Translations under genes and position numbers: made by a program
Shown: positions 1 through 55,274 of the stretch, in pieces
Layout of the letters: the number at the start of each line of letters is the position of its first letter
How positions within the stretch are numbered: position 1 is the first letter of the stretch
The notes under the pieces: generated by a model
What the model was told of the DNA's origin: nothing
Database searches by the model: none
What the model saw: only the letters and a program-made list of their open reading frames with translations
Assembly (NCBI GenBank): GCA_009923495.1
Contig: RFTJ01000007.1
Location: 1 to 55,274, forward strand
Length of the DNA: 55,274 nucleotides
From: Actinomycetota bacterium
Lineage (GTDB): Bacteria; Actinomycetota; Actinomycetes; S36-B12; UBA5976
Direction of reading: 5' to 3'

Positions 1-924
1 GTGGGGTGCGATTGCCGCAGGCGAGCCCAGAGGCCAATTAAGCACCGCTCTCAGATGGTTTTCAAATTGGCTAGTTACTGCGCCATCCATTGACCAGTGC
101 CCAGAGTTGTGCGGACGCATGGCAAGTTCGTTAACCAGTAATTCAGTACCGGTATCAAATAGTTCCACTGCTAGCATCCCAGTTACATCCAGTAACGCTG
201 CAATCTTTAGCGCCAACTCTTGGGCCGCAACGGCACGCGCATCGGTTAGTTCGGGACAAGGGGCGATAACTTCATGACATATGCCATCCGTCTGTGTAGA
301 TTTAACAATCGGATACGCCACGCTTTGCCCATGTGGACTGCGAGCCACCTGGGCTGCGAGTTCTTGGACAAAGTCCACACATTGTTCAGCTAATACTTCC
401 TGGTTGTGTGCATGAATGTCGGCCATTACTGACAGAGCTTCTATTTCATTCTCGACAAACCAAACGCCTTTGCCGTCATAACCGCCCTTTGCGGATTTCA
501 AAATAATTGGCCAGCCTGCTTGCTGCACAAAGTCTTGGAGTCCTGCAACATCTTTGATGTGCGCCCAAAGCGGGCAGGAAATTCCAGCTTCGCTCAGGGC
601 CGCCCGCATTATTAACTTATCCTGGGCAAATTTCAGTGCCTGGGGATTCGGTTGCAGATTTGCTCCACTGGCAACCAAGGCATCCAGGACAACTGGCGGT
701 ACGTGTTCGTGATCAAAAGTGATTACATCACAGTCCCGCGCAAATTCCAGAACTGCAGAAACATCGTCATGGCTACCGAAAACCGAGTCGGGGATTACCT
801 GAGCCGCAGATTCCGTTGGGCTAGAACACAGCACTCTAAGTTTTATGTCCAAATTTATGGCGGCTGGTTGCATCATGCGGGCTAGCTGTCCACCGCCAAC
901 AATGCCAACTCGAGGAGCACTCAC
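1..924 (-). CDS. purK: PurK, N5-carboxyaminoimidazole ribonucleotide synthase (3' end outside window)
   Basis: ATP-grasp enzyme that carboxylates AIR with bicarbonate to N5-CAIR in de novo purine synthesis. Translating the complement from a GTG at 924 gives an opening VGIVGGGQLARMM, the typical PurK dinucleotide-like loop, then FDHEHVPP, KSAKGGYDGKGVW (ATP-grasp glycine loop) and NELAMRPHNSGHWSMDG near the cut. 308 codons are present; the C-terminal quarter lies left of base 1. GTG is chosen because the family begins almost directly with the glycine-rich loop, and AGGTAGG sits about nine bases upstream. It is 34 bases downstream of the CPBP protease gene, so probably co-transcribed. The partner purE is not in view. 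Confidence 0.95.
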   Translation of the reverse strand, partial: MSAPRVGIVGGGQLARMMQPAAINLDIKLRVLCSSPTESAAQVIPDSVFGSHDDVSAVLEFARDCDVITFDHEHVPPVVLDALVASGANLQPNPQALKFAQDKLIMRAALSEAGISCPLWAHIKDVAGLQDFVQQAGWPIILKSAKGGYDGKGVWFVENEIEALSVMADIHAHNQEVLAEQCVDFVQELAAQVARSPHGQSVAYPIVKSTQTDGICHEVIAPCPELTDARAVAAQELALKIAALLDVTGMLAVELFDTGTELLVNELAMRPHNSGHWSMDGAVTSQFENHLRAVLNWPLGSPAAIAPH

Positions 925-958
925 TTAGGTAAGCCTACCTTGCTGTATTGAGGCTGGG

Positions 959-1702
959 CTAATTCAAGAAGCCAAACATTAGCGCTACTGCCCCGGGTGC
1001 GTTGTTAACCATGTGCGCTACTGCACAGACAGCGGTGCTTCCTGAACGTCGGCGCAACTCGCCTAAAATTAAACCTGCAGCAAACAAAATTAGTAAGCGT
1101 TTTGGCTCAAAATGAAATAGCGCAAAAGTTCCCGCCGAAACCAAAACGGCAAAGCCCGATGCCATTTCGCGTTTAAGCAAGGAGCCTAGCAGTAGTCCAC
1201 GAAAGACAATTTCTTCAACAATTGGCGCGCCAAACAATACGAGTAGGGCAAAGACCACTCTGACCAATCCGTGTTCTTTACTACCGATCTCACCCGCGAG
1301 TGAATTTATCGGACCGAAAATTCTTGTCGTTACTAATCCAACAAGTAGAGTCACGCCCAAGCAAACCGCGCCTGCAAGCAAGGAAAGCCGCAGTTTCGCT
1401 TTTGACAGTGTCAAACCGAAGTCAGCCCGAAGTCCATTGCCTTTGTATTTGGAGCTAACGAATGGATATAAAACCATAGGCAGCCAAGGCAAAGTTAGTG
1501 TGAGAATCAGTGGCCAACCATGTTTCGGGTCTACTCGACCAACAACCATGATGACACTTGCAAAGGCACTTACTACAACAGCGGCAACCAAGGTTCCAGC
1601 AAAGTCGCCGAGCCCCCAATTCGGGTACTTGAGTTTTACGCCTCGCAATACTTGCGCACGGTACAAGTCGCTCGCCCCCGGAAAGAGCAGGCCATCCTCC
1701 AC
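959..1702 (-). CDS. CPBP-family (CAAX/Abi) intramembrane metalloprotease
   Basis: Polytopic membrane protein of 247 residues. The diagnostic motifs are all present: EEIVFRG (EExxxR) around residue 163, the FxxxH motif in FALFHF around 194, and a late HMVNNAPGA segment that supplies the third motif. Hydrophobic blocks around residues 35-55, 65-80, 105-125, 150-160, 180-195 and 205-215 agree with the usual multi-helix fold. CPBP proteins act as membrane-embedded proteases in processing or immunity; the substrate here cannot be inferred. It follows sahH by 59 bases and precedes purK in the same direction. The GTG start is uncertain: the frame stays open upstream into the sahH stop region, but there is no other ATG/GTG and no good Shine-Dalgarno. 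Confidence 0.85.
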   Translation of the reverse strand: MEDGLLFPGASDLYRAQVLRGVKLKYPNWGLGDFAGTLVAAVVVSAFASVIMVVGRVDPKHGWPLILTLTLPWLPMVLYPFVSSKYKGNGLRADFGLTLSKAKLRLSLLAGAVCLGVTLLVGLVTTRIFGPINSLAGEIGSKEHGLVRVVFALLVLFGAPIVEEIVFRGLLLGSLLKREMASGFAVLVSAGTFALFHFEPKRLLILFAAGLILGELRRRSGSTAVCAVAHMVNNAPGAVALMFGFLN

Positions 1703-1761
1703 AACCGCAGGTGGGACTTCTGGTTGCTGTGCCTGAGGAAATGAATCAGAAATCTTAAATC

Positions 1762-3207
1762 CTAATAACGGTATTGTTCTGACTTAAATGGGCCATTTAC
1801 ATCTACACCTAAATAATCAGCTTGTGGCTTGGTTAGTTCAGTCAAACGAACACCCAGTGCATCAAGATGTAGCCGAGCTACTTTCTCATCCAGATGCTTT
1901 GGCAACACATGGACACCGAGTTCATACTCATCACCTTTAGTGAAAAGTTCAATTTGTGCCAAGACCTGATTTGTGAATGAGTTACTCATGACAAAAGATG
2001 GATGGCCAGTAGCGTTGCCGAGGTTAAGAAGTCGTCCCTCGCTTAGCACAATGATTGAGTGTCCGTCTGGGAAGATCCATTCGTCTACCTGCGGCTTAAT
2101 ATTTCTGCGAGTAATGCCTGGGAATTTGGCCAGACCTGCCATATCAATTTCATTGTCAAAATGGCCAATGTTTCCAACTATCGCTTGATGTTTCATTTGA
2201 CTCATCATCTCGACCGTAATTACATCCCGGTTACCTGTTGCAGTGATGAAAATGTCGGCAGTCCCTAGCACGTCTTCAATAGTTAGAACCTGATAGCCGT
2301 CCATTGCTGCTTGCAGCGCACAAATTGGATCAATTTCAGTGATGATAACCCGAGCACCCTGTCCGCGAAGTGACTCGGCCGATCCTTTACCAACATCTCC
2401 GTAACCACAGACGACCGCAACCTTGCCACCGATTAATGTGTCAGTTGCGCGATTAATGCCATCTATCAAGCTGTGTCGCGTGCCGTATTTGTTATCGAAC
2501 TTACTTTTGGTAACGGAATCGTTCACGTTGATTGCCGGGAATTTCAACTTGCCGTCAGCAAACATCTCATAAAGCCGATGAACACCAGTGGTGGTCTCTT
2601 CGGTTACTCCCTGAATATCTGCAGCTACTCTTGTCCACCGAGTCTTATCCTCTGCTAGCGAGCGCTGTAGGAGTGAAAGAATCACGCCGAACTCTTCCGA
2701 TTCAGCAGTAGCCGGATCTGGTACAAAATTCGCTGCTTCATATTCCGCGCCCTTATGGACCAGCAATGTGGCATCTCCGCCATCGTCCAAAATCATGTTC
2801 GGACCTTCATGTCCCGGCCAAATCAGTGCCTGCTCGGTGCACCACCAGTACTCTTCGAGGGTTTCGCCTTTCCAGGCAAAAACTGGAACGCCATTTGGTG
2901 CATCTACACTGCCTGTTGGCCCAACTACTACTGCGGCAGCGGCATGATCCTGTGTTGAAAAAATATTGCAAGAAACCCAGCGAACATCTGCACCTAATTC
3001 GACCAAGGTCTCAATTAACACGGCTGTTTGAATCGTCATGTGCAAAGACCCCATGATTCGAGCACCGGTTAGCGGCTTAGTCTTTCCAAATTCTTCGCGC
3101 ATTGCCATTAAGCCTGGCATCTCATTTTCAGCCAATCGAATTTCATTTCGGCCAAACTCGGCTAACGATAGATCAGCTACTTTGAAGTCGTTAGGGGCAA
3201 GAGTCAT
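1762..3207 (-). CDS. ahcY: S-adenosylhomocysteine hydrolase (adenosylhomocysteinase)
   Basis: Cytosolic NAD-dependent enzyme that splits S-adenosylhomocysteine into adenosine and homocysteine, removing the product inhibitor of methyltransferases. 481 residues, the long form usual for Actinobacteria (mycobacterial name sahH). Visible signatures: [16 protein letters not shown] near residue 53, the NAD-binding [20 protein letters not shown] near 265, [15 protein letters not shown] near 390, and a C-terminal end in KSEQYRY whose Lys/Tyr contact NAD of the neighbouring subunit. ATG start with GAGGAG upstream. The Shine-Dalgarno is inside one arm of a 7-bp inverted repeat (see the regulatory entry). 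It sits between the SIS isomerase and CPBP genes, all leftward. Confidence 0.98.
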
Positions 3208-3213
3208 TTAACA

Positions 3214-3253
3214 CTCCTCGTGGGTGGATTAATTGCCGGCAAACAACACGAGG
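3214..3253 (-). promoter_or_regulatory. Leader hairpin masking the sahH ribosome binding site
   Basis: On the minus strand CCTCGTG (bases 3253-3247) is exactly complementary to CACGAGG (3222-3216), with a 24-base loop containing GCCGGC. The second arm contains most of the GAGGAG Shine-Dalgarno (3219-3214), which lies seven bases before the sahH ATG. Folding would block initiation. It may be a translational switch sensing SAH/SAM or a simple thermosensitive hairpin. It does not match the SAH riboswitch consensus as I remember it, so the ligand is open. Confidence 0.45.
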
Positions 3254-3326
3254 CTTCGCTAGTAGGCGGTTTTCCTATTGTGCCACGAATCATCAGCTGG
3301 AGCACAATTAAACCCCGGTGATTGAG

Positions 3327-4460
3327 TTACTGTAGCCCAGCCTTTAATTCATTGATCGGCTCAATTGGCGACGGGTCTATCCCCATAGCAATTGCGGCAT
3401 AAACGCTCGCCCAATCCGTTGGCAGTATCAGCGAGGCAATGCGAGATAGGCGGTGTTCGCCTTGGGCAACAATCTCGGTAATGGGGATTGACCGCTTAGC
3501 TGTGATTTCTGTAACCAAATCAATGCGCCGTGCGATTGCTTCATGCTCCGTGCTGTCGCGCAGAAGCACTAAGTGGAGGTTTCGTGGGCTACCGTCAATG
3601 TGGGGGTCAGTAAAAATATCCGCGAGCGATGCTTGACCCGCTAGTGCTCCATCAAAAGTGACGATTTGATTGTGGCCAACTTCGGGCAATGCGCCGTAAG
3701 CGGCTGGCAGTTTTGCATTCTCAGCAAGTTGTGCCATAAATCGGCCAGCAGCTGATCTGCCAATTGCACCAGTTCCCCACACCATTGGCAGCGATTCAGC
3801 CAAAGCAACTCCCAGCAATTTTGCTGGGTTCTCAAAAACTTCAACTTGTGGACCGCACGAGACACTAAGTGCATCCATCAAGTCAGCTGCGCGATTAAAT
3901 TCATCTTCGGAAATGTTCGTGAGTTCTAAAGCATTTGCTACGAGTAAAAGCGGGGTCGCTATCGTCCACAGCGATGCGCGTGGCATTCGCCCTTGCGCAT
4001 CAATACCGATATGAACAGCACCTGCCGTCTGCTCACTAATTGCTGCTAGCGGACTGTTGTTAGCGCCAATTGTGACGAGTCGGGCACCACGGCGACTTGC
4101 CTGTTGCGCCACTGACAAAGTTTCTTCAGTTGTGCCCGAACAGGAGACTGCTATTACCAAGTCGATTGGTGAAACCCAGCCGGGAAGATCGTGGGTACGC
4201 TCAATCAAAATTGGTACTGGCGTACCTTCGCCAGCCACTGCGCTGAGCACATCGCCCGAAACGCCAGAGCCTCCCATCCCAGCAACCAGCAGGCCTCGAG
4301 GCTTACCATCTTGCGATATCTGAGCCAAGGCATCTCGGTTGATTAAGTCGAGGGCTTGACGAACTTGAGCGCCCGAACTGGCAACACATTCGAGCATTGC
4401 ACTTTGATCCACTTTCGCCAAGTAATCCTGGCTGTTCAAATTTGTTTCATCGATAAGCAC
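3327..4460 (-). CDS. SIS-domain phosphosugar isomerase (bifunctional phosphoglucose/phosphomannose isomerase-like)
   Basis: 377 residues with two SIS (sugar isomerase) folds. The first shows GMGGSGVSGDVLSAV around residue 61 and the phosphate-binding SCSGTTEETLSV around 108; the second carries WGTGAIGRSAAGRFMAQLAE and EVGHNQIV, the Glu-His region used for ring opening and isomerisation in PGI/PMI enzymes. It likely interconverts fructose-6-P with mannose-6-P and/or glucose-6-P, feeding the adjacent phosphomannomutase. GTG start one base after the manB stop (TAA-C-GTG), so translationally coupled. Known actinobacterial genomes keep this gene beside manB; the separate type I manA often found here is absent. 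Exact specificity cannot be read from sequence. Confidence 0.88.
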   Translation of the reverse strand: MLIDETNLNSQDYLAKVDQSAMLECVASSGAQVRQALDLINRDALAQISQDGKPRGLLVAGMGGSGVSGDVLSAVAGEGTPVPILIERTHDLPGWVSPIDLVIAVSCSGTTEETLSVAQQASRRGARLVTIGANNSPLAAISEQTAGAVHIGIDAQGRMPRASLWTIATPLLLVANALELTNISEDEFNRAADLMDALSVSCGPQVEVFENPAKLLGVALAESLPMVWGTGAIGRSAAGRFMAQLAENAKLPAAYGALPEVGHNQIVTFDGALAGQASLADIFTDPHIDGSPRNLHLVLLRDSTEHEAIARRIDLVTEITAKRSIPITEIVAQGEHRLSRIASLILPTDWASVYAAIAMGIDPSPIEPINELKAGLQ

Positions 4461-4461
4461 G

Positions 4462-5856
4462 TTAATAATCAGCTTTCATTAAGGCTAGGACTTCATCGCG
4501 AATTGATTCCATCGTGGCTGAATCATTACCCTCAACATTTAATCGCAAAAGGGGTTCAGTATTGCTAGCGCGGACATTGAACCACCAGTTATTTCCTGTG
4601 ACAGTAAGTCCATCTAGGGTGTCAAAACTAGCGCCTCGAGCTGTAAAGACTTCACGAATTTTTGAGATTACCAATTGAGCGTCCGAGACCGTTGTATTGA
4701 TTTCGCCGCTTGAGGCATAACGACTGAATGGAGCCAGTAACTGACTCAGCGTAGTTCCTGGCTGCGTCTCGCCTAAGGCTGCCAGCGCATGCATTGCAGC
4801 TAACATTCCAGAATCTGCTTTCCAAAAATCACGGAAGTAAAAATGCCCAGAATGTTCGCCGCCGAATACTGCATCGGTCTCAGCCATCGTTGCTTTAATG
4901 AATGAGTGGCCCACTCTAGTACGTACTGGCTTGCCACCGTTTTCCAGAACAATTTCTGGAACAGCTTTCGAGGTAATTAAATTGTGAATAATTGTGCTAC
5001 CAGGATTTTTCGCTAACTCACGAGTGGCAATCAAGGAAGTCAAAGTTGAGGGGTCGACAATGTCTCCCTTTTCGTCGACAACAAAACAGCGATCTGCATC
5101 GCCATCAAAGGCAAGGCCAAGATCGGCACCCAATTCAAGAACCCGCTTCTGTAGATCTCGCAGATTTTCTGGATCAATCGGATTCGCCTCATGGTTTGGG
5201 AAAGTCCCATCAAGAGCAAAATACATTTCATCAATCTGAAGAGGAAGTGGAGGAAGTAATTGGCCGCCAAGCACAGCAGGAACTGTGAACCCACCCATGC
5301 CATTTCCGGTATCAATAACAACAGAGAGCGGTCTGATGTTCTCCAAGGGAACTAGATTGCGAAGGTGAGAGGCATATTCACTCAACAAGTCCTGTTCGGT
5401 AGCGGATCCAGTCGGCCCAGAATAGGTTGGAAATGATTCGCTTTCGAGCATCTTGCGTATGTCGGCAAGGCCGGAATCTTGACCCACAGGTGCTGCGCCA
5501 GCTCGGCACATTTTTATTCCGTTGTACTCGGCAGGGTTGTGACTAGCTGTGAACATTGCGCCCGGAAGAGCTAATCGACCAGATGCAAAATAAAGTCCAT
5601 CGGTCGAGCAAAGGCCGATGTTGATCACGTCGACACCAGCAGAGGTAACGCCTTGAATGAATGCATTGACAAGTTCTGGACCAGTTGGTCGCATATCGTG
5701 ACCAACAACAACTTTGCCAGCGCCACCATCGCTGACCCGAATGCCTAAAATTTCCACAAAAGCTATGCCAACTTCACGGGCTAAATCTGGTCCCCATTGG
5801 TCTGGCACAACACCGCGGACATCATATGCCTTAATCAAGGCTGACAGGTCTCTCAC
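4462..5856 (-). CDS. manB: Phosphomannomutase/phosphoglucomutase
   Basis: Alpha-D-phosphohexomutase of 464 residues that moves phosphate between C6 and C1 of mannose or glucose via a bis-phosphate intermediate, giving mannose-1-P for GDP-mannose. Domain motifs in order: KAYDVRGVVP at the N-terminus, catalytic phosphoserine S105 in TASHNPAEYNG, Mg2+ loop DGDADR around 255, sugar-binding GEHSGHFYFRD around 325, and phosphate-binding RASNTEPLLRLN near 432. The length is normal. The next gene downstream, the SIS isomerase, starts one base after the stop, a coupled pair. ATG start about 78 bases downstream of the DUF3499 stop. Confidence 0.95.
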   Translation of the reverse strand: MRDLSALIKAYDVRGVVPDQWGPDLAREVGIAFVEILGIRVSDGGAGKVVVGHDMRPTGPELVNAFIQGVTSAGVDVINIGLCSTDGLYFASGRLALPGAMFTASHNPAEYNGIKMCRAGAAPVGQDSGLADIRKMLESESFPTYSGPTGSATEQDLLSEYASHLRNLVPLENIRPLSVVIDTGNGMGGFTVPAVLGGQLLPPLPLQIDEMYFALDGTFPNHEANPIDPENLRDLQKRVLELGADLGLAFDGDADRCFVVDEKGDIVDPSTLTSLIATRELAKNPGSTIIHNLITSKAVPEIVLENGGKPVRTRVGHSFIKATMAETDAVFGGEHSGHFYFRDFWKADSGMLAAMHALAALGETQPGTTLSQLLAPFSRYASSGEINTTVSDAQLVISKIREVFTARGASFDTLDGLTVTGNNWWFNVRASNTEPLLRLNVEGNDSATMESIRDEVLALMKADY

Positions 5857-5933
5857 TCAACCAAGTTTAGGGGTAGAAGACAGTTATTTTTACTCGCGGG
5901 TAACTGCGGTCAAAAGTCGACTAGACCCAATAG

Positions 5934-6290
5934 TTACGAATTATCTTCTTGATTTTCAACGTTTCGCAGCACTCGCAGGTGTCCACGGCGGGCGACTTCT
6001 TCAACTGAATCTGATAGTGCTACCTGTCCAATTTCCCGAACTGCATTGGCCAGCGCCTCTAAATCATCTGGTGCAGGTTTTAGCGCTTGCGGATCAAGTT
6101 CTAAGCGAACTACTTCCCAACCGCGAGGGGCAGTCAGGCGAATGCTGTGTTCGTCGCATAAGTCGTAACAGTGCGGTTCGCGAAAAGTGGCAAGTGGACC
6201 GAGCACTGCAGTGGAATCGCTGTAGACGTAAGTTAACGTCCAAGTTGCAACTGCAGTGCAGGAAGGTTTTGTGCAGCGTCTCGTTCCCAC
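5934..6290 (-). CDS. DUF3499 family protein
   Basis: 118-residue conserved actinobacterial protein of unknown function. It matches the family as remembered: RRCTKPSC at the start, then TYVYSDSTAVLGPLATF, PHCYDLCDEH and RLTAPRGWEVVRL. The paired CxxxxC/CxxC cysteines look like a small zinc-binding site, suggesting a structural or nucleic-acid-associated role, but this is inference. The GTG start lies inside a 17-base palindrome (6283-6299) shared with the divergent gene at 6323. Gene order DUF3499-manB matches the mycobacterial Rv3258c-Rv3257c order, which supports the call. The C-terminal tail is acidic and probably disordered. Confidence 0.9.
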   Translation of the reverse strand: MGTRRCTKPSCTAVATWTLTYVYSDSTAVLGPLATFREPHCYDLCDEHSIRLTAPRGWEVVRLELDPQALKPAPDDLEALANAVREIGQVALSDSVEEVARRGHLRVLRNVENQEDNS

Positions 6291-6299
6291 ATTGGGAAC
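6283..6299. promoter_or_regulatory. 17-base palindrome GTTCCCA-CAT-TGGGAAC between divergent genes
   Basis: Perfect 7-bp inverted repeat with a 3-base centre. It overlaps the GTG start of DUF3499 (6288-6290) and lies 24 bases before the ATG of the divergent metallopeptidase-like gene. A dimeric repressor bound here could control both genes. I do not recognise it: it is not a LexA, CIRCE or IdeR site. Confidence 0.4.
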
Positions 6300-6322
6300 C
6301 TTAGCCCACCTATGCTGTATTT

Positions 6323-6754
6323 ATGGCCAATGACTCGCGCCGACGGATTCGTCGAGACCTGCATGGTCGAGGAGTTGTTGGTCCAATTTGGCCACATTCG
6401 GTACCAAAACGAATTGGGCCTGATAAGAAGTTCCAGGCTCAGATTTCGGCTGCTCTTTCAGATTTGGATGAGGTTTTAGGCGAAGACTTAAACCGGATCA
6501 CGGTAAAGGTCGAGCAAGTACCGGGCATCCGCGAGATTGTTTTGAGTTCGGGCACCGTGCCACTCGGACGGATTGAACGTGGAAATCCGAATGTAGTTGT
6601 GCTTTACCAACGAGCCATTGAATTAAGGAGTGCTAGTCGTAGTCGTCAATTTCGAATAATTAAAGATGTTCTAGCAGAATTACTCGGCTTGCTATTGGGC
6701 AAGCCACCCCAACAGATTGACCCAACTTATGAGGGGCCAGCCTTGCGCGGATAG
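6323..6754 (+). CDS. Metallopeptidase-like family protein lacking HExxH
   Basis: 143 residues. The N-terminal RRDLHGRGVVGPIWPHSVP and the C-terminal LAELLGLLLGKPPQQIDPTY are hallmarks of the small actinobacterial 'metallopeptidase family' (zincin-like) protein encoded beside DUF3499 and whiB2 (Rv3259 position). In zinc-binding relatives an HExxH motif sits where this protein has IIKDVLAELLG; both histidines and the glutamate of the motif are missing, so peptidase activity is unlikely. A role as a binding or scaffolding domain is more plausible. ATG start 24 bases after the divergent palindrome. It converges with whiB, the two stops being only three bases apart. Confidence 0.8.
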   Translation: MANDSRRRIRRDLHGRGVVGPIWPHSVPKRIGPDKKFQAQISAALSDLDEVLGEDLNRITVKVEQVPGIREIVLSSGTVPLGRIERGNPNVVVLYQRAIELRSASRSRQFRIIKDVLAELLGLLLGKPPQQIDPTYEGPALRG

Positions 6755-6757
6755 TCG

Positions 6758-7018
6758 CTATCCGACTTGAGCCCGTTTTAGCCGTCGGCGCTCACGTTCG
6801 GATAGGCCACCCCAGATGCCGAATCTCTCGTCATTGGCCAGGGCATATTCCAGACATTCCGCTTTTACTTCACAGGATGAACATACGCGCTTTGCGTCGC
6901 GAGTTGATCCACCTTTTTCGGGGAAGAATGCTTCTGGGTCAGTCTGAGCACAAAGGGCTCGTTCTTGCCAAGAGAGTTCTTCTGATTCTGCTAATGGGAG
7001 CCAAAGCAATTCGCTCAC
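6758..7018 (-). CDS. whiB: WhiB-family iron-sulfur transcriptional regulator (WhiB2-like)
   Basis: 86 residues with the four [4Fe-4S] cysteines C23, C46, C49 and C55 (CxxC pair in VCSSCEVKAEC), the G(I/V)WGG turn at 67-71 and a basic C-terminal tail ERERRRLKRAQ that contacts DNA. WhiB proteins bind the housekeeping sigma factor and steer transcription. By position next to DUF3499/manB this corresponds to mycobacterial whiB2 (whmD) and streptomycete whiB, which govern septation and sporulation, so a division or cell-cycle role is inferred. GTG start with a strong AGGAGA five bases upstream. It diverges from the surface-protein gene across 192 bases. Confidence 0.95.
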   Translation of the reverse strand: MSELLWLPLAESEELSWQERALCAQTDPEAFFPEKGGSTRDAKRVCSSCEVKAECLEYALANDERFGIWGGLSERERRRLKRAQVG

Positions 7019-7121
7019 TAGCTTCTCCTAACTACGGCGGGCTTTTGCAGCCAAAACGCCTTGCAATTCCCTAAATTACACGCTTGTAGTTAGGGTCCGT
7101 CAAGTGAAATGAGCAAAATAA

Positions 7122-7202
7122 TTGGAAAAAGGGTAAAAAACCACTAAAACCTGTTGGAAATGGGGTAAATCTGAGGAATGGCTCTCATTTTTCGGGGGTA
7201 AA
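7122..7202 (+). promoter_or_regulatory. Spaced direct repeats upstream of the surface-protein gene
   Basis: TTGGAAAAAGGGTAAA at 7122-7137 and TTGGAAATGGGGTAAA at 7154-7169 are 14/16 identical and begin 32 bases apart, about three helical turns. A third shorter copy, GGGGGTAAA, lies at 7194-7202 just before the ATG at 7211. The arrangement suggests a tandem regulator site or activator array for the LPNTG protein and sortase. The factor is unknown. Confidence 0.4.
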
Positions 7203-7210
7203 CTCAGAAA

Positions 7211-10075
7211 ATGACTTTGCTAAGAATTAACTACCTGGCCAGTAAAAATATCCGCAGTCTGATGGTCGGCGGGGTGCTTTTTGCCCTAATACTTTCAGTT
7301 CTAGTTGTAGCAGTTCCAAGTACTCCAGCAAAAGCCGCGGGTGGAACTGGCACCTGGGGGAATTGGACGATTGCCCGACCAAATGGCACCTTGAACCTAA
7401 ATGTCGGTGGCTTCACCAGCCCATCAGCAAACTTCACCACAACCGCAACTGGTCTTTCTGTCTCATCGGGTGCCAGTGCTTGGCTAAATTCAGGAACTTT
7501 GCCTGGTGCTGAATACGGAACCTCACGCGGCTCTGGCTACATCTCGATGGGCACTGCAACTGGTGGCGCTGATTCAGTTACAACATTCACTTTTAATAAC
7601 ACTACGCCGACTAGCGGATGGTCTTTCTCATTGGGCGATATCGATGCAGATCAGGTAACAATCTCGGCTACTGACGCATCCGGAAATCCCGTAAATGTTG
7701 GTGCTTGGAATGTCACTCCATTTAATTACTGCAACAACACAGCGCCCCGACCTACTGCTTGTGCTGGAGTATCGAACGATTTGCCAACTTGGGATTTAAC
7801 AACAGGAGTAATCAAAGGAAATGGCAGTGACACGGATGGGGCCTCAGCTTGGGTTAGACCTAATTCAGCAATAAAAACCTTGCGCTTGCAATTCAAAAAA
7901 CTAATTGGCTTTCCAACATATCAACTTTGGTTTGCCGGAGATACTCCTGAAGAGCAGAACTACAAAGTGACCCTAGCCGCTAGGTTATGTCCGACATACT
8001 CTGACATCATGGCAAATAAGGCGCGAAACAACATTATGGAGTCGCTGCAGAATGTTGGGATAAATAGTCTCTACGCAAGTGCGCCGTATGCCGGTGCGGT
8101 ACGACCAGAAGTCGAAGACAATCCAGCAAGTGGGCAGTCTGCCTGTACTCCACTTAGCAATTGGACTTTTGGCATGGCGCAAGGAACGAATGGCAAAGAT
8201 TCTGGAACATTCGGTGCGCTATCAAAGGTGCGAAGTCCTTACCAGTGGGCAACAACAGTGTCCTCTGTGCCAGAGCTTGATGCTTTTGGCAATGACACCG
8301 GTCGGACAATCTCAGGCGCAATCACTTTTAATTTAACGCCCGCGCAGATAACAGGACTGGCAAACCGGTCTTCGTGGGTACAAGGTGGCGTTCCAGGTTC
8401 ACCACTTAATGGCAACAGCAGCATCGCGTTCGGTACCTTGCGGTGCGCGATTGACAATGCCAACGCTGACAACATCGAATGGCTAGGCACTTCAGGTGGT
8501 TCACGACACATGTTTTGTTACGCCTATTACGTAGACACCACTGAAAAGAGTGGCACCATCATTGTTCGCAAAGTTGTTCCAAAAGGTGGATCAGGAGTTT
8601 CATTCGGCTTCAGCGGTGACTTGAGCTTCACTCCTGGCGGCGCGTTTAGCCTAAATGCAGGTGGATCGCAGAGCTTCATTCGGGCTGCAGGCGAAACTTG
8701 GAATGTTCTCGAAGACTCACCCAAAGAGCCATTTGAACTCACTGGCTTGGCATGTAATTCATCAAATGGTTTGTCTACTGTTGACACCAATTTGGTCACT
8801 AGATCTGCCTCAATCACACTCGGAATCGCAGATACTGTTACTTGCACATTTACCAATGAATCTAAACCGAAATCAAAACTGACTGTCTACAAAGTCGCTA
8901 CCGGTGCGGTGGGCACTTTCGGCTTTGACTTAAGCCAAGGCGGCACAAGTAAATATTCCGGCAACACCGCAGTTTCCGAACAAGGCGAGGAAGCATTGGT
9001 CACGGAACAGGCTGGTCTGGCACCAGGTACCTACACCATCACCGAGACATCACGGCCAAGTACTCCAGGTGGAACGTGGGACACTCCGAGTATCACTTGC
9101 GTTGACAGCACTGGCGCTGAAGTTACTAGCACGGGAGATGTACTTACTGGCGCTTCAATCACACTTTCCGGCAGTGACACTAGTTGTATTGTGGTGAATA
9201 ACTTTTCGCCTGATGCCAAGATAAACATAGTTAATAAAATCATTGGTGGTAGTGGCTCGATATCAGCCGATGCTAGCTTTGTGACGATAAACGGCTTAAC
9301 TCGAAGTGAGCGTTCAGACACGCTTACCAACATTGTTTGGGGTGACGGCGGAGCTCAAACTAGTCAGCAATCTGGTCTTGCATTTGGCACCTATGAAATC
9401 ACTGGTGCTGCACCAACTAATACCGACACTTCGACTTGGGAACTTGACTCGTTAGATTGCACTGGTGGTGCATCACATTCCATTTCCGAATCAAATGTGT
9501 CGCTTGAACTCGACCCTACCTCGGTCGGTACAACTGAAATAACTTGCACCTATGTCTGGAAGCTAACAAATCTGGCAGACATCACGGTTTCAAAAATCAG
9601 CCTTGGCGAGGTTGGTACTTTCACTCTAACTGCCGAGTTAAATGGCGAAATTTCTGAAGGAGTGGTCACAACAAATGAGGTGAACAGCGCGACTGAAGCG
9701 ATTACCTTGACCACAATTCCAGAAGGTACCGTTATCACTTTGGGTGAATCCGATGTTCCGATCTCCACCGATGGTCAATGGAATGTCACTACCGGCGGAA
9801 GTCCAACTTGGACCTGCACTGACACCGCTGGCAATGATGTAGTTATAGATGATTCAGGTCAATTTACGTCTACGGCGCTAAATATGACTTGCGTGGCGAC
9901 TAATACTTTCACTCTTGACCCTGATCCAGAGCCAACTCCTGACCCAAGCGAATCTTATGACCCAGAAATTGCATATTCGCGAGGTGGCGAATTGCCAAAT
10001 ACTGGTGGGTCCAAACACCCAATGTCGCTTTGGGCTACCTTGTGGAGCGCAATCACTTCCCCATTTCAAAATTAG
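7211..10075 (+). CDS. Secreted surface protein with LPNTG sorting motif and prealbumin-like repeats
   Basis: 954 residues. An N-terminal signal peptide ends near AKAAGG (residues 40-45) after the hydrophobic stretch LMVGGVLFALILSVLVVAV. Residues about 45-450 form an N-terminal region rich in Ser, Thr and Gly with scattered Cys. From about 450 come four repeats of roughly 100 residues that open with GTIIVRKVV, KLTVYKVATG, KINIVNKIIG or DITVSKISLG and end in a Cys and CTFTNE/IVVNNF-type strand, like DUF5979/SpaA prealbumin folds. Then a short Pro/Asp linker and LPNTGG about 25 residues from the end. The tail after the motif has only a weak hydrophobic patch (MSLWATLWSAI) and no Arg/Lys end. The sortase gene follows 18 bases later. 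Probably adhesive; binding partner unknown. Confidence 0.85.
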   Translation: MTLLRINYLASKNIRSLMVGGVLFALILSVLVVAVPSTPAKAAGGTGTWGNWTIARPNGTLNLNVGGFTSPSANFTTTATGLSVSSGASAWLNSGTLPGAEYGTSRGSGYISMGTATGGADSVTTFTFNNTTPTSGWSFSLGDIDADQVTISATDASGNPVNVGAWNVTPFNYCNNTAPRPTACAGVSNDLPTWDLTTGVIKGNGSDTDGASAWVRPNSAIKTLRLQFKKLIGFPTYQLWFAGDTPEEQNYKVTLAARLCPTYSDIMANKARNNIMESLQNVGINSLYASAPYAGAVRPEVEDNPASGQSACTPLSNWTFGMAQGTNGKDSGTFGALSKVRSPYQWATTVSSVPELDAFGNDTGRTISGAITFNLTPAQITGLANRSSWVQGGVPGSPLNGNSSIAFGTLRCAIDNANADNIEWLGTSGGSRHMFCYAYYVDTTEKSGTIIVRKVVPKGGSGVSFGFSGDLSFTPGGAFSLNAGGSQSFIRAAGETWNVLEDSPKEPFELTGLACNSSNGLSTVDTNLVTRSASITLGIADTVTCTFTNESKPKSKLTVYKVATGAVGTFGFDLSQGGTSKYSGNTAVSEQGEEALVTEQAGLAPGTYTITETSRPSTPGGTWDTPSITCVDSTGAEVTSTGDVLTGASITLSGSDTSCIVVNNFSPDAKINIVNKIIGGSGSISADASFVTINGLTRSERSDTLTNIVWGDGGAQTSQQSGLAFGTYEITGAAPTNTDTSTWELDSLDCTGGASHSISESNVSLELDPTSVGTTEITCTYVWKLTNLADITVSKISLGEVGTFTLTAELNGEISEGVVTTNEVNSATEAITLTTIPEGTVITLGESDVPISTDGQWNVTTGGSPTWTCTDTAGNDVVIDDSGQFTSTALNMTCVATNTFTLDPDPEPTPDPSESYDPEIAYSRGGELPNTGGSKHPMSLWATLWSAITSPFQN

Positions 10076-10093
10076 GCCTGACTCAGTTTCATA

Positions 10094-10669
10094 ATGAACC
10101 GGCGGCTGATTGAAGTTGTAGTGATTCTGGCGAGCTTGCTTTTTGGCTACCTGCTAATTTCTGGCATCCAAAAAAGCAGCAACTCATCGTTGGTAAATGA
10201 CAAACAGGTCTCTGCTCTGCCGACTTTTCCTGCGCCGCAAATTGCACCTACCTCGTCTGAATCGCCAATAGGAAAGGTGATTGGTCTGCTGACAATTCCT
10301 GCAGCTGAGGTCCTAACCTTGCCAATTGCTCGAGGCGTCGACGAGGTAACTTTGAACACTGGAGTGGCAGGAGCCTATTCTTGGTCAGGTCCTGGTGAAA
10401 ATGGAGTCTTCGCCTTAGCAGCTCATCGAGTTGGTGCTGGTGGGCCGTTTCGGCACCTTGACAGAGTTGAGATTGGTGACCGAATAGTTGTTGAATCAGG
10501 ATCCAAGAAATTTAACTATCGAATTATTTCGAACATCACCGTCGATCCAACCGATACCAGTGTGTTAAACGGACCGAAAGATGACTCGCGAATTGTTTTA
10601 ATTACCTGCACTCCATTGGATACTTTTGCCAAGCGCATTGTGGTAACCGGACAACTAATTCGAGACTAA
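10094..10669 (+). CDS. Sortase, class E-like
   Basis: 191-residue cysteine transpeptidase. One N-terminal membrane helix (residues 6-24, VVVILASLLFGYLLISGI), a disordered Ser/Pro linker, and a sortase barrel. Catalytic residues are visible: H111 in LAAHRVGAGGPF, C172 in IVLITCTPLD and R181 in AKRIVVTG. The AHR and TCTP contexts are those of the class E/F-like sortases of Actinobacteria. Presumed substrate is the LPNTG protein immediately upstream, cleaved between Thr and Gly and joined to the cell wall; class E enzymes often prefer LAxTG, so the LP motif is worth noting. ATG start 18 bases after the substrate gene, probably the same transcript. Confidence 0.93.
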   Translation: MNRRLIEVVVILASLLFGYLLISGIQKSSNSSLVNDKQVSALPTFPAPQIAPTSSESPIGKVIGLLTIPAAEVLTLPIARGVDEVTLNTGVAGAYSWSGPGENGVFALAAHRVGAGGPFRHLDRVEIGDRIVVESGSKKFNYRIISNITVDPTDTSVLNGPKDDSRIVLITCTPLDTFAKRIVVTGQLIRD

Positions 10670-10674
10670 ATCAC

Positions 10675-10738
10675 TGTGGCCAGGGACGTAGCACAAATGT
10701 GGCCAGGGACGTAGCACAAATGTGGCCAGGGACGGGAT
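10675..10738. repeat. Three direct repeats of the tRNA-Phe 3' end
   Basis: TGTGGCCAGGGACG occurs at 10675, 10698 and 10721 and again as the real tRNA-Phe 3' end at 10821. The first two copies are identical 23-base tandem units (10675-10697, 10698-10720). The third shares 18 bases (through GGAT) with the true gene and lies exactly 100 bases from it. On the minus strand these read as T-arm/acceptor ends downstream of tRNA-Phe, the usual look of attachment-site duplications left by tRNA-targeting integrases. No integrase is present. Confidence 0.8.
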
Positions 10739-10765
10739 TACGCAAAGCGTAAACGCTTTGCGTAA
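10738..10765. repeat. 28-base near-perfect palindrome between tRNA-Phe repeats
   Basis: TTACGCAAAGCGT (10738-10750) and ACGCTTTGCGTAA (10753-10765) are exact 13-base inverted arms separated by AA. The palindrome is inside a larger inverted pair, GGGACGGGAT (10729-10738) and ATCCCGTCCC (10787-10796). It could extrude as a cruciform or hairpin, act as a protein site, or end transcription of the sortase or tRNA units; there is no T-run for a classical intrinsic terminator. Confidence 0.7.
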
Positions 10766-10780
10766 CGAGCAGTACTGATT

Positions 10781-10844
10781 GGTTCGATCCCGTCCCCTAA
10801 AAGGCTAGACGGTTCTAAAATGTGGCCAGGGACGGGATCGAACC
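10781..10844. repeat. Inverted copy of the tRNA-Phe T-arm
   Basis: GGTTCGATCCCGTCCC at 10781-10796 is the exact reverse complement of the tRNA-Phe T-arm/acceptor segment at 10829-10844. The 16-base arms are separated by 32 bases. This places a T-arm fragment in the opposite orientation to the gene, so simple tandem duplication cannot explain the region. Confidence 0.75.
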
Positions 10845-10896
10845 GTCGACCTTCCGATTTTCAGTCGGACGCTCGTACCAACTGAGCTACCTGGCC
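10823..10896 (-). tRNA. tRNA-Phe(GAA)
   Basis: 74 bases folding as a cloverleaf: acceptor GGCCAGG/CCTGGCC, D-arm GCTC/GAGC, anticodon stem TCCGA/TCGGA with loop CTGAAAA (anticodon GAA), T-arm GACGG-TTCGATC-CCGTC, discriminator A. CCA is not encoded (next bases CAT). Last of a leftward Glu-Asp-Phe cluster. Confidence 0.97.
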
Positions 10897-10923
10897 TACC
10901 GGTATCACCGAAGTGATACCAAG

Positions 10924-10997
10924 CGACCCCGACGGGACTCGAACCCGCGACCTTCGCCGTGACAGGGCGACGCGCTAACCAACTGCGCTACGGGGCC
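10924..10997 (-). tRNA. tRNA-Asp(GTC)
   Basis: 74 bases: acceptor GGCCCCG/CGGGGTC, D-arm GCGC with TTGGTTA loop, anticodon stem CGCCC/GGGCG-type pair with loop CTGTCAC (anticodon GTC), T-loop TTCGAGT, discriminator G as expected for Asp. No encoded CCA. Middle of the Glu-Asp-Phe cluster, 27 bases before tRNA-Phe. Confidence 0.97.
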
Positions 10998-11064
10998 ATA
11001 AGCATCTACCTATTGTGGCAGATGTCTTGCGGCTCGCTAAGTCATAAGACTTATCGGTCTTGCG

Positions 11065-11137
11065 TACCCCCAACGGGATTCGAACCCGTGTTACCGCCGT
11101 GAAAGGGCGGCGTCCTAGGCCACTAGACGATGGGGGC
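11065..11137 (-). tRNA. tRNA-Glu(TTC)
   Basis: 73 bases: acceptor GCCCCCA/TGGGGGT, anticodon loop CTTTCAC (anticodon TTC) on stem CCGCC/GGCGG, T-loop TTCGAAT, discriminator A. No encoded CCA. First gene of the leftward tRNA cluster. Confidence 0.97.
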
Positions 11138-11170
11138 TAGGGTGCCAGTTTGTGACAGGCACGAACTGAA

Positions 11171-11200
11171 AGCATACGGTAACTAACGGTATTTGAGCAA
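11171..11200 (-). promoter_or_regulatory. Probable promoter of the tRNA-Glu-Asp-Phe cluster
   Basis: On the minus strand TTGCTC (11200-11195) and TATGCT (11176-11171) are separated by 18 bases, a fair match to -35/-10 boxes. The -10 ends 33 bases before the tRNA-Glu 5' end, a reasonable leader for a tRNA transcript. Confidence 0.45.
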
Positions 11201-11344
11201 AAGCGGGGTGCCCGTTCCCCTATTGTTTGCCCCACAATTACCGCCCTGTCTCGGGGTCGGTTAGAATTATGAAGTGGCCAAAAGCAGGTTATGCCTAGGT
11301 TGCAGTAAATAGTTAGTTCTCACGGTGATTAAGGGGGCTGAGCC

Positions 11345-11596
11345 ATGGGGCGCGGCCGAGCCAAAGCTAAGCAAACAAAAGTTGCTCGCGATTTAAAGTA
11401 CAACACGCCAAATACCGACCTGAGTGCATTGCAGGCTGAACTTTCGGGCGGATCTGCGCTCGTGCCAAGTGGAGATGATGACTCGTACTCTGGCTCGGAA
11501 GAATTGGTAGACGATCCTTACGCCAAGTATTACGAAGACGAAGATGAGTCAGAAGAATCCCCTGAATCATCTGAAAGTTCTTCGCAAGACGACTAG
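11345..11596 (+). CDS. DUF3073 family protein
   Basis: 83-residue actinobacterial protein of unknown function. The N-terminal MGRGRAKAKQTKVARDLKY is the family signature and is very basic; the second half is acidic (DDDSYSGSEELVDDPY, then Glu/Ser-rich) and likely disordered. It lies tail to tail with purM, the two stop codons overlapping inside a single CTAG at 11593-11596, the same neighbourhood as mycobacterial Rv0810c/purM. ATG start with GGGGG a few bases upstream. Its basic head suggests RNA or ribosome contact, but nothing proves this. Confidence 0.92.
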   Translation: MGRGRAKAKQTKVARDLKYNTPNTDLSALQAELSGGSALVPSGDDDSYSGSEELVDDPYAKYYEDEDESEESPESSESSSQDD

Positions 11597-12687
11597 ATTC
11601 GGTAATTTCCGACTAAGTTAACGACCCCACCAGCTGTGCCTTTAGCAAGCGAATCTGAAATATCTTCTGCGGTGCGCTCGCGGACTGAACCAACTTGCCA
11701 AGCCACCAAACCTCTTTGCGCTAATAGCGCGATTGATTTATCCGCGTCTGCGACTGCAACGAAGGCCAGCATGCCTATTCCCATGTTGAAAGTTTTCTCA
11801 GCTTCAAGTTGTGCTAGATTTCCACGCATTTGTAGGAAATTGAAAACTGGCAGCGGCATCCAGGTGCTGCGATCAATTTCCAACGCTAAATTTTGTGGCA
11901 TAACGCGGGCAACGTTTGCCGAAATACCGCCACCAGTGATGTGACTGATCGAATGTACCTCCACTGACTTTATGAGCGCTAAGAGATCTTTTGTGTAGAT
12001 GCGTGTTGGTTCAAGTAGCTCTTCACCTAGGGTGCGGCCAAATTCTGATATGTGATTGTGTACATCTAAATGTGCAAGATTGAAAGCGATATGTCGAGCT
12101 AATGAAAAGCCATTAGAGTGAAGTCCACTCGCTTCGATTGCGATTGCTGCATCGCCAACTTGGACTTTGTGAGCACCTAAGAGATTTTCAGCATCAACTA
12201 CCCCAGTGCCAGCACCAGCGATGTCGTATTCATCAGGGCCAAGTAGTCCAGGGTGTTCCGCTGTTTCACCACCAACTAATGCGCAGCCAGCTAACTCACA
12301 ACCGGTTGCAATGCCGGTGACAATGGCAGCCACCCGCTCAGGATTTACCTTGCCCACAGCGATGTAATCAGTCATAAACAATGGCTCGGCACCGCAGACG
12401 ACCAAATCGTCAACCACCATTGCAACTAGGTCTATACCCACTGTGTCATGAATATTCATGCGCGCTGCTACATCAATCTTGGTGCCAACGCCGTCGGTTG
12501 ATGTGGCCAACAATGGTTTAGCCATGGACTTAACGGCACTGACATCAAATAAGCCGGCGAATCCACCAAAGTTACCCACCACTTCGGGGCGGTCAGTTCT
12601 GGCTATCGCAGCTCGCATCAAATCAACAGCTCGTTCGCCAGCTTCTACATCAACACCAGCACTGGCATATGACAATGGTTCGGTCAC
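11593..12687 (-). CDS. purM: Phosphoribosylformylglycinamidine cyclo-ligase (AIR synthetase)
   Basis: Closes the imidazole ring: FGAM + ATP to AIR + ADP + Pi, fifth step of purine synthesis. 364 residues with typical motifs: YASAGVDVEAGERAV at the start, LLATSTDGVGTKIDVA (substrate/ATP site) around 60, DLVVCGAEPLFMTDYIA around 90, GGETAEHPG near 140, SNGFSLAR near 197 and HITGGGISANVAR near 255. The GTG start overlaps the purF stop (GTGA), so translation is coupled to purF. The 3' end overlaps the DUF3073 stop by four bases. Confidence 0.98.
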   Translation of the reverse strand: MTEPLSYASAGVDVEAGERAVDLMRAAIARTDRPEVVGNFGGFAGLFDVSAVKSMAKPLLATSTDGVGTKIDVAARMNIHDTVGIDLVAMVVDDLVVCGAEPLFMTDYIAVGKVNPERVAAIVTGIATGCELAGCALVGGETAEHPGLLGPDEYDIAGAGTGVVDAENLLGAHKVQVGDAAIAIEASGLHSNGFSLARHIAFNLAHLDVHNHISEFGRTLGEELLEPTRIYTKDLLALIKSVEVHSISHITGGGISANVARVMPQNLALEIDRSTWMPLPVFNFLQMRGNLAQLEAEKTFNMGIGMLAFVAVADADKSIALLAQRGLVAWQVGSVRERTAEDISDSLAKGTAGGVVNLVGNYRI

Positions 12688-14201
12688 GGGCGGCGAATCG
12701 CTTCCTCAATGGCGCTTAATTGCGCATCAACAATTTCAAGGCTTTCTAGTGAATGCTTACCCAGAACTGATTCGGGAGGCAGTTCAACTGGATATTCGCC
12801 ATCGAAACAGGCTCGACACAAACGATCTTTTGCAATTCCGGTGGCACTGACTAGTTCATCGAGTTCCACATAGGCAAGTGTGTCAGCGCCAATTGATCGT
12901 CGAATTTCATCGGTAGTCAAACCGTTAGCGATTAATTCAGCTTTGCTGGCAAAATCAATTCCATAAAAACACGGCCACTGGACTGGTGGACTCGAAATTC
13001 GGACATGCACTTCGGCAGCTCCTGCCTCACGTAGCATCTTGACGATTGCTCGCTGGGTGTTGCCGCGAACTATTGAATCATCTACTACGACGATTCGCTT
13101 GCCTTCAATCACTTCACGAAGCGGATTCAATTTAAGTCGAATTCCCAGTTGCCGAATAGTCTGACTAGGTTGAATAAATGTCCGTCCAACATAAGCGTTC
13201 TTGACTAAGCCCTGCGCAAATGGAATTCCACTTCCCTGCGCATAACCAACCGCCGCCGGTGTTCCCGACTCCGGTACTGGGATGACAATATCGGCGTCAA
13301 TTGGATCTTTGGCTGCCAGACGACGGCCTACTTCAACGCGGACTGCGTGCACTGGTTGACCAGCAATGCTGGTGTCAGGTCGAGCAAGGTATACATATTC
13401 GAACAGGCAGCCTTTTGGTTTTGCTTCGGCAAATCGAGACGACCGCAAGCCATGCTCATCTATCGCAATTAATTCGCCTGGTTCGATTTCGCGTACAAAA
13501 GACGCACCCACAATGTCTAAGGCTGCCGTCTCTGATGCCAAAACCCAACCGCGCTCAAGGCGACCCAGAACCAAAGGGCGGATTCCCTGCGGATCGCGAG
13601 CACCGTATAAAGTTTGGTCGTCCATGAATACCAGGCTGAAGGCACCGTTAACTTTGGGCAATTCGTCTAATGCCGCCGCTTCCAGAGTGTTATCGGGGTG
13701 GGCTGCTAATAGTCCAGTCAAAATATCTGTGTCACTTGATGCGCCACGACCCATGTCAGCAAAGAGTTCGGCTGAGTCGGATTGAATTGCCTTAAGGCGT
13801 TGCGCAAGCTCATGAGTATTCGTCAGATTGCCATTATGAGAAAGTGCCAGATGTCCCGTTGCAGTTGCGCGAAAAGTTGGCTGAGCATTATCCCAACAAC
13901 TTGAGCCTGTGGTGCTGTAGCGCGTATGGCCAATAGCCAGATAGCCATGCAGCGATTCGAGTGCCGCTTCAGTGAAAACTTGAGATACCAGACCCATGTC
14001 TTTAAAGACTGTTGTGTTGTGGCCATCACTAACTGCGATTCCAGCTGATTCTTGACCGCGATGCTGCAAGGCATAGAGTCCGAAGAAGGTAAGTTTGGCT
14101 ACTTCTTCACCTGGTGCCCACACACCAAAGACGCCACATGCATCTTGGGGTCCTTTTTCACCAGGCAGTAATTCGTGTCCGAGTTTGCCATCGCCTGCCA
14201 C
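12684..14201 (-). CDS. purF: Amidophosphoribosyltransferase
   Basis: First committed enzyme of purine synthesis: PRPP + glutamine to phosphoribosylamine. 505 residues. A short propeptide precedes DACGVFGVW, where Cys22 would become the N-terminal nucleophile after self-cleavage. The glutaminase domain shows LQHRGQESAGI and IGHTRYSTTG; the transferase domain has the PRPP loop RIVVVDDSIVRGNT around 365. Later cysteines (SSPPVQWPC and DRLCRACFDGEYP) fit the [4Fe-4S]-type of the enzyme. The stop overlaps purM. The divergent SCP2-like gene starts 74 bases upstream, so this gap should hold both promoters. Confidence 0.98.
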   Translation of the reverse strand: MAGDGKLGHELLPGEKGPQDACGVFGVWAPGEEVAKLTFFGLYALQHRGQESAGIAVSDGHNTTVFKDMGLVSQVFTEAALESLHGYLAIGHTRYSTTGSSCWDNAQPTFRATATGHLALSHNGNLTNTHELAQRLKAIQSDSAELFADMGRGASSDTDILTGLLAAHPDNTLEAAALDELPKVNGAFSLVFMDDQTLYGARDPQGIRPLVLGRLERGWVLASETAALDIVGASFVREIEPGELIAIDEHGLRSSRFAEAKPKGCLFEYVYLARPDTSIAGQPVHAVRVEVGRRLAAKDPIDADIVIPVPESGTPAAVGYAQGSGIPFAQGLVKNAYVGRTFIQPSQTIRQLGIRLKLNPLREVIEGKRIVVVDDSIVRGNTQRAIVKMLREAGAAEVHVRISSPPVQWPCFYGIDFASKAELIANGLTTDEIRRSIGADTLAYVELDELVSATGIAKDRLCRACFDGEYPVELPPESVLGKHSLESLEIVDAQLSAIEEAIRRP

Positions 14202-14275
14202 TGCTTTAGTCTATCGCTGAAATTGGAAACACATCTTGTGGCGTGCCCGAAGTTATGAACTGACACAATTGCACT

Positions 14276-14608
14276 GTGGAGTTTTCCGATGAAGTCAACC
14301 AATTAGTTGCTCGAGCCTTAACTGCGGACGCTGACGGGCCGGTTTTGGCTGATGCCGTGCGCCAATCACTCGAGTTACTTGCCCGTGCCTATCCAGGGCG
14401 GGCAGTTGAAGTTCGGGTACCCCCTTATTGTGTGGTGCAGATTATGGGCGGCACCACACATCGAAGGGGAACACCGCCTGCTGTAGTCGAAATGTCAGCA
14501 CAAACATGGTTGAGCTTAATTTCGGGTTCATTAGTTTGGGCTGATGGAGTTAGCAAAGGACGGATCCAAGCTAGTGGAATTGGTAGCGATTTGAGTTCAC
14601 TGTTTTAA
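14276..14608 (+). CDS. SCP2-like sterol-carrier family protein
   Basis: 110 residues. The segment EVRVPPYCVVQIMGG, then HRRGTPPAVVEMSAQTWLSLISG, is characteristic of the small 'sterol carrier family' protein that lies next to purF in Actinobacteria (Rv0807 position). The domain probably forms a hydrophobic pocket, but neither ligand nor process is known, and despite the family name there is no reason to think sterols are involved. GTG start, chosen because the upstream frame offers no better codon. Divergent from purF and convergent with purL (9 bases between stops). Confidence 0.85.
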   Translation: MEFSDEVNQLVARALTADADGPVLADAVRQSLELLARAYPGRAVEVRVPPYCVVQIMGGTTHRRGTPPAVVEMSAQTWLSLISGSLVWADGVSKGRIQASGIGSDLSSLF

Positions 14609-14617
14609 ATTTGCTGA

Positions 14618-16915
14618 CTAGGCGAATAATGCAGGAAGTGTTTTTTCGCTTATTTCTCGTAGCTCGGCTAGCGACACCACAACCTCGCCACCATAAACAT
14701 TTTCAATTCGTAGGCCCTGTCCACTCAGGCCGGATTCAGTGCCAATCTGCGAATCAACCACCCCAATACGGGTGGCTGGAAAATTGCGCGCTTCACACAT
14801 GGCTACGAACCGCATCTCTTCGCTTCTGGGGACAACCACAACTGCACGAGTCGCGGATTCGCTCCAAAGAAAGACGAACGGATCCAGTTGGTCAGGAACC
14901 CAAACTCGGGCACCGATATCTGCACGAAGCGCCATCTCAATTAGTGCTTGAATGGCACCGCCATCACTAACATCGTGAGCAGCACTTAACATTCCATCGC
15001 GTGAGCCTGCAACCAAAATTTCAGCAAGTGTTCGCTCATTAGCTAGATCCAAAACTGGTGGCAGTCCACCGAGATGACCATGAATTTCATGCGCCCATTC
15101 AGAGCCGGCTAACTCGTCAAATGTTTGGCCGAGTAAATAAATTAATTCACCGTCTTCGCGCCAAGCGATGGGAGTTCTGCGAGTAACATCGTCGATCACA
15201 CCGAGAACTCCAATCACTGGAGTTGGATGAATCGCAACTTCGGCAGTTTGGTTGTAGAAAGAAACATTTCCGCCCGTAACCGGCGTTCCTAACTCCAGAC
15301 ACGCATCGGCTAGGCCAGTGACTGCCTGTTCAAATTGCCACATCACACCGGGATCTTCTGGAGATCCGAAATTTAAGCAGTTGGTAACTGCTAACGGAAC
15401 AGCCCCGGTAGTTGCGACATTGCGATACGACTCGGCGAACGCTAACTGAGCGCCACGATATGGATCCAAGGCAGCAAAACGGGCATTGCAGTCTGTTGAG
15501 ACGGCAACTCCGAGTCCAGTTGCTTCATCGACTCGAATCATTCCACTATCTTCTGGTTGAGCCAAGACAGTATTACCAAGAACATATCGGTCGTATTGCG
15601 AGGTAACCCAACTCTTGGCGGCTAAATTTGGTGCGCCAACCATTTTGAGTAAAGTCTCTTTTACCTGGTCGAAACTGCTTGGACGCTGCAGGCGCTGCGC
15701 TGTCGGCTCATCAGCTTGACGGGCTGTCAGCCACTCTGGGCGGGAGTAAGGGCGATCGTAAACTGGGCCATCATGCGCTACTGACCGCGGTGGTACATCA
15801 ACAATTTGTTCACCGTGCCAGTCAACAGTTAGACGGCCGGTGTTATTAACTTCGCCAATGACAACCGCTTCAACATCCCATTTCTTGCAGACTTCCATGA
15901 AGTCATCAACTTTTTCGGGAAGTACAACAGCACACATACGTTCCTGAGATTCACTCATCAAGATTTCTTCGGGCGAGAGCGTATGGTCGCGTAGTAGAAC
16001 GCGATCAAGCCAGACATGCATTCCGCCTTCGCCATTGCTTGCAAGTTCACTCGTTGCACACGAAATACCTGCGCCACCAAGATCCTGAATACCTTCAACT
16101 AGGCCAGCATGCAAAACCTCAAGAGTGCACTCGATAAGCAGTTTCTCCATGAATGGATCGCCAACTTGAACGCTTGGTCGTTTTGCTGGGCCCTGCGCAT
16201 CAAAAGTTTCGGATGCTAAAACGCTCACACCACCAATGCCATCGCCACCTGTGCGCGCGCCATAAAGAATGACTGCATTTCCAACGCCTGATGCAGCCGC
16301 TAGATGAATGTCCTCATGTTTCATGGTGCCAACGCATAAGGCGTTTACAAGTGGATTACCTTGATAGCTCGGGTCAAAAACTATTTCGCCGCCAATGTTT
16401 GGCAACCCCAAACAATTTCCGTAGCCACCAATACCGGCAACAACTCCGGTTAACACTCGCCTGGTATCAGGATTTTTCGGATCACCAAACCGAAGTGGAT
16501 CCATGACAGCAACGGGTCTGGCTCCCATTGAAATGATGTCTCGCACGATTCCACCAATACCGGTAGCGGCCCCCTGGTAGGGCTCAATGTAAGAAGGATG
16601 ATTATGCGATTCGACTTTAAAAGTCACGGCCCAACCTTGGCCAATATCAACCACTCCAGCATTCTCACCAATGCCAACAAGTAGCGCATCACTATGCGGA
16701 GCCTTCGCGCCAAACTGGCGCAGATGTACTTTACTGGATTTGTAGCTGCAATGCTCAGACCACATAACCGAGTACATCGCTAGCTCAGATGAAGTCGGCC
16801 GACGATTCAAAATTTCAATTATGCGCTCGTACTCGTCTGGCTTCAGCCCCAGCTCTTTGAAAGGCTGCTCTTGATTGGGTGTCGCTCTAGCTGCTGAGAC
16901 TGTGTCTACACTCAT
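14618..16915 (-). CDS. purL: Phosphoribosylformylglycinamidine synthase subunit PurL
   Basis: ATP-dependent FGAM synthase subunit of 765 residues, the small-PurL type that needs PurQ and PurS. Visible: [12 protein letters not shown] near residue 51, the [19 protein letters not shown] substrate segment near 103, GGVVRD-type loop [38 protein letters not shown] near 280 and a duplicated second half with [18 protein letters not shown] overlaps the purQ stop by four bases (ATGA), giving the coupled order purS-purQ-purL. It ends against the SCP2-like gene. Confidence 0.98.
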
Positions 16916-17604
16916 GCTGACACCACCTTGCCAGCAAGCAAACTCGTCAAAACAGAGGTGAAGAAGCCAAGTCCATCGGTTGTCGGTCCGGTTAATTCTT
17001 CTACCGCATGCTCTGGGTGTGGCATAAGTCCCACTACATTTCCAGCAGAATTGGAAATTCCAGCAATGTCTCGGCGACTACCATTTGGATTCACATCGAC
17101 ATAGCGAGCAATAATCTGACCATTAGATTCGAGACTATCGAGTGTGTAGTCATCGGCAACGAATGAGCCTTCACCGTTCTTCAGGGGAACAACTATTTCT
17201 TGCCCAAGTGAATAATCAAGAGTCCACGTTGAAACATTATTTTCAATTCTCAATTTTTGATCGCGGCAGATGAAGTGAAGATGGTCATTGCGCGTTAACG
17301 CACCTGGTAATAGGTGTGATTCGCATAAGATTTGAAATCCGTTACAAATGCCAAGAACTGGCATACCTGACTTCGCCCCATCAATAATTTTTCCCATGAC
17401 TGGAGCAAATCGCGCAATTGCGCCACACCGTAAATAGTCTCCATACGAAAACCCACCCGGCAATACAACGGCGTCAACACCGTGCAGATTCGGATCGCCA
17501 TGCCAGAGCGAAACTGCTTGCGCACCGGCAATGGTTACTGCACGAATAGCATCTCGGTCATCTAGTGAACCGGGGAAGGTTACAACGCCTACCCTTGCGG
17601 TCAT
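16912..17604 (-). CDS. purQ: Phosphoribosylformylglycinamidine synthase subunit PurQ
   Basis: Class I glutamine amidotransferase subunit, 230 residues, supplying ammonia to PurL. Motifs: [15 protein letters not shown] at the N-terminus, [18 protein letters not shown], nucleophile Cys in [13 protein letters not shown] around residue 92, and the His-Glu pair in [11 protein letters not shown] near 205. ATG start overlapping the purS stop by four bases; its own stop overlaps the purL start. Full length and ordinary. Confidence 0.98.
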
Positions 17605-17846
17605 TTCTCAACCTGCACAGTGAAATCTTCAATGACTGGATTACTCAATAAAGTTTGGGCAATTTCATTTATTTGAACCAATTTATCTTCAGTGATTTCA
17701 CCATCGATTGTCAGAACAAATTGCTTTCCTTGACGGACATCAGCAACACCAGATAGCCCTAATCGACCAAGTGCACCAAGCACGGCACGGCCCTGTGGGT
17801 CTAAAATTTCGGGCTTTAATGAGACATTGACGGTGACTATGGCCAT
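17601..17846 (-). CDS. purS: Phosphoribosylformylglycinamidine synthase subunit PurS
   Basis: 81-residue structural subunit that assembles the PurL-PurQ-PurS complex and channels ammonia. [20 protein letters not shown] followed by [15 protein letters not shown] is the classic PurS pattern. The ATG at 17846 is preferred to an in-frame TTG at 17861 because the family starts directly with this beta strand and GGGGA lies five bases upstream. First gene of purS-Q-L; stop overlaps purQ. The 79 bases to the next gene upstream should carry the operon promoter. Confidence 0.95.
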
Positions 17847-17925
17847 GATTCCCCACTTCAAAGCAAACTAATAATTTAAGTCTAACTTCTGCACAAAATG
17901 GCGGCGAGGCAAGGTCGTGCAATCG

Positions 17926-20019
17926 TTAATTGAGCACAATTTCGTGCTTGATAATTCCTGAGAAAATCGGGGTAAGTAAGTTGGCATAGGTGCTCGTTAA
18001 GTGGTGCGAATCCCGCCACACAATGTGCCCGTCACGCACCGCTGGACAAACTTTGTTCGTGCAGTAGGTGCGCGTTAAATCAACACCAACGACATTAGAA
18101 ATTCCTGAAACTCCGCCAGAACTAAACTGCGCTGGCGTTAAAAATGGAACAAGTGGTTGAGTGCAGGCATTAGCAGTACGAGCCGACAAGCAGTCAAGAG
18201 CATTTGAGTCAAAGAATGGATTATCTCGGATAACCACAACCTTTATCCCAGCTTTAGCAAAGTTAGCAACCATTCTTCTAAATCCAGCGAGATACAATTC
18301 TTTTCCTCTTGCCGGAGTGACCGCAACTGCTCCAGTCTTAGGATCAATTACTGATGTCTTCAGAGTTGATGCCACAAACAAAACCGTTGGTCTAGCTTTG
18401 ATAATCGCGGTTACGGCGTTCTTGCGCCAAGCATTACAGACTTCCCAGGACTTAGTGCCAAGAACGAAATCAACATCTGCAACGCTACAGCCACTTCGAG
18501 TTAGTGAGAGGACTTTGGCATCACTTTCTGTTGCGGCTGCAAGCACGCCTTCAAAGTATTGATTGGCGTGTGAGTTTCCAAACAGGCCAACAAGTCGCCC
18601 ACTCTTTGAACTACCGAAAACGCAACCCTTGGGTAATGCAGGATCTGGCGAGCTTGTGTGGCAGCCATTTGAGTAAGTTCGGGGAAAATCTGATCTAGCA
18701 GATTTTATTTCGCCCGGTGTTAGCACTATTCCGTCAGTGGAAGTTAATTTTGGCGTGTGCGCAGAAATAATTGTGTTAACCCAATCCGGGTTGTTGATTG
18801 TGGCACTTTTTGCATTACTTAGGTCCGCAATTGGCTGGGAGTTCAGTCGACTTGATGGGTTTGCATAAGCAACCGTTGCTAACCCAGCTACAAGGACTGA
18901 GAGGCCTAATCCAACAGCTAGCGACTTCTTCGCGCTGGCTTTTAAACTCGGAGCATTGCGCAATGGATTTTCAATCCAACGGTATGTGGCAGCTGCAAAC
19001 ACTACGGATAGAACTACCGCTGGTACCGCAAAAATTAATTTAAGATCTTCAGGACTTTTCGCCCCTGGCTGCAAGAGGCGAGTCGCAAAGAACAAGAGTG
19101 GCCAGTGCCATAAGTAAATCGAGTATGACCAAGTTCCTATTCTTTGCACAAAATCCAATTCAAACAGTTTGGGTCCTTGATTCGCCGCCGCAACTTCAGA
19201 TCCGCCTACCCAGAGCAACAGCATCGTTGAGAGCACTGGAATAAGGGTGTGTGGGCTAGGCCAAAGCACCTTTGAACTAAATGCAACTGCCGAATAAAGC
19301 AGGCCAAGTACGGCCACCAAGCGCGCTATTCGTACAAATTGCATTTTCCGCGGCTGAAAATCACGGCCCAGAATTGCCACTATTCCACCTAGAGCAAATT
19401 CCCAAGCCCGACTTAATGGACTATAAAATCCGAATTGATTTCCAACTGACATGTGACTTTGCATTAGTAAATATGAACCGACAGAAATAATGGCAAGTAC
19501 CAAAACGAGAGTCCAAAGTTTCAAATTACGCCGAAGGATTATCAACAGTGCCATCAGCGCGGGGAACATTAGGTAGAACTGTTCTTCGACGCCTAATGAC
19601 CAGAAATGAATGACTGGGCTGACCGACTGAGGTGCCCAATAGTCCATGGCTATTGCCGCAAATCGCAAATTTGCGAAATAAAACGAAGCTGCCCGGATAT
19701 CTAGGGCAGCCCGCTGTCCTTCAAGTCCCGGGATGAATAGCCAACTTGCAACCAAGGTGAATATCAAAACTAAAGCAGCAGCTGGGATGAGCCGCCGGGC
19801 TCGTCGTGCTACGAAATTAAGTAGATGCAGGCTACCTGTTTTCACATATTCGGAAACCATCATTCCAATAATCAGGTAGCCGGAAATCACAAAGAAAATA
19901 TCAACACCTATGAATCCAGAGCGAACCAGATGGTGACCAAAAATCGAGAAGCCAGCGTGATAAATGACAACGATGCCAACTGCGTAGGCGCGTAAGGCTT
20001 GAATGTCCTTGCGAATCAC
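17926..20019 (-). CDS. Acyltransferase-3 / SGNH membrane O-acyltransferase (OafA-like)
   Basis: 697 residues. Residues about 1-370 form the multi-helix acyltransferase-3 domain: RKDIQALRAYAVGIVVIYHAG with the conserved His, GFIGVDIFFVISGYLI, and SLGVEEQFYLMFP. After a helix near 370-390 an extracellular SGNH domain follows, with nucleophile region VGLFGNSHANQYF and the late catalytic Asp-His pair in WRDSHHLTSTYA. Such proteins transfer acetyl or other acyl groups from the cytoplasm to sugars of surface polysaccharide or peptidoglycan. Position in the glycopolymer locus suggests polymer O-acetylation. GTG start; 26 bases downstream of the dehydrogenase stop, likely one transcript. Confidence 0.92.
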   Translation of the reverse strand: MIRKDIQALRAYAVGIVVIYHAGFSIFGHHLVRSGFIGVDIFFVISGYLIIGMMVSEYVKTGSLHLLNFVARRARRLIPAAALVLIFTLVASWLFIPGLEGQRAALDIRAASFYFANLRFAAIAMDYWAPQSVSPVIHFWSLGVEEQFYLMFPALMALLIILRRNLKLWTLVLVLAIISVGSYLLMQSHMSVGNQFGFYSPLSRAWEFALGGIVAILGRDFQPRKMQFVRIARLVAVLGLLYSAVAFSSKVLWPSPHTLIPVLSTMLLLWVGGSEVAAANQGPKLFELDFVQRIGTWSYSIYLWHWPLLFFATRLLQPGAKSPEDLKLIFAVPAVVLSVVFAAATYRWIENPLRNAPSLKASAKKSLAVGLGLSVLVAGLATVAYANPSSRLNSQPIADLSNAKSATINNPDWVNTIISAHTPKLTSTDGIVLTPGEIKSARSDFPRTYSNGCHTSSPDPALPKGCVFGSSKSGRLVGLFGNSHANQYFEGVLAAATESDAKVLSLTRSGCSVADVDFVLGTKSWEVCNAWRKNAVTAIIKARPTVLFVASTLKTSVIDPKTGAVAVTPARGKELYLAGFRRMVANFAKAGIKVVVIRDNPFFDSNALDCLSARTANACTQPLVPFLTPAQFSSGGVSGISNVVGVDLTRTYCTNKVCPAVRDGHIVWRDSHHLTSTYANLLTPIFSGIIKHEIVLN

Positions 20020-20045
20020 CTACGGCTCCTAACTTGAGCTAGAAC

Positions 20046-21332
20046 TTAAAGGCGGATGACGTTTGCGCCTGAAAGTTTGCCGCGAGTATCCAGAATAACT
20101 TTTGCGCCGGCCTGTATTTCGCCCAAGTTGTAACTCTTGTGTGGTTGCAGAAGTACGACTATGTCAGCTTTTGGCAATTCGGCTTTTAAGTCGGAAACTC
20201 CAGTCAGAATCCGATCGTGCTCATGCTCACCGTGTTCAGAATCAATATTCCAAGAACTCACATACGGATCGTGATAAACCACATCGGCACCCAGGCTCAT
20301 CAGTTCTCGGGCTATCGGACGAACCGGACTTTCGCGCTGGTCTGCAATGTCTGGCTTGTAAGTGACGCCGAGTAGGAGTACCCGTGACCCTTTAACTGCT
20401 TTGCCATCTTCATTAAGGGCATCTTGCACCCTTCGCCGGACGTACACAGGCATTCCAGCGTTGATTTCTTGAGCAAGTTCAACAAATCGGAATGGTCGAC
20501 CAAGCACAGTTTTAACATGGTGAGATAAATAATTTGGATCAATAGGTATGCAATGTCCGCCAACACCGGGACCGGGATAAAAAGCCTGGTAACCAAATGG
20601 CTTAGTTGAGGCACATGAAATTGCATCCCACAAATCGATGTTTAACAGATTGCTGAACTCAACTAATTCATTCATCAACGCAATGTTTACATGTCGGTAT
20701 GTGTTCTCTAGTAACTTGGCCATTTCGGCTTCTTTAGCACCTTTAGCTGGAACAACTTGTTCAACAAACCGTGAATAAAATTCTGCCGCACGCTTGGTGC
20801 CAACCTCATTAACGCCGCCAACAACTTTTGGTGTATTGGTCATTCCATAAACAGGATTTCCAGGATCTATCCGCTCTGGACTAAATGCCAAATCAAAGTC
20901 GCCAAGTTTAAGTCCATGAGCTTCAAGTAACGGGAGAACTACTTCTTCTGTAGTTCCGGGGTAGGTAGTTGATTCCAAAATAAAGAGTGACCCAGCGGAT
21001 AGATGGGCAGCCACGGCCTTTGTAGCGCCAATAACTGCACCGAGGTCTGGGCCGCCTTCTTCAGAAAGTGGCGTTGGCACACAAACCACAATTGCATCTG
21101 CATTTGCCACAACTGAAGCATCGCTTGTGGCCAAGAAACCGCGATCAAGCATTTTCTGCACATCTGCATCACTTAAATCATCTACATGAGAGTGACCAGC
21201 ATTAAGGCCATCCAGAACTGCCTGATTTAAATCAAGCCCTTTAACGGATAGTCCTGCCTCACTCGCCGCCTGAGCCAGCGGAAGCCCTACATAACCAAGA
21301 CCAACAACTACTACATCAACTTTTTCCGACAT
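20046..21332 (-). CDS. wecC: UDP-N-acetyl-D-mannosamine dehydrogenase-like nucleotide-sugar dehydrogenase
   Basis: 428 residues of the UDP-glucose/GDP-mannose dehydrogenase superfamily: two-step NAD-dependent oxidation of a UDP-hexosamine C6 to the uronic acid. Rossmann loop VVVGLGYVGLPLA at 9-20, ESTTYPGTT near 121, catalytic Cys261 in GPGVGGHCIPIDP, and C-terminal VLLLGVTYKPDIADQRESP. With the 2-epimerase at 23211 it would give UDP-ManNAcA, a teichuronic-acid type precursor; specificity for ManNAc over GlcNAc or Glc is inferred from that neighbour. ATG start 36 bases downstream of the GT4 gene, same direction. Confidence 0.87.
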   Translation of the reverse strand: MSEKVDVVVVGLGYVGLPLAQAASEAGLSVKGLDLNQAVLDGLNAGHSHVDDLSDADVQKMLDRGFLATSDASVVANADAIVVCVPTPLSEEGGPDLGAVIGATKAVAAHLSAGSLFILESTTYPGTTEEVVLPLLEAHGLKLGDFDLAFSPERIDPGNPVYGMTNTPKVVGGVNEVGTKRAAEFYSRFVEQVVPAKGAKEAEMAKLLENTYRHVNIALMNELVEFSNLLNIDLWDAISCASTKPFGYQAFYPGPGVGGHCIPIDPNYLSHHVKTVLGRPFRFVELAQEINAGMPVYVRRRVQDALNEDGKAVKGSRVLLLGVTYKPDIADQRESPVRPIARELMSLGADVVYHDPYVSSWNIDSEHGEHEHDRILTGVSDLKAELPKADIVVLLQPHKSYNLGEIQAGAKVILDTRGKLSGANVIRL

Positions 21333-21368
21333 AACCTCAAGAATAGTAGGGGTTAGATAGAACTGCAG

Positions 21369-23084
21369 TTAGGCAGGGCAGGCAAGGACACCAAACTCCC
21401 GATAGACCCGAGCAACCTCAGCGGTGATGGCTGGCCAGTTTCGATTTTCCACTACCCAAGCTCGGGCATTGCGACCTAGTCGGTCACGGGTATCTGGACT
21501 GTCAATCAATTCAGCAAGCACTCGCGCCAAGTCGCCAACATTTCCCTTCTCAAAGATGACTCCGATGTCCTCGGTGCCAATAATCTCTGCCATTGCGGAA
21601 ACGCTAGACATAACTAGACAACGACCCATCGCCATAGCTTCGAACGGTTTTAGTGGCGAAACCTCTTCACAAATAGGCAGTGGCAAACGAGGTAGCGGAC
21701 AAATATCCATGATTGAGTAATAGGAATTGACCTCACTGTGTGCCACGCGACCAACCAGGGTAATTAGTTCACGCGCTGGAGAATTTGCAATGTGCTTCTC
21801 CAGCTCAGGGGTATGTGGGCCTGATCCGACGATTACAACCTGAAAATCCGTCCGAGTTTTCTGCAATTCCTCGGCGGCATCCACCAGAAGATCTAGCCCC
21901 TCGTAATCAAGTACCGAGCCCACATATCCAATTATGGTTTTGTCGCTCAGACCTAATTTTTCCGTGAGCTCAACATCGCGAGGCATCTGAGAGAAGTTTT
22001 CAACGTTCACGCCATTAGGTAACAGGGAAGTTCTACTTGCCTGTGCGCCTCGCTTAACGGACCGCTCTATCAATGCGCCAGTGATGCCAAACACCCAATC
22101 CGCCTGCACTACTGCCTGAGTTTCGATTCCTCGAACTAATGCGTCTTGATCGCTGCCAAGTCGGTACTGAGTAAATGATTCATCGCGAAGTTCATGTAAG
22201 CCACGAACTTCAAATACCGCTCTAATATTTAGGCGGCGCGCAACTTCGGTGGCAACAATTCCATTAAGACCAAAACTTGCTGCATGGATTATTTCTGGTC
22301 TAAATTCCAAACACCATTGCTCTAACAGGTCAGCCCATTCACGTGCATAACTCAGATAGGTGTGTCTCGGGACGCTCACTTCGGGCAATCGATGGTAATG
22401 CACAGACTCAATTTGCAAGGGTGCTGGTACTGCAACGCCTTCTTCGGGAAGAATGCCCAGATCGTGGGGAAAGCCAGGTCTAGTAATGCCAAAAACTTCG
22501 TAGCCGTGGCTAGCGATTCCGGACATTACACCGTGACTGCGAGTTGCATAGCCACCGCTTTGAAAAGGTAGAGAGTTGTGCAAAATGTATGCGACTCGTC
22601 CAGGAATAGGTTCGTAATTTTTGTGATCCGGCCGATCTAAGAAAGTAATTCCCGATTGCAAAACTTCATTTGCTTCAGTGAGTCGGCGAATGTGGTTATT
22701 CCGCTTAATTCCATTTTGCCTCTTTGGACTCAATGCAGTAAAAAGTTTTACTGCAAGTTTTACATCGCCCAATCGCCAAAGGCGAACCAGCATGAATTCA
22801 ATGTCTTTAACTGATGAATCAATAGGAAAATTCTCAAGTAAGCCCTGCGCGATAACTGATGCAGTTTTCCCACTCTCAGGATCGACAGTTGCAATATCGT
22901 TGCGCAGAATAAACCGATTAAGCCGCGCTCTTTCATTTCGATGCGTTCTGGTCCAAGGAAGGTGTTTCAAAAGTGCGCGTTTTTTTCGACGGAAAAGCAG
23001 AATCTGTTCGGCGAATCTACCTTCGGGAATAGTTTCATCGGCCCGCAAAACGATTGCCGGTGAATCAAAGTCTTCCACGGGCAT
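21369..23084 (-). CDS. GT4 glycosyltransferase with N-terminal extension
   Basis: About 571 residues. The first ~170 are a helical, Arg-rich extension without a recognisable domain. From YILHNSLPFQSGGYATRSHGV the GT-B fold begins; FEVRGLHELRDES, LLPNGVNVENF, GYVGSVLDYEGLDLLVDA, and the donor-site PLPICEEVSPLKPFEAMAMG (E-x7-E-type) are typical of GT4 retaining transferases. It is clearly paralogous to the enzyme at 24335 (shared HNSLP, GYATRSH, DYEGL and EVSPLKPFEAMAM). Acceptor and sugar unknown. Start is uncertain: the ATG at 23084 is preferred over in-frame GTG/TTG at 23087/23090, none having a clear Shine-Dalgarno. Divergent from wecB. Confidence 0.88.
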   Translation of the reverse strand: MPVEDFDSPAIVLRADETIPEGRFAEQILLFRRKKRALLKHLPWTRTHRNERARLNRFILRNDIATVDPESGKTASVIAQGLLENFPIDSSVKDIEFMLVRLWRLGDVKLAVKLFTALSPKRQNGIKRNNHIRRLTEANEVLQSGITFLDRPDHKNYEPIPGRVAYILHNSLPFQSGGYATRSHGVMSGIASHGYEVFGITRPGFPHDLGILPEEGVAVPAPLQIESVHYHRLPEVSVPRHTYLSYAREWADLLEQWCLEFRPEIIHAASFGLNGIVATEVARRLNIRAVFEVRGLHELRDESFTQYRLGSDQDALVRGIETQAVVQADWVFGITGALIERSVKRGAQASRTSLLPNGVNVENFSQMPRDVELTEKLGLSDKTIIGYVGSVLDYEGLDLLVDAAEELQKTRTDFQVVIVGSGPHTPELEKHIANSPARELITLVGRVAHSEVNSYYSIMDICPLPRLPLPICEEVSPLKPFEAMAMGRCLVMSSVSAMAEIIGTEDIGVIFEKGNVGDLARVLAELIDSPDTRDRLGRNARAWVVENRNWPAITAEVARVYREFGVLACPA

Positions 23085-23210
23085 CACCAATCTGTTTGCT
23101 TGGATTCTGACTTTATCCAGTCCTTGCTGGACACCTAAACGGGATTCCTAGTTGCAGGCTCTAGACTTTTAAATACTAGCCGACTCACTTAACGAAGGGC
23201 ACCAACTCAC

Positions 23211-24293
23211 ATGCCACATGCAGTAACTCATGTCACCGGTGCACGACCCAATTTCCCAAAAGCGGCTCCAGTAATTGCAGCTTTAGCAAAGTTAGGGGTA
23301 AGCCAGCGACTGGTTCACACTGGTCAGCATTATGACGACAAAATGTCTGGGATTTTCTTTGAGGAACTAGATTTGCCACATCCCGACATAAATCTTGGCG
23401 TTGGCTCTGGCAGCCACGCTGCCCAAACAGCACAAACTATGGTTTTGCTTGAACAAGAATTTATCGAAAATCCCCCACAGCTTGTTGTGGTCTATGGAGA
23501 CATCAACTCAACGGTGGCAGCTGCCTTAGTTGCTAGCAAATTGCACATTCCGCTTGCGCACGTAGAAGCCGGACTTCGCAGTTTTGATATGCAGATGCCA
23601 GAAGAAGTGAATCGCATAGTCACCGATCAATTATCTGAGCGACTATACGTAACGAGTCCAGAGGCCATCGGCCACTTAGCGCGCGAAGGCGTGAGCGACG
23701 ACCGTATTGAGTTTGTTGGCAACCCAATGATTGACACTTTGCTAAAGAACTTGGACAAGACTGCAAAGGGCAGTCGACTAACTGAACTTCAGTTGCCTGA
23801 GAAATATTTGGTCGCCACGTTACATCGTCCATCAAACGTTGACGACCGAGATGCTTCATTGCGCATCATCAAGGTCTTACACGAGTTAGCTGACATCCAT
23901 CCGATTTACTTGCCCTTGCACCCTCGTGGACGAGCAAGTCTCTTGGAACTTGGACTGGACCAGCACCCTGATGTGCACATTATCGACCCACTTGGCTATT
24001 TGGACTTCGTTTCGCTCATGCGCTACAGCGCCGGTGTTGTTACGGATTCAGGTGGTGTGCAGGAGGAAACCAGCATCCTAAAAGTGCCCTGCTACACACT
24101 CCGCCCGAATACGGAAAGACCAATAACTATTACCAGTGGCTCGAACTTGCTCGTTACTACTGAGAATGTGGTGGCACATGTGCGCAAGCAGGCGCAAACC
24201 CCCCGCACTTTCACCGTGACTCCACCACTTTGGGATGGGCATGCTGGTGAGCGAATTGCTCAGGGCATCAAGAACTTTTTAGCCAGCAAGTAG
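23211..24293 (+). CDS. wecB: UDP-N-acetylglucosamine 2-epimerase (non-hydrolysing)
   Basis: 360 residues, interconverts UDP-GlcNAc and UDP-ManNAc. Typical motifs: GARPNFPKAAPVI near residue 10 and HTGQHYDDKMSG near 36, VVYGDINSTVAAAL near 93, HVEAGLRSFDMQMPEEVNR near 117, TLHRPSNVD near 204, and the C-terminal VTDSGGVQEE and RPNTERPIT that hold the UDP. Complete and normal length. Starts a rightward run wecB-GT4-permease-ATPase, divergent from the paralogous GT4; the 126-base gap must hold both promoters. ATG with GAAGGG about twelve bases upstream. Confidence 0.96.
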   Translation: MPHAVTHVTGARPNFPKAAPVIAALAKLGVSQRLVHTGQHYDDKMSGIFFEELDLPHPDINLGVGSGSHAAQTAQTMVLLEQEFIENPPQLVVVYGDINSTVAAALVASKLHIPLAHVEAGLRSFDMQMPEEVNRIVTDQLSERLYVTSPEAIGHLAREGVSDDRIEFVGNPMIDTLLKNLDKTAKGSRLTELQLPEKYLVATLHRPSNVDDRDASLRIIKVLHELADIHPIYLPLHPRGRASLLELGLDQHPDVHIIDPLGYLDFVSLMRYSAGVVTDSGGVQEETSILKVPCYTLRPNTERPITITSGSNLLVTTENVVAHVRKQAQTPRTFTVTPPLWDGHAGERIAQGIKNFLASK

Positions 24294-24334
24294 ACTTTCA
24301 ATTAATTAAGCTGAACTAACTTGAGGAAATTTGC

Positions 24335-26392
24335 ATGTCTGATCGCGCTGGTCTAGGAGCAAAACTCATTGGCAGTGCTCGGGAAAAGGTTATTTCCGTT
24401 TTAGAACTCGGTCAGTCTGCTGGGTTAAGCCAAAGCAAACTTTTACCTACCAGGGCCAAAGGCTGGTTACATCGCAAATACCGAATGCTCGCTGGATTAA
24501 GTGCACCTAAGCGCAAAGGTTGGGAATTTGAAGTATTCAACCTTTTCTGGAAGGGGCAGTACAGCAAATTTCACGAGGCCATCTCAACTCGACTCAATGA
24601 GCAAAAGCCACTCAAGCTCGCACAATTGGAGATGGTAGTTCGCATGGTTTGGCATGCAGCTGCAAATGGGGTCCTAATCGTTGACGAGAAACTAGCTACT
24701 GGTTTTCAAAATCAACTTAAGCTTCTTAAAGAAAATGTTCCCAGCATTTATTTACAAGGGCAATGGTTGGCAGCCGAGCAACTGAGTAAGCCGAGCGAAA
24801 CTAGTAGCAACTCCGAGGTAAACGATTTTGCTGCGCTAAGTCGGCAGGCAAACCTGCAGCTCAGTGAAGATCTAGCGCAATCGATAGCCGCCATCCGTTT
24901 TGGCCTACCCGAAAACTGGATATCTGGACACGAATCCGAGCCGCGTGAGGAACTTCAGCATGAATTGCGACTTTGGTTATCTTGGCTTCATCTCAGTAGC
25001 GACTCAGACACTTTGCGTCACGCTCGCAAAAACATGCTTAAATCCAAATCATTCAAGAGTGTTTTGGTGATTGATGAAGGCTACCCAAGCACCTCTAACT
25101 TGCCGCTAGTTAAGTATGGATTGCAGTTGGCCCCTTCCGGCCTAAGTAAATATCAACCAGTAGCAAAATCGGCGATTTATCTACTGCATAACTCGCTACC
25201 ATGGGATTCACAGGGTTACGCAACTAGATCTCATGCCATAATCAAATCCACTAATTCACAAGGTTGGTCAGTAGCTGGCGTAACCAGACTTGGCTATCCA
25301 TTTGATCGTCATACCAACACCAGGGCTGAGGAAATTCCAGAGATTTCCGTAATAGATGGCGTTACCTACCACCGGCTTGGAAAAAAACTCGGTGCTCTAT
25401 CTGGCGTATCAAATTTCTTGAATGCCTACGCTGCACGAGCCGCAAAACTTGTTGGTGAACTTAAACCGCAAGTTATCCACGCAGCCTCAAGTAACTGGAA
25501 TGGCATTGTCGGAAACCACTTAGCCAAGCAAGTAAATGTTCCTTCAGTTTACGAAGTGCGCGGACTCTGGGAAGTTACTGCACGCTCGCGAGAACCCGGG
25601 TACGAGTTTACGCTTCGACACCGATTGAGTGTTGCGCTGGAAACACAAGCCTGTAACGATGCATCACATGTTTTTGCACTAACCAACGCACTCAAAGCCG
25701 AATTAATTCGTCGTGGTGTTAATAGCGAGAAAATAACCATCCTGCCTAACTGTGTTGATGTGGATCGATTCTTACCTCGGCAACGCGACCTGGAACTCGA
25801 GGCTTCATTGGGCCTTGCCAGTAAAACAGTCATTGGGTATGTCGGCTCATTACTTGATTACGAAGGCTTGAATTTGCTTATGCTGGCAGCAAAGCAGCTA
25901 GGCGCTAACCGCGACGACTTCCATGTATTGATAGTTGGTGGCGGGGCTGAATATGAGAACTTGGTAAAGCAGGTCACTGACCTAGGAATTCAGAAACTTG
26001 TCACTTTCACTGGCAGAGTACCGCATGCAGATGTTGAACGTTATTACTCGTTAATCGATATCGCCCCCTTCCCCAGATTGGCTCTTCCCGTTTGTGAGAT
26101 GGTCTCACCGCTAAAACCCTTTGAAGCAATGGCTATGGAAAAGGTTTGTGTTGTTTCCAGTGTTGATGCGCTGACTGAAATTGTGCAAGACGGAGTCACG
26201 GGTCGCGTTTTTGAAAAAAATTCAGCAGCGGATCTGGCAAGAGTCTTAGCCGAGTTACTAGATGATCCAGCACAGATTCGTGAGTTTGGAAAAACTTCGC
26301 GCAACTGGGTGCATGAGCAGCGAACTTGGGCTCGAAACGCACAAATCGTACATGACACCTACGAATCATTATTGTCACAGCACACAAAATGA
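24335..26392 (+). CDS. GT4 glycosyltransferase, larger paralogue
   Basis: 685 residues. The first ~270 are a long, mostly helical extension of unknown function (Gln/Leu-rich, no motif). The GT-B part starts at YLLHNSLPWDSQGYATRSHAI and continues with YEVRGLWEVTARSRE, LPNCVDVDRF, GYVGSLLDYEGLNLL and PLPVCEMVSPLKPFEAMAM-like donor-site residues (here ALPVCEMV). The same blocks occur in the gene at 21369, so the two arose by duplication and then diverged, mainly in the extension. Probably builds the surface polymer exported by the ABC genes that follow. ATG start with GAGGAAA eight bases upstream; wecB stops 41 bases before. Confidence 0.88.
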   Translation: MSDRAGLGAKLIGSAREKVISVLELGQSAGLSQSKLLPTRAKGWLHRKYRMLAGLSAPKRKGWEFEVFNLFWKGQYSKFHEAISTRLNEQKPLKLAQLEMVVRMVWHAAANGVLIVDEKLATGFQNQLKLLKENVPSIYLQGQWLAAEQLSKPSETSSNSEVNDFAALSRQANLQLSEDLAQSIAAIRFGLPENWISGHESEPREELQHELRLWLSWLHLSSDSDTLRHARKNMLKSKSFKSVLVIDEGYPSTSNLPLVKYGLQLAPSGLSKYQPVAKSAIYLLHNSLPWDSQGYATRSHAIIKSTNSQGWSVAGVTRLGYPFDRHTNTRAEEIPEISVIDGVTYHRLGKKLGALSGVSNFLNAYAARAAKLVGELKPQVIHAASSNWNGIVGNHLAKQVNVPSVYEVRGLWEVTARSREPGYEFTLRHRLSVALETQACNDASHVFALTNALKAELIRRGVNSEKITILPNCVDVDRFLPRQRDLELEASLGLASKTVIGYVGSLLDYEGLNLLMLAAKQLGANRDDFHVLIVGGGAEYENLVKQVTDLGIQKLVTFTGRVPHADVERYYSLIDIAPFPRLALPVCEMVSPLKPFEAMAMEKVCVVSSVDALTEIVQDGVTGRVFEKNSAADLARVLAELLDDPAQIREFGKTSRNWVHEQRTWARNAQIVHDTYESLLSQHTK

Positions 26393-26411
26393 CCTGCGGT
26401 AGGCTATCTGC

Positions 26412-27278
26412 ATGAGCTCAACCGCCGATTTATCTGAATTCGATATGGTTGACGATGTATCAATTCATAAACCTTTTCGGGCTGGATTGCCGAACTTAAA
26501 AAATTACTTCACTGATATGTGGCAGCGCCGAGAATTTGCGGTTGAACTCTCTCGAGCCACACTGCGCTCGCAGTCAGCTGCCACCTTTTTTGGACGAGTC
26601 TGGCTAGTCCTTAACCCTCTATTTCTGGCCATGGTTTACTACACCCTTGCCTACATTGTTTCCAGCGGACGCAATAAGGGGCCAGATTATCTGTGCCACC
26701 TACTCGCGGGCATTTTTGTCTACCATTTCTTTTCCCAATCTATGAATGGTGGCGCGAAAAGTGTAGTTAGTGTTGGCAAGTTGGTCACGAGCCAGTCGTT
26801 CCCTCGGCTAATCCTTCCGCTTTCGGCAGTGCTAGTAGCATTCAGAAGATTCCTGCCATCAATGTTGGTCTACTTGATCTTTCACCTAGTCACTCATCAG
26901 CCACTAAGTTGGCGCCAGCTCATGGCTATACCGGCGCTAATTATGATTTTCTTTTTCGCTCTAGGCGTGGCTTCACTAGTGGCCATGCTTCAGGTGTACT
27001 TCCGAGATTTACGACAGTTCTTGCCCTACTTAACGCGCATTCTGCTTTACATCACCCCCGTGTTGTACTACGCAGATGCAGTAAAAGGTAAATTGAGTGT
27101 TTTTCTATATTTGAACCCATTATTTGCAATGTTCGGCGCTTGGGGAGATGCCCTAGTGCGTGGTGAAATTGCACCGCTAAATTACTGGCTAATCGGTGCT
27201 AGTTGGACCATTGCTACTTTGTTGATTGGCAGCCTGTTATTTATGTCAAGGGAGCGTGAGTTCGCTGTCCGACTTTGA
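26412..27278 (+). CDS. ABC-2 polysaccharide exporter permease (Wzm/TagG type)
   Basis: 288 residues with six predicted membrane helices (roughly 62-84, 95-115, 140-160, 170-195, 205-222, 250-272). The cytoplasmic N-terminus WQRREFAVELSRATLRSQSA followed by FGRVWLVLNPLFLAMVYYTL is typical of TagG/Wzm-like permeases, as is the C-terminal FMSREREFAVRL. With the ATPase that overlaps its 3' end it should flip or export lipid-linked glycopolymer across the membrane. ATG start 19 bases after the GT4 stop with a weak GGTAGG upstream. Confidence 0.93.
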   Translation: MSSTADLSEFDMVDDVSIHKPFRAGLPNLKNYFTDMWQRREFAVELSRATLRSQSAATFFGRVWLVLNPLFLAMVYYTLAYIVSSGRNKGPDYLCHLLAGIFVYHFFSQSMNGGAKSVVSVGKLVTSQSFPRLILPLSAVLVAFRRFLPSMLVYLIFHLVTHQPLSWRQLMAIPALIMIFFFALGVASLVAMLQVYFRDLRQFLPYLTRILLYITPVLYYADAVKGKLSVFLYLNPLFAMFGAWGDALVRGEIAPLNYWLIGASWTIATLLIGSLLFMSREREFAVRL

Positions 27279-28131
27279 TGTTGAAACAGATGTGGATCTA
27301 GATTCAACTGATGAATCTAGTGAAGCAGCACGCGCGCGCAAACTTTACAAAGAGAAAACTTCTCTGCCTGCCATCAAAGTTTCAGATCTTTGCTTGACTT
27401 ATCGAACAACATTTGAAAAAGCTCCAACGCTGAAATCTACTTTGACCCGTTTTGGTCGCGGCGAGCGTGTAGTGAACACTGTTGAAGCGCTGAAAAATGT
27501 CTCATTTGAAATTCCGCATGGCACCGTATTAGGTGTCGTGGGCCATAATGGCGCTGGCAAATCCACGCTGCTACGGGCTATCTCTGGCATCATGCCGCCA
27601 ACGTCCGGACAGATTTCAGTTCATGGAAAAGTGAGTACGTTACTTTCACTCGGTGTTGGGTTCAATACCGAGCTGTCTGGCACCGAGAATATCCTGCTGG
27701 CAGGACTGGCTATCGGCATGTCCCGTGCTGAAGTTGCCGAAAAGCAAAAAGACATTGTTGAGTTCGCGGAACTAGGCAAGTTCATTGACATGCCAACTCG
27801 AACTTACTCATCAGGTATGTCGCAGCGACTGGCCTTCAGCGTTGCTGTGCACATGAACCCAGACATCTTGCTGATTGACGAGGCGCTTTCGGCTGGTGAC
27901 GCTCGGTTCAAAGTTAAAGCACAGGCCAAGATGAAAGAGTTGATGGAGTCAGCTCGTACCATGATTTTGGTCTCGCATGCGCTGAGTTCAATTCGCGATT
28001 TATGCAATGATGCAATTTGGCTAGATCATGGCCAGCTTATGATGCATGCTGATCCAAAAACTGTTACCGATGCTTACGCCGACTTTATGAAGGTAGGAAA
28101 AGACGCATCCGTAGTCAAAGAAGACCTGTAG
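27256..28131 (+). CDS. ABC polysaccharide exporter ATPase (Wzt/TagH type)
   Basis: 291 residues. After an acidic N-terminal ~30 residues comes IKVSDLCLTYRTTFEKAPTLKSTL, typical of TagH/Wzt ATPases, then Walker A GHNGAGKST, signature YSSGMSQRLAFS, Walker B ILLIDEALSAGDARF and switch His in LVSHALSS. There is no extended C-terminal sugar-binding domain, so this is the short form. The GTG at 27256 is chosen because it gives a 23-base overlap with the permease; an in-frame TTG 30 bases earlier would lie deeper in the permease gene. The last base of its TAG stop is also the first base of tRNA-Arg. Confidence 0.92.
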   Translation: MSSLSDFDVETDVDLDSTDESSEAARARKLYKEKTSLPAIKVSDLCLTYRTTFEKAPTLKSTLTRFGRGERVVNTVEALKNVSFEIPHGTVLGVVGHNGAGKSTLLRAISGIMPPTSGQISVHGKVSTLLSLGVGFNTELSGTENILLAGLAIGMSRAEVAEKQKDIVEFAELGKFIDMPTRTYSSGMSQRLAFSVAVHMNPDILLIDEALSAGDARFKVKAQAKMKELMESARTMILVSHALSSIRDLCNDAIWLDHGQLMMHADPKTVTDAYADFMKVGKDASVVKEDL

Positions 28132-28203
28132 GCCCCGTAGCTCAGGGGATAGAGCAGCGGTTTCCTAAACCGCGTGTCGGATGTTCGAATCATCTCGGGG
28201 CCA
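28131..28203 (+). tRNA. tRNA-Arg(CCT)
   Basis: 73 bases: acceptor GGCCCCG/CGGGGCC, D-arm GCTC/GAGC, anticodon stem GCGGT/ACCGC with loop TTCCTAA (anticodon CCT, reading AGG), T-arm GGATG-TTCGAAT-CATCT, discriminator A, no encoded CCA. G1 at 28131 is also the last base of the preceding ABC ATPase stop codon, so the tRNA must be processed from, or share DNA with, that transcript. Confidence 0.96.
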
Positions 28204-28298
28204 CTGAAAATCTGTCGCAATTCCAACTCGCAGAATTCAAAATCTGCGGGTAAGTTCGAATTATCGGACCTTAATAAATAAAAGTGAGTGAAGTTAAT

Positions 28299-28526
28299 AT
28301 GTCAACCATCCCATTGCCGCATCCGACACGTCTATCTCCGGAGCGCGCCGACTATGCGTCAATTATTGCGGCCCACGAGGAAGCAGTACGAGCTGGTGCA
28401 GAAGGTTACCTAGATCCGACCAATGGCACTTTTGTTTTCACGGTAACGAAATTACAGGAACGCACATTTTGTTGTGAGACAGGCTGCCGGCATTGCCCAT
28501 TTCTGGATATCCCAGCCCAGTGGTGA
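28299..28526 (+). CDS. DUF5522 family small cysteine protein
   Basis: 75 residues from the preferred ATG (an in-frame GTG at 28284 would add five). The pattern HPTRLSPERADYASIIAAHEEA, then GYLDPTNGTFVFT and the C-terminal CCETGCRHCPF cluster, fits the DUF5522 family as I remember it; the four clustered cysteines suggest zinc or an Fe-S site. Function unknown. It lies 40 bases before galE on the same strand, and 95 bases after tRNA-Arg. An 80-base leader contains the small inverted repeat CGCAGA/TCTGCG (28229-28248), without a T-run. Confidence 0.8.
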   Translation: MSTIPLPHPTRLSPERADYASIIAAHEEAVRAGAEGYLDPTNGTFVFTVTKLQERTFCCETGCRHCPFLDIPAQW

Positions 28527-28566
28527 CAATTCGCAATTTCACTGTTAGAAGCGCCACAATAGAGAT

Positions 28567-29553
28567 ATGACTTGGCTGATAACAGGCGGTGCTGGATATA
28601 TCGGTGCTCACATTGTCCACCAGAGCATCTCTAGTGGTCGCGATGTAATAGTAATCGATGATCTGAGCACCGGAATCGCAGCTAAACTTCCTAGCGACAT
28701 TCCACTTGTGGTGGCGAATTTAAATGACGCTAAAGCAGTAGAGCAGGTTTTCAACGACTATCAAATTTCTGGCGTACTTCACACTGCGGCAAGAAAGCAA
28801 GTAGGTGAATCTGTTGAACGCCCGCTGTATTACTGGGAAGAAAATGTTGGTGGGTTTACTAATTTGCTCGCCTCAATGCAACAGCACAACGTTAAGAATC
28901 TTGTTTTCAGTTCTAGTGCAGCAGTGTATGGACAACCAGAGTTAGATCTAAATGCTTCAATTTCTGAAAGTGAATTATGTAATCCAATTAATCCTTATGG
29001 GGCAACCAAACTTGCTGGCGAATGGATGGCAGCTGCTCTGGCCAAGTCAGATGGTTTCAAAGTGGTTTCCCTGCGCTACTTCAACGTCGCCGGTGCTGCT
29101 GCTAATGAACTTGGTGATACCTTTGCCCTGAACTTAATTCCGATTGTTATGCAGGCGATAAGTCGAGGTGAGCAGCCTAAGATCTTTGGCGCCGACTACC
29201 CAACGCCCGATGGAACATGTATTCGTGATTACCTGCATGTGCAGGATTTGGCTGAAGCACATGTGGCTGCCATGGACTTGGTGGATAACGGAAGTGCAGG
29301 ATTTCAAGCGATTAACCTTGGTACCGGAAATGGAACAAGCGTTAAAGAAGTAATCGAAATAATCAGCGAGATAACTGGTCAGGTAATTACGCCCGAACTT
29401 GCGCCACGAAGAGCCGGCGACCCACCAGCTCTGGTAGCCAACCCCGGATTAGCAAGGGATGTACTCAATTGGTCCAGCAGATTTGAGCTAACTCAAATGG
29501 TGCAAAGTGCTTGGGCGGCATGGAGTAGTAAAGCTAGCAGCCCATGGCAATAA
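28567..29553 (+). CDS. galE: UDP-glucose 4-epimerase
   Basis: 328-residue short-chain-dehydrogenase-type epimerase, interconverting UDP-Glc and UDP-Gal (possibly the N-acetyl forms). NAD loop TGGAGYIGAHIV at 6-17, DDLSTG near 32, Ser of SSSAAVYGQPE near 117, catalytic Tyr/Lys in NPYGATKLAGE near 144, and RYFNVAGAA near 170. C-terminal GDPPALVANP is also characteristic. It would feed galactose units to the glycopolymer locus upstream. Its 3' end overlaps by 20 bases that of the convergent DUF11 protein. Confidence 0.95.
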   Translation: MTWLITGGAGYIGAHIVHQSISSGRDVIVIDDLSTGIAAKLPSDIPLVVANLNDAKAVEQVFNDYQISGVLHTAARKQVGESVERPLYYWEENVGGFTNLLASMQQHNVKNLVFSSSAAVYGQPELDLNASISESELCNPINPYGATKLAGEWMAAALAKSDGFKVVSLRYFNVAGAAANELGDTFALNLIPIVMQAISRGEQPKIFGADYPTPDGTCIRDYLHVQDLAEAHVAAMDLVDNGSAGFQAINLGTGNGTSVKEVIEIISEITGQVITPELAPRRAGDPPALVANPGLARDVLNWSSRFELTQMVQSAWAAWSSKASSPWQ

Positions 29554-31807
29554 AACTGTGACATTTGGGCCTAGTGGAATCTACTGGTAACACGACAATT
29601 ACTATTCGTGCCTTAGCAGATCTACCTTTGCCATCAAAAATCTTGTAATTAACAGTTGTAGTTCCAGTCCAATTTCGGTAAGGCTTGAACTTTAAGTTTG
29701 TACCCAAGAGCAAGAGGCGACCAACATCACTTGGGAGCTTTTCCATCTCGATTTGCAGCGAATCCTGATCGGGATCCGAAATATAGTCGGCTAAGTCTCT
29801 CGTTTGCCAGTTTGAATTTTGTCTAACTTCAAACCGAATCGATTTTGCATTAGGTGGGCGATTAACCAAAACTTCGGCAAAGGCAAAATTGTTTGTTGGG
29901 TCAGTATCACCGCCTGCCAATCCCGTCATTACTGTGCCGGTCACGCGAAATTTAGACTTTGCTGCATCTGCCCGCAACGTTAACTCCAATGCAGCGGCGC
30001 TTCCAGGCTCCAATCCTGAGCCACTCTTGATTCCTAAGCCAGCAGACTCGCAGTTAATCACACGGCCTGATTGGGCACATCCAGTAGGTAGCACTGACTT
30101 TCTGGTCAATCCTGTAGGCAATGTGAGGCGTATTTGTATCGAGTCATCACTAATTGGGCCAAGGTTATTTACGGTGGCAAGCAAGTCGATGTCACTTCCT
30201 GCTTGCACTATTTGATCAGCAAATTTCAAGGTTAGGGATAGATCAACTGACCGAACTGCATATTCGACTGTGACAATGTTTGAGATTGTTGTTGTTAATC
30301 CTTGATGCCCTGAATAAGTCGCTGAAGCAAAGTTGCTAAAAGTTCCCGAACCAGATGAGACTTCAGCCAGCGCAGTAATTGTGATTGCGGATTGACCAGG
30401 AGATAGTGATCCTAAGTCTGGGCAACTAAGTAGGTTCAAGGAAACTGTGCAACCGCTTGTTGGTGTGGAAATATTTATGAGGTTTGCAGGAAACAGATCT
30501 GACAAATCAATTTTTGAAGCAGAGGAAGTGCCGATGTTAGCTATTTCAATTTTGTATTCGATAACATCGCCTTGGGTAACAGTCAGATTGCTTCCAGCTC
30601 CGCCCTGCGTTATTGCTGAAACATATTTTTTCAATTGCAACTCGGACTTACCCAGTGGCGATGCCCAAATTATTGCGGGGAGATAAAAGCTTTCGGCTGC
30701 GGAATTAAGTGTCAGCCGGACTGATTGAGCACCGTGGGAAATGGCATTCGTAACGGTAAATCGATCCACATCAACGCCGAAAGTATTTTTCGACTTACCT
30801 ACCGACTGCCCGCTGAGGTATGAGCTTCGTAATCCATCAATTGAAACCGAGCTATTCATTATGTTGTTTGCTTCATTTATTGAGTTTGCTAAGAGCGTCG
30901 GGTTTGTTCCTCGCAAAGTCAGTGAATCACCTACAGTTCCAGCGTCGCCATCGATGCCAACTAAACCAACTAGGGACTCGATGTCACCGCTAATTGGCGA
31001 GTCAAAGCCAGTTATTTCAAAGTTGTGTGCCGAGCGCGGAGCAACAAGTGTCAGTCCTGACTTAAATTCAATATGTTGCAATTGTTCAGCTGCGCTCTCG
31101 TAAATTAGAACAATTGCCCAACCAGCACTCGTACCCAAACCCTGCGCGCCCTGGACATTCGCTACAGTGAACTGCGCATTCCTGTGCCCAGAACTAGATG
31201 ACCATAATTCGGGATAGTTTTGCTTAATTCGGGTTGTGACATCGGCATGGGATACATAAAAGCCGCTCTCACCAGCGCCAAGTGATTCGGTGTACTGAGT
31301 GCCAGTTACAGTGCAAGAAGTAAGGGGCGTGCAGTCTTCTCCAGGCCCGGCCAAAATGACCTCATTAGCCTTACTCGCTACTAATGGTGCGACGCCAAAT
31401 TCTTGTGCACTCGGAGTTTCCAAGGTGCCAAACCAGAATAGATACGCTTTCTTGATTTGCGAGCTTGCAGGGATTTTAATTTCATTGATAGATGAATTAA
31501 AGATTTTTGACGAATCAACTGCGGCTACTGAAACTTCGGTATTTCGCATCACATGTGCATCATTGTTTAGTTCATTTGCGACTCCAGTAAAATTTCGCGC
31601 CAAGTAGCAGGAGTCTGAATTTGGACCCAGATTTGTTGAACAAGTCTGATTTGAATTTCCGGTTAAGGTAAAGGATCCAGTTAAATTCTCAGAGTACAAG
31701 GTTTGAAAAGTTGCTAGCTCGGCAGATTCAGCGCTCGGAATACCTATCACTGTTGCACTGAGAACTGAAATAATGAATGCCAAATTTACTAACCTAAATT
31801 TACGCAT
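29534..31807 (-). CDS. Secreted DUF11-repeat surface protein
   Basis: 757 residues. Signal peptide (hydrophobic LAFIISVLSATVIG, cleavage near AESAE around 30). The N-terminal ~370 residues, with IKKAYLFWFGTLE, a DVTTRIKQNYPELW-type strand and AGWAIVLIYES, resemble the large beta-sandwich heads (DUF3344-like) that often precede DUF11. Two DUF11 domains follow (about 395-515 and 520-650, e.g. VTQGDVIEYKIEIANIG and VQAGSDIDLLATVNNLG), then a cadherin/Ig-like module with YISDPDQDSLQIEM and VNYKIFDGKGRS. No LPxTG and no C-terminal helix, so it is released or held non-covalently. ATG with AGGGGA upstream. Function unknown, possibly adhesion or matrix. Confidence 0.82.
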   Translation of the reverse strand: MRKFRLVNLAFIISVLSATVIGIPSAESAELATFQTLYSENLTGSFTLTGNSNQTCSTNLGPNSDSCYLARNFTGVANELNNDAHVMRNTEVSVAAVDSSKIFNSSINEIKIPASSQIKKAYLFWFGTLETPSAQEFGVAPLVASKANEVILAGPGEDCTPLTSCTVTGTQYTESLGAGESGFYVSHADVTTRIKQNYPELWSSSSGHRNAQFTVANVQGAQGLGTSAGWAIVLIYESAAEQLQHIEFKSGLTLVAPRSAHNFEITGFDSPISGDIESLVGLVGIDGDAGTVGDSLTLRGTNPTLLANSINEANNIMNSSVSIDGLRSSYLSGQSVGKSKNTFGVDVDRFTVTNAISHGAQSVRLTLNSAAESFYLPAIIWASPLGKSELQLKKYVSAITQGGAGSNLTVTQGDVIEYKIEIANIGTSSASKIDLSDLFPANLINISTPTSGCTVSLNLLSCPDLGSLSPGQSAITITALAEVSSGSGTFSNFASATYSGHQGLTTTISNIVTVEYAVRSVDLSLTLKFADQIVQAGSDIDLLATVNNLGPISDDSIQIRLTLPTGLTRKSVLPTGCAQSGRVINCESAGLGIKSGSGLEPGSAAALELTLRADAAKSKFRVTGTVMTGLAGGDTDPTNNFAFAEVLVNRPPNAKSIRFEVRQNSNWQTRDLADYISDPDQDSLQIEMEKLPSDVGRLLLLGTNLKFKPYRNWTGTTTVNYKIFDGKGRSAKARIVIVVLPVDSTRPKCHSFIAMGC

Positions 31808-31905
31808 CGTCCCCTGCTAAAAGTGTTGCGAATTAGTACCTAAAGGTTAGTAGAAAAATTCACAAAGATTAATTATTTCGACAGGTAATGGTAAAAAGGG
31901 TAAGA

Positions 31906-32628
31906 TTACCGACCAGGAGATTTTGCCAAAATCCCCAATTGTTTTTCGAGTCGCTTCAACTCAATTTGCAGCCCTGGCGTTATGGCACTGGCAGGAATGC
32001 GACCATAGGCCATCTTGTGATTGCGAATTTTGACTTTGACGACGCTGGTTCCAGGGTGTGGTGAGTGCCATATCATGCCATTACCTGCATATATTGCTGC
32101 GTGGTAGGCGTAGTTGCCAGTTAGGTAGAAGGCGAGATCGCCTGGTCTAGCATCTTTGGCCGAAATCCGATTGGACCAGTCCAGTTGATCTTGCGCAACG
32201 CGAGGTAGCTCAATTCCAATTTGGCGATATACAAACTGGGTGTAGCCCGAGCAATCAAAGCCCTTCGGAGTTGTACCACCAGAACGATACGGAACGCCTT
32301 TGTACTTAGCCGCGATTTTCAATAGGCGTTTCGCGTCAACCCGAACATTCTTTAACGAGTGTCTAACCACCGATATCTGCTTCGTTATCGCACCCATTTT
32401 ACGGGCACGGGAAGCCGAAGTTTTATTCAACCGATCGGACAAATAAGTTGCTACTGCTGCAGCCTCTGCCGAAGAGTGTGGACTCGGCTTTGGTGACGGT
32501 CTTGAGTCAGCTCGAACTTGAGAACTAGCAATAGGTAGCACCAGAATTGCCGACATGATTGGCAGTAGCACTTTTCTGGCAGACCAAGTAAACGGTTTAT
32601 CACTAACTCGTCGTCCGGATTTGGACAT
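31906..32628 (-). CDS. NlpC/P60 peptidoglycan endopeptidase
   Basis: 240 residues. N-terminal signal/anchor (residues 20-40), a coiled linker, and an NlpC/P60 domain from about 105: YKGVPYRSGGTTPKGFDCSG with nucleophile Cys126, RPGDLAFY, His176 in AYHAAIYAG and His188 in MIWHSP as third member. Such enzymes cut the D-Glu-mDAP bond and remodel the wall. The gene follows directly on a c-di-AMP riboswitch, so hydrolase output is probably tied to osmotic/turgor signalling, as known for actinobacterial wall hydrolases. ATG with AGGAG seven bases upstream, adjoining the last riboswitch helix. Confidence 0.95.
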   Translation of the reverse strand: MSKSGRRVSDKPFTWSARKVLLPIMSAILVLPIASSQVRADSRPSPKPSPHSSAEAAAVATYLSDRLNKTSASRARKMGAITKQISVVRHSLKNVRVDAKRLLKIAAKYKGVPYRSGGTTPKGFDCSGYTQFVYRQIGIELPRVAQDQLDWSNRISAKDARPGDLAFYLTGNYAYHAAIYAGNGMIWHSPHPGTSVVKVKIRNHKMAYGRIPASAITPGLQIELKRLEKQLGILAKSPGR

Positions 32629-32639
32629 AAAGTTCTCCT

Positions 32640-32768
32640 AGCGCCGATGAAGTGAGCTGTCGGATTCGGTTGGAGAAGCAACCGGTCAGTTTCCTGACTT
32701 CACCCCTAGGTCAATTAAGACCACTTACTTATTGGGTCCCCCACTCTCACCACGGGTTTGTTGGCGCT
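32640..32768 (-). promoter_or_regulatory. c-di-AMP riboswitch (ydaO/yuaA class)
   Basis: On the minus strand the closing helix P1 is formed by AGCGCC (32768-32763) and GGCGCT (32645-32640). Inside lie conserved ydaO-class segments: GGGGGACCCAATAAG, TAGGGGTGAAGT and CCGAATCCGACAGCTCAC, which match the consensus as I remember it from actinobacterial wall-hydrolase leaders. The 3' arm of P1 directly abuts the AGGAG ribosome binding site of the NlpC/P60 gene, suggesting control of translation or nearby termination. In this class c-di-AMP binding normally turns expression off. Confidence 0.9.
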
Positions 32769-32921
32769 GACAGTTGGTGAGATTTGGCGAACTACCAGCG
32801 TTGACTTTTTAAGTCTTATTGAATTTTACCGAAAAAGTAGACAGGTAGCGGTAGCAGCAAAGGCTCAAGCTATCCCCCAATGGCGAAAACTCTAGATAAA
32901 TCAAGGATTTAATGAAGATTT

Positions 32922-32946
32922 TGCACTTTGACTTGGGCAAAGTGCG
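32922..32946. repeat. Hairpin in the NlpC-photolyase gap
   Basis: GCACTTTG (32923-32930) and CAAAGTGC (32938-32945) form an exact 8-bp inverted repeat with a 7-base loop, extendable by one T-G pair. It is 86 bases before the photolyase ATG, in the 263-base divergent spacer between riboswitch and photolyase that holds no other gene I can see. Possibly an operator for photolyase; no T-run follows. Confidence 0.4.
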
Positions 32947-33031
32947 ACTTATGACACATTTATCCGACGGGCACTGCTGGCGCTTTACTCCCCAATATGC
33001 GCATGACTGCAATGCCCAATACCTTTGGAAT

Positions 33032-34459
33032 ATGACCCAAATTATGTGGTTCCGGCGAGATTTACGCCTCGCAGACAACCCGGCCCTACTTGCTGCCATC
33101 AATTCGGCGGCCGATGGCGAGGACGTTCTTGCCCTATACATAGTTGGGCCTCGAACCTGGGCCACTATGAGTCCTGTTCAACAGCATTACCTAGTGGCTT
33201 CTCTGGCAAGTCTAAATGAATCTCTTTCGGGAAATTTGGTCATCAAATACGGGGACGCTAGAGAGATAATTCCAAACTTGGTTCAGAGTCTTAAGGCTTC
33301 AGTGGTACACGCTGGTGAACTTCACACTCCCAATGCAATAGCTCGAGATCTTGAGATAGCGCGGAAATTATCTGGGGTTGGCAGTGAGTTGAAGTTTACT
33401 GGCTCAGCATACGCCGTCGCGCCGGGACGAATTACTAAAGATGATGGCAGCTTCTACAAGGTGTACACGCCGTATTACAAGAATTGGCTAAAGCACGGTT
33501 GGCGACGGCCGGCCGAATATCCTGACCTAAACCAAGTCTGGTGCACCTCAGTTAACTCGGACAAACTTCCTGAGCGAGCAGAGCTATCGGCATTTGACCA
33601 TCCGATAGCAGGCGAGGCGGCGGCCTTAAAGCGCTGGGAGCGATTTAAGCAAACTGCGTTGGCTGATTATGCCGATAACCGAAATCGACCCGACCTAGAT
33701 GGCACTTCAATGCTCAGTGCTGCCCTGCGTTTTGGTGAAATTCATCCGCGCACATTGCTAGCCGACTTAGAAGATTCATCTGGACATGAAGTGTTTAGAA
33801 AGGAGATAGCTTGGCGTGAATTCTATGCCGACATACTTTTCAATCGACCAGACACCGATACTGGCTATTACAACCGGGCTTATCAGGCAATGGAATATGA
33901 CACCGGCGAAAAAGCCCAGGAACGCTTCACTGCCTGGGTTACTGGCACCACAGGCTACCCACTAGTTGACGCTGGAATGCGACAGCTCCGGACAACCGGA
34001 TGGATGCACAATCGAGTTCGAATGGTTGTAGCTTCATTTCTAATTAAGGATCTACATCTGGAATGGACACTGGGCGCTGAACATTTTGCTCAATGGCTAA
34101 CAGATTTTGATATTGCCTCCAACAGCCATGGCTGGCAATGGACTGCTGGGTGTGGAACCGATGCATCGCCGTATTATCGAGTTTTCAACCCAATCGGGCA
34201 GGCAATTAGGTTTGATCCCCATGGAGATTATGTCCGCAAATTTATTCCTGAACTAAGGCATATTCCAGGTCCAGCAGTACATGAACCTTGGCTTGTTGCT
34301 GATGGCTTGGCACACGGCTATCCAGAACCAATTGTGGATCATGCAAGCGAACGTCTTGAAGCGTTGTCCCGCCTCGAGAAGTTGCCAAAAGGTAAAGTTC
34401 AGAGCGCACACAATCCCCGCGAGAATGATCAAAAGAGGCTCATTCAGAGTTTCGAGTAG
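33032..34459 (+). CDS. phr: Deoxyribodipyrimidine photolyase
   Basis: 475-residue class I-like CPD photolyase, repairing UV pyrimidine dimers with blue light through FAD and an antenna cofactor. Begins MTQIMWFRRDLRLADNPAL; the FAD domain shows TSMLSAALRFGEIHPR, WREFYADILF, the GMRQLRTTGWMHNRVRM block and WTAGCGTDASPYYRVFNP with conserved Trp/Asn. The ATG at 33032 is used although the frame is open 120 bases upstream, because the family starts directly at this strand. A light-exposed habitat fits. Downstream pdxH begins 32 bases later. Confidence 0.96.
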   Translation: MTQIMWFRRDLRLADNPALLAAINSAADGEDVLALYIVGPRTWATMSPVQQHYLVASLASLNESLSGNLVIKYGDAREIIPNLVQSLKASVVHAGELHTPNAIARDLEIARKLSGVGSELKFTGSAYAVAPGRITKDDGSFYKVYTPYYKNWLKHGWRRPAEYPDLNQVWCTSVNSDKLPERAELSAFDHPIAGEAAALKRWERFKQTALADYADNRNRPDLDGTSMLSAALRFGEIHPRTLLADLEDSSGHEVFRKEIAWREFYADILFNRPDTDTGYYNRAYQAMEYDTGEKAQERFTAWVTGTTGYPLVDAGMRQLRTTGWMHNRVRMVVASFLIKDLHLEWTLGAEHFAQWLTDFDIASNSHGWQWTAGCGTDASPYYRVFNPIGQAIRFDPHGDYVRKFIPELRHIPGPAVHEPWLVADGLAHGYPEPIVDHASERLEALSRLEKLPKGKVQSAHNPRENDQKRLIQSFE

Positions 34460-34491
34460 TACTCTTTGTCCGAATGCAGGACACTTAACCT

Positions 34492-35178
34492 ATGGAGCAT
34501 CAGAATCCCGAGTTGTCCAAAATGCGAGTTTCGTATGAGAAATTCGAATTGAATGAGAGTGGCCTCCAAGCAACTCCCCTTGACCAGCTCAATCTGTGGC
34601 TACGAGAAGCAGTTGATGCTGGGCCCGATAAAATTCCAGAACCAAATGCCATGGTGCTTTCTACTGTTAACGACCTTGGCGACGCTCATTCACGCACCGT
34701 TCTGCTCAAAGGACTTGACAATCAAGGATTAACTTTTTTCACGAACTACCAATCTCAAAAAGCAAACGATCTCGCCAGCAACCCCAGTGTGAGCGCCCTA
34801 TTTCCCTGGTATTCGTTACACCGACAGGTAATTGTTTCAGGAACGGTTACAAAGGCTAGTCGAGAGATTTCAGAAGCGTATTTCTCAACTAGGCCACATA
34901 AATCTAAACTCGGTGCACACATCAGTATGCAGTCTGCTGAAATTTCAGGTCGCGAAGTACTTGAAGCAGATATGGCGCAACTAGAGGAAAAGTTCCCAGA
35001 AGGTGCAAATGTTCCACTGCCAAATCATTGGGGCGGATACCTAATCCAAGTTTTCGCTATTGAATTCTGGCAAGGTCGTCGATCGCGCCTACATGACCGC
35101 ATCAAGTTTGTGCGTAAAAGTGAAGGCGGGTTACTCGACCAAGCTGATGCCTGGCAAATAACCCGCCTATCGCCCTAA
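34492..35178 (+). CDS. pdxH: Pyridoxamine 5'-phosphate oxidase
   Basis: 228-residue FMN enzyme that oxidises pyridoxine/pyridoxamine 5'-phosphate to PLP. Family features: EPNAMVLSTVNDLGDAHSRTVLLKGLD (FMN phosphate site), FFTNYQSQKANDLASNPSVS, LFPWYSLHRQVIVSGTV, a YFSTRPHKSKLGAHISMQS block, and the C-terminal FWQGRRSRLHDRIKF with the substrate Arg/His. Normal length. ATG at 34492 is used; a second ATG ten codons later is possible and no strong Shine-Dalgarno separates them. PLP made here is used, among others, by SerC at 44401. Convergent with the giant gene (one base between stops). Confidence 0.96.
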   Translation: MEHQNPELSKMRVSYEKFELNESGLQATPLDQLNLWLREAVDAGPDKIPEPNAMVLSTVNDLGDAHSRTVLLKGLDNQGLTFFTNYQSQKANDLASNPSVSALFPWYSLHRQVIVSGTVTKASREISEAYFSTRPHKSKLGAHISMQSAEISGREVLEADMAQLEEKFPEGANVPLPNHWGGYLIQVFAIEFWQGRRSRLHDRIKFVRKSEGGLLDQADAWQITRLSP

Positions 35179-35179
35179 G

Positions 35180-38100
35180 TTACTTAACTTTTAGATTGGT
35201 AACTGGTGGTGTTGGCGGTGCGGGCTTTGCTACAGTAATCGCATAGCCATCAATCTGAACACCATTTCCGGCCTTCGCAACATTAATCGCAATCTTGGAG
35301 TTGGCCTTAATTGCCGTGGTAAAGCAAATTGACTTAATCTGACCTGCTTTGCCCGCGGTCGCAATCGGCTTGCCGAGCTTCTTGCCATTAACAGTGACCG
35401 TAAACGAGCCAAACTTAGGCCCAGTTGCGTAGTAGATGCACAAAGATTTACCTGCGGCAGCCTTCGTGACATTTAGTACCGCATTCTTTGAGTTCTTCTT
35501 AGCCATTGTGACCTTGCCAAGGAACGATCCCTTTACGGCAACTTGTGACCAGAGCTTTGTTTTCGCTGGTTTCATGGCCGTATCATCCATAGCGACTGTG
35601 GAACATGATGGTGCAGTATATGCCGATGCATTTCCTGACTTATCAAGCATGCTTACGGCAAAGCAGTAGGTCGTACCACGGACACCCATGATGCTATAAC
35701 TGGTTCCAGTTACATCAATCGGAGCGGACCAAGGGCCCATCGCCTTTCCATACGCTGCCGAAGCAATCACGACCTGCGAACTCAGTGCCTTGCCGTCAAT
35801 GCCATCATTGCCGGTCCACTGCCATGTTGGCGTGACCAAGGTAGTTGCTGTTGGTGACTTGCTGATTTTCACGCCGGTTGGTGCCGAGTTATCAGTTGCA
35901 CCGAGTACTAGCGTAATGTTTGTCAGGGACTGAACATCTTTACTGGTATTAACTACCAAAGCGTCGGCGGGCTTAGCAACTGCGCAGCCAGACTTAGGAT
36001 CTGGCAGATTATCACTGGTCACACACTTGTCATTGCCTAGATATGCTGGCGTGAAGTCACTATCCAAGCCATCGGCGAAGAATGCGTAATTACCCACTTC
36101 AGCATTGAATTCGGCGCCATCAAATGTCCATTTTCCTTCGGCATCCGTGTAAACGCTCAATACATCGTCGGAATTTACATCAAGTTTGGTGCCCGCTACC
36201 CGATAGATGTTCACCAGAGCTTCGGCTCGTGGGTTTCCATCCGCATCAAGGACTACGCCACCAAATTGGACTGAGTAGTGCTGAATAAAGTTAATTTCCA
36301 ATTTGTCACCACTGCGGCCAGTGAAGTCTGCATCGCCATCAACAACCAAGAAGCCAGATTCTGGCTCACTGTTTACTGTGAAGTGGACACCAAGTGGTAG
36401 GTCAGTAAATGAATACTTACCTTCGCTATCGGTATCCGTTGATGCATACTCGTCACCTTCATCAGTTAACAAGGTTACTGTTTGGCCAGCAATTGCAACC
36501 CCATCAAGGGTTTTAATCGATCCAGTTAAGGCAGCCAAAATAGCAACTTCGTTGAACTCGAGTTGATTAGTTTCTACATTGCCAGTCGGCGCTGCTGCAT
36601 TCCAAGTCCATGACTCTTCTGCAGAATTACCGCTGGTACCGGTAACGCTTATTGGGAAAAGGCTAACTGGAACTCGATTGAAGGTAACAGATCCCCAGGC
36701 ATCAGCCTCTAGTGTTCCTAACACCTGTGAGTCAACTTCTGGCCCTTCACCCTGAGCATTTACCTTTACCTTGAGATGTACAACTACATTCTCGAGAGCA
36801 ACGGGCCTACCATTCTTGACAGGAACTGTTACCTGCACTGCGGAATTTAGTACCACGGCAGGCATAGTTGGTGCTGCTCCAGTTGCGGGGACGGTGTATG
36901 AAGTTGCGTCAGCCACAGATAGTGCGTTTGCGTTGCCCACCCAACCGACGGAAGTGTTCAAATCATCTGGAACAACCTGTACGCGATAACTCTCACCGCG
37001 GACTGCGCCGAAAGTGTAACTTCCGGTGAAGGTGGAACCACCTAAGTCTGGCTGGATACTCCAAGACTTGCCTTCTTGTTTGTATACATTAATGGTCGCA
37101 GGCTGTGTATAAGCGGAAGAACCAGATTTCACATTAACCGTAAATTTTGGCAAGGCCACAGCGGTGAGTTTTGCAGCAGTAACCGCTTTGTCACGAACTT
37201 TAACCAATACGGTGGCTGGATCGGAAACCGACTTTGTGCCTCCGATAAATGTCAAAGCGTAGCTACCTGGTAGTTCATAACTCACCTTGTAATCACCGCG
37301 AAGGCCATCAATATTGAATGTACCGCCAGTTGCCACATCAGTGTAGGCCACTACAGCTCCAGCTCGGTTGTATACAGTGACGGTACCTTCCGTTAATACG
37401 GTGTTGCCATCAACGACCTGAACTTGAAGTGAGCCACCAATAGAGGCCAAATCTAATGGATCGTTCATTAAGTCAAGACTCGTGGTGAATGCTGCAGAAC
37501 CATTAGCAATGTTCAAGATGGTTGCATTTGCAGCAATTGAATCGAGGATTACTCCTGTTTCTGTGTCGCTAATGAAACCACTTGGGTAACCAGGAGCAGA
37601 AATCTGAACGAGGTAAGCGCCATCTGGTGCAAATACTGAGAAGAAGCCATCCGCATCAGTCTGACCAGCGAAAGAGCCACCACCTGATGTTGAGGTCAGC
37701 GTCACGGTTGCCCCAGAAATTGTAGACAACCCTGCCTTTAGCAGGCCATCGAATACAGTCCAGAACTTCAATGGTGCTGGATCAATATCTGTGACCAATT
37801 CACCACGCTTTGCTTCAATAGTGGTTGCTGTTGCAAATGATGATGCATTAATCTCGCCGCTTGCATACCAAGTGCGCTCGGCCGGTTTGGCGGCAACAGT
37901 GCCGTCAATTCGCATCCGGTACGAGCCAGGAACCAATCCAGAGAAGTTGAAGTAACCATCCTCATCAGTGATTTCTGTTCTAACCGGCGTGAGTCCATTG
38001 CCAGAAGCAAGGTACAAACCAACAACTGCTCCAGCAACCGGCAGGTCAGTTGGCGTAACAACATCCAAGCCTCGGCGATTGAAGCCAACAATCTGCAATG

Positions 38101-41100
38101 ACTGTTGCAGACCTGATCCTAGAACTCGGCCAGAGATACCCGATGCAGAGTCAAGAACTGCGTCTTGTGTTGCCGATTGACCAGCAGTCAGATTTACCGA
38201 CGCTGATTTATCAGCGAATCGCTCTAGCGAGAACTTAAGTTTGTACGAACCTGGAATTAGCTGAATGAATGTGTAGGTTCCATCTTCAAGGGTCGTAGTT
38301 TGCGCAACTACATCCCCGTTTGAAGCGAGCAGGTCAACAGTAACTCCAGCCATCAAGGTTTGGAAGCTATCTGCTACCTGGCCACTTAAAGTTGCTGCGG
38401 AAACATTAACTACGCCAGTTACCGGAGTAACTGCGCCAGCAGCCGGAATCAAAATTGATTTAGCTAAATTCACAGTTAGCGCCGACGAATTTGCACCTAG
38501 CCACACAGGGGCTAGCGCTGGGTTAGCTGGGACTAACCTAATTCGATACTGGCTGGAATTGATCACACCAAATGTGAGTGCTCCGTCAGAAGTTTCTTGA
38601 GTTAGTCCTTGATCTAGGACCCATTGCCCATCTTCTTGGGTATAAACCTCTACCAAGGTTGGCTGCTTGTAGGCAGAAGACCCACCGTTAATGTTCACAG
38701 TAAGTTTTGGCAAGGACTTTACCTTTATTGCAGCAGTGATACTTGATCCGTCAGTTACTGTCACGGTCTTAGTGCCGGTTGCGCCTAAAGAAGTAGTATC
38801 GCCGAAGAAGGTTTCAGCAAAAACACCATCTAGTTGGTAACTGATTCGGTAATAGCCAAGTAGGCCCGAGAGACTAAATACTCCGCCGACACTTGAACTA
38901 TCCTGGGCAACGATCTTTCCAGTCTTGTCATATGCACTAACAAGCCCTTCAGTAACTGCCTGACCCAGGTCATCTTTAATAGAGACGGTTACCTTTCCAC
39001 CATTAGCGCCAAGGTCGAGCGATAACGCGGTTTCGGTCAGGCCACTATCAAATGAAAGGTTGCCCGCGGAGATAAAAAGTACCGCGGCAGTTGCAGCTGA
39101 GGCCGTCAAAACGGGGGTACCCACTTCAGAAGCATCCACATAACCGATCGAATATCCTGGCGCGGCAACCTTGATGCGGTAAGCGCCATCTGGTGCATAG
39201 ATTGCGAAGTTACCCCGCTCGTCCGTGACGCCAGTCAGCAAGGCATTGCCAGCCAGGGAAATCAAACTAACCGAAACTAACGACACCGAACCGCCAACGA
39301 CCGACCATTGTCCATCATGGACATTGCCAGTGAATAGGGTCCATGCACTTGCTGGAGCAGGATCAATTCCCGAGGCATAACTGCCAAGTGTTGCGGTGAC
39401 TGACTGGCCCACACGGAAAGTTCCGGCATTTTCTTCGCCGCCGCCATACCAAAATGAGTCGGCAGGGACTTCGGCAATGCTGTTATCAAAATAGAGTTTG
39501 TAACTGCCAGCTGGCAGGCCAACAAAGTTGTAGTTACCATCTGCATCCGTCTGCACAGTCTGCAGTGCAACATTTCCAGTTCCCGTTGCCGAATAGACAG
39601 AAACAGACCCGCCAACAACTGGGCTACGCAATTGGCCATCAAGTAGCACTCGACCAGAGATGCCAGTAGCTGGAGTTAACTGAGTAGAAATCGGCGTTAT
39701 CGTATCGGCAACGACCGACTGCGACTTTAAATACTTTATTGCGTATCCATCTGCCATAATCTTGATTGTGTAAACACCAGGCACTTCTTGACTGAAACGA
39801 TAGCTGCCATCTGCTCGAGAAGTTGTTGAATCAACCACAGACCCAGAATTGTCAATCAGTGAAACTGAGGCATTTGCAATGCCAGCGGCATCCTGATCCA
39901 AAACGCTTCCTTGAATCACACCAGCCACAGAGTTCATAACCACATTGCCCAGCGCAGGTGCAGAGCCAGTTGCAGGGATAGTGATTGTTGAGGCAAAATT
40001 AACCGACTTTGCTAACCGTGCTGAACCAACCCAAACTGGCGTCAGCAACTCAGAGTTCGGAACAACCCTGATTCGGTACTGATCGCCTTTTGAAACACCA
40101 AATGAAATGGTGCCCTCCGATGTTTCTCGGGACAATCCATCGTTTAGGGTCCAGGTACCGTCAACTAGCGAGTAAATCTCTACCATTATCGGTTGCTTGA
40201 AAGCGGATGCTGGAGTTGAGCCGGTTACAACGTTGACGGTGAGCTTTGGCAAAGCTTTCACATTGATTGTCACCGATGGCTTTTGGGTCTTACTTACCGT
40301 GACTGGTTGGGTTTTAGGATCGCTGATGTCAGAAGTTCCACCGTAGAAAGTCTTAGCAAAGACACCATCTTGCTCGTAACTCAAGCGGTAGGAACCGCTC
40401 AAGCCAGAAATCGTGAAAGTGCCAGACTGTGGCTTGTCGTCATAGCCAGCAATATTGCCGGCTGAATCATAGGCAGTTACAGCACCATCAGTAATTGTCT
40501 TGGAGTTATCGTCTTTAACGGTAATCGTGGCTGTACCACCTGTACCTGAAAGGTCTAGGGTTAAATCATCCGCCTTTAGTCCACCTTCAATCACGGCCAC
40601 ATGGTCATTGACTGATACGACAGCAGCGCCAACTGCCGAGGCAGAAAGTGTTACATCACCACCTTCAGTGGCATCAATAAAACCGCTAGCGAATCCAGTT
40701 GCCTGAACCTGAATTTGATATGAGCCATCTGGCGCATACAGAGCAAAATTGCCATTCTCATCAGTGAGGTCGGTGGCGATAACCTTGCCGGTCAAAGTAG
40801 CCAAAGAAACGGTAACCAAAGAAATTGCTGCGCCAGACACAGCGCTAGCACTGTCAAGGATCGTTCCCTTAATGAGCGCCCATGACTTAGTTGGTCGCGA
40901 ATCTATGTTTTTCAGGTACTCGCCAAGTTTTGTCGTGACCGTAGCCCCAGACTTAAAGGTTTCAACATTTGCCTGTTCTCCGTACCAGAAGGAATCGGTC
41001 GGCACATCTGCTGTTGTGCCATCAAATCGGATTTTGTACGAACCAGCTGGAAGACCAATTAGGTTGTAAGCACCGTCATCTTGAGTCTGAACTGAGTTGA

Positions 41101-44100
41101 TTGGAGTTACTCCCGAGCCGCCTGCCGCAAATATCGAAACTGTCGCGCCAACAACAGGTGAGCCATCTTCAGCAAGCATTAGGCCGGTAACACCAGAAGC
41201 AGAATTAAGTGTCATTGGCACAGAGGCCGTCTGGCCACTTTGCACCTTTACATTATTGGCATACTTAATTGCTAGTCGTTCAGCGATAAATTTCAGAGTA
41301 TAGGTTCCTGGTGCTACACGGTAGATGTTATAAATGCCGTCCTCACGAGAAGTTGCTGTCTGCAAGATATTGCCATCAGTATCAAGAAGTTGAATTTGGG
41401 CATTTGCCACCTGGCCAGCAAAGCTGTCGCTAACTGCCCCTCGAATTCCACCAGTTCTGACATTAAGTACGACATTGTCTAGAGTAGGCGCTTTGCCGGT
41501 TGTCGGGATCGTTATCGTCGATGCATCTTTAACCGTGGTAGCGAATGGCACAGAACCAAGCCAAATGGGCGCAAATTCCGGAGCGTCGGTGACAACCCGA
41601 ATACGATAGGCGCCACCATTTGAAACACCTAACGACACGGTGCCATCACCAGCAGATGTAGTCAGATCGTCGTTTATCGACCAAGCGCCAGATTTTAAGG
41701 TGTAAACCTCTACAGTTACATCGTCAGTGTAAAGAGCGGCGTTGGTTCCTGAATCAACAACCAACTTTAGGTTTAAGTTCGGCAGATTAACGGTACTCAA
41801 CTTGTAACTGTAAGACTTGCCATCAGCAACTGGGACGACGGTTGTGCCGGCATCAGAGAGTTTCGTGGTGCCGCCAACAAAGCGTTTTGCATACTGTCCT
41901 GGTGCCTCGAAACTAAAAGTGTGATTGCCACGCAGTCCACTTAAGCTAAAGGTGCCATTTTCATCACATTGGTCGGTAAAGGCAACAGAATTCCCTTGGC
42001 TGTCATAGGCCACTAAGACACCGTCAGAAACTGGCTCCTGCGCCTCATCCGTTACTGTAACTTTTACGGTTCCGCCAGAGGCAGATACATCAACTGAGCC
42101 AACATCTTTGGCCAGGCCATCCTCAATCGTGACCTTTACTGCGTCTGCGAAATTCTTGATTAGTGTCGGCAGGCCATTAGTTGAGCCGAGGTATCCCGTT
42201 GTGTAGCCGGTGGCAGCAATCTTGACGCCATAAATGCCATCGGGAACTGAAATTTCGAAATTGCCATCGGGATCTGTTTCAGCAGTCTGAGCGATTAGGC
42301 CATCGGTACTTACCAAAGTCACCGTGGCATTTTCCAAGCCAGCAACTACCTGCTCGCCATTTTCATCCAGCACCTTGCCTCTAACATTTCCGGTTACAAG
42401 TGCCCATGGTGTTACGGGCGCCGGATTAACATTTGTTGTGACCAAGCCGGGTCGAGTGATTACATCAGCTGCTTGGCCAAATGATTTTCCGTTGGCACCA
42501 GTGCTTAGTTGCCAGAAATTGCTAGTTGGCGGATTTGCAGTTGATCCGTCGTATTTGATCCGATAGGAGCCGGCCGGCAGGCCGCTGAAGATGTAGGTTC
42601 CGTCAGCCTGGGTGATCGTTGAACTGACAGCAATTAAGCCTGAGCCAGAAGCTGAGTAGGCCGAAACGCGAACACCGTCTATTCCTTGGCCAGATTTTGT
42701 CGTAATTACCTTGCCAGAAATTCCAGATCCAGAATAAAGAACCATGTCCTGGGTGCTTAGCTTGTTCACCGCCGCCGTGAAGTCATCTGAATATGCTGTT
42801 CGGTAATTTTCGTTAGTGAATTTTAATGAATATTTTCCGGCACCGACTCGAGTGATTCGGTACTGTCCTTTATCGTCTGTAGAGGTGCTAGTAACGGTAT
42901 CGCCGTATGCGCTAATCAATTCAACTGTGGTGTAAGCAACGGCACTGCCTTCGCTACTAGTTACTTTGCCAGTTACAACTGCTGCGCTGGGCAAAGCTAC
43001 ATTCTGCTGCGTAACGTTAGTAGTCCCAACGACGACACCGAGAATTGAGTTAGAAAGGCGGTAGTCTTGCCAGTCACTTGATTCGTCATAGAAGTACAGG
43101 TTGTAAGTTCCAGCGCTCAATCCGTTTGTTGAGTACTTTCCATCAGTACCTGTTTGTGCCGGTGATACAGGGGTTTCATTTCCATCGGCATCAACTGCAG
43201 CGACTTCAATTCGCACATCCGCTACTGGGGCACTGCTCACCTTATCGGTGGCCGCAGTCACGGTGCCGGAAATGGTTAGTCCACTTACTAGCACCTGAGT
43301 AGTGCTTGTTGTCTCACCCTCATTGATTGTTACGGCCTTCGGATCAGAATCACGAAGCACGCTACCCAACGGGCCACCAACCCACATTGTGTAATCCCCA
43401 GGCGCTATGCCCTTAATTACCGCTACACCTTCACTATCGGCAGTGGCCAGTCCAATTTCTTCATCGGAATTCAAAAGGTGAACTACTGCGTTTGCAGCCT
43501 TACCAAACCTTGAAGATACAGTCACCGACAAAATTCCACCGGCAAGTGGCGTGTAAGGAGTTGGGTTTGCCAAATTTGTTGTGAGCGAAGTGAATGACTT
43601 CTCAACAAGCAAATCCTGATGTAGGCCAGCTGGATCTACAATCTTGAGGCTGTAGCTTCCGATCGCAGGAATCGGAAAAGTTGCAAGCCCGTCCTTATTT
43701 GGTGCGATGAATGAATCGAAGGTTGCATCTGCCCCATTGAACTGACCGGTCAAAGTGATTATCGCATCTGCAATAGGTTGATTAGTTTTTGAATCCATTG
43801 CTTTGACGGCAAACTTTCCAATTGCGGAAAGTTTGAAATCGGGAATGGTTAGCGCAGCCTTATCCTCTACTAGCAATTTGCCGTCTAGAACGGAAAAGGT
43901 TTTAGAAGTGGAAACACCTAATTTTGCAGTCGGGACCTCGGCAAGGGTTAAGGGGTTGGAAATCCGATAAGTACCGTCTTCAACATTTTCAAATTTGTAA
44001 GGCGCACTAGTCGAAGTAGGAGCAGGCGAAGGTGCAATGGTTGCAGTTGCTACCTGGGTGAACTTATCCTGGTCTGCGTCGTACTGCTCAAGTTGCAATG

Positions 44101-44233
44101 TGGCGCTAACAAAAAGTTCTTTGGCAAATGTCACTTTTCCAGCAACTGTCGCACCTGCTGCCTTGGCTGGTATTGCCATGCCCGTCACAGCAATTGTCGC
44201 TGCTAGCAGAATCTTTACAATCCGAGAATGCAT
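35180..44233 (-). CDS. Giant secreted repeat protein (3,017 residues) with carboxypeptidase-regulatory-like domains
   Basis: Signal peptide MHSRIVKILLAATIAVTGMA ends near PAKAAG. The rest is a chain of small beta-sandwiches of the carboxypeptidase-regulatory/CNA-B type, each with a variant of 'V-T-DxDGxYxFxGLPAGSYKIRFDG'. Residues ~30-500 are leading modules. Four long repeats begin near 500 (SGSGISGKV), 1009 (SASGVTGLM), 1519 (ATGISGRVL) and 2028 (SASGISGRV); each has an aromatic FWYG/TWYA block, a DPAP-x-WxLxxG segment, APDGAYxIxV and VWLG. From ~2460 diverged modules, a fibronectin-like segment (TPTWQWTGNDGIDG, with SAPIDVTGTSYSI) and a last beta domain ending in a Pro-rich tail follow. 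No LPxTG or membrane anchor. Cysteines are almost absent before the end. ATG with AGGGG upstream. Likely a fibre or adhesin. Confidence 0.88.
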   Translation of the reverse strand: MHSRIVKILLAATIAVTGMAIPAKAAGATVAGKVTFAKELFVSATLQLEQYDADQDKFTQVATATIAPSPAPTSTSAPYKFENVEDGTYRISNPLTLAEVPTAKLGVSTSKTFSVLDGKLLVEDKAALTIPDFKLSAIGKFAVKAMDSKTNQPIADAIITLTGQFNGADATFDSFIAPNKDGLATFPIPAIGSYSLKIVDPAGLHQDLLVEKSFTSLTTNLANPTPYTPLAGGILSVTVSSRFGKAANAVVHLLNSDEEIGLATADSEGVAVIKGIAPGDYTMWVGGPLGSVLRDSDPKAVTINEGETTSTTQVLVSGLTISGTVTAATDKVSSAPVADVRIEVAAVDADGNETPVSPAQTGTDGKYSTNGLSAGTYNLYFYDESSDWQDYRLSNSILGVVVGTTNVTQQNVALPSAAVVTGKVTSSEGSAVAYTTVELISAYGDTVTSTSTDDKGQYRITRVGAGKYSLKFTNENYRTAYSDDFTAAVNKLSTQDMVLYSGSGISGKVITTKSGQGIDGVRVSAYSASGSGLIAVSSTITQADGTYIFSGLPAGSYRIKYDGSTANPPTSNFWQLSTGANGKSFGQAADVITRPGLVTTNVNPAPVTPWALVTGNVRGKVLDENGEQVVAGLENATVTLVSTDGLIAQTAETDPDGNFEISVPDGIYGVKIAATGYTTGYLGSTNGLPTLIKNFADAVKVTIEDGLAKDVGSVDVSASGGTVKVTVTDEAQEPVSDGVLVAYDSQGNSVAFTDQCDENGTFSLSGLRGNHTFSFEAPGQYAKRFVGGTTKLSDAGTTVVPVADGKSYSYKLSTVNLPNLNLKLVVDSGTNAALYTDDVTVEVYTLKSGAWSINDDLTTSAGDGTVSLGVSNGGAYRIRVVTDAPEFAPIWLGSVPFATTVKDASTITIPTTGKAPTLDNVVLNVRTGGIRGAVSDSFAGQVANAQIQLLDTDGNILQTATSREDGIYNIYRVAPGTYTLKFIAERLAIKYANNVKVQSGQTASVPMTLNSASGVTGLMLAEDGSPVVGATVSIFAAGGSGVTPINSVQTQDDGAYNLIGLPAGSYKIRFDGTTADVPTDSFWYGEQANVETFKSGATVTTKLGEYLKNIDSRPTKSWALIKGTILDSASAVSGAAISLVTVSLATLTGKVIATDLTDENGNFALYAPDGSYQIQVQATGFASGFIDATEGGDVTLSASAVGAAVVSVNDHVAVIEGGLKADDLTLDLSGTGGTATITVKDDNSKTITDGAVTAYDSAGNIAGYDDKPQSGTFTISGLSGSYRLSYEQDGVFAKTFYGGTSDISDPKTQPVTVSKTQKPSVTINVKALPKLTVNVVTGSTPASAFKQPIMVEIYSLVDGTWTLNDGLSRETSEGTISFGVSKGDQYRIRVVPNSELLTPVWVGSARLAKSVNFASTITIPATGSAPALGNVVMNSVAGVIQGSVLDQDAAGIANASVSLIDNSGSVVDSTTSRADGSYRFSQEVPGVYTIKIMADGYAIKYLKSQSVVADTITPISTQLTPATGISGRVLLDGQLRSPVVGGSVSVYSATGTGNVALQTVQTDADGNYNFVGLPAGSYKLYFDNSIAEVPADSFWYGGGEENAGTFRVGQSVTATLGSYASGIDPAPASAWTLFTGNVHDGQWSVVGGSVSLVSVSLISLAGNALLTGVTDERGNFAIYAPDGAYRIKVAAPGYSIGYVDASEVGTPVLTASAATAAVLFISAGNLSFDSGLTETALSLDLGANGGKVTVSIKDDLGQAVTEGLVSAYDKTGKIVAQDSSSVGGVFSLSGLLGYYRISYQLDGVFAETFFGDTTSLGATGTKTVTVTDGSSITAAIKVKSLPKLTVNINGGSSAYKQPTLVEVYTQEDGQWVLDQGLTQETSDGALTFGVINSSQYRIRLVPANPALAPVWLGANSSALTVNLAKSILIPAAGAVTPVTGVVNVSAATLSGQVADSFQTLMAGVTVDLLASNGDVVAQTTTLEDGTYTFIQLIPGSYKLKFSLERFADKSASVNLTAGQSATQDAVLDSASGISGRVLGSGLQQSLQIVGFNRRGLDVVTPTDLPVAGAVVGLYLASGNGLTPVRTEITDEDGYFNFSGLVPGSYRMRIDGTVAAKPAERTWYASGEINASSFATATTIEAKRGELVTDIDPAPLKFWTVFDGLLKAGLSTISGATVTLTSTSGGGSFAGQTDADGFFSVFAPDGAYLVQISAPGYPSGFISDTETGVILDSIAANATILNIANGSAAFTTSLDLMNDPLDLASIGGSLQVQVVDGNTVLTEGTVTVYNRAGAVVAYTDVATGGTFNIDGLRGDYKVSYELPGSYALTFIGGTKSVSDPATVLVKVRDKAVTAAKLTAVALPKFTVNVKSGSSAYTQPATINVYKQEGKSWSIQPDLGGSTFTGSYTFGAVRGESYRVQVVPDDLNTSVGWVGNANALSVADATSYTVPATGAAPTMPAVVLNSAVQVTVPVKNGRPVALENVVVHLKVKVNAQGEGPEVDSQVLGTLEADAWGSVTFNRVPVSLFPISVTGTSGNSAEESWTWNAAAPTGNVETNQLEFNEVAILAALTGSIKTLDGVAIAGQTVTLLTDEGDEYASTDTDSEGKYSFTDLPLGVHFTVNSEPESGFLVVDGDADFTGRSGDKLEINFIQHYSVQFGGVVLDADGNPRAEALVNIYRVAGTKLDVNSDDVLSVYTDAEGKWTFDGAEFNAEVGNYAFFADGLDSDFTPAYLGNDKCVTSDNLPDPKSGCAVAKPADALVVNTSKDVQSLTNITLVLGATDNSAPTGVKISKSPTATTLVTPTWQWTGNDGIDGKALSSQVVIASAAYGKAMGPWSAPIDVTGTSYSIMGVRGTTYCFAVSMLDKSGNASAYTAPSCSTVAMDDTAMKPAKTKLWSQVAVKGSFLGKVTMAKKNSKNAVLNVTKAAAGKSLCIYYATGPKFGSFTVTVNGKKLGKPIATAGKAGQIKSICFTTAIKANSKIAINVAKAGNGVQIDGYAITVAKPAPPTPPVTNLKVK
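36860..42740 (-). repeat. Four tandem ~1.53-kb coding repeats in the giant gene
   Basis: The phrase encoding S/T-G-I/V-S/T-G recurs near 42735, 41205, 39675 and 38150, spacing 1,530, 1,530 and about 1,525 bases. Each unit repeats the same order of six modules; the fourth lacks the sixth and runs into the unique C-terminal part. DNA identity looks moderate rather than perfect, so the array is old or diversified. Confidence 0.8.
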
Positions 44234-44400
44234 TAGAACCCCTAAATTCGCCTTGTCTAGAGGACATTATCCCACTAAAACTATGCTTTTAGGTAACAGG
44301 ATTCAGGAATTTGTAGCAATCTTGGATTTTGCTTGTGCGTTACTTCTTGCGAGACACTCCCTGAAAGTGCGAGAAAATTTCCATCTTTTACACTTGTCAC

Positions 44401-45537
44401 ATGGCTGAAAATCTTGAAATTACTATTCCTGTTGACTTTTTACCCAAAGACGGGCGCTTTGGCGCTGGGCCGTCAAAAGTGCGTGAAGAGCAAATATCCG
44501 CTCTATCTAAGGTTTCTCGGTCATATTTGGGTACTTCTCACCGGCAAAAGCCGGTGAAGAATGAGGTCGCTCGCCTGCGCGCCGGTGTTGCAGAACTGTT
44601 CAATTTGCCACAGGGTTACGAGGTCGTAATTGGCAATGGTGGCTCAACGGCATTCTGGGAAGTGGCAGTTTTTGGCCTCATTCGAGATCGTGCCCAATTC
44701 TTGTCATTTGGGGAGTTTGGTTCAAAGTTTGCTAGTTCAGCAAAGAGTGCCCCATTTCTGGGGGAACCTACTGTTCTAAAAGGCGAGCCCGGCGATGCGC
44801 CATCATTCATAGCTGAACCTGGCATTGATGCTTATTGCAGCCCACACAATGAAACTTCCACTGGTGTGGCAGTGACCCCAGTGCGTCCAGTTGGTGCGGA
44901 TGAAGATGCCCTCGTAATTATCGACGCGACTTCAGGGGCAGGCGGCCTCGCGGTTGATTTGGCAGAGGTAGATGTCTACTACTTCTCGCCACAAAAATGT
45001 TTTGGTTCTGATGGTGGGCTGTTCATCGCACTTATGTCTCCTAAAGCGATTGCTAGAGCCGAAGAAATTAAAGCAAGCGGTCGTTACATTCCTGCGTTCC
45101 TTGATCTGATGACTGCGATTGAAAATAGTCGACTCGACCAGACCTACAACACTCCAGCGCTGGCAACTATCTTTATGATGGCTGAGCAGGTGGATTGGTT
45201 TAACGCAAATGGCGGACTTAACTGGTGTATTGCCAGATCAACTGAATCTTCTGATGCTATTTACAATTGGGCCGCAGCAAGTAACATTGCAACACCATAT
45301 GTATCTGATCCAACTAAGCGATCGAAAGTTGTTGCCACAATTGACTTTGATGAGTCGATAGACGCAACAATAATCGCAAAAAATCTGCGGGCGAATGGAA
45401 TTGTGGATGTTGAGCCATACCGTAAACTCGGCCGAAACCAATTACGAATTTCAGTTTTTCCAGCAGTAGAACCAAGCGATGTTCGTCAGCTTCTGAAAAG
45501 TATTGACTACGTAGTGGGCCAGCTCGCAGGAGACTAA
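44401..45537 (+). CDS. serC: Phosphoserine aminotransferase
   Basis: 378-residue PLP enzyme that makes O-phospho-L-serine from 3-phosphohydroxypyruvate and glutamate. It is the actinobacterial type: LPKDGRFGAGPSKVREEQ at the start, SYLGTSHRQKPVK, GNGGSTAFWE near 80, DATSGAGG near 180 and PLP lysine in YYFSPQKCFGSDGG near 200. C-terminal FPAVEPSDVRQLLKSIDYVV is also typical. ATG start with no clear Shine-Dalgarno, perhaps leaderless. Its TAA stop overlaps that of the tiny convergent membrane ORF. Confidence 0.96.
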   Translation: MAENLEITIPVDFLPKDGRFGAGPSKVREEQISALSKVSRSYLGTSHRQKPVKNEVARLRAGVAELFNLPQGYEVVIGNGGSTAFWEVAVFGLIRDRAQFLSFGEFGSKFASSAKSAPFLGEPTVLKGEPGDAPSFIAEPGIDAYCSPHNETSTGVAVTPVRPVGADEDALVIIDATSGAGGLAVDLAEVDVYYFSPQKCFGSDGGLFIALMSPKAIARAEEIKASGRYIPAFLDLMTAIENSRLDQTYNTPALATIFMMAEQVDWFNANGGLNWCIARSTESSDAIYNWAAASNIATPYVSDPTKRSKVVATIDFDESIDATIIAKNLRANGIVDVEPYRKLGRNQLRISVFPAVEPSDVRQLLKSIDYVVGQLAGD

Positions 45538-45623
45538 CTTCCTAAAAAGGCTGAAACGACTACCGCCAAAAACATTCCGATAAGCACGGCAATAGTTACA
45601 AACCTGCGAATATTTGGGCTCAT
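45534..45623 (-). CDS. Putative 29-residue single-span membrane protein
   Basis: Reading the complement from ATG at 45623 gives MSPNIRRFVTIAVLIGMFLA, then VVVSAFLGS and a stop. It has a short basic head and one hydrophobic helix, the layout of small membrane peptides that modulate larger complexes. An in-frame ATG at 45635 would add four residues. The stop TAG overlaps the serC stop (CTAA, 45534-45537), a tight convergent packing also used by purM and DUF3073. No homologue comes to mind; the claim rests on composition and fit to an otherwise empty gap between serC and DUF2530. Confidence 0.5.
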   Translation of the reverse strand: MSPNIRRFVTIAVLIGMFLAVVVSAFLGS

Positions 45624-45682
45624 ATCTAAAAGCATAATGCCGATTTGGTATGGCCGGTTTTTAAGGTAGTACGCTTTGCCAC

Positions 45683-45943
45683 ATGGAATCTGAAAAGCAC
45701 AGCACTGCACCCGAGCTTCAACCTATTGCGGTTGATGGAATTCGCGAAGTAACTATCGGCACGATGATTTGGGCCATAGGTTTGTTTGTTTGCTTACTCT
45801 TCAATGAACATCTGACTTCGCGCGGATATTCAGATGCAAAATGGATCTGCTTAGCTGGCGTCGTCCTCGGTCTGCTCGGACAGATCTACACCCGGCGACG
45901 GGTCAACCGGCTCAATCTCATCGGCAAAGTCATCGACCGCTAA
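45683..45943 (+). CDS. DUF2530 family membrane protein
   Basis: 86 residues with two membrane helices (about 27-42 and 54-69) and a basic C-terminus TRRRVNRLN. PELQPIAVDGIREVTIGTMIWAIG and LAGVVLGLLGQIYTRRR correspond to the DUF2530 pattern LxPLxVDGxRxVxxGTxxW and GxGLGLLGxxYxRRR. Unknown function. It begins 59 bases upstream-divergent from the small membrane ORF, and its last 93 bases overlap, antisense, the coding end of DUF3027. ATG start; the GGTAG upstream is a weak ribosome site. Confidence 0.83.
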   Translation: MESEKHSTAPELQPIAVDGIREVTIGTMIWAIGLFVCLLFNEHLTSRGYSDAKWICLAGVVLGLLGQIYTRRRVNRLNLIGKVIDR

Positions 45944-46663
45944 GTCAACGACTGGCACCGGAGAATTTTGAGTAACCTCAACAGCAGAATGCGCCCCACA
46001 ACCAAAGTTCATGGCAACAACACGACCATCAGCTGCGCCATATTCATTGCCGCACATTCCAAACGCCTGACCAAGCGATCCGCCAACCGGAATTAAGAAT
46101 CCACAAGTGCTGCAATCGGCAGGTGCCGACTTAGCCATCAAACTTCTTGGGCCAGTTTGGCCACTCATCCAGCGATTAACCGCTTGTTCGAGTCCGAGCT
46201 CGCTCAGGATTTTTTCGCGACCTAGTCCAAGTTCCCATTGCATGGGGTGTAGCTCGGCTAATTCAGACTCGAGTTCAGCTAAGCCAGTGAAGCCAGCCGT
46301 GAGTCGGGGATCATTTGCTGGTGCCGGGAGTAAATCACCAACTCCTAAGTCACCAGCTTGAACCCGCTCAGCCCATGGATGCCAAGCAGGAGGAACTAGC
46401 GCATCTGGACCAGGTAGCAAATTAATTTCACTAACTGTTCCGTAATCTTGATCACTTATTGCAATAACTGAAACTGCCCAGTACCAACCAGGATATCCAG
46501 GAGCCAAACATTCGAAGGTATGGATTGCGACAGCAAAATCTTGTTCGCCGGTATCTTGCAAACTCACATCAAGTGATTTGCCAAGTTCACTTGCTGGCAC
46601 AGCCTCGCTGAGCGCAGCTAAAGCTAGTGCGCCTGAGTTTTTGGCTAACGCTGAAATTTTCAC
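45851..46663 (-). CDS. DUF3027 family protein
   Basis: 270-residue conserved actinobacterial protein of unknown function. Recognised by the N-terminal AHTFECLAPGYPGWYWAVSV-like segment, the WHPWAERVQAGDLGVGDLLP block and DPRLTAGF. A second part holds STCGFLIPVGGSLGQAFGMCGNEY with two to three Cys and GAHSAVEV, possibly a zinc site. The C-terminal ~35 residues are acidic and probably disordered; this tail is what overlaps DUF2530 by 93 bases. The cold-shock gene precedes it by 18 bases, so the two are probably co-transcribed, an arrangement common in Actinobacteria. Confidence 0.88.
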   Translation of the reverse strand: MKISALAKNSGALALAALSEAVPASELGKSLDVSLQDTGEQDFAVAIHTFECLAPGYPGWYWAVSVIAISDQDYGTVSEINLLPGPDALVPPAWHPWAERVQAGDLGVGDLLPAPANDPRLTAGFTGLAELESELAELHPMQWELGLGREKILSELGLEQAVNRWMSGQTGPRSLMAKSAPADCSTCGFLIPVGGSLGQAFGMCGNEYGAADGRVVAMNFGCGAHSAVEVTQNSPVPVVDLAVDDFADEIEPVDPSPGVDLSEQTEDDAS

Positions 46664-46681
46664 AATAAAAGTTAATCTGAC

Positions 46682-47065
46682 TTAAACATCAATTTGATCG
46701 GCAACAGCGCGCAATACGGCTGCGGCTTTCTGGCTCTGGCGATCATCTGGGTAGCGGCCACGACGCAGACTGTTTGCAAATGAATCAAGAAGTTTGATGA
46801 CATCTTCTAACACGATTGCCATATCTTCCGCACCCTTGCGGCCAGATTTAGCAATGCTTGGCGGCTCTTCTAGAACTCTTAGCGAAAGTGCTTGAAGTCC
46901 TTTACGACCCTCTGCAACACCAAACTCAACGCGCGTTCCATTCTTGAGCGAAAGGACCCCAGCTGGAAGCGCGGAGGCATGAAGAAATACTTCATCACCT
47001 TCATCTGTTTGCAAAAAGCCGTAGCCCTTTTCACTGTCGTAAAACTTCACTTTGCCAGTTGGCAT
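46682..47065 (-). CDS. Cold-shock protein, long actinobacterial form (CspB-like)
   Basis: 127 residues. Residues 1-65 are a cold-shock domain with RNP1-like KGYGFLQ and RNP2-like VFLHASA; the C-terminal ~60 residues form a helical extension (VLEDVIKLLDSFANSLRRGRY, then AAVLRAVADQI) that is standard in the ~130-residue Csp of mycobacteria and streptomycetes. Expected to bind RNA or ssDNA and prevent structure. ATG with GAGCAAGACC upstream. Paired with DUF3027. Confidence 0.93.
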   Translation of the reverse strand: MPTGKVKFYDSEKGYGFLQTDEGDEVFLHASALPAGVLSLKNGTRVEFGVAEGRKGLQALSLRVLEEPPSIAKSGRKGAEDMAIVLEDVIKLLDSFANSLRRGRYPDDRQSQKAAAVLRAVADQIDV

Positions 47066-47175
47066 GGTCTTGCTCCTTGATCAATTCCTTATGTTAGGTT
47101 GCCCACAACACTTACCTAAGCGTAAGGGAGATTGTTCATCCGCCAAAATGCAGCAAACATGCCTAAAATTGGTCT

Positions 47176-47394
47176 ATGCGCGGAGATCGAATCATGCAAG
47201 CAGGGATAATCGCTCTGGCATTAGGAATGATTTGCGCTGGTATCGCCATTTCGCCATTATTTATTGCGAATTTAATTCTGCCCAGTTACTGGTGGGGGCT
47301 CTCAATGCTTACTGTAATAGGGCTGGGGCTAATTCTCCTTGGGTTGCGCAGCTCAGCAAAAACTCGGTCAAAAGCAATGCGAGATAAACCGTGA
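47176..47394 (+). CDS. Small two-helix membrane protein
   Basis: 72 residues, not a family I recognise. Two hydrophobic helices (about 9-31 and 40-60) separated by PSYWWG, a polar basic tail SSAKTRSKAMRDK. The orientation would put both ends in the cytoplasm. It lies divergent from the cold-shock gene (110 bases) and convergent with the lipoprotein. ATG at 47176 chosen; a second in-frame ATG six codons on is possible. Evidence for coding is the clean hydrophobic pattern and lack of other use for the space. Confidence 0.65.
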   Translation: MRGDRIMQAGIIALALGMICAGIAISPLFIANLILPSYWWGLSMLTVIGLGLILLGLRSSAKTRSKAMRDKP

Positions 47395-47429
47395 GCGGTA
47401 ATTTTCCTGCCCAAGTCTTGCCTCAATCA

Positions 47430-48584
47430 TTAGCGCTTAGTTACCGCTATCGGATTCGTGATAACAGTGAGCGGCAAGTAGGTTGATTTGGTAACGACAA
47501 TGCGCACCGAAATGTACTTCTTGTAATCTGCCGCAGACAACTTGTAGGCGCTCTTTGTGCCGCCAGGTATCGCTTTGTTATTTCGAAGCCACTGATACGC
47601 GATCTTTGCCGAAGTCGGCGAAGGATTGAAATTAGCAATGCTTAGTTTTGACCCGACTTTGCCTATTCCAGAAATACTTGGATAACCCGAAAATTTAAAG
47701 GTTTTGAAGTTAACGGACGTTTCATCCTTCGACTTATCCAGGCTCCACCAATTCTTTGGCCGGAAAACTGCCTTATAAGTGTGAGCGCCAGTTGTCTGCC
47801 CGGACGCGATTAGCGTGAAGACACCCTCAGCGCCTTGGTCAGCTAGGCCAAGACTTGTGCTTCCGTCAAAAAATTCAACTAAGCCTTCTGCTGGCGAACC
47901 CAAAGTAGCAATTAGTTGAACTTCCACCGAGCCATCAAAAAGTGATGATGGTTTAGTCGTCAAATCCAGACTAGTTGCCGTACTACTGATGCCGCTCAAT
48001 GTAATGGTTGCCGTTGAATTACTTTTCTGATTTTCGTCAGCTGTAAACTCAACGGTATTTTCATCGATTTTTCTAGCGCTGCCAGTAACCTCGCCGACTG
48101 TTCCCGGCAGTTTGATTGTGGTGGTTGTGAACATCAGCGAGACGCCAGTTAGCGAAAATGGATTGTCGATGTCTTCGGAACCAGAAGTAGATGTCTGGGT
48201 AATTACTAACTGGTTAGCTTCGCGATCAAAGAGCAGATTCCCTGAATCAGTAATGGATGATGCCTCACCGAGTATCGTGATGTCTCCTGACAAATCACAG
48301 GTGTAAAGCCACTGACCTAGTTCGCGATCTTCACCAGGCGCGCAACTGGCACTCGGTGCTGGCGACGGAGAAGCTGAGTCATCTGGACTGGGGCTTGGAA
48401 AATTGTTGCTAGTAAGCACTTGAGCCCACTGCTCAACGGTACTTACATTTCGTAGCGCCGACTTGGGTACGCCAAAAGTGGTTGTGCCCGACACTGTCCC
48501 TGAACTGCTGATTGTGTAAGTAGAACTAAGCGCGCACCCACTCAGTAACGAGACTGCGGTGGCAATTATTAGTATCTTCTTCAT
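47430..48584 (-). CDS. Lipoprotein with Ig-like repeats
   Basis: 384 residues with a type II signal peptide: MKKILIIATAVSLLSGC, lipid-modified Cys17. The N-terminal part (TYTISSSGTVSGTTTFGVPK) resembles LppM-type lipoprotein domains that start with a beta-rich 'SGTVSG' strand. A Ser/Pro linker near 65-80 follows, then a bacterial-Ig-like module (VQLIATLGSPAEGLVEFFDGSTSLG around 225-275) and a C-terminal domain with SKLSIANFNPSPTSAKIAYQ and ISVRIVVTK that looks like the 'xYQWLRNxxxIxGAT' repeat seen in actinobacterial surface proteins. Presumably anchored on the outer face of the membrane; role unknown. Confidence 0.8.
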   Translation of the reverse strand: MKKILIIATAVSLLSGCALSSTYTISSSGTVSGTTTFGVPKSALRNVSTVEQWAQVLTSNNFPSPSPDDSASPSPAPSASCAPGEDRELGQWLYTCDLSGDITILGEASSITDSGNLLFDREANQLVITQTSTSGSEDIDNPFSLTGVSLMFTTTTIKLPGTVGEVTGSARKIDENTVEFTADENQKSNSTATITLSGISSTATSLDLTTKPSSLFDGSVEVQLIATLGSPAEGLVEFFDGSTSLGLADQGAEGVFTLIASGQTTGAHTYKAVFRPKNWWSLDKSKDETSVNFKTFKFSGYPSISGIGKVGSKLSIANFNPSPTSAKIAYQWLRNNKAIPGGTKSAYKLSAADYKKYISVRIVVTKSTYLPLTVITNPIAVTKR

Positions 48585-48701
48585 TAGGCAGTGTCCTTCG
48601 GGTAATCGTTATTCTCACCCTATGCAACCAGTGGCCCCATTTGCGTATTATTTAAGTTAATTCTTTGACTCATCGGTCACTAGATGCTCCAATCAAAAAT
48701 T

Positions 48702-48735
48702 GGCCCCCACATCCAAAGATGCAGGGGCCAAAAAA
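48702..48735 (-). terminator. Probable terminator downstream of groEL
   Basis: On the minus strand GGCCCCTGCATC and GATGTGGGGGCC form a stem with two inner mismatches around a TTTG loop (48729-48702), followed by AATTTTTG. It lies 17 bases past the groEL stop, the expected place for an intrinsic terminator. Confidence 0.75.
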
Positions 48736-48745
48736 GTTTTGAACT

Positions 48746-50439
<1,694 letters not shown>

Positions 50440-50447
50440 TCCTATTG

Positions 50448-50474
50448 TTGGCACTCTGACCCCTAGAGTGCAAA
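50448..50474. promoter_or_regulatory. CIRCE operator 2 (HrcA) before groEL
   Basis: TTGGCACTC-N9-GAGTGCAAA, arms pairing except at two positions, eight bases beyond operator 1. Two adjacent CIRCE elements allow cooperative HrcA binding and a tighter repressed state than a single site. Confidence 0.85.
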
Positions 50475-50496
50475 TCGGGGCGAGAATCTGGGCATA

Positions 50497-50532
50497 AATA
50501 AAGGGCCCCAGATTAAACTGAGGCCCTTTATT
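50497..50532. terminator. Bidirectional terminator after the small cold-shock gene
   Basis: AATAAAGGGCC and GGCCCTTTATT form an exact 11-bp stem, extended on the inner side by a CAG/CTG pair (one mismatch) around a short AT loop. It starts 9 bases after the csp stop and stands between csp and the groEL operators. Confidence 0.85.
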
Positions 50533-50541
50533 CGCTAAAAA

Positions 50542-50748
50542 TTAAGCTGAAACCGGGCGGACGTGTTCTGCCTGTGGACCCTTTGGTCCTTCGCCAATTT
50601 CGAACTCAACTCGCTGGTCCTGTTCGAGCGTCTTGAATCCGTCACCCTCAATTGCTGAGTAATGAACGAAGACGTCGCGGTCGGTGCCATCAACTTCAAC
50701 GAAGCCGTAGCCCTTTTCCTGATTGAACCACTTAACAGTGCCTAACAT
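50542..50748 (-). CDS. cspA: Cold-shock protein CspA family
   Basis: 68 residues, a single cold-shock domain: [20 protein letters not shown] with RNP1 KGYGFV, RNP2 VFVHYSAI, and [13 protein letters not shown] at the end. The ATG at 50748 is chosen on family length; the frame is open 150 bases further but that part (Arg/Gln-rich, no motif) is better read as a long 5' untranslated leader, typical for cold-inducible csp mRNA. The 5' gap of about 238 bases to the LytR_C gene holds this leader and promoter. RNA chaperone, probably abundant. Confidence 0.97.
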
Positions 50749-50986
50749 GGCATCTCTTTCTTTTGGGGGCGAACTAACGTTTGTTAGTCCGGGCCTTGCT
50801 CCCTGCCCACCAAAGTGAGAGTTCGCAGCTTGCTCGCGAATCTGTGTCTTCGAGTCTTGCTCTCTAACTGCCTTGCGCTTGCGGTCGACCAAAACCAACT
50901 CTATTGCACAAATTTGGATTCAAAACGCCAAAATTGTCGATTTTAAGAAAATTGTTCACATTCATAACGAAATTTGATGAAGCAAC

Positions 50987-51409
50987 CTACTTGGTTAAAA
51001 CCAAGGTGAGATTATCTTGACTCAAATTGCTTGGAGCCAGAACTGCAGCTCCGCCAGTTTCAATTGCAAGTGAATCGGCAAGTTCGGCGAAGCCTGCTGG
51101 GTAATAAACGGTTGTTTGCTGTAATTGCTCGCCAGGCCAGTTGCCGATCTGATTAATCTGCCAGCCTCGGCTAGCTAAAACATTGCTAACTTGACTGGCC
51201 AACCCAACTGTGGTCGTGCCATTTAATACATTAACGCCAAGTCGCAAACTTGCGGAGGCGAATGGACTCGGCTTAGTCGATGCCGAGGCGGTGGAGCTTG
51301 GCCGCAGTTTAGTTAGAGTTAGCCCAGCGCCGGCAAGAATGCTCACGGTAATAAGCATGACTAAAAGTGGTCTAGTTACTCGATGGTTAAAGGACTGCCC
51401 AGCGGACAA
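50987..51409 (-). CDS. LytR_C domain membrane protein (VirR-like)
   Basis: 140 residues: one N-terminal membrane helix (about 13-35), a Ser/Thr linker, and an extracellular LytR_C domain that begins at LRLGVNVLNGTTTVGLASQVSNVL and contains GWQINQIGNWP and TTVYYPAGF. Free LytR_C proteins such as mycobacterial VirR (Rv0431) act in envelope assembly beside LCP enzymes. DUF3263 followed by LytR_C matches Rv0430-Rv0431. TTG start, supported by GAGG that overlaps the DUF3263 stop; the spacing to it is 8 bases. Confidence 0.88.
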   Translation of the reverse strand: MSAGQSFNHRVTRPLLVMLITVSILAGAGLTLTKLRPSSTASASTKPSPFASASLRLGVNVLNGTTTVGLASQVSNVLASRGWQINQIGNWPGEQLQQTTVYYPAGFAELADSLAIETGGAAVLAPSNLSQDNLTLVLTK

Positions 51410-51417
51410 CTTAAGCC

Positions 51418-51711
51418 TCAGGAAAGTTCAATGCCGAGGCGACGTGCTGACCGTGCTCGCTGACGAGAAGCACGCATGCGCTGCAGGCGCTTTACTAACA
51501 TCGGATCAAAAGCCATAGCTGCGGGCTGATCAAGGAGTGAGTTTAGAACTTGGTAGTAGCGAGTAGCCGACATGTCGAACTGTTCGCGGATTGCCTGCTC
51601 TTTGGCGCCAGCAAACTTCCACCATTGGCGTTCAAATTCAAGAATGCGTTGGTCGCGTTCCGATAAAGAACTAGCTTCATCGGAAGATGCTACGCGAGCT
51701 GGATCAATCAC
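51418..51711 (-). CDS. DUF3263 family protein
   Basis: 97 residues. LSERDQRILEFERQWWKFAGAKEQAIREQF followed by MSATRYYQVLNSLLDQPAAMAFDP is the complete DUF3263 pattern, a helix-turn-helix-like fold, with a basic tail RMRASRQRARSARR suggesting DNA or RNA contact. Same position as mycobacterial Rv0430. GTG start with GAAGA upstream. Probably a two-gene transcript with LytR_C, whose TTG start follows after eight bases. Confidence 0.92.
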   Translation of the reverse strand: MIDPARVASSDEASSLSERDQRILEFERQWWKFAGAKEQAIREQFDMSATRYYQVLNSLLDQPAAMAFDPMLVKRLQRMRASRQRARSARRLGIELS

Positions 51712-51795
51712 TCTTCAATGTTATTGGTAGACCCTGACGAACTTGCAGTTACCCCAAAGTTTTGCTGCGGTATGTCGCTCATTACTTTTACCTGG

Positions 51796-51868
51796 GGCCA
51801 GCGAGGGGACTTGAACCCCTAACCCCCTGTTTACAAGACAGGTGCGCTACCAATTGCGCCACGCCGGC
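51796..51868 (-). tRNA. tRNA-Thr(TGT)
   Basis: 73 bases: acceptor GCCGGCG/CGCTGGC (one G-U), D-arm GCGC/GCGC, anticodon stem CCTGT/ACAGG with loop CTTGTAA (anticodon TGT), T-arm AGGGG-TTCAAGT-CCCCT. Discriminator reads C. Unlike the other four tRNAs here, CCA is encoded, at 51795-51793. Confidence 0.95.
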
Positions 51869-52005
51869 ATCGGGTCATCAAAGTCTGGCTATGAAAACCA
51901 CGCCCCCACAGTCTAGAAAATTTGTCCCGAAATCCCAAAATTGGGGTCGAATAATTCGGCCGGAAAGCACTATGCCAACCGACAAATTCATGGCAGACTT
52001 AAGGG

Positions 52006-52077
52006 GTTGCTCACAGCAACGGCTGTAGTTAACTACTACAGACCTTTACAACGGATCGTCCGACACGTACCTGTCGG
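52006..52077 (+). promoter_or_regulatory. Three consecutive hairpins in the leader of the sugar-importer ATPase
   Basis: Inverted pairs GTTGC/GCAAC (52006-52020), CTGTAGT/ACTACAG (52023-52041) and CCGACA/TGTCGG (52060-52077) follow each other, and the last ends just before the GAAGGAG ribosome site. None has a T-run. They may be operators for a sugar-responsive regulator or a structured 5' leader. The remaining 51869-52005 shows nothing I recognise. Confidence 0.4.
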
Positions 52078-52092
52078 TGAAGGAGAAACATA

Positions 52093-53181
52093 ATGGCGAC
52101 TGTCCGCTTTGACCTAGCAACTCGCATTTACCCCGGTGGCACCGTTCCTGCCGTGGACAAACTTGAACTTGAAATCGCTGATGGCGAATTCCTAGTTCTC
52201 GTTGGTCCATCAGGTTGCGGTAAAACCACATCACTTCGCATGCTTGCTGGTCTAGAAGAAATCGATGAAGGTCGTATTTGGATTGGTGACCGTGATGTTA
52301 CCAACGTGGCGCCGAAAGATCGCGACATCGCGATGGTGTTCCAGAACTATGCGCTGTACCCACACATGACCGTTGCCGAAAACATGGGCTTTGGTCTCAA
52401 GATTGCTGGTGTCAACAAAGGTGAGATTGCCAGCCGTGTAGCCGAAGCTGCAAAGATTCTTGACCTAACCCCATACCTAGAGCGCAAGCCAAAGGCACTT
52501 TCTGGCGGTCAGCGTCAGCGCGTTGCCATGGGTCGCGCGATCGTGCGTAACCCTCAGGTGTTCTTGATGGACGAACCGCTTTCAAACTTGGACGCAAAAC
52601 TTCGCGTTCAGACCCGTACTCAGATCGCCTCATTGCAGCGTCGTCTAGGTGTGACCACTGTTTATGTGACTCACGATCAGACCGAAGCTATGACCATGGG
52701 TGATCGCGTTGCTGTTATGAAAGACGGTCTCTTGCAGCAGGTTGACACTCCGCAGAATCTATACGACAAACCACGCAATGCGTTTGTTGCCGGATTCATT
52801 GGCTCTCCTGCGATGAACTTGATTGATGTAGCAATCACAAATGGTGGCGTAGATCTAAACGGACACCATGTTCCACTTTCCCAAGATGTATTGGGTAAAG
52901 CTGCCTCTGAAGGTTCATCGACTTTGACTCTTGGTCTTCGTCCAGAAGATCTACACCTAAGCAACGATGGCTTTGAGATGCTGGTCGATCTTGTTGAACT
53001 ACTTGGCGCTGATGCTTACATTTACGGTGAGGTAAAGGATGCTAATGGCGAAACCAAGATGATCACAGTTCGCGCAGACGGACGCATCACCACTCAGCGT
53101 GGCGAGACCGTACGCATTGCTTTGAACCCAGAAAATGTTCATGCATTCAGCGTGTCAACTGGCTTGAGCTACATTTACTAA
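52093..53181 (+). CDS. Sugar ABC importer ATPase (MsmK/UgpC/MalK family)
   Basis: 362 residues. Walker A VGPSGCGKTTSLRMLAGLE near 38, Q-loop VFQNYALYPHMT, signature LSGGQRQRVAMGRA near 137, Walker B VFLMDEPLSNLDAKLR and switch His in VYVTHDQTEAMT; then a C-terminal OB-type regulatory domain (TLGLRPEDLHL). This family energises binding-protein-dependent import of oligosaccharides or glycerol-phosphate. No permease or binding protein is adjacent, so it probably serves several importers, as MsmK does. Strong GAAGGAG before the ATG and a terminator right after suggest an independent, well-expressed gene. Confidence 0.96.
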   Translation: MATVRFDLATRIYPGGTVPAVDKLELEIADGEFLVLVGPSGCGKTTSLRMLAGLEEIDEGRIWIGDRDVTNVAPKDRDIAMVFQNYALYPHMTVAENMGFGLKIAGVNKGEIASRVAEAAKILDLTPYLERKPKALSGGQRQRVAMGRAIVRNPQVFLMDEPLSNLDAKLRVQTRTQIASLQRRLGVTTVYVTHDQTEAMTMGDRVAVMKDGLLQQVDTPQNLYDKPRNAFVAGFIGSPAMNLIDVAITNGGVDLNGHHVPLSQDVLGKAASEGSSTLTLGLRPEDLHLSNDGFEMLVDLVELLGADAYIYGEVKDANGETKMITVRADGRITTQRGETVRIALNPENVHAFSVSTGLSYIY

Positions 53182-53191
53182 ATTTCTAAAT

Positions 53192-53223
53192 AAAAAAGTC
53201 CGAGCAGTTGCTCGGACTTTTTT
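53192..53223. terminator. Intrinsic terminator, bidirectional
   Basis: GTCCGAGCA and TGCTCGGAC form a perfect 9-bp stem around GT (53198-53217), preceded by six A and followed by a run of T, giving a textbook terminator for the importer ATPase and, from the other strand, for rlmB, whose stop is 13 bases away. Confidence 0.95.
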
Positions 53224-53235
53224 ATTACCTAATAT

Positions 53236-54216
53236 TTATGGGCGGCGTAACCTAGCGATTTCATAAAGGGCAATGCCAGCGGCTACGCCCGCATTTAGTG
53301 ACTCGGTTTCATCAAACATCGGGATTGAGATGATGTTGTCGCAAGTATCGCGCACTAGGCGTGACATGCCAGTGGCTTCGCCACCAACCACTAGCACTAT
53401 TGGTCCGGTGGCAATACTGGCTGAAAACTCACTTAACTCGAGGTCGCCATCAGCATCTAGGCCAATGATTGTGCAACCTGCTTTCCGATAGGCAGTCAGC
53501 GTGCGGGTTAAGTTCGTTGCTCGAGCTACTGGCACACGCGACGCCGCGCCCGCTGATGTTTTCCACGCCGATGCAGTCATCCCCGCTGCCCGGCGTTCTG
53601 GGACCACAACCCCGTCTGCGCCAAATGCTGCTGCGCTACGAATAACCGCGCCAAGATTACGCGGATCAGTAACACCATCAAGTGCAACAATGAACGGTTG
53701 AAATTTGTTGGCGATGGCATCATCATAGATGTCCTGTGGGTCAGCGTAAGCATAAGCAGGTATTCTTAGGGCTACACCTTGATGTACTGCACCATCTGTC
53801 ATGCGGTCTAGTTCACCTCTCGGTGATTCAAGCAAACTCATACCTTGTTGATTTGCGAGTAACAAAATCTCTTTTAAGCGATCATCAGTTTCTACGTACT
53901 GCTGAACATACAATGCTGAAGCCGGAATTTCGGCTCGCAAACATTCGAGGACCGAGTTACGCCCAGCCACCCATTCGATTCCATCACGATCTTTAGGGCG
54001 ACTAACTCGCTTACTCGCTGCTGCACGCCCACCTTTGATAGCTGATTTTTCAGCGGCGCGCTTGCGTTTAGCGGCCGGATGCTTTGTCCGCTCTTCGGCT
54101 TTTGGAGTTGGGCCGCGACCTTCTAAGCGCTGTTTGCCTCTACCACCGGAGCCAACTAATGGCCCCTTGCCACTTTTACGAATTGCACCTTTGCGCTTGG
54201 AATTGCCGGCCATCAT
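53236..54216 (-). CDS. rlmB: 23S rRNA 2'-O-methyltransferase RlmB-like (SpoU/TrmH family)
   Basis: 326 residues. The first ~80 are a Lys/Arg/Gly-rich disordered tail, frequent in actinobacterial RlmB. Then the substrate-binding domain (VAGRNSVLECLRAEIPASALYV) and the SPOUT knot with motif 1 ALDGVTDPRNLGAVIRSA, motif 2 VLVVGGEATGMSRLVRD and motif 3 SIPMFDETESLNAGVAAGIALYE, which bind SAM. It methylates a 23S rRNA guanosine (G2251 in E. coli). The ATG overlaps the cysS stop (ATGA), a coupling known in Actinobacteria. Confidence 0.95.
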   Translation of the reverse strand: MMAGNSKRKGAIRKSGKGPLVGSGGRGKQRLEGRGPTPKAEERTKHPAAKRKRAAEKSAIKGGRAAASKRVSRPKDRDGIEWVAGRNSVLECLRAEIPASALYVQQYVETDDRLKEILLLANQQGMSLLESPRGELDRMTDGAVHQGVALRIPAYAYADPQDIYDDAIANKFQPFIVALDGVTDPRNLGAVIRSAAAFGADGVVVPERRAAGMTASAWKTSAGAASRVPVARATNLTRTLTAYRKAGCTIIGLDADGDLELSEFSASIATGPIVLVVGGEATGMSRLVRDTCDNIISIPMFDETESLNAGVAAGIALYEIARLRRP

Positions 54217-55274
54217 CGCTCCACATTCCAGCGCACACCATCGGCGCTATCTTCTAAGACAACTCCGATGTTTTTCAATTCATCTCGAATTGCATCAGCG
54301 GTTGCAAAATCTCTTTCTGCCTTAGCTGCAGTGCGGGCTGCTATGCGCTGTTGAACAAGTGAATTAGCAATTTCAGCCAACGAATCGCTGCTAGTTGCAC
54401 TGGACCAGTTCGGACTCAATGGATCAACACCCAAAACATCGAGCATCAATCGGGTCTGGGCCAATGAACTGGATGTGACCGATCGATTATTGGTCGCTAG
54501 GGCAGAGTTACCCTGCGTCACAACTCCTTGAAGTACCGCTAGAGCTGCCGGTACGTTTAGGTCTTCATTCATGGCAATAACAAACTCAGTTGGTAGCTCG
54601 GTACCTACATTCTCTGTACCGGCAACTTCACTTGCCCTGCGCACAAAGTTTTCAATCCGACCAAAAGCTACTGCTGACTCCTGTAGTGCGTCGTCAGAAA
54701 ATTCGAGATTGCTCCGATAGTGCGCACTGGCTAAATACCAACGAAGTTCAATTGGGCGCACTCGTTTAACGACTTCAGTCACTAGTAAGGAATTGCCCAG
54801 TGATTTACTCATCTTTTCGCCAGATGTAGTAACCCAGGCATTGTGTAACCAGAAGTTTGCAAAATCTGAACCAGCCGCCTTCGATTGGGCAACTTCGTTT
54901 TCATGATGCGGGAAAACTAAATCAAGCCCGCCGCCGTGAATGTCGAATGCCCTTCCTAAATATGCCTGCGCCATCGCCGAACATTCCAGGTGCCAGCCTG
55001 GCCGGCCGTCACCCCAAGGAGTTGGCCAAGATGGTTCACCTGGCTTAGCTGATTTCCATAAGGCAAAGTCGCGTGGGTCTTTCTTGCGACTATCAGTTGC
55101 TGAGTCTGCGGCTGGCAATAAATCATCAATGCGCTGGCCTGATAATTGGCCATAATCGGCAAATGAGCGCACATCGAAATAGACATCGCCATCAGCGGCG
55201 TATGCATGTCCACGATCAATCAGCTCTTGCATCATAGTAACCATCTGCGTGATGTGACCAGTTGCTCGTGGCTC
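54213..55274 (-). CDS. cysS: Cysteinyl-tRNA synthetase (N-terminus outside window)
   Basis: 354 codons of the class I synthetase that charges tRNA-Cys; the first third, including HIGH, lies beyond base 55274. The fragment begins EPRATGHITQM. Zinc ligands are visible in WHLECSAMAQ and FPHHENEVAQS; the ATP-site KMSKSLGN (GEKMSKSLGNSLLV) is intact, followed by the helical anticodon part to VRWNVER. Gene order cysS-rlmB is widely conserved. The stop overlaps the rlmB start by four bases. Confidence 0.97.
   Translation of the reverse strand, partial: EPRATGHITQMVTMMQELIDRGHAYAADGDVYFDVRSFADYGQLSGQRIDDLLPAADSATDSRKKDPRDFALWKSAKPGEPSWPTPWGDGRPGWHLECSAMAQAYLGRAFDIHGGGLDLVFPHHENEVAQSKAAGSDFANFWLHNAWVTTSGEKMSKSLGNSLLVTEVVKRVRPIELRWYLASAHYRSNLEFSDDALQESAVAFGRIENFVRRASEVAGTENVGTELPTEFVIAMNEDLNVPAALAVLQGVVTQGNSALATNNRSVTSSSLAQTRLMLDVLGVDPLSPNWSSATSSDSLAEIANSLVQQRIAARTAAKAERDFATADAIRDELKNIGVVLEDSADGVRWNVER

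Follow-up and report, generated by a model that had tools for sequence, protein, structure and literature searches.

Large proteins made of CarboxypepD_reg modules (PF13620) are encoded by long open frames with signal-like N-termini in Arthrobacter, Pseudarthrobacter and Microbacterium. Serial prealbumin-like sandwiches with SdrD_B matches also form the MSCRAMM adhesins SdrD and UafA and the CnaB pilins. In Apilactobacillus kunkeei, which has a genome of 1.5 Mb, the giant secreted repeat proteins Giant1-5 lack a transmembrane segment and have been detected both with the cells and in the supernatant; their positively charged C-terminal end has been proposed to bind the anionic wall (PMC12863079).

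The giant protein encoded in the window, the whole 55,274-nucleotide stretch of actinobacterial DNA analysed here, recalls each of these systems in part. It has the module type and the aromatic WY block of the actinobacterial CarboxypepD_reg proteins, although its full five-module unit finds no match outside two carrier species and several of the Arthrobacter relatives end, by eye, in other repeats, unlike the tail of the giant. It shares serial sandwiches and SdrD_B matches with the MSCRAMM adhesins and the CnaB pilins, but lacks an LPxTG motif and scores 88 bits with the NCBIfam SdrD model, whose cut-off is 2500. The likeness to the A. kunkeei giants is one of design only; these consist of helical or solenoid repeats with DUF5776/SH3b-like ends, whereas the window giant is built of sandwiches and closes with an FN3-plus-sandwich tail (PMC12863079). 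The terminal sandwich itself can be aligned structurally with CBM35 modules (Z ~8, on a low-confidence model), with no sequence match to them. We put at about one half the probability that the giant is an accessory secreted surface protein, in which a basic foot, perhaps one that binds glycans, would keep an acidic rod in place without a covalent bond.

The giant gene and its features

The ORF reading of the window places a single uninterrupted frame of 3,017 codons (~9 kb) on the minus strand at 35180-44233; on the plus strand the same region has many stops. The initial annotation had reported this unbroken frame, leaving out its strand, as the gene, in a compact genome, of a secreted protein built from serial carboxypeptidase-regulatory-like sandwiches, a description that agrees with our analysis of the protein (308 kDa) and with the size of the source genome (1.45 Mb). 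This size and those of the related genomes would fit a streamlined freshwater actinobacterium, perhaps a Nanopelagicales-like one. It had also claimed a signal peptide, and a hydrophobic, signal-like segment is indeed present at residues 1-26, where hydrophobicity over 19 residues is higher than anywhere else in the protein. The features of the locus are the following.

35180..44233, minus strand: giant gene, 3,017 aa, stop included; one open frame, with an orthologue in genome G012
44156..44233, minus strand: signal peptide-like N-terminus, aa 1-26, MHSRIVKILLAATIAVTGMAIPAKAA; read by eye and from hydrophobicity, the pattern recurring in G012
42980..44155, minus strand: N-terminal region, aa 27-418, about four sandwich modules; Pfam SpaA, CarboxypepD_reg and Ig_DR_A0283-like matches
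41447..42979, minus strand: unit 1 (U1), aa 419-929, modules a-e; unit alignment
39917..41446, minus strand: unit 2 (U2), aa 930-1439, modules a-e, the unit that was modelled; alignment and predicted strands
38390..39916, minus strand: unit 3 (U3), aa 1440-1948, modules a-e; unit alignment
36839..38389, minus strand: unit 4 (U4), aa 1949-2465, modules a-e; alignment, 69% identity to the G012 copy
35894..36838, minus strand: pre-tail C-terminal modules, aa 2466-2780, the most acidic part, pI 4.1
35183..35890, minus strand: basic tail, aa 2782-3017, FN3-like domain and terminal sandwich, pI 9.9; a portable C-terminal module
44234..44400, no strand: intergenic region between the divergent giant gene and serC, common to both
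34492..35178, plus strand: pdxH, convergent left neighbour and edge of the insertion site; TIGR00558 above cut-off, synteny
44401..45537, plus strand: serC, divergent right neighbour and other edge of the insertion site; TIGR01366 above cut-off, synteny

An assembly chimera is unlikely, because the giant gene adjoins pdxH and serC in a separate metagenome-assembled genome too (G012, which corresponds by its contigs to MAG JR-DAM-100519-59). There, contig ends split it into an N-terminal part of 810 aa beside serC and a C-terminal part of 1,111 aa beside pdxH.

Repeat units and module fold

The four units are 511, 510, 509 and 517 residues long, with a period of ~1,530 bp, and self-alignment of the protein reaches its best score, 578, at a lag of 513, against a maximum of 68 over 50 shuffles. 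The repeats had been described as four units of ~510 residues recurring almost exactly every 1,530 bases. The periodicity holds on alignment, and unit length is regular (509-517 aa), but the sequences are far from exact copies, any two units being only 35-45% identical in amino acids and 45-54% in DNA. Four-fold sites between units are 29-38% identical, where 27% is expected from composition; sites so close to random indicate that the duplications are old, and their near-saturation rules out a recent repeat expansion. Tandem Repeats Finder, whose longest period of 500 is shorter than the unit, saw no long array. Unit 4 of the window giant is closer to unit 4 of G012 than any two units of the giant are to each other, which places the origin of the units before the split between the two species.

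Each unit has five modules and not six, as first proposed. From predicted strands, Pfam (CarboxypepD_reg) matches and module-by-module alignment, modules a-e of unit 2 measure 83, 105, 112, 99 and 111 aa, and every module finds its best match in its namesakes from the other units. The whole chain comprises ~29 modules, made up of about four N-terminal ones, the four five-module units and about five C-terminal ones, the counts at both ends being made by eye. CarboxypepD_reg matches 15 stretches, 12 of which are individually above cut-off, and the whole protein scores 423 bits against a cut-off of 32.3; SdrD_B and SpaA matches are also found.

The AlphaFold model of unit 2 (mean pLDDT 73, pTM 0.40) consists of serial sandwiches. 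Module a adopts the transthyretin-like fold known from carboxypeptidases N and D (77 residues aligned at 1.2 A, Z 14), in a comparison that informs on this module and barely covers modules b-e. The best overall structural matches to the unit are strings of pilin and MSCRAMM stalk domains, and fold searches of this kind exclude no family. In type, the modules are ordinary sandwiches of the CarboxypepD_reg/transthyretin-like kind. The recurrent aromatic FWYG blocks, which the initial annotation had regarded as possible binding faces, come after a GSYKxxFD strand. At the same position the Arthrobacter and Pseudarthrobacter relatives read GSYKLxF...QWYxNAxSFxTATAVTV, with a block WY...ATxVTV after a GSYK(L/V)xF strand. 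Since an equivalent WY block follows the GSYK strand in these relatives, FWYG belongs to that module type; it is the common WY block of the actinobacterial relatives, and its interpretation as a special binding face is not supported.

The basic C-terminal tail

Residues 2782-3017 differ sharply in charge from everything that precedes them. The tail has a net charge of ~+20 and a pI of 9.9, whereas any earlier 237-residue window has a charge of +3 at most and the regions before the tail have pI 4.1-4.7. In a search within the order, relatives of the tail turned up at the very C-terminal end of other open frames, and the bodies that carry them are unrelated (M4 metallopeptidase, CHAP, NHL propellers, RCC1 repeats and a DUF5122/delta-60 propeller). 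A 13-row profile of the tail is present in 62 of 396 genomes of the phylum, with up to 7-8 per genome. The tail ends five residues or fewer from the C-terminus in 37 of the 43 examined. Its pI is likewise above 9 in 37 of 43, with a median of 10.15 versus 5.44 for the remaining protein. This figure is circular in part, since the basic residues being counted are themselves built into the profile; the C-terminal position, unlike the pI, is free of this circularity. Some tails in the phylum are neutral or acidic (pI 5.6-7.0). Genomes G324, G461 and G351 have 7-8 tail copies each, on different open frames, and two actinobacterial genomes of 1.3-1.4 Mb contain frames of 7,162 and 7,182 aa, in each of which the terminal half of the profile matches twice (G183:C9:14254-22956 and G198:C8:37106-45817). 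With a single tail in the source genome, there is no sign there of an anchoring route common to several proteins.

In some members Pfam matches the FN3 half of the tail. For the terminal half, the proteins scanned showed no convincing Pfam cover and, in NCBIfam, only weak overlaps far below cut-off. The predicted structure of the C-terminal region, made from a two-sequence alignment (pLDDT 40), is usable as a hint for its last ~100 residues only. In this low-confidence model the terminal sandwich aligns best with a phage baseplate protein (Z 10.6), followed by CBM35-type modules (Z 8-8.4, ~100 residues), a faint resemblance that may serve as a lead. We found no paper on the tail or on the giant protein in the open-access literature, a scope that makes this weak evidence of novelty. 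Judging from these sequence comparisons, the FN3 domain and terminal sandwich together form a portable C-terminal module, and we found no curated family describing it. It is possible, if doubtful, that the tail is an undescribed and widespread actinobacterial attachment module, which would bind an anionic wall glycan and do without a covalent link what sortase signals do with one, with the giant as its extreme passenger; on secreted enzymes the tail could equally provide secretion stability or bind external glycans instead.

Free secretion, an unlikely reading that nevertheless has several observations on its side, would make the giant a released matrix or solute-binding protein whose tail contributes stability or binds external polysaccharide. 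Tails are also found at the ends of secreted enzymes and propellers, the giant has no covalent anchor, and the modelled terminal domain is weakly similar to carbohydrate-binding modules. However, a protein of this mass lost to open water would presumably be costly for so small a genome, and the tail carrier with a CHAP domain is expected to act at the wall.

Distribution and insertion site

The giant gene is present in two of the 23 genomes of the genus, the source genome and G012, and the distribution among relatives is patchy. Eleven congeners have an empty site: in ten of them pdxH and serC are 59-108 bp apart with nothing between, and in the eleventh, G005, the gap is 87 bp. The spacer of G020 has short ORFs and G011 has a different gene order. 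Another antisense gene occupies the spacer in four congeners, G016, G006, G014 and G007 (L030:2685-3482, L031:2623-3435, L032:2515-3237 and L035:2152-2874); its product of ~240 aa is, by eye, like an Asp/Glu racemase or maleate isomerase. Because other antisense genes are found in the spacer of these four, pdxH-serC is a repeated single-gene insertion site. Gene order shows the giant gene to be an accessory indel, whether by single gain or repeated loss, in a spacer that accommodates one gene at a time.

The giant proteins of the two carriers are 58-71% identical, compared with 90% for serC and 67% for pdxH. In the C-terminal part of the orthologues dN is 0.23 and dS 2.7, and such identity between proteins whose synonymous sites are saturated indicates that the giant gene is kept by selection. 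A full five-module unit match was found neither in other genomes among the 166 of the order nor among 396 genomes sampled across the phylum, where at most three candidates were scored per genome. Partial unit matches are common beyond the genus, and the phylum genomes contain very long frames with such modules (2,867-5,930 aa), so neither the size of the giant nor its module type is novel in itself. The arrangement of four units of five modules appears so far to be limited to two species.

A search of 50,697 phage records gave no match, and none of the 107 pattern matches in viral contigs encodes a relative, which leads us to reject a phage or viral origin. The same results, together with the identity of the immediate neighbours, pdxH and serC, leave the earlier suggestion of phage defence without support. 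A more general form of this idea, that the giant is a shield or spacer against phage or grazers whose fibre masks receptors, and that its patchiness reflects phage or grazer selection and not adhesion, seems to us improbable. It would agree with the patchy presence among congeners and with an identity between carriers below that of serC, though similar to that of pdxH, but there are no defence genes among the adjoining genes, the phage records and viral contigs hold no relatives, and the overall pattern of change is purifying, not diversifying.

Anchor signals

Motif and hydrophobicity reading of the giant protein found no LPxTG or LAxTG motif, hydrophobic C-terminal helix or lipobox, in agreement with the initial annotation, and the G012 orthologue likewise ends without an LPxTG-type signal and hydrophobic segment. 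Neither SLH domains nor DUF5776/SH3b-like C-terminal domains are among the Pfam matches of the giant. The source genome encodes two sortases, one in the window and the second on contig C9. At 7211-10669 on the plus strand of the window, a SpaA-domain protein of 954 aa, with LPNTG close to its C-terminus, is directly followed by the sortase gene (10094-10669), and the two are likely a substrate-enzyme pair. Another secreted multi-sandwich protein (29534-31807, minus strand; 757 aa; DUF11, cadherin-like and Big_9) lies 3.4 kb from the stop codon of the giant. That the giant is a sortase-anchored MSCRAMM or pilin-type adhesin with an overlooked signal, as its SdrD_B, SpaA and SdrD model matches and the two sortases, one of them beside the LPNTG protein, might suggest, is very improbable, and we rejected it since neither the giant nor its orthologue carries a sorting signal.

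Proposed working and significance

The reading that we favour is that of an acidic rod on a basic foot. The sequences show that a five-module cassette had given rise to all four units by the time the two carrier species diverged, and that purifying selection has preserved the gene since then. The product, a signal peptide-bearing acidic chain of ~29 small beta-sandwich modules, would be exported and could form a semi-rigid rod some 100 nm long, a sandwich of this kind being ~3.5-4 nm long. The basic tail would attach this rod to the anionic envelope by non-covalent contacts, possibly with an acidic glycan, and the units and the N-terminus would reach away from the cell as a fibre for adhesion or spacing. 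A role as a fibre is plausible, and such a fibre might, as the initial annotation suggested, touch prey, host or particles.

The window also contains a surface-glycan locus (17926-29553), whose genes include an acyltransferase-like protein, two related glycosyltransferases and a GalE-like epimerase. WecB is above cut-off and a Wzm/Wzt-like exporter below its cut-offs; a nucleotide-sugar dehydrogenase is above its subfamily cut-off, and the nearest named models, UDP-ManNAc dehydrogenases, are below theirs. By gene content, the product is possibly an acidic glycan of the ManNAcA type. Given the WecB, nucleotide-sugar dehydrogenase and exporter genes, we conjecture that an acidic, uronate-bearing envelope glycan is a plausible target of the tail.

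CarboxypepD_reg giants are widespread, and what seems to be new here is the portable basic tail. As a lineage-specific giant in a compact genome, absent from the other congeners examined, the protein points to a trait for which two species maintain 9 kb of DNA. The theme that it has in common with the A. kunkeei giants is that of very long surface proteins on a positively charged foot. The tail gives a formerly anchorless giant protein a testable attachment claim and, if it is an attachment module, many anchorless secreted actinobacterial proteins, including proteases, CHAP proteins, propellers and giants, would become assignable to the cell surface by one profile.
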